Source: Candidatus Bathyarchaeota archaeon (lineage in GTDB: Archaea > Thermoproteota > Bathyarchaeia > Bathyarchaeales > DTEX01). From it: 34,759 nt of DNA. Location of the stretch: NCBI GenBank assembly GCA_018396435.1, contig JAGTRG010000010.1, positions 1 to 34,759 on the forward strand, read 5' to 3'. Shown in pieces: positions 1 to 34,759 of this stretch; the first letter of the stretch is position 1; every line of letters starts with the position of its first letter. The translations under genes and the position numbers were made by a program. Under the pieces are notes generated by a model. It saw only the letters and a list, made by a program, of their open reading frames with translations, was not told the origin of the DNA and ran no database searches.

Positions 1-18
1 ATGTAAGGAGGTTCTACC

Positions 19-1089
19 TTGCAAAGCAGTATGGAAGAAGATTTAACCCCTAGGGAAAGGTGGCTGGCTACTTTAAGGAGAAGAAGACCTGACAGAATTC
101 CAATGGATTACTGGGGTACAAGGGAGGTTACTGATGCACTTAAGAAGCATTTGGGATGTAAAAGCCTGAGAGAAATGTATGAGCGCTTGCATATAGACGC
201 TGTCATAACGGTTTGGCCCAAATATGTTGGGCCGCCGATACCTGAGGATTCAGACGTGTATGGTTGCCGCTATAGGGACATTAAATATAAGTCAGGTATC
301 TACAGGGAATGCGTCTACCATCCCTTAGCCAAATATAGAACTGTTGAAGAGATTAAGAAAAACTATAGTTGGCCAACCGTCGACCTATATGATTATTCAG
401 TTATCCCTGAGCAGATAGCTGGATGGGAGGACTATCCAGTTCAGGGCGGCGGGTCGGAGCCATTCTTAACCTATAAGAACCTACGTGGGCAGATGCAGGC
501 ATACATTGACCTAATAGTTAACCCGGAGATTGTGCATTACTGTCTTGACAAACTGTTTGATTTCTGCTATGAAAACACGAAGCTTATTTATGAACAGATC
601 CCGGGCAAAGTTCTGCTCTCGTATGTCGCTGAGGATTTCGGATCGCAGATGGGGCTATTATATTCGCCGAAGCAGATTAAGGAATTCTTTCTGCCGAGAA
701 TGAAGCGCATGATTGACTTAGCCCATCACCACTGTGTTTACGCATTTTTCCACAGCGATGGATCGATCAGAAAGATTATTCCAGACATGATTGAGGCCGG
801 CATAGACGTCCTAAATCCAATCCAATGGAGATGTATAGATATGGATCGGGAAGAGCTTAAAAGAGAGTTCGGCGGCAAAGTTGTATTTCACGGCGGAATG
901 GATAATCAGCAAACGCTGCCCTTCGGATCGGAGGAGGATGTTCGGCGAGAGGTTAGGGATAATATTCGCATACTTGGTAGGGGAGGCGGATACGTACTTG
1001 CGCCATGCCATAACATACAACCCATCACGCCTATACGGAACATACTAGCCATGTACGATGAAGGCTACAGGTACGGCCGAAACGTTTAA
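19..1089 (+). CDS. Uroporphyrinogen decarboxylase (MtaA/HemE-like) family protein
   Basis: This 356-residue protein has the UROD TIM-barrel fold signature seen in corrinoid methyltransferase partners rather than in true HemE. An HSDGS motif near residue 242 is followed by a GIDVLNPIQ strand and, near the end, by GGGYVLAPCHNIQP. In the family these strands carry the zinc/thiol-methyl site (His and Cys). The TTG start is chosen because a strong AAGGAGG sits about 7 nt upstream; the first ATG is 12 nt further in. No haem biosynthesis genes are nearby, so a methyl-transfer or demethylation role is more likely than haem synthesis, but the substrate cannot be read from sequence. Its 3' end abuts or overlaps the tungstate-type transporter gene, suggesting co-transcription. 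Confidence 0.85.
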   Translation: MQSSMEEDLTPRERWLATLRRRRPDRIPMDYWGTREVTDALKKHLGCKSLREMYERLHIDAVITVWPKYVGPPIPEDSDVYGCRYRDIKYKSGIYRECVYHPLAKYRTVEEIKKNYSWPTVDLYDYSVIPEQIAGWEDYPVQGGGSEPFLTYKNLRGQMQAYIDLIVNPEIVHYCLDKLFDFCYENTKLIYEQIPGKVLLSYVAEDFGSQMGLLYSPKQIKEFFLPRMKRMIDLAHHHCVYAFFHSDGSIRKIIPDMIEAGIDVLNPIQWRCIDMDREELKREFGGKVVFHGGMDNQQTLPFGSEEDVRREVRDNIRILGRGGGYVLAPCHNIQPITPIRNILAMYDEGYRYGRNV

Positions 1090-1129
1090 GATGCAAGAAA
1101 CGATGAGAGAAGCAAATGGGGATCTGGGA

Positions 1130-2779
1130 ATGGAAAATACATTAAAGGCTCTAATTGCCTCCTCCATCATCATTCTCTTAATTTTCGGGTTGGTGGTTTA
1201 TGCGCAGCTAACACTTACGCAGAAACCCATCGTCAAATTAGCTACAACAACAAGCGTGTACGATTCCGGATTGCTGGAAAGCATACTTCCAAAGTTTGAG
1301 TCGAAATACGGCGTTGAGATTTGGATATTAACAGCAGGTTCAGGTCAAGCCCTAGAGATAGCCAAAAGAGGAGACGCTGACATAGTTCTTGCGCATTCAA
1401 GGGACTTAGAAGTTGACTTTGTTAAGGGCGGTTACGGCATCCATCGCATCGGACTAATGTACAATAGCTTTCTAATAGTTGGACCGCGCGATGACCCCGT
1501 CGGAATAAATGGGTTGATAAATGCCACAGAAGCTTTCAAAAAAATCTCTGGGAAAGGAGCGTTGGAGAAAGGAAAAGGAATATTGTTCATTTCTCGGGCT
1601 GACTTCTCAGGTACGCATATGATGGAGCTAAGCATATGGAGCAGGGTCGGCAGAATCCCCTTCTCAAGCGGAGACGCATGGTACATCGAGGCTAATACAG
1701 GTATGGGCGCAGTTCTACGCATGGCAAACGAGAAGGGAGCATACACCTTAGTTGATAGGGGAACATGGCTTTCATTCAGAAATCAACTCACTGGGCTAAC
1801 CGTCCTAGTTGAAAAGGATCCGTCGCTGATAAATCCATACAGTTTAATACTTATCAATCCTGAAAGAAACCCCCATGTAAACTTTAAGGGAGCGTTGACG
1901 CTAGCCATCTTCCTTATCTCGGATGAGGGGCAGAAACTGATAGAGAGCTTCAAAAAGAACGGTGAGGAATTATTTAAGCCGCTGTCCCAAAATATTGATC
2001 TGGCAACGGAGATCGGCTTCCCGAATCAGGCGGAGGAGCTTCTGTGGTATAGATCTCAAGCAGAACATGTGGAAGTTAAGGATGGGGAGACCGCTCAGAG
2101 AACATTTCTAGGCGAAATCCTAAATATAACCCTCCTCTCCCTTACGGTATCACTCTCAGCTGTTTCAATAGGCGCATTAATAGGCGTACCATTAGGAGCA
2201 TTTCTAGGTCTAAGAAGATTTAGAGGAAAACATGCAATATTACGCTTCACGGAAGTAGCGCTGAAAAGCTTTGTTAACACGCTTATGGGTCTTCCTCCGG
2301 TTGTAGCAGGCTTACTAATTTACTTGCTGTTTAACAGATCTGGCCCGTTTGGCTTTCTAGGATTGCTTTATACGCCTATTGCCATGATGATAACTCAGCT
2401 CATACTAGTTGTGCCGGTGATCGTTGGCGTAACAATGTCCACAGTTGTAAGCATTGAGAAACCTATCAGGGAAAGAGCGCTATCGCTCGGCGCAACAGAT
2501 AGGCAGGCAACATGGATAATCCTCAGAGAAGCGCGCACCGGCATTTTAACAGCAATAATTGTGGCTCTCGGAGCCGCAATATCCGAGGTCGGCGGGATAA
2601 TGATAGCCGGCGGAAACATAAGGTGGGCGACAAGAACTCTGACAACAGCCATAATCACTGAGGTTGAGCTCGGCAACTTCACGATGGCAACAGTTCTGGG
2701 CGTAATTCTGCTGATCATCGCATTTATTATAAACCTTGCGCTTACAGTAATCCAAATTAGGGCGTCTAGGGGACAATAG
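1130..2779 (+). CDS. tupAB: Tungstate-type ABC importer: substrate-binding protein fused to permease
   Basis: One uninterrupted frame holds two proteins that are normally separate. Residues about 5-27 form a membrane anchor. Residues about 35-310 match a TupA-like binding protein (ATTTSVYDSGLL, GSGQALE, GDADIVLAHS, MYNSFLIVGP). From about residue 325 comes a TupB-like permease with roughly five hydrophobic segments and an EAA-type loop (RERALSLGATDRQ) that would contact the ATPase. The ORF track begins at 1058, inside the upstream gene. I prefer the ATG at 1130 because it directly precedes the anchor and has GGGGAT about 7 nt before it. Tungstate or molybdate is inferred from family resemblance and from the following ATPase with a TOBE-like tail. 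The binding domain would stay tethered outside the membrane. Confidence 0.85.
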   Translation: MENTLKALIASSIIILLIFGLVVYAQLTLTQKPIVKLATTTSVYDSGLLESILPKFESKYGVEIWILTAGSGQALEIAKRGDADIVLAHSRDLEVDFVKGGYGIHRIGLMYNSFLIVGPRDDPVGINGLINATEAFKKISGKGALEKGKGILFISRADFSGTHMMELSIWSRVGRIPFSSGDAWYIEANTGMGAVLRMANEKGAYTLVDRGTWLSFRNQLTGLTVLVEKDPSLINPYSLILINPERNPHVNFKGALTLAIFLISDEGQKLIESFKKNGEELFKPLSQNIDLATEIGFPNQAEELLWYRSQAEHVEVKDGETAQRTFLGEILNITLLSLTVSLSAVSIGALIGVPLGAFLGLRRFRGKHAILRFTEVALKSFVNTLMGLPPVVAGLLIYLLFNRSGPFGFLGLLYTPIAMMITQLILVVPVIVGVTMSTVVSIEKPIRERALSLGATDRQATWIILREARTGILTAIIVALGAAISEVGGIMIAGGNIRWATRTLTTAIITEVELGNFTMATVLGVILLIIAFIINLALTVIQIRASRGQ

Positions 2780-2787
2780 ATTCTAAA

Positions 2788-3861
2788 ATGTCGCTCCACG
2801 TTGAAGCTCGAGAAGTCTGCAAAGAATATTCTGGAAGAAGGGTTCTGGATAACGTCAGCTTTAGCGTAAAGTATGGTGAAATCTTCACGCTGGTTGGACC
2901 GAATGGGGCTGGAAAAACAACATTGCTTAGAATTTTAGACATGCTGGATGAGCCGACCAGCGGGGAAGTTTGGATTGAAGGATCCAAGATTGACTATTCT
3001 GGAAAAGATAGGCATTTAATACGTAGAAAAATAGGTTTTGTCCCGCAGAAACCTACGCTCTTTAACGCCAGCGTATTCGAGAATATAGCCTACAGCCTAA
3101 GGTTTAGGGGTCTAGATGAGAAAAGCATAAAGAGAAGTGTGAAAGAGGCTCTTGAAGCAGTCAAATTGAATGATTTTGAACGGAGGAACGCTTTAACCTT
3201 ATCCGGGGGTGAAGCTCAAAGAGTTTCCTTAGCTCAAACCTTAGTTGCGAATCCGCCGCTGCTGCTCCTAGATGAACCAACCTCAAACCTTGATCCAAAA
3301 AGCACATCAATAATAGAGGAAGCGTTGCTTCACGCTAACAGGGAGAATAAAACAACGATAATAATGACTAGCCATGATATTCTGCAAGTTGAGCACATGG
3401 CTGATCGCATAGCAATGATTAACGAAGGGCGGATAGAGAAGATAGGAACCTTCCATGAGATTTTTAGCAAGCCTTTAAAGGATTCAGCAAGGTTCATGAG
3501 GACCGAAAATGTGTTCTCAGGCTTCTCAACAGTAACAAGCGATGGAACCTCAATTGTTGATTTGGGCAATGGGCTGAAAATAGAGGCGACGTTCAGAAGA
3601 ACCGGCGAGGTCAGAGTCTATGTACCGCCTGAAAGCATAATTCTCCTAACCCAAAGTGTTCCATCCAGCGCAAGAAATATTTTCGAGGGCTCCATCACTC
3701 AGATAATGGACATGGGATCCCTAGTTAGGCTTAGGATTAAAACCAGAGGCGGAAAATCTCTCACAGTTCAAATAACTAAAAAATCATTCAATGAGATGGG
3801 TCTTAACATAGGCTCATGGGTCTTCGTGGCTTTCAAAGCATCTTCCGTGGAGTTAATTTAA
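2788..3861 (+). CDS. tupC: ABC transporter ATP-binding protein, tungstate/molybdate type
   Basis: This 357-residue ATPase shows Walker A GPNGAGKTT near residue 38, a Q-loop (VPQKP), the signature LSGGE, Walker B LLLLDEPTSNLD and the switch histidine in MTSHD. Residues about 270-357 form a separate beta-rich tail (GSITQIMDMGSLVRLRI and following) resembling the TOBE/Mop oxyanion domain of ModC and WtpC. It begins 8 nt after the fused binding-protein/permease gene, so the two should form a complete importer. The ribosome site is weak (AGGGG about 15 nt upstream), which suggests translational coupling. The assignment to tungstate over molybdate rests on the TupA-like partner. Confidence 0.85.
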   Translation: MSLHVEAREVCKEYSGRRVLDNVSFSVKYGEIFTLVGPNGAGKTTLLRILDMLDEPTSGEVWIEGSKIDYSGKDRHLIRRKIGFVPQKPTLFNASVFENIAYSLRFRGLDEKSIKRSVKEALEAVKLNDFERRNALTLSGGEAQRVSLAQTLVANPPLLLLDEPTSNLDPKSTSIIEEALLHANRENKTTIIMTSHDILQVEHMADRIAMINEGRIEKIGTFHEIFSKPLKDSARFMRTENVFSGFSTVTSDGTSIVDLGNGLKIEATFRRTGEVRVYVPPESIILLTQSVPSSARNIFEGSITQIMDMGSLVRLRIKTRGGKSLTVQITKKSFNEMGLNIGSWVFVAFKASSVELI

Positions 3862-3920
3862 AAATAGTGTGGGTTGGAAAGCGAATGCCCTCATGCTTCA
3901 GCCATAGGTAGTTAACGCTT

Positions 3921-3956
3921 ATTTTTCCCATAAATATTTATTTTTCCTCTCCTTCT
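3921..3956 (+). terminator. T-rich stretch after the tungstate operon
   Basis: Two T5 runs within an A/T-rich stretch follow tupC by about 60 nt and precede the DUF362 gene. Archaeal RNA polymerase terminates at such T tracts without a required hairpin. The call rests on position and composition only. Confidence 0.35.
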
Positions 3957-3974
3957 AAAAACAAGGTAGAGAAC

Positions 3975-5396
3975 TTGAAGAAAGTTAGAGAATTCCTGAA
4001 AAATCTAATGAAAAACCCGTATTTTTTAGGGTTTGTAAGCCTTCTATGGCTTCTTTTCAGATCTGGAACTAAACCATCACGCATCACCTATCCATGTCAA
4101 AGGGCCTCTGCGACCATAAGTTTCCACCTTCTAATATATCCGCTTCTCATGCCGGTATTTATCTTTCTTAAAAAGTTCCTGAAGATATCGTCTCGCGCTC
4201 AAAGGGTTTCCGGCAGAAGGGTTTTATCCGTTTTCCTAGTATCCTTATCACTAGTAGTTTCGGTCTTGGCGGTTTACGCTAACATAATTATCAATCCCGG
4301 GGCAGTGTTAAGTGAGCGGGCGGCATCAACCGGGAGGAAAACCACGGTTTCATTGGTACGTGTTAACGGCGGCTCACTTGAAGAATCGCTAAGGGAAGCC
4401 ATCAATCTTATAGGCGGAATTGACTATTACATACCGCCGCGGTCGAAGATTCTCATCAAACCAAACATTGTTAGAAATCAGAAGCCACCGGACACAACGG
4501 ATCCGGCCATAGTTGAAGCATTAATCAACATTATAAGACGGAAAAATCCATCTGTAATCTGGATAGCGGATGGAAGCGGCGAGGGTAACACTCTTGAAAA
4601 CTTTAAGTCTTTAGGCTATTTGCCGGTTGCTGAGAGAACCGGGGCCATACTTGTTGACCTAAATTACGGCGAAATGATCAACGTATCTGTTCCAGGAGGG
4701 GGAGTTATCTTCAACAGCTTCCTATTTAACCGCATAGTTATGGAGGCTGATGTCTTCATATCTTTAGCATGCATGAAAACTCACAGTCAAGCCGTTGTGA
4801 CATTAACGATGAAGAACCTCATAGGAATAGCCCCCGGCTCAATATATGGATATCCACCCAGCCCAACAAAATGGATTCTGCATGAAAAAGCGGAAGAGAA
4901 GGGTGATCAGTACATGGCGGGCGTAATAGTTGATCTATGCAGGGCTAGAAAAATCGACCTAGCAATAATCGATGGCAGAACCGCCATGGAAGGACAAGGA
5001 CCGCATGAAGGCGACCCTGTGAAACTCGACTTGTTAATAGTTGGCGCGGATCCGGTTGCAACTGACACCGTTGCATCCGCAATAATGGGCTTTGACCCGG
5101 AGAAGGTGCCAACCCTGCGTCTCGCCAACCAGCTAGGGCTTGGGACAAACAATTTACATGAAATTGAGATTAAAGGCGAGAGAATTGAGGAGTCTTGTTA
5201 CCCATTTAAACCAGCGGCAGGACATGGAAACTTCCAGCTATTTTCAACGATTGAACGTGAACTCTACAGGTGGAGAATAAACCTAGCCTACATCAGCGCA
5301 GCCCTTTGGATCATAACATTATTAACCGTGGGAAGCATAAAAACGAGAAGACAAAGAAGGCAGCAACACTACAGGCTAAACGCTATACTAAACTAA
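3975..5396 (+). CDS. DUF362 domain membrane protein
   Basis: The 473-residue chain begins with a membrane region: hydrophobic segments near residues 16-28, 50-65 and 80-105, with a conserved-looking SGTKPSRITYPCQR motif between the first two. A DUF362 domain follows at about 125-415 (IKPNIVR, ADGSGEG, LACMKTHSQAVVTLTMKNLIG, GADPVATDTVA). A last transmembrane helix near 440-460 ends in a basic tail. DUF362 proteins are of unknown biochemical role; no ferredoxin cysteines are visible here. The TTG start fits AAGGT 7 nt upstream. The topology suggests the DUF362 domain is held between anchors on one face of the membrane. It is not clearly part of the tungstate operon. Confidence 0.8.
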   Translation: MKKVREFLKNLMKNPYFLGFVSLLWLLFRSGTKPSRITYPCQRASATISFHLLIYPLLMPVFIFLKKFLKISSRAQRVSGRRVLSVFLVSLSLVVSVLAVYANIIINPGAVLSERAASTGRKTTVSLVRVNGGSLEESLREAINLIGGIDYYIPPRSKILIKPNIVRNQKPPDTTDPAIVEALINIIRRKNPSVIWIADGSGEGNTLENFKSLGYLPVAERTGAILVDLNYGEMINVSVPGGGVIFNSFLFNRIVMEADVFISLACMKTHSQAVVTLTMKNLIGIAPGSIYGYPPSPTKWILHEKAEEKGDQYMAGVIVDLCRARKIDLAIIDGRTAMEGQGPHEGDPVKLDLLIVGADPVATDTVASAIMGFDPEKVPTLRLANQLGLGTNNLHEIEIKGERIEESCYPFKPAAGHGNFQLFSTIERELYRWRINLAYISAALWIITLLTVGSIKTRRQRRQQHYRLNAILN

Positions 5397-5407
5397 AAAT
5401 ATAAGAG
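5396..5407 (+). promoter_or_regulatory. TATA-like box for tRNA-Val(CAC)
   Basis: An AAAATATAAGAG element lies about 30 nt before the first base of the tRNA and starts at the last base of the DUF362 stop codon, so the tRNA appears to have its own promoter. Confidence 0.45.
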
Positions 5408-5436
5408 AAACCAAACAAATATTCTACATGAAAAGC

Positions 5437-5570
5437 GGGCCGGTAGTCTAGCTGGTTAGGACGTCGCCCTCACAAATGGTGAAAAATCCGCCCTATGCAG
5501 AAACCAATTAAAAATGCCAAGCCATAGAGATCGGCGAAGATCGCCGGTTCGAATCCGGCCCGGCCCACCA
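5437..5570 (+). tRNA. tRNA-Val(CAC) with a 57-nt intron
   Basis: The cloverleaf folds cleanly. Acceptor GGGCCGG pairs with CCGGCCC; D stem GTCT pairs with GGAC; anticodon stem TCGCC pairs with GGCGA; T arm is GCCGG-TTCGAAT-CCGGC; discriminator A is followed by an encoded CCA. The anticodon loop reads CTCACA before the interruption, giving anticodon CAC (5471-5473). The anticodon stem closes only if about 57 nt (5475-5531) are removed at the canonical 37/38 position. The intron contains CTATG/CATAG arms that can form an internal hairpin. I could not settle the exact bulge-helix-bulge cut sites by eye, so the boundaries may shift by one or two bases. Confidence 0.93.
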
Positions 5571-5779
5571 CCTCTCGGGTTCTTTAAGCATAAGAGTTCA
5601 TTTAATTTTTTAGTGGGCACAGGTTAGTTGGGCTATCTGCTCGAGGATGTTGATGTTGGCGTTAGTTTAAGAATGTTACTAGAGGTCTCTAGGGTTACAT
5701 TCCTTCTCGACCCTTCTCTGCTTTCACCCTTTGATGCCTCAATCCGCTGAATGGAAGATTCATAATTTTCTTTAATATT

Positions 5780-6049
5780 TTAGACTTCAGCCCTTTTGTT
5801 TTCAAGCCATTCTTTAATGAACTTTAAGTTTGCCACGGTCTTAGGGATGAATCCGGAGTAGGGTAGGCTACTTCTATAGCCTTCTTCTACCCCACTTATG
5901 ATATCATTGAAGTTTTCTTTAGTTAAATTTTTTATTTGTTCTTTAAGTTTTTCAAAATTCTCTATGGCTTCTCCGACTTCACGTGAGAAATATTTGTATC
6001 GGCTTAGCTCCTCTATGCATTCATTAATTTTATCCTCAATTTCAGACAT
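5780..6049 (-). CDS. Small alpha-helical hypothetical protein
   Basis: I do not recognise this 89-residue protein. It is charged and almost entirely helical, with heptad-like spacing over the first 60 residues (IEDKINECIEELSRY, then ENFEKLKEQIKNL), so a coiled coil is likely. The ORF track extends to 6208, but the ATG at 6049 has GAGAGGTG about 8 nt upstream and a TATA-like TTTTTAATAAATAG about 45 nt upstream. The extra N-terminal residues look non-coding. It stands alone on the minus strand between a tRNA and a glycosidase gene. Confidence 0.6.
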   Translation of the reverse strand: MSEIEDKINECIEELSRYKYFSREVGEAIENFEKLKEQIKNLTKENFNDIISGVEEGYRSSLPYSGFIPKTVANLKFIKEWLENKRAEV

Positions 6050-6231
6050 AAATTTACACCTCTCAAGCAATAAGTGATATGAATGACTATTTATTAAAAA
6101 TTTGCGAGCTACTGATTGACTTCTAATTGTGTTTTGTTTTTCACCGTTTTTGGGCAAAATCTTTTTAATAAATAAGAATAATGATTCAGTTTGAACAGTG
6201 CGTAGCATAATATAATGTTTGGGGGCTCTTC

Positions 6232-7605
6232 ATGGTTAAAGTTAAGATAGGCGTAATAGGCGCTGGAAGCATCGCATGGTCTGCAACTTTAGTGCGCGAC
6301 CTCTCTTTAACAAAAGAGCTGTGGGGCAGCACCATCGCACTTATGGACATAAATGAGGAGCGCCTAGATTACATATACATGGCTGCGAAAAGATACGCTT
6401 CTGAGGTTAAGGCTGACTTAAAGTTCGAGAAGACCTTAGACTCACGTGAGGCTGTGAAAGACGCTGATTTCGTAATAAATACGGCTATGGCTGGTGGACA
6501 TCAATACTATGAGAAGATGAGAGCTATTTCTGAAAAACATGGATACTATAGGGGAATCAACAGCGTAGAATGGAACATGGTTTCAGATTATCATACTATT
6601 TGGGGTTATTACCAATTTAAACTGATGATGAAGATAGCGAGGGAGATAGAGGACTTAAGCCCAAACGCGTGGCTACTCCTACTCGCAAACCCAGTGTTCG
6701 AGGGCACAACCCTTCTCTCAAGGGAAACTAAAGTTAACGTGATAGGTCTATGCCATGGGCATCTGGGATACCAAGAAATAGCGGAAGCTTTAGGTTTAGA
6801 CGTGAAAAAAGTTGACTTCGAAGCGATAGGTTTCAATCACCTCATTTGGTTAACCAAATTCCTCTACGAAGATAAAGATGCCTATCCGCTTCTGGATGAG
6901 TGGATTGAGAAGGAGATTGAGAAGTACTGGAAAAGGTGGCGGAGAAGACAGAAGAATCCCTTTGACATACAAATGTCACCTGCGGCAATAGACATGTATA
7001 AGATGTACGGGCTATTTCCAGTAGGAGACTCAGTGAGAGAGGGCACATGGAAGTATCACTGGAACTTAAGGACAAAAAAGAACTGGTTTGGGCCGACCGG
7101 CGGACCGGACTCGGAAATCGGCTGGAAAATATACTTAGATAATCATGAGAAATGGCTTAACCGTGCCATTGAAGCCATACGCGACACTAAGAAACCATTA
7201 ACAAAGCTTCTACCTCCAAAAGTGAGCCAGGAATCCGTTGTGCCGATAATCAGCTCCATAGCGAATGATAAGAAGGGCACATATCAAGTGAATGTGCTAA
7301 ATAAGGGCGTGATCAGCGGCATCCCCAACGATGTAGCCGTTGAGATCCCAGCCGAAGTGAGTGGAAAAGGCGTTCACAGGATACCCGTGAAAGGTTTACC
7401 TAAGCGCATAATGAATTACTCTATTTATCCAAGAATGATGAGGATGGAGTGGGCGCTGGAGGCTTTCCTAGAGGGAGGCAGAGACCTACTCTTCGACTGG
7501 ATAATAATGGACACTAGGACAAAATCCACTAAACAAGTGGAAGAGACTATAAACGACCTACTATCGCTTCCGGAAAATGAAGAGATGGCTAAACACTTCA
7601 AATAA
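6232..7605 (+). CDS. Glycoside hydrolase family 4 (NAD-dependent alpha-glycosidase type)
   Basis: The 457-residue protein opens with a Rossmann motif (GVIGAGSIAW) for NAD, then carries family GH4 landmarks: LMDINEERL, NTAMAGGH, LANPVFEGT, and GLCHGH near residue 173, whose Cys and His bind the catalytic metal in alpha-galactosidase and alpha-glucosidase members. GFNHL follows near 200. GH4 enzymes cleave by an oxidation-elimination route needing NAD and usually Mn2+. The CHG form suggests an alpha-glycoside or galacturonide rather than a 6-phospho-beta-glucoside; the exact sugar is not determined. The start has GGGGG about 8 nt upstream. The later UROD, isomerase and dehydrogenase genes form a loose carbohydrate neighbourhood. 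Confidence 0.88.
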   Translation: MVKVKIGVIGAGSIAWSATLVRDLSLTKELWGSTIALMDINEERLDYIYMAAKRYASEVKADLKFEKTLDSREAVKDADFVINTAMAGGHQYYEKMRAISEKHGYYRGINSVEWNMVSDYHTIWGYYQFKLMMKIAREIEDLSPNAWLLLLANPVFEGTTLLSRETKVNVIGLCHGHLGYQEIAEALGLDVKKVDFEAIGFNHLIWLTKFLYEDKDAYPLLDEWIEKEIEKYWKRWRRRQKNPFDIQMSPAAIDMYKMYGLFPVGDSVREGTWKYHWNLRTKKNWFGPTGGPDSEIGWKIYLDNHEKWLNRAIEAIRDTKKPLTKLLPPKVSQESVVPIISSIANDKKGTYQVNVLNKGVISGIPNDVAVEIPAEVSGKGVHRIPVKGLPKRIMNYSIYPRMMRMEWALEAFLEGGRDLLFDWIIMDTRTKSTKQVEETINDLLSLPENEEMAKHFK

Positions 7606-7609
7606 CCAA

Positions 7610-7630
7610 TTTTTCATTTTCTAATTTTTT
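7610..7630 (+). terminator. T tracts after the GH4 gene
   Basis: Three runs of four to six T residues begin a few bases past the GH4 stop codon, which fits archaeal intrinsic termination. The remaining bases up to 7877 show an A-rich leader for the next gene and no feature I can support. Confidence 0.45.
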
Positions 7631-7877
7631 ATCGCTTGAATCCGCCTCAAATTTTACAGCATCTCATGAATTGCGCATAAAGATTGAAGGATGCTGTTCT
7701 CCACCGAGCAACCATTAAGAACGCAACATACCTATCAATTCAATGATCCTAGACGAACAAGCACACCGGTCCAACAAGCCTCTCATCAACAGAGCTCCAA
7801 TGCAAAAAGTGAAAACAACAAATAAAAATTTAGATTAAACCATAAAATTAACGGATTCAAAATCAGGAGTGAGATAG

Positions 7878-9305
7878 ATGGATGAAACGGAGAGTCTTTA
7901 TCAGGAGCGGTTAAAACGTTATTTAACAGCTATGCATAATGAAAAGCCGGATTGCATTCCAATCCGTCCGTTCGTTGCTGAATTTACCGCGAAGTATGCG
8001 GGTTACACATGCCAAGAGGTGACGCATGATTATAGAAAGGCTTTTGAAGCGGTGCTTAGATGCGCCGTAGATTTTGATTGGGATGCGATTGTGCCCAGCA
8101 TGGTTTATGTATGGACAGGCCTTACGCAAGCTCTTGGACTGAAATACTACGCTATTCCCGGCATTGACATACCTCCCGATACCCCATTTCAATATCTTGA
8201 GCCGCCTGAGGAGAGGGCGTTCATGAAACCGGCCGAGTATGATCTGCTCATAGATGACCCAACATCGTTTTTATACAACGTTTGGCTTCCACGGGTCTCA
8301 AGCGAGATAACATCCGAGGGGTTAGCCTCATATCGAAGCAAGCTTGCTCTTGTAAAAAGCGCTATGGCCATGAACGACTACTTTAATGCTTTAGGGCTGC
8401 AGGTGGAGAGGATGAGGCGGGAGGCGGGAATGGTATCAGCCATATCTGGGATTCTTAAGGCACCGCTTGACATAATTGCTGATAAGCTACGTGGGTATAT
8501 GGGTTTAATCAAGGATCTGCACAAGCAGCCTGGGAAGGTTCTTGAAGCTTGCGAGGCCCTCGCTCCTCACCTAACGAAGGCTGCGCTGATGACCGCTGAC
8601 CCGGAAAAGAAGGTGCCTGTGGCTTTTTGGATGCATAGGAGCTATGTGCCCTTCATAAGCATGAATCATTTTAACAATATTCATTGGCGCACCCTAAGAC
8701 CTATCATTGAAGAAATCTGGAGCCACGGGCATCAAGTACTTTTCTACGCTGAGGGAGATTGGACCCCGCATCTTGACAGATTCGCTGAGCTGCCTATGGG
8801 CAGCATAATCTTCCATATAGATAAAACCGATATTTCTGAGGCGCATAAGAAATTGAAAGACAAATTCTGCCTAAGTGGAGGAGTACCTAACTGGTTACTT
8901 TCCCTCGGAACCCCTGAAGAAGTGCGCCGCTACTGCCAGAAGGTAATTGATAGCTTGGCCTCAGAGGGCGGATACATAATGGACGCATCAGCTATCATTC
9001 AAAATGATGCAAAAACTGAGAATATTAAAGCGATGACTGAATTCACACGTAAATATGGCAAGTATCCTCTAGAAAAATCTCAAGTTTCAGAGCCCAAAAT
9101 TTCTCCCGATGAAAATGAGGATAAAAGTAGCAGCGAACCGTACTCTTCGAAATCAAGGGTTAAACCAGGCATATGTATTCCTTGGGAAGAGAAATGTAAA
9201 GAGTTACCGCGAATCTCTGGCGACGAAAATGTTTTTAAGAGGATCTGGGAGGAAATCGAGTCGTTTGGGTATCTATTCATTTGGCAGATTTTACTTTCCT
9301 TCTAA
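7878..9305 (+). CDS. Long uroporphyrinogen decarboxylase family protein
   Basis: At 475 residues this is well over the usual 340-380 for the family. The UROD-like region spans about residues 1-395 (RYLTAMHNEKPDCIPI at the start, YAEGDWTPHLDRFAELP, LSGGVPNWLLSLGTPEEV, EGGYIMDASAI). Residues about 395-475 are an added tail: a Ser/Glu/Lys-rich linker, then GICIPWEEKCKELPRI with two cysteines, ending IWQILLSF. The motif order follows the corrinoid methyltransferase-like branch, but the HSDG-type residues of the gene at 19-1089 are replaced by AEGDW. AGGAGTGA sits about 8 nt before the ATG. The reaction is unknown. Confidence 0.8.
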   Translation: MDETESLYQERLKRYLTAMHNEKPDCIPIRPFVAEFTAKYAGYTCQEVTHDYRKAFEAVLRCAVDFDWDAIVPSMVYVWTGLTQALGLKYYAIPGIDIPPDTPFQYLEPPEERAFMKPAEYDLLIDDPTSFLYNVWLPRVSSEITSEGLASYRSKLALVKSAMAMNDYFNALGLQVERMRREAGMVSAISGILKAPLDIIADKLRGYMGLIKDLHKQPGKVLEACEALAPHLTKAALMTADPEKKVPVAFWMHRSYVPFISMNHFNNIHWRTLRPIIEEIWSHGHQVLFYAEGDWTPHLDRFAELPMGSIIFHIDKTDISEAHKKLKDKFCLSGGVPNWLLSLGTPEEVRRYCQKVIDSLASEGGYIMDASAIIQNDAKTENIKAMTEFTRKYGKYPLEKSQVSEPKISPDENEDKSSSEPYSSKSRVKPGICIPWEEKCKELPRISGDENVFKRIWEEIESFGYLFIWQILLSF

Positions 9306-9354
9306 AAAGCCCGATGCTTGCTGCTACTCCATAGCCCCATTAATGCGGCTTAGG

Positions 9355-9472
9355 GGACCCTAAATATCCAGTAGGTCCGCTAGAACTGCTTGAACCTAGT
9401 GCCCTAATCTCCCGGCATCTTAGCCCCAGCAGCCTACTAGGTTCATTATCCCAATCCTATATGGGGATGGGA
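9355..9472. ncRNA. Candidate structured RNA between convergent genes
   Basis: Three stem-loops follow each other: GGACC/GGTCC (9355-9359 with 9374-9378), a perfect 9-bp GAACCTAGT/ACTAGGTTC (9392-9400 with 9436-9444), and TCCC-A-ATCC with GGAT-GGGA (9449-9472). The stretch looks richer in G and C than nearby intergenic DNA and has no convincing frame. It lies between a plus-strand UROD-family gene and a minus-strand isomerase gene, so it could be a shared 3' UTR or terminator, or an independent RNA. Strand is undetermined. Confidence 0.3.
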
Positions 9473-9577
9473 AGCATAAAAGTAAGAGGCGAGGCTGAGT
9501 AATAAAGAATTAAACTGCAAGCTAATGATTTTCAGAGATAAAAATATGGATGATTGAATTTAAGAGGATATTACATA

Positions 9578-10339
9578 TTATCGAATTATTGCCTTTAGAT
9601 TCTCTATGCATCTTTTTACGCATTCTAATGGTGGATAGGCGTATGTCTCCTGCTCGATGATGTACCATTCTGTGCCGCCTATGGTTTCACAGAGCTTTAA
9701 GACTTCCTTCCATCTCATTTCGCCCTCTCCGATTAATGCGTTTTCATTTTTTGAGGAATACTCTTTAAGGTGCACGGTTACACTTCGCCCAGGATAACGC
9801 CTAATAATGTTTAACACATCCTCCGGGCTTACCCCGCCATGCATCGCATTTCCAGTGTCTAGCTGCATTATTACTTCCGGCTTAGCTGCATCAAAGAATA
9901 TACACCAAGGAATCTCCCCGTTTATCGGTTTAAACTCGATTGCATGATTGTGGTATCCTATGCGCATCCCTTCGGGCTTAAGTTTATCAGCGATCTCATT
10001 CATCAATTCAGCGGTTTTAAGCCACGCTGACTTGGAGTTTCTCATTTCTTCAGGTAGCCATGGCACTATAAGATACCTATTGCCCAATATACGGTTAAAC
10101 TCTATTGTCTCCTTTAGTTTTTCACCGATAAGCGTGTCTATACCTATATGTGTTCCAGCCACTTCGAGACCTAAATCTTCAAGTATCTTTTTCAACTCAT
10201 CGGCTGTTCGACCGTAATATCCAGCAAACTCCACGCCTTCATAACCCATTTTGGCTACAGCCTCAAGAGTCCCCTTCAAATCGCGTGCGCAATCCTCACG
10301 AACAGACCATAATTGCAGAGCAATTTTTATCCTCGCCAT
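9578..10339 (-). CDS. Sugar phosphate isomerase/epimerase (xylose isomerase-like TIM barrel)
   Basis: The 253-residue protein has the pattern of COG1082: ALQLWSVRED at the N terminus, GYEGVEFAGYYG, EVAGTHIGIDTL, IGYHNHAIEF near residue 130, MQLDTGNAMHGG, VHLKEYS and IIEQE. His, Glu and Asp on successive strands would form a divalent-metal site for keto-aldose or epimerase chemistry. The ORF track starts at a GTG (10348). The ATG at 10339 is better because AGGTGA lies 5 nt before it. It is divergent from the Gfo/Idh/MocA gene, a common pairing in inositol or sugar catabolism; the substrate is not determined. Confidence 0.85.
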   Translation of the reverse strand: MARIKIALQLWSVREDCARDLKGTLEAVAKMGYEGVEFAGYYGRTADELKKILEDLGLEVAGTHIGIDTLIGEKLKETIEFNRILGNRYLIVPWLPEEMRNSKSAWLKTAELMNEIADKLKPEGMRIGYHNHAIEFKPINGEIPWCIFFDAAKPEVIMQLDTGNAMHGGVSPEDVLNIIRRYPGRSVTVHLKEYSSKNENALIGEGEMRWKEVLKLCETIGGTEWYIIEQETYAYPPLECVKRCIENLKAIIR

Positions 10340-10442
10340 GCATCTCACCTAAAGATAATTTCTTATAAAAGAATATTTATTTGTAGTCCTCATAATTATA
10401 AAAGCATTAAGAGCATAATCCTCAAATATGAAGGTGGTGTGG
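10340..10442. promoter_or_regulatory. Divergent promoter region, isomerase and dehydrogenase
   Basis: About 100 nt separate the two start codons. A TTTTATAAG box faces the minus-strand isomerase and an AATTATAAAAGC box faces the plus-strand dehydrogenase, each at a suitable distance for short leaders. Shared control of the two genes is plausible. Confidence 0.45.
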
Positions 10443-11495
10443 ATGAGTAAGATTTTAAATCTCGGCGTTATCGGAGTCGGCGTCATCGGCAGATCCCATC
10501 TTCAAGCATCCATGAACCAGAAGAATGCTAGGGTAATAGCAATAGCCGATATAAACAAGGAAGCCCTTAAATCGGCTGCGGAAAGGTTCAAGATTGAAAA
10601 ATGCTTCACCGACTACCATGAACTTTTAGCCTTAAAAGACTTAGACGCCGTTGTCGTTTCAACTCCCCCATTTAATCATGCTGAAATAACTTGCGACGCA
10701 GCTTCAGCTGGCAAACATGTCTTATGCGAGAAACCCATGGCCATGAATTCTAAAGAGGCTGCTAAAATGGTTGAGGCATGCAACAAGGCCGGCGTAAAAC
10801 TCGGCATCTGCAGCGCCAGATCAAGGTTAATGCCTCATGCTGAAATGGCTAAAGAATATATTTCCAGTGGCAAGCTAGGCCGAGTCTACTATACAAGGTT
10901 CACCAGTATCCGACGGAGAGGGCGGCCCGGCATAGACATACTGAAAGAATCCAAATGGTTCTTAGATTCATCTAAGGCTGGCGGAGGCGCGCTGATGGAT
11001 ATCGGTTGCTATGACGTTGATCTCATGTTGTATCTGCTTGAAGATTTAAAACCGCTCTCTGTAAGCGCTATTACATTTAGAGGTGTTGGTGGAAGACTTA
11101 AGCTGGAAGCAAAATACGATGTGGAGGAGCACTCATCAGTTTTTGTTAGATTTAAGGATGGCTTAGCCTCATCTTTTGAGACAACGTGGGCAGCAAACCT
11201 CAACCCCTATCAAGAAGTGCTTATATTTGGTTCTAAAGGCGGGCTGATGCTTAACAGGCTTAGCCCATTCACCTATTTCAGCGAGAAGGATGGCAGAGGC
11301 ATGGCCTTATCCTACGATTTATCCATTGATTGGGGGTTAATTCAAAGTCTCCTAATCGAGGATTTTGCTAGGGCATGCTTAGAGGATAAGCCTCCAAAAA
11401 CCCCCGGCGAAGACGGCTTAAAAGTTATGCAGATAATTGAAATGGCTTATAAATCAGCCAGGTTGAATAGGGAAGTAAAAATAGACGAGATATGA
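10443..11495 (+). CDS. Gfo/Idh/MocA family NAD(P)-dependent oxidoreductase
   Basis: The 350-residue protein starts with a Rossmann fingerprint (LGVIGVGVIGRSH), has VVVSTPPFNHAE and the family hallmark CEKPMA near residue 97, where Lys and Pro contact nicotinamide and substrate. GGGALMDIGCYDVDL near residue 185 holds the general-acid histidine region, here with Cys-Tyr-Asp where many members have DxxxH. The C-terminal half is the usual beta-sheet dimerisation domain. The ORF begins at 10428, but AAGGTGGTG immediately upstream favours the ATG at 10443. It likely oxidises a sugar or cyclitol, possibly the product or substrate of the divergent isomerase. Confidence 0.87.
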   Translation: MSKILNLGVIGVGVIGRSHLQASMNQKNARVIAIADINKEALKSAAERFKIEKCFTDYHELLALKDLDAVVVSTPPFNHAEITCDAASAGKHVLCEKPMAMNSKEAAKMVEACNKAGVKLGICSARSRLMPHAEMAKEYISSGKLGRVYYTRFTSIRRRGRPGIDILKESKWFLDSSKAGGGALMDIGCYDVDLMLYLLEDLKPLSVSAITFRGVGGRLKLEAKYDVEEHSSVFVRFKDGLASSFETTWAANLNPYQEVLIFGSKGGLMLNRLSPFTYFSEKDGRGMALSYDLSIDWGLIQSLLIEDFARACLEDKPPKTPGEDGLKVMQIIEMAYKSARLNREVKIDEI

Positions 11496-11533
11496 TCAGA
11501 AAACCTCGCTTTATTCGCTTCTTCCATTAAATA

Positions 11534-11548
11534 TTTTTTTATTTTTTC
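11534..11548 (+). terminator. T-rich terminator after the oxidoreductase
   Basis: A T7 and a T6 run separated by one A lie about 40 nt past the stop codon and before the ABC exporter operon. They have the form of an archaeal poly-T terminator. Confidence 0.5.
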
Positions 11549-11604
11549 CAAAAAGTTTTTGGGCATGTAAAACTGTTAATTATTACCTTCAGAGGCAGTA
11601 TCTA

Positions 11605-12603
11605 ATGGACCTTGCCGTTCAGATTAATGATCTTGTTAAAGTTTATGATGGTAAAGTAAGAGCCTTAGATGGGGTTAACTTAACCGTTGAGACCGGCAAA
11701 TCCTTCGCACTGCTGGGGCCTAACGGCGCTGGAAAGACCACGCTGATGAGAATTCTGACAACTCAAATTAAGCCCACATCGGGAGAAGCCCACGTTTTCG
11801 GCCTTAATGTTGTTCATGAGGGAAGTAAGGTTAGAGAACTGATAAGTTATATTCCGCAGGAAATGAGCGTCTGGACGGATATTAGCGGTTACGAGAATCT
11901 TTTAGTATATGCAAAAATTTTTGACATACCGCATCATGAAAGGGAAAAACTGATCCATGAAGCGCTGGAAAATATGGGTCTTATTGGTGTTAAAGATGAT
12001 CTGGTTAGAACGTATTCCGGCGGGATGATAAGGAGACTTGAAATAGCATGCGCCATGCTCATTAAACCGAGAATTATGTTTTTAGATGAGCCCACTATTG
12101 GTTTAGACCCCGCGGCCAGAAAGGCTGTTTGGGAGAGGCTTAATGTTTTCAAAAAGGATTATGAGGTAACGATATTTTTTAATACGCACTATATGGATGA
12201 GGCTGACTTATATGCGGATGAGATAGCTATCATTAGCCAGGGAAAAATAGTGGCGAGGGGCACAAGCGAGGGCCTTAAGCATTCGTTAGGTGGCGAACTC
12301 ATAACATTCACTGTGGAAAAAATCCCTATTAACGCTGAAAACCTTGGAGAGATACGGAAACTGCATTTTGTTAAAGACATATCTATCGAAGACACGAGCA
12401 TAAGCATACTTGTTCATAATGCAGAGGATTCATTACCCTACATCATGGACGTTCTGAGAAATGAAAGAATGCCTGTGAGCAAGGTTTCCATATCTAAGCC
12501 CACTCTAGACGATGTTTTCTTAAAGTACGCTGGAATGAGGTTTGAAGAAAAAGGCAGAATCAGCGATGTGGTGCATACTAGACGTATGATTAGGAGGGGA
12601 TGA
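11605..12603 (+). CDS. ABC-2 type transporter ATP-binding protein
   Basis: The 332-residue ATPase has Walker A GPNGAGKTT near residue 38, Q-loop IPQEM, signature YSGGM (the form common in DrrA/CcmA-type exporters), Walker B IMFLDEPTIGLD and the switch histidine in NTHYMDEAD. A C-terminal extension past residue 220 (IVARGTSEGLK, then a small alpha/beta region ending PTLDDVFLKYAG) is typical of the drug/polysaccharide exporter group. It precedes and overlaps its permease gene, giving a two-gene export operon. The exported molecule cannot be inferred. Confidence 0.88.
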   Translation: MDLAVQINDLVKVYDGKVRALDGVNLTVETGKSFALLGPNGAGKTTLMRILTTQIKPTSGEAHVFGLNVVHEGSKVRELISYIPQEMSVWTDISGYENLLVYAKIFDIPHHEREKLIHEALENMGLIGVKDDLVRTYSGGMIRRLEIACAMLIKPRIMFLDEPTIGLDPAARKAVWERLNVFKKDYEVTIFFNTHYMDEADLYADEIAIISQGKIVARGTSEGLKHSLGGELITFTVEKIPINAENLGEIRKLHFVKDISIEDTSISILVHNAEDSLPYIMDVLRNERMPVSKVSISKPTLDDVFLKYAGMRFEEKGRISDVVHTRRMIRRG

Positions 12604-12605
12604 GA

Positions 12606-13370
12606 ATGTTAAAAGCCCTGAAAAATATGCTGGTTATGATCGAACTTGAAATGAGAAGGTTGTGGCATGACAGGACGGAAATATATTCGAGGGCAATTCA
12701 GCCGATCCTTTGGATGACGATATATGGTCCAGTAATGGGCAGTGCTAGAGCTATACCAACAGGCGGAGTGCCGTATACAGATTTCATCACACCAGGCGTT
12801 ATGATACAAACAACAACCTTCGTCAGCATACTCTATGGGTTAACAATGGTATGGGAGCGGGACTCAGGCATTCTGAAGAAACTGCTCGTTACACCAGCGC
12901 CTAGATATTCCGTTGTGGTTGGCAGATCCATGGCTTCAGGCGTGAGGGCAATATTTCAGGCCTTAATAATCTTGCCAATAGCCTTTGCTATCGGCGTAAG
13001 GTTCGTGCCAAATCCAACCTATTTCCTTCTAGCCCTTATAGTAATATTTTTTGCTTCCGGAGGGTTCGCAGCAACCTCGATTCTCATAGCTTCCTTTATG
13101 AAGACCAGAGAAAGATTTATGGGTATAGGTCAAGCAATCACCATGCCCCTCTTCTTTGCAAGTAACGCTTTATATCCGCTTCAGATGATGCCGTCAATAC
13201 TTAGGGAATTCTCAGCATATAACCCCCTAAGCTATGTTGTTGACGCTGTAAGAGGGTTGCTGATAACAGGAAACCTCTCAAGCCTTCTAATAGATCTTGT
13301 TGCAATAGCAATTTTCAACATTACAATGTTCACTCTGGCTTCAGTGAGCTTACGCCGCATAATTGAGTGA
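12606..13370 (+). CDS. ABC-2 type transporter permease
   Basis: This integral membrane protein of 254 residues has about six hydrophobic segments and the ABC-2 family stretch YNPLSYVVDAVRGLL near residue 213, preceded by FFASNALYPL. Both are characteristic of DrrB-like permeases. The ORF track starts at 12600, directly against an AGGAGGGG ribosome site. The ATG at 12606 leaves about 6 nt of spacing and is preferred. Its ribosome site lies inside the end of the ATPase gene, so translation of the two is coupled. Confidence 0.88.
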   Translation: MLKALKNMLVMIELEMRRLWHDRTEIYSRAIQPILWMTIYGPVMGSARAIPTGGVPYTDFITPGVMIQTTTFVSILYGLTMVWERDSGILKKLLVTPAPRYSVVVGRSMASGVRAIFQALIILPIAFAIGVRFVPNPTYFLLALIVIFFASGGFAATSILIASFMKTRERFMGIGQAITMPLFFASNALYPLQMMPSILREFSAYNPLSYVVDAVRGLLITGNLSSLLIDLVAIAIFNITMFTLASVSLRRIIE

Positions 13371-13396
13371 GGTCGCCACCGAGAAGATATTAACTG

Positions 13397-14125
13397 TCAG
13401 GAGAAAACCGCCCTTAATGCAACCACCATATTCCTTGCCGAGATTAAAAGGACCGTTATAGAAGCCGTGCAAAGTACTATGAACAGAAAATATCTATACG
13501 GTCTTTCGGGGGATAGCCATTTAGTAACCTTTAATCTCAAGAATGGAATCATAAAGGGCACTTTCCCACAGTATTTACCGTATTCCTCACTGTAAGTTTT
13601 AAGTAAGGTTCTCTCCTCTAGGCTCGCTAATATCAGATAGCCGAATAAGAGAGTTAACCATGCTATAAGTGAGGCCGGCCTGAGGGATCTAATTGATATC
13701 CCAAGCGTCAAAATAATTATTCCTAAATATTGCGGGTGTCTAACAACCCCATAAATTCCATGCGTGATTAAACCCTTCTTCAGGTTTTTTAACCATGTGA
13801 CGAACGCTATAATGAAGATGAGTAAGCCGGCAACTAAAAGGGAGAAATCTAAAATTCCCCACCCGAAAAGTGATGGAAGAAAAATATTGTCTTCTACCCG
13901 AAAGATGTAAGTTAGCCAATATAGACTTTCGCCGGGATGGAATGGATCAGGTATATCCTTCAGAAGAGTCCAGGGATATGTGAGAATAAAATAGGCGCCG
14001 AATGGTAAAAACATTATGAAAAACAGCGGATTAAAAATTACCGTTATTGAGGGCACGATATTCAGTAAGGCTAAAATTCCCGCCAAGATTCTATGCAGCA
14101 TGCTTTTGAACTTCAACTTTTTCAC
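13397..14125 (-). CDS. Isoprenylcysteine carboxyl methyltransferase-like membrane protein
   Basis: The 242-residue protein has about six hydrophobic helices. Between the later ones is the SAM-binding signature of the ICMT/phospholipid methyltransferase group, GIYGVVRHPQYLGIIILTLG (residues about 124-143), followed by LEERTLLKTYSEEYGKYCGKVPFMIP. These proteins methylate isoprenoid or lipid substrates at the membrane; in archaea the substrate is usually unknown. The start is a GTG with a weak ribosome site, and an internal ATG at codon 9 is an alternative. It converges with the ABC-2 permease gene. Confidence 0.8.
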   Translation of the reverse strand: MKKLKFKSMLHRILAGILALLNIVPSITVIFNPLFFIMFLPFGAYFILTYPWTLLKDIPDPFHPGESLYWLTYIFRVEDNIFLPSLFGWGILDFSLLVAGLLIFIIAFVTWLKNLKKGLITHGIYGVVRHPQYLGIIILTLGISIRSLRPASLIAWLTLLFGYLILASLEERTLLKTYSEEYGKYCGKVPFMIPFLRLKVTKWLSPERPYRYFLFIVLCTASITVLLISARNMVVALRAVFS

Positions 14126-14233
14126 CAGAGTCTTTAAGCGTACTTCTTCTATAATGGTAGGAGGGATAATATTAAACTATAGATTAGAACAGCGTTTAAA
14201 AATGAAAAAGAACTTGACATCGATTTCATTTTG

Positions 14234-14503
14234 CTAAATGATCCCGGTTGCGGATTCACCCAGCACGTTTTTTCTCATCTTTCTTCTAAGCCAGGCAACA
14301 ATAAATTCCTCAATCCTTTCTTTGTTGTATGGATCTTGCCAAGCGCTTTCAAGCGCTTCGCAAACATTCAGCCCGCCAGCCAGGCCAAAATAGTTTAGCA
14401 GCTCCATATAGAGGCGGTCTTTCTCGGATTCGCTGAGGCTGACTCTGAGTCCGCTTTTACTTAAAACTTCATTAAGCATTAATGTGAAGATTAGCCTGCT
14501 CAT
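14234..14503 (-). CDS. Small hypothetical protein downstream of PEPCK
   Basis: I do not recognise this 89-residue protein. It is helical and charged, with a hydrophobic N terminus (SRLIFTLMLNEVL) and a basic WLRRKMRKN segment near the end. The ORF track starts at a GTG (14518). I place the start at the ATG 15 nt inside, which has GGGGTG about 10 nt upstream. It follows the PEPCK stop codon by 44 nt on the same strand and may be co-transcribed, but nothing links it functionally. Confidence 0.5.
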   Translation of the reverse strand: MSRLIFTLMLNEVLSKSGLRVSLSESEKDRLYMELLNYFGLAGGLNVCEALESAWQDPYNKERIEEFIVAWLRRKMRKNVLGESATGII

Positions 14504-14547
14504 CCTTAAACACCCCACCCAACTAAAATAATGGTGGAAAGGGGGGA

Positions 14548-16464
14548 TTAAAGTTTTACTTCAACTAACAATTCTTCCTTAAATCTGTCTGGCGGTATAT
14601 AGTTTCCGAAGAGCTCCCTAGCCTTAATTAAGCGCTTGGCTTGTTCATCCAATATTTGAAAGAGCTCCTCTGGCGTGTCTGAGACCTGGGTTGTCCAAAA
14701 CTCCTTCACCCGCTCAATTTTACGCAGATTTTCTGGAACGCGTATAGTGAACTGTCTCATATAATCCTCCTTTGTATATTTTCTATTCAGCACTCGCATA
14801 AATAGGTCAGCCAGATCCTCATATTTTGGGATTAGACCGGTTGGAGTCTCTATGGCGCCCACATCATTATGCACGCGGAGTTCTATCCACTTCGCCCAGA
14901 CATGCTTATCTCTACGGTCATTTAGGAACTCACCAGTTTTTAAGTCGCGCAGAAAGTAGTTTGCTCCAAATATTAATGGCGGCTTCTTAAGGCGCTTACC
15001 AAACTCCAGATAATGCTTTACGTATCGACCGAGCGGTATGGAAACAAAGTCTTGTATGCTCATCACGTTTATTTCATATTTGCCCTTCTCCTCAGTTATG
15101 GCGAACGTTGTCTCAGTCTCCAACGAAGCTCCATAAGCGATTATCCCGTGTTCCCAGCTGAAAGCCTGCTGTATGGGCACGTAAGCCCTATAATCGCGGC
15201 CCCCATATATTATGGCGCCCAACTCAACTCCTAAAGGATTATCTAATTCCGGATCGCAGTTTGGCAATGCTTTAAGGGATATCGTGTAGCGGGCGTTCTC
15301 ACTTGCTGGAGGTATCTCTTTACCATTTAATCCCACCTTACCTTTAAACCATCTTCCAGAGAAATTTACTCCCTCATCTGGAAGATTGCATCCCATGCCG
15401 AGCCACCATGGCTTAGCATCTTTAATCAGGGCATTTGAGAATATTATCTCGTTTGGGCTATTAAGCAAATTATAAATTAGCGGATCATCAGTCGGGTTAA
15501 TGTTTTGAAGAATGCCGAAGATTCCGGCTTCAGCATTTACTGCCCGGCAGACCCCATCGATATTGCGTACATAGGCGATGTCGTCAGCAAGTATTGTTTC
15601 CCCCGGAAGCATAGCCGTTGAGGTTTTACCGCATGCGCTTGGAAAGGCCCCTCCAATATAAGTTTTCCTACAGCCTGGACCATGAACGCCCATTATCATA
15701 AAGTGCTCTGCAAGCCAACCCTCCCGATAGGCTTTGCAAATTGCCAGGCGCAGCGCGAGCTTCTTGAAGCCCACGGAGTTGCCAGCGTATTGGGTATTAA
15801 CGCTATAGACAGTGTTTGTCAAGTAATCAATGTAGATGCGCTTCTTATCATGATCAATGCTTATCATCCTCTCATTCATCCTTCCAGCCGAATGTAAAGT
15901 CTTAAAGAAGTCAGTGTCGACGCTCACATTGAGAAAAGTCTCATAGCCGCTTCTATAAAGTAGGCTTACAGAATGGGCTACATACCAAGAATCCGTGCAC
16001 TCCATACATGGAATCGTGAATATGGAGTTGGCTGGGCCCAGAATTAGGAACCTGACTATCATTGTACGCCCAGCCATCGAACCCCTAAGCAGATTCAAAA
16101 TCTCATTTAACCCCTCATCCCTATCAATCTGCTTTAGAGCTGGGCTTAAAGAATTTCCCTTAGGAACAAGAAACTTTGTTATCTCGCGATCTCGCCCTTG
16201 ATCATAGTATCCATCGAAATGATAAGTGTGTCCAGGCGTCGCTAAGGCAGCGCACTCCTCACCGCTGGCAATCGCCATATGCTTAATATGCGCAATCTCA
16301 TCAGGCGTGTCGCTGCAGATAAAGATGTCTTTGGGATTGCAGAGCTCAGCAGCTTCAGCAACGAACTGGTGGACTTTGGGGTTAGGTATCGCACGCAGCT
16401 TCTCGAAGTTATCCCAATCCATTCTGTGCTTTAGTGCTTCTAGGTATATGTTTATCCTCTGCAT
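14548..16464 (-). CDS. pckG: Phosphoenolpyruvate carboxykinase (GTP)
   Basis: The 638-residue length and the P-loop FPSACGKTSTAM (residues about 278-289) identify the GTP-dependent family, which interconverts oxaloacetate plus GTP and PEP plus CO2. Other landmarks are CSDTPDEIAHI, the active-site Cys within that P-loop, the metal-binding ILADDIAYVRN, and NYFLRDLKTGEF. This is the archaeal form, slightly longer than bacterial PckG. It links pyruvate/PEP and the C4 pool for gluconeogenesis or carbon fixation. The upstream GAGGAGG is about 14 nt from the ATG, longer than ideal. It has its own TATA box and a leader of roughly 90 nt after thi4. Confidence 0.95.
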   Translation of the reverse strand: MQRINIYLEALKHRMDWDNFEKLRAIPNPKVHQFVAEAAELCNPKDIFICSDTPDEIAHIKHMAIASGEECAALATPGHTYHFDGYYDQGRDREITKFLVPKGNSLSPALKQIDRDEGLNEILNLLRGSMAGRTMIVRFLILGPANSIFTIPCMECTDSWYVAHSVSLLYRSGYETFLNVSVDTDFFKTLHSAGRMNERMISIDHDKKRIYIDYLTNTVYSVNTQYAGNSVGFKKLALRLAICKAYREGWLAEHFMIMGVHGPGCRKTYIGGAFPSACGKTSTAMLPGETILADDIAYVRNIDGVCRAVNAEAGIFGILQNINPTDDPLIYNLLNSPNEIIFSNALIKDAKPWWLGMGCNLPDEGVNFSGRWFKGKVGLNGKEIPPASENARYTISLKALPNCDPELDNPLGVELGAIIYGGRDYRAYVPIQQAFSWEHGIIAYGASLETETTFAITEEKGKYEINVMSIQDFVSIPLGRYVKHYLEFGKRLKKPPLIFGANYFLRDLKTGEFLNDRRDKHVWAKWIELRVHNDVGAIETPTGLIPKYEDLADLFMRVLNRKYTKEDYMRQFTIRVPENLRKIERVKEFWTTQVSDTPEELFQILDEQAKRLIKARELFGNYIPPDRFKEELLVEVKL

Positions 16465-16585
16465 TTCTCTAATTCTATCCTCCTCTTCTCCGGGGGATCC
16501 TTAAATCAGCCTCCTGTTCACCATCTCCAGATTTTGCCCGCCGAGTTCACCTAGTCTCCTATGATTATGAGAGCATGTATATAAA
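16465..16585 (-). promoter_or_regulatory. PEPCK promoter and long leader with short upstream frames
   Basis: A TATA-like TTTATATAC (16577-16585) predicts a start near 16555, leaving about 90 nt untranslated. Within it are two tiny frames: GTG at 16550 (10 codons plus stop, encoding VNSAGKIWRW, with AGGAG 5 nt upstream) and ATG at 16524 (MVNRRLI). Either could affect translation of pckG; no test is possible here. Confidence 0.35.
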
Positions 16586-16648
16586 TTTTACTTAAATCGA
16601 TAAATAATTACGAAAAACGTAAAATTTGACCATGACCCTAAAATTGAA

Positions 16649-17458
16649 TTACGTAACCTTTAATCCCTTATCTCCCAGAATACTGTTTATTACGAGCTGG
16701 GCTACCTTAGCTCCGCTAAGCAGCATCCCCCCAAATATTGGACCCATACGCGGGGTCTGGTCTATTGCCGCAACAGCCATGCCGGCGACGAATAGGCCCG
16801 GACAGACCTCCCTTGTGCCCTCAACAGTTAACCTCTCAGCATGCGATGACCACATTGACTTCTCTCCCCTGATAGCTATGTTCAGCTCCGGAATTTTTCT
16901 GGAGGCAACCGATAGAACTTCCGCATCGTGACCAGTGCAGTCTACAACAGCCTTCGCCTTGACCCCAAGTGGATCAACATGTAAACCAGCCATTATAACC
17001 GATGTCCACTGAACCACTACACCGACGATTTTAGGCGGCTCCTCCCTATAAATTAGGTCGTCAACAGTTACGCCCAAAATTATCTTTGCTCCAGCATCGA
17101 TGGCCTTGGACGCTAATTTAGCCATCAAATCGGCTGCGTCAACAATAAATAATCCCTCCTCCAGCTGCTCTAATTTACAGCCAGCCTCTTTGAGAATTCT
17201 ATCAGCCGGCGATTCAACAACGATTTTATGGAGCTGCATTCCACCGCCTCCAATCCCACCTCCGAAAGAAAGCCTCCTTTCGAATACAACCGTTTTTAGC
17301 CCGGCTTTCGCCATGTACATAGCAGCGGTTAACCCTGATGGCCCGGCGCCAACCACCACTACGTCTGTTTCAGCGATATTCATCCAGTCTTCCATGGCTT
17401 TCTGTATTATTGCCCTGGTTATTACATGCTCATCAATTTCCCTTATCTTCATGCTCAT
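16649..17458 (-). CDS. thi4: Thi4 family thiazole synthase, sulfide-dependent archaeal type
   Basis: The 269-residue flavoprotein-like fold has a dinucleotide motif [18 protein letters not shown] near residue 35, then [11 protein letters not shown], and ends with [22 protein letters not shown]. Thi4 makes the ADP-thiazole precursor of thiamine from NAD and glycine. In suicidal yeast Thi4 an active-site Cys donates sulfur. Here the matching stretch is AGLHVDP with His, as in methanogen enzymes that use free sulfide catalytically. A related ribose-1,5-bisphosphate isomerase assignment is sometimes given to this family. I start at the ATG 30 nt inside the ORF-track start because GGGGATGAT lies just before it. 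A COG2522-like HTH gene lies 110 nt upstream. Confidence 0.9.
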
Positions 17459-17568
17459 ATGAATCATCCCCTTCTTTTTCATTTCCAATTATTTCCAAAT
17501 TGCATTTTTGGCTTACAATATTCTGAAGCCGTTTAATTTAACCTTTTTGTGGAATAATTTTTTATCTT

Positions 17569-17895
17569 CTATTTTTTAGTGGTTTTGCCTTGTATAGATA
17601 GGCATATTTCGCAAATTTTCAGCATTATTTCCTCCGAACTTACATTTTCACTTGCTATTTTATTCGCAATTTCTCTCGCCGCTTCCTGAATTACGGGCAA
17701 CATGTTCTCAAACTGTGTTAAGCCTTTATGCCCACGCTTTAAACGGAGATATTGGCTTATAGCCGCCTGTGTGGTTCCAAGCTTCTCTGCAACCTCAACC
17801 TGCGTAAGCCTATGCTTTTCAATAAGTTCCCTAGCGATGTAGGATCTTAATATTGGAATTATTCGCCGCCCAATTGATTCGCATGGTGGATACGT
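17569..17895 (-). CDS. HTH transcriptional regulator (COG2522-like), apparent ACG start
   Basis: This gene is absent from the ORF track because its frame has no ATG, GTG or TTG at the right place. From ACG at 17895 it encodes 108 residues: a PPCES motif, a helix-turn-helix at about residues 28-53 (LTQVEVAEKLGTTQAAISQYL, followed by KRG), and a C-terminal CEIC pair at residues 95 and 98. This order (PCE, Xre-like HTH, CxxC) matches an archaeal regulator family as I recall it. GGTGA lies 5 nt before the ACG, exactly where a start should be, and a stop codon lies just upstream in frame. It points toward thi4, suggesting thiamine or metal/redox control. An ATG-to-ACG change or a base-call error is the alternative. 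Confidence 0.7.
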   Translation of the reverse strand, partial: TYPPCESIGRRIIPILRSYIARELIEKHRLTQVEVAEKLGTTQAAISQYLRLKRGHKGLTQFENMLPVIQEAAREIANKIASENVSSEEIMLKICEICLSIQGKTTKK

Positions 17896-17900
17896 TTATC

Positions 17901-18098
17901 TCACCCAAAGAAGGATATAACACGCTTATAGTAATTAACTTTTTCTATCCTAAAACTGGAACTGGAGCGGAACATTTCAAGCGTGAAGCCTTGTTTTAAT
18001 ATCTGAACTTCCCATTTTCCCCTATATCTTATATCTAAATCAGGCAAACAATCGCTGTTTACATCTGCCACCGCAAGCGCTACAAACTTAAACTTCTG
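17901..18098 (-). pseudogene. FG-GAP/VCBS repeat remnant
   Basis: An open frame lies between the feoB stop and the HTH gene. It reads KFVALAVADVNSDCLPDL near its start, which matches the calcium-binding core of FG-GAP/VCBS beta-propeller blades (usually DxNxDGxxDL, here with Cys in place of Gly). It continues to WEVQILKQGFTLEMF and stops after about 65 codons. The only in-frame start is a GTG at 18071, inside the repeat and without a ribosome site. One blade alone is not a protein, so this looks like a leftover of a larger surface protein gene. Confidence 0.4.
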
Positions 18099-18102
18099 TT
18101 AC

Positions 18103-20049
18103 TTAATGCTCTAATAAATTTAATGTCGCTAAAATTCTATAGGCTAATCCGCCCACGCTGATCGCGAGTATTATCTCAAGCAAAGATATCATTGCGGCTT
18201 TTTTCCGTCCAAACTCTTTTGAGCATGCCGCTATGGTTGCTACGCATGGCACATAAAGCATCACCACTAAAGTGAAGACGAAAATTTGTAACGGCGTTAA
18301 GACCTCTTGAAAATTTGTTGTTCCAAGTAACGTTGCAAGAATTACCAGCGTAAGTTCTTTTCTCAATATTCCGAATATTAATGTTACACCGGTGATTTCA
18401 GGCAGCCCAAGCCAAGTGACCGTTACAGGATTTAGAAATCTTGAAATTGGCTCTAAAAGATTAAAAATTTCCGCGAGCTTAATTATTAGTCCGCTTACAA
18501 TTATAAGTGGGAAGGATATTTTGAGAAATTCCTCAAGTCTAAACCATGTTTGCTTAATTACGGTTTTAAAATGCGGAAGCCTATAATCCGGCATCTCCAT
18601 TATTAAGGCCGTTGGCTCCCCGGGAAGGACTTTAAACGCTAGCTCCCCCAGCAGGAAAACTATTATAAGGTCAATGACGTACAGCGTTAATGCCCAGTAA
18701 AACCCGAGAAAGCTTCCAACAAGCCCAAGTATTACAATTGTTCTTGCAGCGCACGGTATTAGTGTGACGACGAAGCCTGTGAGAAGCCTCTCTCTTTCCG
18801 TCTCCATTATTCTGCATCCTAGGCATGCGGGAACATTACATCCGTAACCAAGCATCAGGGGGATGAAGGCTTTACCATGTAAGCCCATTTTATGCATTAA
18901 GGTGTCTGTTAGAAAGGCTGCTCGGGCAAGGTAGCCTGAATCTTCAAGAATATATAAAATTAGGTAAAATGGGATTATATATGGCAGGGCGATGGTAATG
19001 TTGGCTATTACGCCCTCTATAATCCCGCCCCAAATTATCTCCTTAAGCGGGTTTAATCCAAAAAGTTGTTCAAAAAGCGGTTCATACCCGTAGAGTAGGC
19101 CATTAAGAAATTCCGACATGTAACCTCCGAACACGAAGATTACGTTGAAAATTCCAAGAACAATCAGGATCATTATTGGATAGCCTAGAACCCTATGGGT
19201 TGTCACTTCATGCAGCCTCTCGCCTAACTGGGGCTTTATTCTTGGCAGAATCCGCTGAACTTCCCTCGCAATTTTGCCAGCAACCTCATAACGTTCAGAT
19301 ACAACCACTGTTGGGCAGGGGTGACCGTGAATCTCCTCAATTTCCCTAGCGAGGTTTTCAGCCGTCTGCAGAATTTCAGGGCTTAAGTCGTATATTTCCT
19401 TCTTAACTTGCTCATCGCCCTCTAGAAGTTTTATTACCGTCCATCTGGCTGGATATTTAAGCCGTATTTTTCCTAGAGCCTCCGTTAGCCGGCGAATTCT
19501 TTCCTCGATTTCTTCACCATAACTTATCACCGACGGCTTCGCTGCACCTTTCTCAATGACTTCAACGGCTTTTTCAAGCAGCTCGTATATTCCTTTCCCT
19601 TTTATGGCGATTGTTGGGACAACGCTCACTCCAAGTTTTTCTTCAAGCCTTTTAAGGTCTATTTTTATCCCTTTCTTCTCAGCCATATCGATTTGATTTA
19701 GGGCTATAATAAGCGGGGTTTCAAGCTCCAGTAACTGTAGGGTGAAGAAAAGGTTTCTCTCAAGGGCAGACGCATCTACAACGTTTATGACCAGATCTGG
19801 TTTCTCATCAACTATGTACTCTCTAGAAACAATTTCCTCCAGCGAGAAGGTTGATAGCGAGTAGATTCCTGGTAAATCAATAATATCTACGGTATAGCCC
19901 TTAAAGTGAAGAGTGCCCTCAGCCTTTTCAACAGTCTTACCGGGCCAGTTTCCAATGTGCTGATGCAAACCAGTCAGCTGATTAAATATTACAGACTTGC
20001 CAACATTCGCGTTTCCCGCTAATGCGATCTTCAGCTTTTTTTCTGTCAC
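18103..20049 (-). CDS. feoB: Ferrous iron transport protein B
   Basis: The 648-residue protein joins an N-terminal G domain (G1 GNANVGKS near residue 12, G3 DLPGIYSL, G4 NQID, G5-like PTIAIKGKG) to a membrane domain of about eight helices. The membrane part contains the conserved [16 protein letters not shown] near residue 397 and [10 protein letters not shown], the two Gate-motif cysteine regions. It imports Fe2+ across the membrane with GTP control. Its ATG overlaps the feoA stop by 4 nt, so the two are translated together. The length is near the short end of the family, with no large C-terminal FeoC-like tail. Confidence 0.95.
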
Positions 20050-20303
20050 TTTTGAACCTCTACTAGAATCTTTTCAGCCATCCCTCTGCCGATTGCCAGC
20101 CGGTAGCCTCTCACATTAATTTCAATCGGTCCGTGAAAGGGCGCCGACTTAACAACAGTTATCTTTGTGCCGGGTGTTAAGCCCATGTCCATAAGTCTCT
20201 TTTGAAGCCCGTAACCTCCGCCTTTTCCCCATCCAAAGCCGGCTCTTATTGATGTGATTACCCCGCTTTCACCTTCTCTCAACGCTGTGAGCGGCAGCTC
20301 CAT
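20046..20303 (-). CDS. feoA: FeoA family SH3-like protein
   Basis: The 85-residue SH3-fold protein has the FeoA features: LREGESGVI, KRLMDMGLTPGTKITVVKSAPFHGP and IEINVRGYRLAIGR. FeoA supports FeoB activity, probably by docking on its cytoplasmic domain. The ORF track starts at 20327. I choose the ATG at 20303, which has GAGGTG 6 nt upstream and begins at the conserved MELPL. A Gly-rich GFGWGKGGGYG insert precedes the KRLMDMG helix. Confidence 0.92.
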   Translation of the reverse strand: MELPLTALREGESGVITSIRAGFGWGKGGGYGLQKRLMDMGLTPGTKITVVKSAPFHGPIEINVRGYRLAIGRGMAEKILVEVQK

Positions 20304-20326
20304 CTCAACCACCTCTAAAGTCAACA

Positions 20327-20989
20327 TTAAATTTTGCGAACCCTCACAAGCGAGGCTAAATCACGGCTTAAGGCTTGGCTTCTTCTATCTACTTTAATAG
20401 TTACTGGACCATTGAAGGGGGCCTTATCAATCACATCAATGCGTTTTTTCGGTTTTATGCCAATCATGCTGAAGTACTGCAGAAGGGAGCTTCCTTCGTC
20501 AGTAATCTTTGTAATTATCCCCCCATCTCCAATATTCAGTTCGATGAGAGATTGCGTTTCCTCCTCAAATATTTCGCCACGCTCTGTTGGAATCGGATTC
20601 CCATGCGGACAGGTTTTCGGATAGCCAAGAGCCACCTCAATTTTTCCCGCAATCTCCTCCGATATCCAATGCTCAAGCTGACAAGCCGCATCATGCGCCT
20701 CATACCATTCGATTCCTAAGAAATCTGCAAGGAGGCACTCAAGTAACCTATGTTTCCTAATGACACCCATAGCTATTTTAAATCCCTTCTCCGTCAACTG
20801 CACTCCCTTGTAAGGCGCATGAGTTATCAGAAGATTCTTCTCAAGTCTCTCAATCGTGTTAGTTACGGTTCCGGGTGCAACGCTTAAAATCCTAACTAGG
20901 TCGCTTGTTCTGGCTACGCCTCTCTGCTCCTGAAGCCTATAGATGACCTCAAGATACTCCTCAATTACATCGGAAACTTTCGATGGCAA
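20327..20989 (-). CDS. DtxR/IdeR-family metal-dependent regulator with FeoA-like domain
   Basis: The 220-residue protein has an N-terminal winged helix (residues about 1-70, SDLVRILSVAPGTVTNTIERLEK), a metal-binding dimer domain and a C-terminal SH3/FeoA-like domain (PKKRIDVIDKAPFNGPVTI). By eye the ligands align with DtxR: His79 and Glu83 in KHRLLE, and His98, Cys102, Glu105 and His106 in AHDAACQLEH. Cys at the 102 position points to an iron regulator of the DtxR/IdeR type rather than MntR (Glu). The Met10 position appears to be Glu. A TTG start with GAGGCG upstream is used. It leads the feoA-feoB operon and probably represses it with Fe2+ bound. Confidence 0.9.
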   Translation of the reverse strand: MPSKVSDVIEEYLEVIYRLQEQRGVARTSDLVRILSVAPGTVTNTIERLEKNLLITHAPYKGVQLTEKGFKIAMGVIRKHRLLECLLADFLGIEWYEAHDAACQLEHWISEEIAGKIEVALGYPKTCPHGNPIPTERGEIFEEETQSLIELNIGDGGIITKITDEGSSLLQYFSMIGIKPKKRIDVIDKAPFNGPVTIKVDRRSQALSRDLASLVRVRKI

Positions 20990-21028
20990 TGCTTCGCCTC
21001 TCTTTTTACGATTTTTCTAAAACAGAAT

Positions 21029-21063
21029 TACGAATAGTCGTATTTAAGCGTTATATACCGCTT
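21029..21063 (-). promoter_or_regulatory. TATA box and two dyads upstream of the DtxR-feoAB operon
   Basis: Two perfect inverted repeats stand side by side: AAGCG-N8-CGCTT (21046-21063), whose spacer contains the TATATAA box, and TACGA-N4-TCGTA (21029-21042), placed between that box and the predicted transcript start. Binding at either would block TBP or polymerase, as expected for repression by the DtxR-type protein encoded just downstream. Confidence 0.5.
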
Positions 21064-21088
21064 GGAGAAGAAATATGGAGGGATTCTG

Positions 21089-21505
21089 TTAGGGCGATAC
21101 CACAGCAATTTTAACTTGCTTAACGCCTTTCTTAGGCATTAACTCCTGCGCTAGATTTCTTATTTCGCCAGCTTTACCGTTAACTGCGATCATCTCTAGG
21201 CATTTATCCTCTTCTAGATGTATGTGCGTCGTTGATGATATTATATTTCTGAATTTATGCTGGATTTCCATGATCTTCTCTAGTAGGTTGGGCTTATCTA
21301 AATAGTATAAGATGAGTATCGCCCCGGCCATCTGCTCCGTTTCCCCGCGTGTCCATTTAAATTCGCTTATAAAGGTTCGCATAGCGTCATGAACGGCTTT
21401 AGAACGGTTTTCATAATTCATGCTCTTCCAGGCGCTGTCAAATTCTTCAACGAGTGCTGGTGGAAGTGAAATGCTAAAACGTACAACGCCAGCTTTATCT
21501 TGCAT
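21089..21505 (-). CDS. nikR: Nickel-responsive regulator NikR family
   Basis: The 138-residue protein has an N-terminal ribbon-helix-helix (VRFSISLPPALVEEFD to NRSKAVHDAMRTF, residues about 7-48) and a C-terminal ACT-like metal domain. The NikR square-planar nickel ligands are visible: His in QHKF, then HIH and Cys in THIHLEEDKC. NikR proteins form tetramers that bind two spaced half-sites when nickel is present. The ATG has GGTGTC about 6 nt upstream. The gene is divergent from a metal ABC importer and converges on none of the feo genes, so the importer is the most obvious target. Confidence 0.9.
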   Translation of the reverse strand: MQDKAGVVRFSISLPPALVEEFDSAWKSMNYENRSKAVHDAMRTFISEFKWTRGETEQMAGAILILYYLDKPNLLEKIMEIQHKFRNIISSTTHIHLEEDKCLEMIAVNGKAGEIRNLAQELMPKKGVKQVKIAVVSP

Positions 21506-21512
21506 TTAGACA

Positions 21513-21527
21513 CCAAAGATAATTTGG
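21513..21527. promoter_or_regulatory. Dyad at the nikR 5' end
   Basis: CCAAA-GATAA-TTTGG is a perfect 5-bp inverted repeat just upstream of the nikR start codon and includes part of its ribosome-site region. It could be an autoregulatory site, though its spacing is too short for a typical NikR operator. Confidence 0.3.
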
Positions 21528-21843
21528 GGCATGGTTATAGTTAAAATTTTTTAATTCCTAAAACCCAATGTAAAGAGTTTTAAGAGAACCCCTAGGCTGT
21601 TTGGTCAGTAAAGTTTCACGGTTATATCAGTCTCGCTTATTATATTGGTCTTAGCATACCAGCGTGAGGGTGTAGGTTCAGGATGGCTGGTAAGAAGCGC
21701 ATTAAGAACAGAATCTTTTCCTCTTTCTCAGAAGCAGTTAAAATTTTCGAATTAAACACGCAAAAATTATAGCATTTAAAGCATGTCAGAATCATCATGG
21801 ACGCGCTTGAATATGCCCTTAGGGGGTTAAATTTTTAAGTTTG
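21528..21843. other. Intergenic stretch with little content
   Basis: This 316-nt gap between nikR and the importer operon has an A/T-rich nikR promoter side (a TATA-like AACTATAACC on the minus strand) and a 28-codon frame from an ATG at 21682 (MAGKKRIKN at its start). I see no homology or second line of support for that frame and do not call it a gene. Confidence 0.4.
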
Positions 21844-21869
21844 TGTTACATTATAACTTTTTAGTAACA
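21844..21869 (+). promoter_or_regulatory. TATA-flanking inverted repeat of the metal importer operon
   Basis: TGTTAC-N14-GTAACA is a perfect 6-bp inverted repeat with the TTATAAC box inside its spacer. The 26-bp overall span resembles the two separated half-sites bound by NikR tetramers in bacteria (6-bp arms with 16-bp spacing in E. coli). It is placed to block TBP and so repress the importer. Confidence 0.5.
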
Positions 21870-21907
21870 TCATGGAAGGTAAGTGTTTAAAGCGGTGACT
21901 GAGCAGG

Positions 21908-22654
21908 ATGGAACCGATAATCGAACTTAGGGATGTTTCAACAGTGTACGAGGGCGAGAAGAGGCCCGCGATTAGGGATGTTAATCTCGCTTTTGAGGGG
22001 GGCGAGTTTGCTTATGTTATAGGGCCTAATGCCGCTGGAAAAACCACCCTCCTTGAGACTATAAATGGTTTACTGCCGATATTTAAGGGGCATATTTCGG
22101 TTCTAAACTTAGATGTGCAGAAGTATGGAAGGGAGGTTAGGTGTCAAATAGGTTATGTGCCGCAGGACTTTATGGTTGATCCTGGAGAGCCCTACGCTGC
22201 CCTAGATGTTGTTTTAATGGGCAGATATGGTAAGATCGGGGTTATAGGCATGCCCAGTAAGGAGGATAAAGAGAAAGCGATTGAAGCCATGAGGCTTCTA
22301 GAGATCGAGGATTTGGCCAACAAGCCGATTGGGAAGCTTTCCGGTGGACAGCAGCAGAAAGTTATGATTGCCAGAGCCATAGCTAAGGAGCCGAAAATTC
22401 TCTTGCTGGACGAACCGTTCAGCAACCTTGATCCTGAATCACGTGGTAAAATTTCTAAATTAATAGCCCAGATAAGTAGTGAACATAATTTAACCACGAT
22501 AATAGTCACCCATGATCTGCGTCAGATGGCGGAATCATGCAGCAGGGCAATAGTCATGAATAGCGGTAGGATAATTGCTGACTGCGAACCTAGGGAGGCG
22601 CTGGCGCTGATTGAAAAATGGAATTTCTCGGATTTCTGGAGGCATAATGGATGA
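21908..22654 (+). CDS. Metal ABC transporter ATP-binding protein (ZnuC/MntB-like)
   Basis: The 248-residue ATPase shows Walker A GPNAAGKTT near residue 39, Q-loop VPQD, the ZnuC-like VVLMGRYGKIG stretch after it, signature LSGGQQQK, Walker B LLLDEPFSNLD and switch VTHDL. The GRYG(K) segment and overall length fit the manganese/zinc/iron chelate family. It starts the importer operon and overlaps the permease gene by 4 nt. GGTGA is about 9 nt before the ATG. The metal is not set by this subunit; nickel, cobalt, zinc or manganese are all possible. Confidence 0.9.
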   Translation: MEPIIELRDVSTVYEGEKRPAIRDVNLAFEGGEFAYVIGPNAAGKTTLLETINGLLPIFKGHISVLNLDVQKYGREVRCQIGYVPQDFMVDPGEPYAALDVVLMGRYGKIGVIGMPSKEDKEKAIEAMRLLEIEDLANKPIGKLSGGQQQKVMIARAIAKEPKILLLDEPFSNLDPESRGKISKLIAQISSEHNLTTIIVTHDLRQMAESCSRAIVMNSGRIIADCEPREALALIEKWNFSDFWRHNG

Positions 22655-23478
22655 TATATCTTGAGTATGCGATTTTTCAAAGGGCGCTTTTAGGCTGCGT
22701 ATTCATAGGCTTGCTCGGCGGCTTAATAGGCGTGTTCGTTGTGAAGATGAGGCTTTCAACCATAGGCTATTCAATGTCGCATAGCGCATTTGCAGGCGCA
22801 GCTTTAGGCGTAGCCTTATCCGTTGACCCCCTGTTAACCGCCATAGTTTTCTCAGCGGTCACTGCTGTCTTCATAGGTCCGGCTGCTGATAAAGCCCGCC
22901 TGCCCATCGACACAATAACAAGCATAGCGTTCTCGCTCAACATGGCTTTAGCATTCATCTTCTTAACGTTTTCACCTCAGATTGGGCTTTCAAGCGAGGT
23001 TGCAAGCGTTCTTTGGGGAAGCATAGTGTCCATAACAAATAGAGACCTAGTTTACTTGATAGCGTTATGCTCCATAACCCTTGCCCTAATCTACCTATTC
23101 TGGAAAGAGCTTTTCACAATAATGTTCGATAGGAAGATGGCTGAGGCTGATGGAGTAAACACTAAGATATTCGTGTACTTCATGATTTTCTTAGCCGGGA
23201 TAACCGTGGCTTTATCATTGAAGCTCGTAGGCGGATTGCTCGTTTACGCACTCCTTTTCAACCCTGCATCATCAGCTCTTCAATATTTGCACGACATGAG
23301 GAAAATTATTTTTCTTTCACCGATCATAGGGGCCGCATCATGTATAGCCGGCTTCTTCACATCTCTAATTTTCGACATACCCGTAGGCTCATGCATAGCC
23401 CTCATTTCAACCCTAATATTCGCAGTCTCAGTTATCCTTTCGCCTAAAAGGAGAAGGAGGTGGAGAAATGAGGGGTAA
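22651..23478 (+). CDS. Metal ABC transporter permease (ZnuB-like)
   Basis: The 275-residue membrane protein has eight to nine hydrophobic segments and the ABC-3 family pattern: GCVFIGLLGGLIGVFVVKMRLS at the start, YSMSHSAFAGAALGVAL near residue 40, and KLVGGLLVYALLFNPASSA near residue 195. It forms the channel for the ATPase encoded before it. The start codon overlaps the ATPase stop (ATGA) and its own stop lies inside the binding-protein gene, so all three are tightly coupled. Confidence 0.9.
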   Translation: MIYLEYAIFQRALLGCVFIGLLGGLIGVFVVKMRLSTIGYSMSHSAFAGAALGVALSVDPLLTAIVFSAVTAVFIGPAADKARLPIDTITSIAFSLNMALAFIFLTFSPQIGLSSEVASVLWGSIVSITNRDLVYLIALCSITLALIYLFWKELFTIMFDRKMAEADGVNTKIFVYFMIFLAGITVALSLKLVGGLLVYALLFNPASSALQYLHDMRKIIFLSPIIGAASCIAGFFTSLIFDIPVGSCIALISTLIFAVSVILSPKRRRRWRNEG

Positions 23479-24466
23479 TGAGGCAACAATGCTTTTGGCA
23501 GCGCTCTTAATCTTAAGCGCCATATTGCCATCTGCAGCCGCTGAAGAAGGTGAGAAGCCGATAATAGTGTGCACAACAAACGTTCTAGGTTCGATAGTTA
23601 AGGAGATAGCCGGCGAGGATGTGGACATTATTGTCCTAGTGAACCCTAGCCTTTGCCCAGCCGACTACGATATAAAGCCAAGCGACATATACGCCCTAAG
23701 CAATGCAAAAATATTATTCTACCATGACATACCAGGGGAGAAACCTTGGCTTAGAAACCTAATTGAGGCTGCTGGTAACGAAAATCTGATGCAAGTTAGG
23801 GTTCCCGGAACATACAATACGCCTACGGGTGCAAAAAGCTGCATAAAAATAATTGGCGGAAACCTCAGCATAGCGCTCTCAAAGGATTTCAGCAGCAAAG
23901 TATCAAGCATGCTTGACGCTGTGGATTATGTGGCAAATGAGATAAGAAGTGAAGCCCAATCCTTAGGCGTTGAGAAAGTCAGCGTAATATGCATGAATTG
24001 GCAAAAAACATTTGTTGAATGGGTCGGATTTAAAGTTGTCGCAACATATAATCCGCCTGAAACCCTCTCAGCCGGCGATATAGCCAATATCATTGATAAA
24101 GCGCGTAATGAAAGCGCTGCATTGATAATCGATAATCTTCAGTTAAGCGCTGAATTTGGGGCTTCAATAGCCTCCGAGGTTGGAGCAGTACACGTTGTTC
24201 TAACAAACTTTCCTGGAGCAATCCCCGGAACCGGGAATTTAACGCAAATGTTCCGGTATAATGCTAAACAGCTTTTCGAGGGCTTAGGGAGATGGAGGGC
24301 TATGAAGGAATTGGAGGCGGAAGTCAAGGAGCTCGCAGAATCTTTAAGGACTGAAACAGAGAGCCTAAAAAATCAACTGGCGGCTTTTCAGGCAGCAACA
24401 TTTGCGGCGACCACTGTTGCCGCCGTAGAGCTTATATTGCTGCTTGCTAAGAGGAAAAGGCGCTAA
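23468..24466 (+). CDS. Metal ABC transporter substrate-binding protein with C-terminal anchor
   Basis: The 332-residue protein begins with a signal peptide (MLLAALLILSAILPSAAA), then a ZnuA/TroA-like binding fold: IIVCTTNVLGSIVKEIAGED, NPSLCPADYDIKPSDIYAL, ILFYHDIPGEKPWL. Residues about 278-310 are a charged coiled coil (LEAEVKELAESLRTETESL) and the end is a transmembrane helix followed by KRKRR, so it is anchored at its C terminus rather than by a lipid. The usual HxWLDP ligand segment is not visible, and Cys replaces His in the first ligand loop. The bound metal may therefore differ from zinc. An AAGGAGAAGGAGGTGG stretch supports the start. Confidence 0.85.
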   Translation: MRGNEATMLLAALLILSAILPSAAAEEGEKPIIVCTTNVLGSIVKEIAGEDVDIIVLVNPSLCPADYDIKPSDIYALSNAKILFYHDIPGEKPWLRNLIEAAGNENLMQVRVPGTYNTPTGAKSCIKIIGGNLSIALSKDFSSKVSSMLDAVDYVANEIRSEAQSLGVEKVSVICMNWQKTFVEWVGFKVVATYNPPETLSAGDIANIIDKARNESAALIIDNLQLSAEFGASIASEVGAVHVVLTNFPGAIPGTGNLTQMFRYNAKQLFEGLGRWRAMKELEAEVKELAESLRTETESLKNQLAAFQAATFAATTVAAVELILLLAKRKRR

Positions 24467-24540
24467 ACTTAAATGAAAAAGCAGCGTATTTTTGGTGTAA
24501 ATACAGCGAAGAAAATACTGAGTTTGGAGCTAATTGAAAG

Positions 24541-25053
24541 TTGCCGTTCACACCTTTTCATCTTGGACCGGCCTTATGCTTCGGGCTTCCGCTTCGAGAA
24601 CATATGCATGCACCAACATTTTTTCTGGCCAATATTATTGTGGATATTGAGCCGTTCATTGTTCTTGTTTTTGGACTTAATTATCCGTTACATGGGTATC
24701 TGCACACTTTTCTCTTCGCATCAATTCTAGGTTTAGCCCTAGGTTGCATAATGTTTTTCATGAGGGGAATCTTTCAAGGCTTTTTCAAAATTTTCCTCCT
24801 GGAAGGGGAGCGCATGGCAAATATCAAGGATTTCATTGTTGCCGGAATATCCGGCACAGTGCTGCATGTTCTCCTGGACTCGCCTTTAAATAATAATACA
24901 AAGCCGCTCTACCCATTAATGTTCAACCCATTTTATAAGCCCGCATTAATGCTGGAAATCCACAGCTTTTGCATATGGACCGGGCTTTTAGGCATGGCTT
25001 TTTACGTGCATCTTGTTTATAGGAGATCCTTCGTTAAAAATTCAGTTTCTTAA
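24541..25053 (+). CDS. Membrane protein of the MPFTPFHLGPA family (DUF4184/YdjM-like)
   Basis: The 170-residue protein begins PFTPFHLGPALCFGLPL and continues with an IIVDIEPFIVL segment and YPLHGYLHTFLFA. Four hydrophobic helices are evident. The two histidine-bearing motifs and the DxEP motif recur in archaeal proteins annotated as membrane-bound metal-dependent hydrolases, but the activity is unproven. A TTG start is used. The overlapping ORF at 24473-24730 in another frame is a shadow. Its last 20 nt overlap the end of the convergent dehydrogenase gene. Confidence 0.75.
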   Translation: MPFTPFHLGPALCFGLPLREHMHAPTFFLANIIVDIEPFIVLVFGLNYPLHGYLHTFLFASILGLALGCIMFFMRGIFQGFFKIFLLEGERMANIKDFIVAGISGTVLHVLLDSPLNNNTKPLYPLMFNPFYKPALMLEIHSFCIWTGLLGMAFYVHLVYRRSFVKNSVS

Positions 25054-26014
25054 GCACATCCCTATTCACTAGGTTTACCGGGATCTGACCGCTTAGGGCT
25101 CTGGCAACCTCTTCAGCGGCTTTTCTACGTATCTCATACAGCGACCTGTTTGAGTACCAGGCCATATGAGGCGTAATTACTACATTGTCTAACCTCAGCA
25201 GCGGATTATCTTTAGCCGGAGGTTCCTCCTCCAGAACATCTAGACCTGCTCCTGCTATCCACCTCTCCTCAAGGGCTTTGCACAGCGCTTTCTCATCGAT
25301 TATGCCGCCCCTGGAAACATTAATCAGGATGGCCTCCCGCTTCATGCTTCTAAGCTCCTTCCAACCTATCATATGTCTCGTTTCATTAGTGAGCGGTATG
25401 TGAATTGTAATTATGTCCGATTCCTTGATTAGAGTTTCAAAGTCGACTTTTTCAACGCCATATTCTCTGAACGCTTCTCCTAGAACGTAGGGGTCGTAGG
25501 CCACTATTTTAACTTCGAAACCTCTAAGTCTCTGCGCAACCTTTCTCCCAATCCTGCCGAAACCTATTATGCCAACGGTTTTATCCTTCAGCCTAGATAT
25601 CGGCTGAACAGCCTTCCAATCCCATTTATTCTCCTTCACATTACGATCAGCCCAAACAATTTTCCTAGCTAATGATAAAATTAGGCTAAGGGCATGATCC
25701 GCAACATCGGTAACATCGTATATGACGTTTGCGACAAATATTCCCTTCTCCGTGGCCGCGTCAACATCTATGTTATCAACCCCAACTCCATATCGAACGA
25801 TTATCTTCGCCTTCTGAAGGACCTCAATGACCCTTCTAGTTATCGGAGCGTACTGATTCAATAATCCATCAACGTCGCTGCAGCATTGAATAACATCATC
25901 CTCAGTTCTACATTGAAACTTAATAAGATCAGCGCCTATGCTAGATAAAACCTCCTCCTCAACCTCATGAGAACCATAATCCGAATCGGTTATCGCAACC
26001 CTAAATCTTCCCAA
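25034..26014 (-). CDS. D-isomer-specific 2-hydroxyacid dehydrogenase (CtBP/SerA-like)
   Basis: The 326-residue protein has the family order: an N-terminal flavodoxin-like domain, IGFGRIGRKVAQRL near residue 140 for NAD, the catalytic Arg in NVSRGGIIDE, Glu in DVLEEEPP, and His in TPHMAWYS. The PHMAWYS form is typical of the CtBP-like branch rather than SerA. There is no ACT domain, so serine feedback control is unlikely. The ORF track starts at 26044. I prefer the TTG at 26014 because GGAGGT lies 7 nt before it and the conserved FRVAITD begins there. The exact hydroxy acid is unknown. Confidence 0.87.
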   Translation of the reverse strand: MGRFRVAITDSDYGSHEVEEEVLSSIGADLIKFQCRTEDDVIQCCSDVDGLLNQYAPITRRVIEVLQKAKIIVRYGVGVDNIDVDAATEKGIFVANVIYDVTDVADHALSLILSLARKIVWADRNVKENKWDWKAVQPISRLKDKTVGIIGFGRIGRKVAQRLRGFEVKIVAYDPYVLGEAFREYGVEKVDFETLIKESDIITIHIPLTNETRHMIGWKELRSMKREAILINVSRGGIIDEKALCKALEERWIAGAGLDVLEEEPPAKDNPLLRLDNVVITPHMAWYSNRSLYEIRRKAAEEVARALSGQIPVNLVNRDVLKKLNF

Positions 26015-26091
26015 AATGATAACCTCCAAGAAATGTGGGCACATAGATGATTTAGCGCGTTAGAAAGCGACGCGCTAATTTACAGTTTCTT

Positions 26092-26394
26092 TTACTCACC
26101 ACTCTTCCGCTCGCCCTCGAAGGGTATGTTGCCAAATGGCGTGATTACTTGCCCCGATATTTTGTCACCCTCTACCATGCCCTTACAAGTTATAGTTACC
26201 GAACCCATCGGAGTTTCTATACGCTCCGTCCACTGAATCTTATCATCCTCTACTGTGCCTGTAAAACTCATCGTACCCAGCGGTGTCTCATTTGTGCCTG
26301 TTAAAACATTGCCGGATGTCTTAAGCGTTAATTTACCCCTATGTTTTCCCATTGGGGTCTGCATCGTAATTTCGTAGACGCCATCAACCACCAT
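26092..26394 (-). CDS. Small all-beta protein built from TPxG repeats
   Basis: The 100-residue protein contains four copies of a short strand-turn unit: TPMGKHRGKLTL, TPLGTMSFTGTV, TPMGSVTITCKG and TPFGNIPFEGER, each about 20-30 residues apart. It therefore seems to form a small beta barrel or sandwich from an internally duplicated hairpin. Similar short proteins occur in bacteria and archaea with no assigned function; a lipocalin-like carrier role is only a guess. GAGGTGA is about 8 nt before the ATG, and a TATA-like AAATATAAAG lies upstream, so it is probably a single-gene unit. Confidence 0.7.
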   Translation of the reverse strand: MVVDGVYEITMQTPMGKHRGKLTLKTSGNVLTGTNETPLGTMSFTGTVEDDKIQWTERIETPMGSVTITCKGMVEGDKISGQVITPFGNIPFEGERKSGE

Positions 26395-26682
26395 AATGCT
26401 TCACCTCACTTTTCATTGTGGTTTTCTTTATCTTTATATTTTTCCATAAAATAAAACAACTTTTATTGTTGTTAAATGTTTGGCGCAGGAAGACTCTGGA
26501 TCATGCAACCATGCTTTAAAGTTTTATATGTACATGAATTGAGTTCAACGGAGTATCTGCTTTAGGAAAGTTGGGCAGGTTATTATTTTTGCATTTGCAA
26601 AAGTAACTAGTCCAGTTTCTTCTCTTTGTCATTATTGAAATAATGAATTTTCCAGTTTTAGAAATCATTGGGATTGTTTTGT

Positions 26683-26944
26683 TCACTTTAACCGTTGGAG
26701 TTTATCAGTTAGTTCTCGTCTGGTTTCTGGTTTCTTTTGCCATTGTTCAGAATATGTCCTCCATTTTTCGGCGGAGATTTTTTCTTTTACTTTTAATTCA
26801 TTTAGTAGTTCAATGAATTTGGCGAATTGTTGTCGTTGTTTCATTAGTGCTTTTTCTGGCAGTTTTTCCCGTTGGGATACTGTGATTATTTTTGGGCGTG
26901 TAGGTTTCGTCTAGGAATCTGCAGAAGTAGGTGATTTCCCATAG
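26683..26944 (-). pseudogene. Frameshifted gene remnant, unidentified
   Basis: Two minus-strand frames join into one plausible protein end. LWEITYFCRFLDETYTPK runs to an A5 tract (26889-26893), after which a second frame continues IITVSQREKLPEK, KFIELLNELKVKEKISAEKW and ends TDKLQRLK at 26683. A one-base slip in the A tract explains the break. The 5' part is missing: upstream of 26944 the same strand opposes the integrase remnant. The tail is highly charged and helical. I do not recognise the family. The ORF-track entries at 26810 and 26886 cover only pieces or shadows of it. Confidence 0.45.
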
Positions 26945-27241
26945 TTTTGTTCCAGAAGAGGTTATGAGGGCTGTTGCAGAAAAGGGTATGATAACAAACA
27001 GGAACACGATTCAGCTTAGGCTGAAGAGAAGGAAAATTCCTGCAAGGATGCCGGATCTGAGGGATTGTTATGCAACTTTTATGACGAAATAATTTGAGGG
27101 AGTCGGAGATAGACTTTCTGCAGGGGAGAATATCTGCAAGCATCTTCATGAGAAACTACTTTAACCCGGCGTGGATAAGTGACTTGAAGAGCAGAGCGTT
27201 AGAGAGCAAAACAGCTGCTAATAACGTTAAATAAACCATAA
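26943..27241 (+). pseudogene. Tyrosine integrase C-terminal remnant with two frameshifts
   Basis: The three plus frames in succession read like one archaeal integrase end. Frame one gives VPEEVMRAVAEKG and MPDLRDCYATFMTK, stopping at 27090-27092. One base on, LRESEIDFLQGRISASIFM followed by RNYFNPAWISDL appears, with the likely nucleophile Tyr in RNYFNP. Another base on, AKQLLITLNKP ends at a stop at 27239-27241. Each junction needs a single-base change. The N-terminal and core arginine regions are absent. It marks an old integration event beside the DUF72 genes. The family assignment is from motif memory, not a search. Confidence 0.6.
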
Positions 27242-27301
27242 TTTTCTCCTTTTCCTTTTGTAGTTCCATGCGTAGAGGTTCGAGTGTTCTTTACACGCTT
27301 G

Positions 27302-28495
27302 CTATTGTTCCGTGTATGGTTTAAATTCCCAAGATTCTTTGTTCAAAAATATTTGCCTTAGAATTGTTGTGGCTTTTCCCCTGTCAAGGGACAGTAAGAG
27401 TTTGCCCATATGTTTGCAGAGCCTTTTGTTGGGTAGTGTTTTACTCCAGTCGGCGCAATCATGCATTACGATGCGATTTTTATGGTCTATGACTATATGA
27501 TATTCTTTTACTGTAGCTCTTATTTCGTTAGGTGTTTCTTGCTGGATGGTTACTTCATTGTCTTTGATTTGCTGGGCTCTTTTGATTCTTGCTTCGTCCA
27601 TGAAATACCGTATTAAGGTCTCAAAGTTTAGTTCTGATGGTTCGACAAAAGCCTCAAGTTTTGCCTCTTTTGTTTTTGTTGTTGTTTTGAAGTATTTTTT
27701 AATGGTGGTTTTTGCTTCTTCTTGCTCGGGTGTGAGGGGGCCAAGCATTTCTAGGATTTGGAGGCAGTTTTCAACGGCGTATCCGTGATAATGGTTGTTG
27801 AAGTATCCGTACACGGTATTGACTTTTTCAGCTGCCTCCTTTATTTTGGGAGCCCATGGTTCGAGTTCTTCTTGGCGGTATCTGTAGTTGTACCATGGTC
27901 TTGCTCCGTGGCCGTGCCATCGGAAATAGGCTATGTTTGATGTTATGTGTACTTCAGGCGGCAGCAAAGGTTCATCGACTATGGTGTATGCTATGTGGTA
28001 TTTTTCAAGTAGTTCAAATGTTTCTTCTTTCAGCCATGAAGGGTCTCTGAACTCAACTGCCCATTTAACTTGCGCGGGCAATATTTTGAAGAATTCTTCT
28101 ATTTGCTGTGGTTTGTAATCAAATTTAGGTGGAAGTTGGATGAGTATGCAGCCGAGTTTCCCGCTTAAATATAAAGGCTCCATAAGCTCTATGAATTTCT
28201 GGAGATCTTCTTCTATGCCTTCGTTTATATCGAGTTTTTTTGTGTGGGTGATTAATTTTGGCAGCTTTGCCGTGTATATGAAGTCTTCTGGTGAGTATTT
28301 TACCCAGCCCATAACTGTTCCTTTGGTTGGATATCGGTAGAATGTGGAGTCAATTTCGACTGTTCTGAAAACTTTTGAATAGGCTTTGAGTAGACTTTTG
28401 TCTTTTTTCGTATAGAATGGTCCTATCCAGTCTCTGTAGCTCCATCCGGATGTGCCCAGAAAAATTTTGTCAGAAAACGTGTTCAACGGTGTCAC
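27302..28495 (-). CDS. DUF72 protein with C-terminal SWIM-like zinc motif
   Basis: Residues about 10-245 form the DUF72 (YecE-like) TIM-barrel domain: FLGTSGWSYRDWIGPFY, FRTVEIDSTFYRYP, LIQLPPKF, WAVEFRDPSW, YFRWHGHGARPWYNYRYR, YGYFNNHYHGYAVENC. The 150 residues after it end in HDCADW and LCKHMGKLLLSL, which fits an H-x-C-x12-C-x-H variant of the SWIM zinc finger, a nucleic-acid or protein-binding module. The GTG start overlaps the stop of the preceding DUF72 gene (GTGA). A TTG at 28486, 5 nt after GGTGA, is an alternative. DUF72 has no established activity. Together with its neighbour it forms a translationally coupled pair. Confidence 0.82.
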   Translation of the reverse strand: MTPLNTFSDKIFLGTSGWSYRDWIGPFYTKKDKSLLKAYSKVFRTVEIDSTFYRYPTKGTVMGWVKYSPEDFIYTAKLPKLITHTKKLDINEGIEEDLQKFIELMEPLYLSGKLGCILIQLPPKFDYKPQQIEEFFKILPAQVKWAVEFRDPSWLKEETFELLEKYHIAYTIVDEPLLPPEVHITSNIAYFRWHGHGARPWYNYRYRQEELEPWAPKIKEAAEKVNTVYGYFNNHYHGYAVENCLQILEMLGPLTPEQEEAKTTIKKYFKTTTKTKEAKLEAFVEPSELNFETLIRYFMDEARIKRAQQIKDNEVTIQQETPNEIRATVKEYHIVIDHKNRIVMHDCADWSKTLPNKRLCKHMGKLLLSLDRGKATTILRQIFLNKESWEFKPYTEQ

Positions 28496-29424
28496 CTTAT
28501 TGTGGATTGTAATGCTTCTATTACTTCGCTGACGTTATTGTATGTTTTTTCTGGGAGTTTTTGGAGAATCTGGGCCGCGTGTATTCTTTTGTCTTGCGTT
28601 AAATCGAAGAGTTTCCATCCTTGATGTTGTATTAAAGCCTGTTTTGTTGTTGGAAATTGGGCGTCTTCTTTTAACATGTCTTCTAATGAGGCGATACCTA
28701 TGTGTTTTGTGACTTGGGGAAACTTGCCTGTTTCCTTGTATATTTTGAGTCTTGCAGCGTCTTTATACATTCTGACGAAATGGAAGCTTAAGATTATTTT
28801 TTGGGAAGAGACGCTTGTGGCTTTTTTGTCGATTTCGACCAGCTCTTCGTCAGTTGGCTGGTAGATGTTGTGTTGCCCTTTACCAAATAGCCTTGAGTAA
28901 AGTATGTCTGATTCATAGGCGGGTGTTTCGCCTTTTGAAAGGTCAACGCAGTGAATTATATTATGGTCTTGCATGGTTTTTACGAGCTGTAAGGGCAGTT
29001 TTGAATGTGGTATTCCTCTGATTTCGAGAGCAAGCCTTAGTTTTCCAAGGTTAATGGAAGTTAGTAAATCTCTAAAATGTTTGATGTTGTTTTCATTAAA
29101 AGTGAATTTTGGTGGAGTTTGAAGGTGCATGACTGGAGCTTTCAGAATTGTGCATATTTGCCTCATTTTTTCAAAGGTTTTGAAGGTTTCTTGTGTTGGT
29201 TGAAGCATTTGTTTGTGTGTAATTGTTTTGTTCGCTCTCACGGTAAATTGAAAGTTTGGCGGGACGAGTTTGCGCCATATTTCAACTTCTTTTAGAGAGG
29301 GCAACTCATAGAAGGTGGAGTTTACCTCTACAAAGTTGAAGGCTTTAGAATAAGCTACTAAAGGGTGTATTCCTGGGATTTGGAAGTATGCCCATCCACC
29401 TGTGCCTATTAGGTATTCGGTCAA
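28492..29424 (-). CDS. DUF72 family protein
   Basis: This 310-residue paralogue of the next gene has the same domain order: IGTGGWAYFQIPG, FVEVNSTFYELP, FTVRANKTITH, HLQTPPKF, LALEIRG, and LYSRLFGKGQHN, where the partner has the RWHGHG form. It lacks the SWIM-like tail. Asp of the usual GTSGW/DSTFY pair is replaced (VNSTFYELP), so the active-site set may differ between the two. The TTG start has AAGGG about 6 nt upstream. The stop overlaps the start of the SWIM-bearing gene. The region seems more A/T-rich than the rest of the window, in keeping with acquired DNA. Confidence 0.8.
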   Translation of the reverse strand: MTEYLIGTGGWAYFQIPGIHPLVAYSKAFNFVEVNSTFYELPSLKEVEIWRKLVPPNFQFTVRANKTITHKQMLQPTQETFKTFEKMRQICTILKAPVMHLQTPPKFTFNENNIKHFRDLLTSINLGKLRLALEIRGIPHSKLPLQLVKTMQDHNIIHCVDLSKGETPAYESDILYSRLFGKGQHNIYQPTDEELVEIDKKATSVSSQKIILSFHFVRMYKDAARLKIYKETGKFPQVTKHIGIASLEDMLKEDAQFPTTKQALIQHQGWKLFDLTQDKRIHAAQILQKLPEKTYNNVSEVIEALQSTIR

Positions 29425-29702
29425 AAGTTTCCCTTCTTTAGTTGGTGTGTTTTCACTTTTACTTTACTCCCTCTGAGTATTAAATTGTGCTTTTCTGGTA
29501 GAGGTTTATTTGGGCTTTTGCGCTCTTTCTTATTTGCAGTTTGAGGGCCTGCTTTGTCTGTTTTGTCAGCTGAAAGGGTTAGGTGTCTTTCCCTCGGTGT
29601 CTCAGTATTGGACGGTGTCTTTCCAGGTTTTGAGGTTGGGGATTTTGTTGTTTTGATTGGTGCTAATGTTTCCTTCATGAGTTTTTTGAGTGTTTGTTGC
29701 AT
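29421..29702 (-). CDS. Doubtful small basic protein
   Basis: This 93-codon frame encodes a Lys/Thr/Pro-rich chain with no fold signature. In its favour, GGGTGG lies just before the ATG and its stop overlaps the DUF72 start (TTGA). Against it, the opposite strand over most of its length reads as a RecA/KaiC-like ATPase start with its own ribosome site, and the composition is what an antisense shadow gives. I list it because it would be a coupled operon member if real. Confidence 0.25.
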   Translation of the reverse strand: MQQTLKKLMKETLAPIKTTKSPTSKPGKTPSNTETPRERHLTLSADKTDKAGPQTANKKERKSPNKPLPEKHNLILRGSKVKVKTHQLKKGNF

Positions 29703-29793
29703 ATTACCACCCGATAAGGGCGGTTTAGGTTCCTATGTAGTTTTTGTTGATGGTAACGAAGGCCCTCCTCAATTAACTCCGGAATCTTTCTAA
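29554..29793 (+). pseudogene. Truncated RecA/KaiC-like ATPase (5' part only)
   Basis: From a TTG with GAGGG 6 nt upstream the frame reads SAERVRCLSLGVSVLDGVFP, then GFEVGDFVVLIGANVSFMSF and LPPDKGGLGSYVVFVDGN. This is the start of an archaeal RecA-superfamily ATPase of the GVxxLDxxxPGFExGDFVVL type; the P-loop is degenerate (GANVSFMS). Homology seems lost after VDGN, near 29755, and a stop follows at 79 codons instead of some 300. The point of loss faces the truncated nuclease gene on the other strand, so one deletion could have removed both 3' parts. Confidence 0.55.
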
Positions 29794-29845
29794 TAATTTC
29801 TTCCAACTGCTTCTCGGATATATCAACTACTTTGTATTTTCGCAT
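29675..29845 (-). pseudogene. Truncated NucS-like nuclease (5' part only)
   Basis: An ATG at 29845 begins MRKYKVVDISEKQLEEIIRK followed by IPELIEEGLRY, resembling the N-terminal region of archaeal PDDEXK proteins of the NucS/DUF91 kind as I recall them. After EEGLRY the match ends near 29755 and the frame runs on for about 25 unrelated codons to a stop inside the opposing RecA-like remnant. The catalytic region is missing. A TATA-like AATATTTAAAAG about 40 nt upstream suggests the promoter survives. It is too short for the ORF track. Confidence 0.45.
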
Positions 29846-30335
29846 TTTCTCTTTACAAATAATTTATCGTGAATCTTTAGTCTTTTAAATATTAGCTTTA
29901 GACGTGCAAAAATATAGGCCCTATATATCAATGACCAGAAATATAGCCGTTCGGAATAACAAATATTTCTACAAAAAATCTATACTGCCATTTAAAACCT
30001 GAAACAACAAAATAATAAACGTAAAAAGGAGGATGAAAAAGAAAATGCCTAAACCTTGAATGACAGGCATATGCCTAAAAAGTAGCTGAGCTGCTAAGGG
30101 CTAAAGCAAAAGCCGCAAAGATGGGCCTAAACGATAATTTAACAAGCCTCCTGTTAGGACCGTCCCAACAATGTTTAGAGGACCATCCGGGGACCGTCCC
30201 AATAATAATACCAACCGCACAAACCGAGCCGATTCAAACACAATTTCAAGCTCAGAACAAGAAATCAACCCAAGAACAACCCCAAACATTGTTTTCTCTT
30301 AGTGAAGGTTTCTTTTGGAAAAAGAGAAAGTTCAG
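29846..30335. other. A/T-rich stretch before tRNA-Val(TAC), possible gene debris
   Basis: No convincing gene lies here. On the plus strand AAAAAGGAGGATGAAAAAGA gives an excellent ribosome site, but the frame stops after 8 codons. An open frame from 30121 (MGLNDNLTSLLLGPSQ, then Gln-rich) runs on into the tRNA, which a real gene would not do. ATGCCTAAA occurs twice about 30 nt apart near the abortive start. I read this as remains of a disrupted small gene. Confidence 0.35.
30157..30206 (+). repeat. Short direct repeats GGACCRTCC
   Basis: GGACCGTCCCAACAAT (30157-30172) recurs 34 nt on as GGACCGTCCCAATAAT (30191-30206) with one mismatch, and GGACCATCC lies between them (30180-30188). The copies fall in different frames of the overlapping ORF, so they are a DNA-level and not a protein repeat. 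Confidence 0.55.
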
Positions 30336-30432
30336 TGGGCCGGGCCGGACTTGAACCGGCGACCTCAGCCTCGTAAGGGCTGCTTTAGGTTCCTAGAGGA
30401 GGGATGTCCTAACCACGCTAGACTACCGGCCC
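30336..30432 (-). tRNA. tRNA-Val(TAC) with a noncanonical intron
   Basis: Read on the minus strand: acceptor GGGCCGG/CCGGCCC, D stem GTCT/GGAC, T arm GCCGG-TTCAAGT-CCGGC, discriminator A, no encoded CCA. The anticodon arm CAGCC-CTTACGA-GGCTG is complete and uninterrupted, giving anticodon TAC (valine). Between the D stem and the anticodon stem are 23 nt (30383-30405) where one is expected, so a 22-nt insertion sits at about position 25/26 or 26/27 instead of 37/38. Arms and most loops match the tRNA-Val(CAC) gene in this window. A TATA-like GATATAAAC lies about 25 nt upstream (30453-30463). The exact splice points are not resolved. Confidence 0.9.
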
Positions 30433-30617
30433 GCCCAAGGTCCTTTCTTAATGTTTATATCTTTAAGATTGTGTTTATTTAGTCTTTAATAATTTTATCT
30501 TTTCTTAAACTGTTCTGGCGTATTCCGCGCTTAGTTAAATTTAACTTCGCTGTCTCTTGGGTGGCGGCTACAAAAGTTTTATCATATGTTAGCTTATATA
30601 GTTTTAGGTGCATCTGT

Positions 30618-31502
30618 ATGACGATTGTTGATTGCCATATTCATAGTTTGGGTTCGGAAACGGTTGATGCTGTTATTAAGGGGATGGATAGGGCTGGAAT
30701 AGATAAGGCGGTGATCTTCTCACCATACCCAGTTTCGGTTCCCAGCGATAGGATAATTCCCAAAACCGTTGCTGGCATAACTAGGCATCTAGAGTTCAGC
30801 TATTCCGATGTGACATCTGAGAAGCAGAAAGAGTCTGTGGAGTTCATATCTAGGCTTCAGAAGGAGGCGCCGGACAGAATTATCGGTTTTGTCTGGCTTG
30901 AGCCTAGACTGAAAAACGCCGTTCAAATTTTAGAGTGGGCAGTTTCATCAAAGGAGATCAGAGGCGTCAAGATGATCCCAGACCACTGGTACCCATATGA
31001 TGAGTTTATGTATCCAATCTATGAAAGGATCGAGGCTCTCGGCATTCCAGTAATCTTTCACTCCGGCATACTGTTCGGCTTTAAGGATTCGTCAAGATTC
31101 TGCAGACCAGTAAACTATGAGGTTCTTCTAAGCTTTCCAAATCTCAGATTCGCCTTGGCGCATATAAGCTGGCCCTGGGTTGATGAATGCCTAGCTTTAT
31201 GGGGGAGGTTTAGAGCGTCCCTTGAAGAGATTGGGGGCAGTGAAAAGGGAATGCAAATGTTTATAGATATAACCCCTGGCACACCATTGATGTATAGGAA
31301 AGATTCCCTTCAAAAACTTATAGCCTACGGAGCGGAAGACCATATGCTTTTCGGCACTGATTGCGTTGCCGGTGGTCTGGAGCATGGAAGGCTCCATATC
31401 GCAAGGGACACATCTATTTTGAGACAGGTTATAGGCGCCTCAAGGGACGTCATCAACAAAATAATGGGTGAAAACGCGCTTAGATTTCTAGGCTTGAAAT
31501 AA
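30618..31502 (+). CDS. Amidohydrolase family (COG2159-like TIM-barrel) enzyme
   Basis: The 294-residue protein starts MTIVDCHIHSLG, whose HxH (residues 7 and 9) begins a metal site completed by His in VIFHSG, His in ALAHISWPW and Asp in LFGTDC. These are the hallmarks of the ACMS decarboxylase/amidohydrolase-2 group, which decarboxylates or hydrolyses cyclic and aromatic acids. The ORF track starts at 30561. The ATG at 30618 has AGGTG about 8 nt upstream and begins at the metal motif. It is followed by a creatininase-family gene 16 nt on, so the two may act in one pathway on an amide or lactam. Confidence 0.85.
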   Translation: MTIVDCHIHSLGSETVDAVIKGMDRAGIDKAVIFSPYPVSVPSDRIIPKTVAGITRHLEFSYSDVTSEKQKESVEFISRLQKEAPDRIIGFVWLEPRLKNAVQILEWAVSSKEIRGVKMIPDHWYPYDEFMYPIYERIEALGIPVIFHSGILFGFKDSSRFCRPVNYEVLLSFPNLRFALAHISWPWVDECLALWGRFRASLEEIGGSEKGMQMFIDITPGTPLMYRKDSLQKLIAYGAEDHMLFGTDCVAGGLEHGRLHIARDTSILRQVIGASRDVINKIMGENALRFLGLK

Positions 31503-31518
31503 TATGGGAGTGATCAGC

Positions 31519-32292
31519 ATGAGATGGGAGGAGCTCACAGCGGATGAACTATCTGATCTTGCCAAGAGGGGTGACATCGTTGCGGTCGTTCCAATAGGCT
31601 CGCTGGAGAAACATGGACCTCATCTTCCCCTCGGAACAGATGGACTGGTAGCCTATGAGGTTGCATTAAGGGCTGCTGAAAAGGAGCCATGTATAGTGCT
31701 CCCTCCGCTATTCTATAGCTATGTGGCGGATATGCGTCAATTTCCAGGAGCCATAAACATAAGGGAAGATGTTCTCTTAAACTTTTTAGAAAATATCTGC
31801 GAAGAAATCTCTAGAAACGGTTTTAAGAAAATCTTGATAATAAACGGCCATGGGGGAAATACAAATATCTTAAGGCTCTTCGCCACCAGCAGACTTACAA
31901 GAAAAACCGATTACTCTCTCTACATACTGGCTGAACCTTGGGCGTTCGAATGGGAAATTCTGCCTAAAATTAGGGAAACCAGCGAGATTGGTCATGCCTG
32001 CGAAATAGAAACAAGCTTCATGCTTTATCTATATCCAAGCCTCTGCCGGATGGAACGGGCTAAAATCGCTAAAACAAAACCCAAACCTTTAGAGGGAACC
32101 CCCATCATCACGCCATTCGACTGGGTCATATATTGCCCGGAAGGATACGTGGGGGATCCGACGAAGGCAACCAGAGAAAAGGGCGAAAAACTCGTTGAAG
32201 CATGGATAAAGGGCATTATTGAAGCGATAAGAAAAATAAAGGCGGATGAGAGCCTGAAGGAAGTCGCCATTATAACTGAAAACCTCCCATAA
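31519..32292 (+). CDS. Creatininase family protein
   Basis: The 257-residue protein carries GSLEKHGPHLPLGTD (residues about 27-41), INGHGGN near 110 and GHACEIETS near 160, the Glu, His, Asp and Glu positions that bind two metals in creatininase and in the formamide hydrolase ArfB and MftE relatives. Members open small amide or formamide bonds, or process peptides. I use the ATG at 31519, preceded by GGAGTGATC, rather than the ATG at 31504. It pairs with the amidohydrolase upstream; the substrate is unknown, with riboflavin or F420-type formamides one possibility. Confidence 0.87.
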   Translation: MRWEELTADELSDLAKRGDIVAVVPIGSLEKHGPHLPLGTDGLVAYEVALRAAEKEPCIVLPPLFYSYVADMRQFPGAINIREDVLLNFLENICEEISRNGFKKILIINGHGGNTNILRLFATSRLTRKTDYSLYILAEPWAFEWEILPKIRETSEIGHACEIETSFMLYLYPSLCRMERAKIAKTKPKPLEGTPIITPFDWVIYCPEGYVGDPTKATREKGEKLVEAWIKGIIEAIRKIKADESLKEVAIITENLP

Positions 32293-32344
32293 CAAAAAAC
32301 AATTAAGAAGAAATCAACTCTTCAAAGCAGCATGCTTCCCATAT

Positions 32345-32881
32345 CTATACTGCAAAAAATCTTAAAATCTGAACGAACCCCACTTCAAGAATGGCTGCCA
32401 AGAGAAAAATCAAGCAAATTTTGGCTAGCGCTTTATTCGTTAAGCTATTTGCTAGGGTTACATGTATGGCCTTGTATATGCCGTATGCTTCAACAATCCC
32501 ATGCGGCAGGCTGACCAGCATAATTATTTCAACCACATCAAACACAATACGTCCATAGATATGTTGATAGATTCTTAAGATGCTTATCACGAGAATTATC
32601 ACCGTGAATATGGCTGCGAAGATGCGGGGGTGATCAAGCACAACGTAATCCACCTTTCTCTTCGGGAGGAACGCTGGGACAAACTCAACATAGAAACTCA
32701 TTCCAATAATTATGAGTGAAACCACGATAACGTTGTGCATGAAAATCACGGCGATGGCAAGGGGCGGGTTTGCAAAAATATTGCTCGAGTATCCTAGGAA
32801 AAGGGTATTTTCAAAGTATGCTAAGGCAAGGAAAAAGACGAAGACGAAGCCAAGAGTTATTGCTTTATTTTTGCTGCTCAT
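32345..32881 (-). CDS. SpoIIM-like (DUF95) integral membrane protein
   Basis: The 178-residue protein has about five hydrophobic helices. ANPPLAIAVIFMHNVIVVSLIIIG and, later, VSLPHGIVEAYGIYKA recall the SpoIIM/DUF95 pattern, in which a helix after a small-residue loop is followed by a LPHGxxE motif. In archaea these proteins are of unknown role and are not linked to sporulation. It converges with the creatininase gene and stands alone. Assignment is from motif resemblance only. Confidence 0.6.
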   Translation of the reverse strand: MSSKNKAITLGFVFVFFLALAYFENTLFLGYSSNIFANPPLAIAVIFMHNVIVVSLIIIGMSFYVEFVPAFLPKRKVDYVVLDHPRIFAAIFTVIILVISILRIYQHIYGRIVFDVVEIIMLVSLPHGIVEAYGIYKAIHVTLANSLTNKALAKICLIFLLAAILEVGFVQILRFFAV

Positions 32882-33090
32882 GGGCTATTACCGGCTTATG
32901 TGTTTTTCAACACGTCTCTTCTGAAGTTTAATTATAGAGTTACCTATATACTTTTTAAATAATTATGTGTATCGTTGTCTTGACGGACACTAATTTTGCT
33001 ACTTTACAATAATAGCAGCGTCTTTACAAAAAATTAAAAGTGCAAGATTTCATATGATATCTTGTGATTTTATTGAACAAAAAAGTATTC

Positions 33091-33480
33091 ATGATGAAAT
33101 TGAGCGAGATACAACCAAGCCAGCTATATATTTGCTCTGAAAAATTATCTGAGGTTATGAAAGCATTTGATGCCAATAACCCCGAATCGATAGAGCCTAT
33201 ACCAATTAAGAAGCTCGGGGGCGACATTATTTTTGTGGATGGGCACACAAGGGCTTTCGCAGCTTTTCTCTGCGGATTCTCGGAGGTTCCAGTTTACTGG
33301 GAGGATGAGGAGCTCGATTGGGATGCCTATGAAATCTGCGTAGAATGGTGTAAGAGTGAGGGGATACGCACGATAGCCGACCTAAAAAATAGGGTTGTAC
33401 CTCAAAGTGAATATGAAATATTATGGTATGAGCGATGCGAAAAAATGCAGCGAGAATTAGAGGAAAAAAGAAAGAAATGA
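33091..33480 (+). CDS. Small ParB/sulfiredoxin-like protein
   Basis: From MMKLSEIQPSQLYICSEKL the chain runs about 129 residues with a ParB/Srx-type core: PIPIKKLGGDIIFVDGHTRAFAAFLCG, where the GHTRAxA turn corresponds to the nucleotide-binding GxxR box of ParB N-terminal domains. A conserved-looking acidic segment (DEELDWDAYEICVEWC) and a Lys/Glu helix end it. No DNA-binding HTH is present, so it is not a full partition protein. The ORF track starts at a GTG (33064). I prefer the ATG at 33091 or 33094, but no ribosome site decides, and a leaderless GTG start remains possible. Confidence 0.6.
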   Translation: MMKLSEIQPSQLYICSEKLSEVMKAFDANNPESIEPIPIKKLGGDIIFVDGHTRAFAAFLCGFSEVPVYWEDEELDWDAYEICVEWCKSEGIRTIADLKNRVVPQSEYEILWYERCEKMQRELEEKRKK

Positions 33481-33610
33481 TAGGTTTTTCGTAAAACATT
33501 TGTTAAAGTGAAATAAATCTGGCATAGATTCACAAGTATGATATTTTATCCTCAACGATGCATATATGCTAGAAAATATAGGTGGGTGGAGAAGAAGATC
33601 AATTACTAGC

Positions 33611-33820
33611 TTATTTCTCTTTGATCTTTTTTAGACGTTCCCGCTCGATTTTCTCAATGCATGCTTCTCGGGCGAATGAGGAGCGGCTTGGCCAGTAGCC
33701 GTACTCTTTAATAAGTTTATCGATTTCCTCAAGAACGGGCATGGGGATGGAGATCGCTCCGAATTCAACTCGTGTTCTTTTTCCACGTTTTTCAGGGTTT
33801 GGATCTCTCATTTTGTTCAT
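33611..33820 (-). CDS. Ribbon-helix-helix domain protein
   Basis: The protein of about 69 residues holds one RHH unit: the strand VEFGAISIPMPV, helix LEEIDKLIKEYGY and helix SRSSFAREACIEKIERERL, in the CopG/MetJ/Arc layout. A basic N-terminal tail (PEKRGKRTR) probably contacts DNA. TTATATATA upstream places transcription near the ATG at 33820, giving a very short leader, so that start is chosen over the one at 33841. It may be a regulator or the antitoxin of a lost pair; no toxin gene is next to it. Confidence 0.65.
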   Translation of the reverse strand: MNKMRDPNPEKRGKRTRVEFGAISIPMPVLEEIDKLIKEYGYWPSRSSFAREACIEKIERERLKKIKEK

Positions 33821-33936
33821 CTCATTGTTCTCATAATACATTATTCTGCTATATATAATTAATGGTATTTTGATAAAGAACAGACATAATTAAATAAGAA
33901 GATAAATGCGATTGAATCTAAGAACGGCTGGGGATG

Positions 33937-34758
33937 TTAATTAGATGGTTTGATTCCCACAATGCTGCGCAACAAGAGAAAAGTTGCTAAAATCTGAGTT
34001 GTCACAGCGTAACATGCTAAAGATGCGAATGGAACATTTAAAGCTATTAATAATCCGTAAAGTGAGCCGCTGGCAAGAAAGCCGACGCCGTATATAGTGT
34101 TAAAGATGCCGTAAGCGGTCCCTCTTGAAGATATGGGGGTAAAATCTGAAACAGCGGCCCGATAGATGGACTCTTGCATTCCGAGAACTAAACCGAAGAA
34201 GAGGGCTGAAACCCATAAGGATGATAGATCATTGTTAGAAAAAGTAAGTAGGGATGGGACAATGGAGATTAAAAATGGCGCTGCAAGAATTTTTATTCCA
34301 ACCTTGTCGTAAACGTACCCGAAGATTAAGGCGGCGGGAGCATCTATTCCCTGAATAAGCATGTATATAAGAGGCACAATCCATTGCTCCCCATATGGCT
34401 GTAAAATGTTTGAGGCCTTAGCCAATATTATCGTGTATGGAATAAGCCCCATTGTGTTCAATAAAACAGCTAGAGTATAAATGTAGAAATTTTTTCCAAG
34501 AGCGCTTTTTACCTCAACCCTTTGCTTTTCTATAACCTCTACTCTTGAGCCTATTCCCTTGTAGGTGTAAGCTAGCACGATCAGAAGAATGAAGAATGGT
34601 ACAAAGAGAAACGTGAAGGTGAATACGTAATTATTAGCGCTTATCAGCATCAAAGTGGCCACCATAGCCGGACCAATTATCGCGCCAATCTGATCTAAAA
34701 GCTCATGCAGCCCAAATGCTTTCCCAGCGCCAACATCCTTGCTTATCATCGATAGCAC
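33937..34758 (-). CDS. MFS transporter, C-terminal part (cut by window edge)
   Basis: The visible 273 residues contain about eight hydrophobic helices. The first residues (GKAFGLHELLDQIGAIIGPAMVA) match the end of the N-terminal half of an MFS antiporter, and the middle basic loop (KGIGSRVEVIEKQRVEVK) is the usual hinge between halves. The C-terminal half includes FGYVYDKVGIK, the repeat of the family loop 2-3 motif, and SSRGTAYGIFNTIYGVG. The N terminus lies beyond 34759. The substrate is unknown. Confidence 0.8.
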   Translation of the reverse strand: MLSMISKDVGAGKAFGLHELLDQIGAIIGPAMVATLMLISANNYVFTFTFLFVPFFILLIVLAYTYKGIGSRVEVIEKQRVEVKSALGKNFYIYTLAVLLNTMGLIPYTIILAKASNILQPYGEQWIVPLIYMLIQGIDAPAALIFGYVYDKVGIKILAAPFLISIVPSLLTFSNNDLSSLWVSALFFGLVLGMQESIYRAAVSDFTPISSRGTAYGIFNTIYGVGFLASGSLYGLLIALNVPFASLACYAVTTQILATFLLLRSIVGIKPSN

Positions 34759-34759
34759 T

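Follow-up and report, generated by a model that had tools for sequence, protein, structure and literature searches.

Coupled DUF72 genes beside the remnant of a PolB2 mutasome operon in a Bathyarchaeota genome: a possible accessory unit for DNA-damage tolerance

What could a pair of tightly coupled DUF72 genes do in an archaeal genome, and how did it come to lie beside broken repair genes? The question is raised by the window, the whole 34,759-nucleotide stretch analysed here from a Candidatus Bathyarchaeota archaeon (contig JAGTRG010000010.1, assembly GCA_018396435.1). A sequence-only reading of this DNA had joined the pair to a RecA-like ATPase and a NucS-like nuclease in a partly decayed four-gene module for repair or defence. 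The evidence gathered here points instead to a two-gene archaeal unit that may serve DNA-damage tolerance as an accessory of a translesion mutasome. A role in damage tolerance as such appears likely, and the proposal as a whole, with the mechanism and history set out below, stands in even balance. The genes concerned are the following.

27302..28495, minus strand: DUF72-A, 397 aa, a canonical DUF72 TIM barrel followed by a C-terminal domain with a SWIM-like motif
28492..29424, minus strand: DUF72-B, 310 aa, a divergent DUF72 barrel and the upstream gene of the pair
28492..28495, minus strand: GTGA, the 4-nt overlap of the DUF72-B stop and the DUF72-A start (AGG TGA / GTG ACA)

Both ORFs are open and full length in the window, and the overlapping DUF72 genes of the earlier reading are borne out by Pfam DUF72 (PF01904, gathering cut-off 25.3), which is matched by DUF72-A with E=4.5e-67 (226.7 bits) and by DUF72-B with E=2.6e-31 (109.8 bits). 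Of 28 co-directional pairs with DUF72-B upstream of DUF72-A, 13 show the identical 4-nt overlap, and in most of the others the two genes lie within ~30 nt of each other. In the closest relative (G167) the two proteins are 87% and 80% identical to DUF72-A and DUF72-B, respectively. Judged by substitution patterns, both window genes are under purifying selection, with dN/dS values against this relative of 0.083 for DUF72-A and 0.12 for DUF72-B, which span the entire divergence from it and are no proof of function after the deletion described below. As a separate observation, the C-terminus of DUF72-B (28492-28640) has a DUF2795 match just under the cut-off (23.7 vs 25 bits), and a similar C-terminus is present on another widespread DUF72 paralog.

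On the other side of the promoter region, three further features have to be considered.

29554..29754, plus strand: 5' remnant of iRadA, 67 codons, the first gene of the PolB2 operon, followed by unrelated sequence
29421..29702, minus strand: 93-aa ORF on the strand opposite the iRadA remnant and shared promoter, no family match
29678..29845, minus strand: 56-aa ORF, earlier described as "NucS-like" (NCBIfam NucS, E=0.036)

The RecA-like fragment is, by its sequence, the start of an inactivated RadA (iRadA), a protein that lacks Walker A in relatives; the covered P-loop region of this 67-codon remnant has no GK[TS]. It is 74% identical to the start of the intact iRadA (L035) of a genome of the same family, G013 (E=1e-23), and the DNA similarity to the closest relative spans the shared promoter and stops at base 29754, where the gene is broken. 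The PPB2 and PolB2 genes are absent beside the remnant. The RecA-like remnant and the partial decay of a repair module were thus read correctly from the sequence. The same does not hold for the nuclease, as the 56-aa ORF is not matched to NucS by Pfam and a search of 60 related genomes gave no convincing relative. The 93-aa ORF, lying opposite conserved iRadA coding sequence, is probably spurious and not a gene.

The intact form of this neighbourhood can be seen in relatives. The survey covered 257 genomes of the class Bathyarchaeia and 69 DUF72-B loci, at 48 of which DUF72-A lies within 1 kb of DUF72-B and at 23 of which PolB2 lies within 5 kb. PolB2 is present in 55 of the 65 genomes with DUF72-B and in 39 of the 192 without it (Fisher 1.6e-20, a value that overstates independence, as the linkage counts come from related genomes that share ancestry), and the PolB2-linked loci fall in several families (f1, f6, f7, f8 and f21). 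Gene maps place the pair, or DUF72-B alone, divergent from an iRadA-PPB2-PolB2 operon at about 20 loci, including the closest relative, where the pair is divergent beside the complete operon. None of the 35 strongly matching iRadA ORFs has Walker A, a set in which a few loci are counted twice. In the mutasome-linked operons, motif C of PolB2 is without DxD and reads HGIVDS in nearly all cases, and the small protein PPB2 opens with MG[RK]T or something close to it; the main text of PMC11791011 gives these three features as the signature of the mutasome. According to the same text, a DUF72 gene, treated as one family protein of unassigned function, is enriched near polB2 in archaea and bacteria, so the proximity itself is already known.

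The suggestion that relatives keep an intact RecA-like gene next to the pair is therefore upheld, with PPB2 and PolB2 standing where a NucS partner had been expected. The four-gene module of the two DUF72 proteins, the RecA-like ATPase and the NucS-like nuclease keeps a real and recurrent RecA-like partner, yet with an insignificant NucS match and another pair of genes in its place at intact loci it must be regarded as very improbable. No evidence was found for a defence role, and no close viral relatives of DUF72-A or DUF72-B were found in IMG/VR.

Several loci deviate from the common arrangement. DUF72-A occurs without DUF72-B in one family (f27). At L145 (G199:C1:15000-27000) the pair is accompanied by iRadA and PPB2, with PolB2 more than 200 kb off on the same contig, and the locus looks partly dismantled. 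A DUF72-B gene beside an intact mutasome is broken by one in-frame stop (L035:2698-3627, G013:C55), and a second mutasome of this genome (G013:C38, L054) has its PolB2 divided between two ORFs, alongside a long ORF for DUF72-B. In family f10, PolB2 (G062:C12, G073:C46, G076:C17, G067, G070, G074) is interrupted near query residue 480, with some of these breaks falling in ORFs 950-1650 aa long, which points to inteins or split genes.

The intergenic region between the divergent genes contains one further element.

29451..29464, plus strand: promoter-region box TTTCACTTTTACTT, centred ~34 nt before DUF72-B

Its consensus, TTTCACTTTCACTT, is common to mutasome-linked divergent promoters. Of 18 intergenic regions, 16 contain the 9-mer core with one mismatch or none, compared with no more than 8 after shuffling. 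Across 957 kb there are six exact copies of the 14-mer, five of them in DUF72-B/iRadA promoters. Such a box may reflect co-regulation of the pair and the polymerase operon; it could also be a basal promoter element. The consensus includes ACTTTC, which fits ANTTTC, the core of the Sulfolobus damage-response element (PMC9738581). This tie is taken as a lead only, and since the window copy is without the ANTTTC core, no such element is claimed here.

How the pair arrived in this genome may be read from its surroundings.

26452..30334, no strand: 3.9-kb island, absent from the congener G001, which has 79 bp between the same flanks
30336..30432, minus strand: tRNA gene with an intron-like insertion (Rfam RF00005, 45.6 bits), its 3' end abutting the island
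26943..27204, plus strand: remnant of an archaeal tyrosine integrase, C-terminal part, frame broken (tblastn to integrase L166)

Over both flanks (14762-26451 and 30335 onward) the sequence is syntenic with the nearest congener, G001, at 90-94% identity, and a misbinned contig was rejected for the flanks on these grounds. The integrase remnant aligns to the full integrase L166 in blocks of 37% and 68% identity (combined E=2e-18, tblastn) and weakly to PF16795 (E=0.2). In the DUF72-B tree the window protein groups with that of G167, a genome of a different family, with support of 100/99. The island fits horizontal transfer via a tRNA-integrated element followed by deletion, an order of events that we infer. 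A duplicated tRNA 3' end (att repeat) was not found, the best local match near the left edge being 10 bases long; the element is decayed, so loss of the repeat is possible. No integrase was seen beside the other mutasome loci checked. Regarding the tRNA gene itself, it was missed by ARAGORN and detected by Rfam, and its anticodon loop, CUUACGA, suggests tRNA-Val (UAC). A 20/22 match to the tRNA/intron sequence of 30336-30432 lies at 29715-29736, near the end of the iRadA remnant; it closely precedes the breakpoint at 29754 and is possibly tied to the rearrangement.

The pair sits in a decayed island, among fragments of an integrase and of iRadA, and none of the 10 congeners searched has an ortholog of DUF72-A or DUF72-B. 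It might thus be a mobile-element relic that is being lost and no longer has a role in this genome. This is considered doubtful: both genes retain complete reading frames and have dN/dS ~0.1 relative to the closest relative, and the genome offers a possible partner. A second PolB2-like polymerase (G000:C1:10584-12728, L072:4516-7789) with an intact DxD motif, YADSDS, is kept elsewhere and directly follows an iRadA-like gene. Polymerases of this DxD type also occur near a DUF72-B in G214 (L131) and in L242/L245.

With regard to the proteins themselves, the AlphaFold models (pLDDT 89.7 for DUF72-A and 95.9 for DUF72-B) predict DUF72 folds, and the solved DUF72 structures 1vpq/1ztv/1vpy are the top matches for both. 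After these, the Foldseek matches of DUF72-B include an AP endonuclease of family 2 (3ngf, E=3.6e-4), DUF72-A matches SacUVDE distantly (3tc3, E=4.1e-3), and many sugar-epimerase-type TIM barrels are also returned. No demonstrated activity for any DUF72 protein was found in the open-licence literature. One solved relative, TM1631, is predicted to bind damaged DNA, with a proposed endonuclease-IV-like role and a putative active site without metal ions (PMC3828134), so that damaged-DNA binding by this family is an existing proposal. The barrel residues E148, R150, D174, R192, H194, N233, N234 and H235 of DUF72-A show no exception in two alignments, in which E175 is near-invariant. DUF72-B retains the Glu-x-Arg and Tyr-x-Arg positions and has RLFG in place of RWHG, which changes the barrel His to Phe, as well as a replaced FNNH motif.

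The two forms of DUF72-A, long and short, differ in how they end. The relevant features of the long window protein are listed here.

27305..27643, minus strand: C-terminal domain of DUF72-A, about residues 285-397, with helices, four strands, a zinc-knuckle-like motif and helices
27410..27463, minus strand: H-x-C-x12-C-x-H (H345-D-C347-x12-C360-K-H362), putative zinc ligands, residues 345-362
27644..27670, minus strand: KEAKLEAF, a degenerate PIP-like segment in the C-terminal alignment, residues 276-284

The C-terminal domain is predicted well (pLDDT 83-97 for most 10-residue blocks) and has no significant match in a Pfam search; SWIM (PF04434) reaches E<=1 for only 3 of 20 relatives. The H-x-C-x12-C-x-H tail, recognised earlier, is exact in the window protein and present in every one of the 62 distinct long DUF72-A proteins, always with 12 residues separating the two cysteines, and because of this fixed spacing it is not a chance occurrence. 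H345, C347, D349, W350, C360, K361 and H362 are invariant in the alignment. KEAKLEAF sits where short DUF72-A proteins terminate in QxxLxxFF. The short form, which ends for instance in KKQVGLTSFF, is the usual one at the PolB2 loci of family f7. Within the final 16 residues, the strict PIP pattern is found in 11 of the 21 short DUF72-A proteins and in 1 of 79 DUF72-B proteins; among the remaining ORFs it is found in 4 of 1314 (p=8e-19 for short DUF72-A against these). Near the C-terminus of the window DUF72-A, no match to it (Qxx[LIMV]xx[FYW][FYLW]) is present.

These candidate interaction modules of DUF72-A, PIP or zinc motif, together with the loss of the barrel His and FNNH in DUF72-B, would suit non-catalytic regulators or scaffolds, acting as damage sensors or mutasome loaders. 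Such a role for both proteins is distinctly unlikely given the invariant barrel residues of DUF72-A. Catalysis on DNA by DUF72-A, as suggested by these residues and the predicted fold, is itself judged somewhat short of an even chance.

Outside the Bathyarchaeia, DUF72-A lies within 1 kb of DUF72-B at 22 of 32 loci in other archaea, mostly in divergent orientation. The pair has been found in Methanoperedens, ANME-2, Borrarchaeota, Caldarchaeum, Wolframiiraptor, thaumarchaea and others, and its reach includes Asgard. In two Borrarchaeum, PolY comes 37 nt after DUF72-B; at two loci FEN1 is 9-70 nt away from DUF72-A or DUF72-B, and ThermoDBP genes are near the pair at three. The Pfam families of the neighbours are mixed at these loci, with repair genes among many metabolic ones; as the metabolic neighbours are also common, the linkage to repair genes is a tendency and not a rule. 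Additionally, an IMG/VR contig (L256:6330-8780, IMGVR_UViG_3300028327_000836) carries a umuD-like gene, umuC and a DUF72 gene in a tight operon, with an overlap of 72 nt between the latter two.

Many DUF72-A/B pairs have neither PolB2 nor another polymerase alongside. Considering also the epimerase-type barrels among the structural matches, the pair could be a general enzyme for nucleic acids or nucleotides, acting for example on RNA or on a damaged nucleotide pool, and its linkage to polymerases could reflect shared stress induction. However, the repeated and separate links to PolB2, PolY, FEN1 and ThermoDBP, as well as the clamp-like motifs, point to DNA at the fork, and this explanation therefore seems unlikely. 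The preferred reading in its most far-reaching version, likewise rather unlikely, makes the pair a pan-archaeal heterodimer that processes lesions: tethered to the clamp in the short form, this enzyme would prepare or resolve damaged DNA on behalf of the translesion polymerases PolB2 and PolY.

In its more restrained version, the accessory-unit reading would run as follows. In Bathyarchaeia the pair would commonly be an accessory to the PolB2 translesion mutasome (iRadA-PPB2-PolB2), divergent from it across a common promoter region. DUF72-A, in which phosphate-binding and candidate catalytic residues are kept, would be an enzyme of the TIM-barrel type, binding DNA that bears lesions and probably cutting or unhooking it, and DUF72-B, with its altered active site, would be its partner or specificity subunit in a heterodimer. 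The pair may be recruited to the fork by the clamp, through the PIP-like C-terminus in the short form of DUF72-A, or by the SWIM-like zinc domain in the long one, which would couple lesion handling with bypass. The locus would have entered the genome by horizontal transfer in a tRNA-integrated element, and a later deletion would have taken away PPB2, PolB2 and the greater part of iRadA but spared the pair, which perhaps now works with the other, DxD-type PolB2 of the genome.

The most far-reaching version, if true, would assign a function to the DUF72 superfamily for the first time and supply the PolB2 mutasome with a catalytic subunit that had been missing. DUF72 is very widespread, and the defined partners (PolB2 mutasome, PolY and FEN1) and motifs narrow its function to a few assays. 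The locus also suggests that archaeal damage-tolerance genes can travel in tRNA-integrated elements and that a DUF72 pair can outlast its polymerase operon. The open-licence literature searched yielded no earlier report of a translationally coupled or divergent A/B module that spans Archaea, nor of the promoter box or the conserved SWIM-like and the PIP-like tails; in the main text of PMC11791011 there is no mention of SWIM, and the coupled pair, a DUF72 PIP motif and the shared promoter box were not found.

Among known systems, the DUF72 / YecE-like family (PF01904; TM1631 1vpq, EF0366 1vpy/1ztv) has the same barrel, by profile and predicted fold. DUF72-A differs from it in the added zinc-motif domain or PIP-like tail, and DUF72-B, a divergent branch, has changed active-site motifs and a C-terminal extension of its own. 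The TIM barrels of UV damage endonuclease and endonuclease IV show a distant likeness to the predicted structures of DUF72-A/B, which do not belong to these families by sequence, as the Pfam search returned neither. The C-terminal domain of DUF72-A resembles the SWIM zinc domain (CxC-xn-CxH) in its four candidate ligands, their SWIM-like spacing, the preceding strands and the following helix, but its first ligand is His and not Cys. The bacterial mutasomes UmuD-UmuC and ImuA-ImuB-DnaE2 follow an analogous logic, a bypass polymerase joined to RecA-like or accessory parts, and a DUF72 gene follows umuDC in the IMG/VR contig. Unlike the archaeal loci, both have a polymerase of an unrelated family and lack the DUF72 pair. 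As for the PolB2 mutasome (Timinskas et al. 2025, PMC11791011; Makarova et al. 2014, PMC4104785), although the operon itself is lost in the window, the same operon is carried by its intact relatives.
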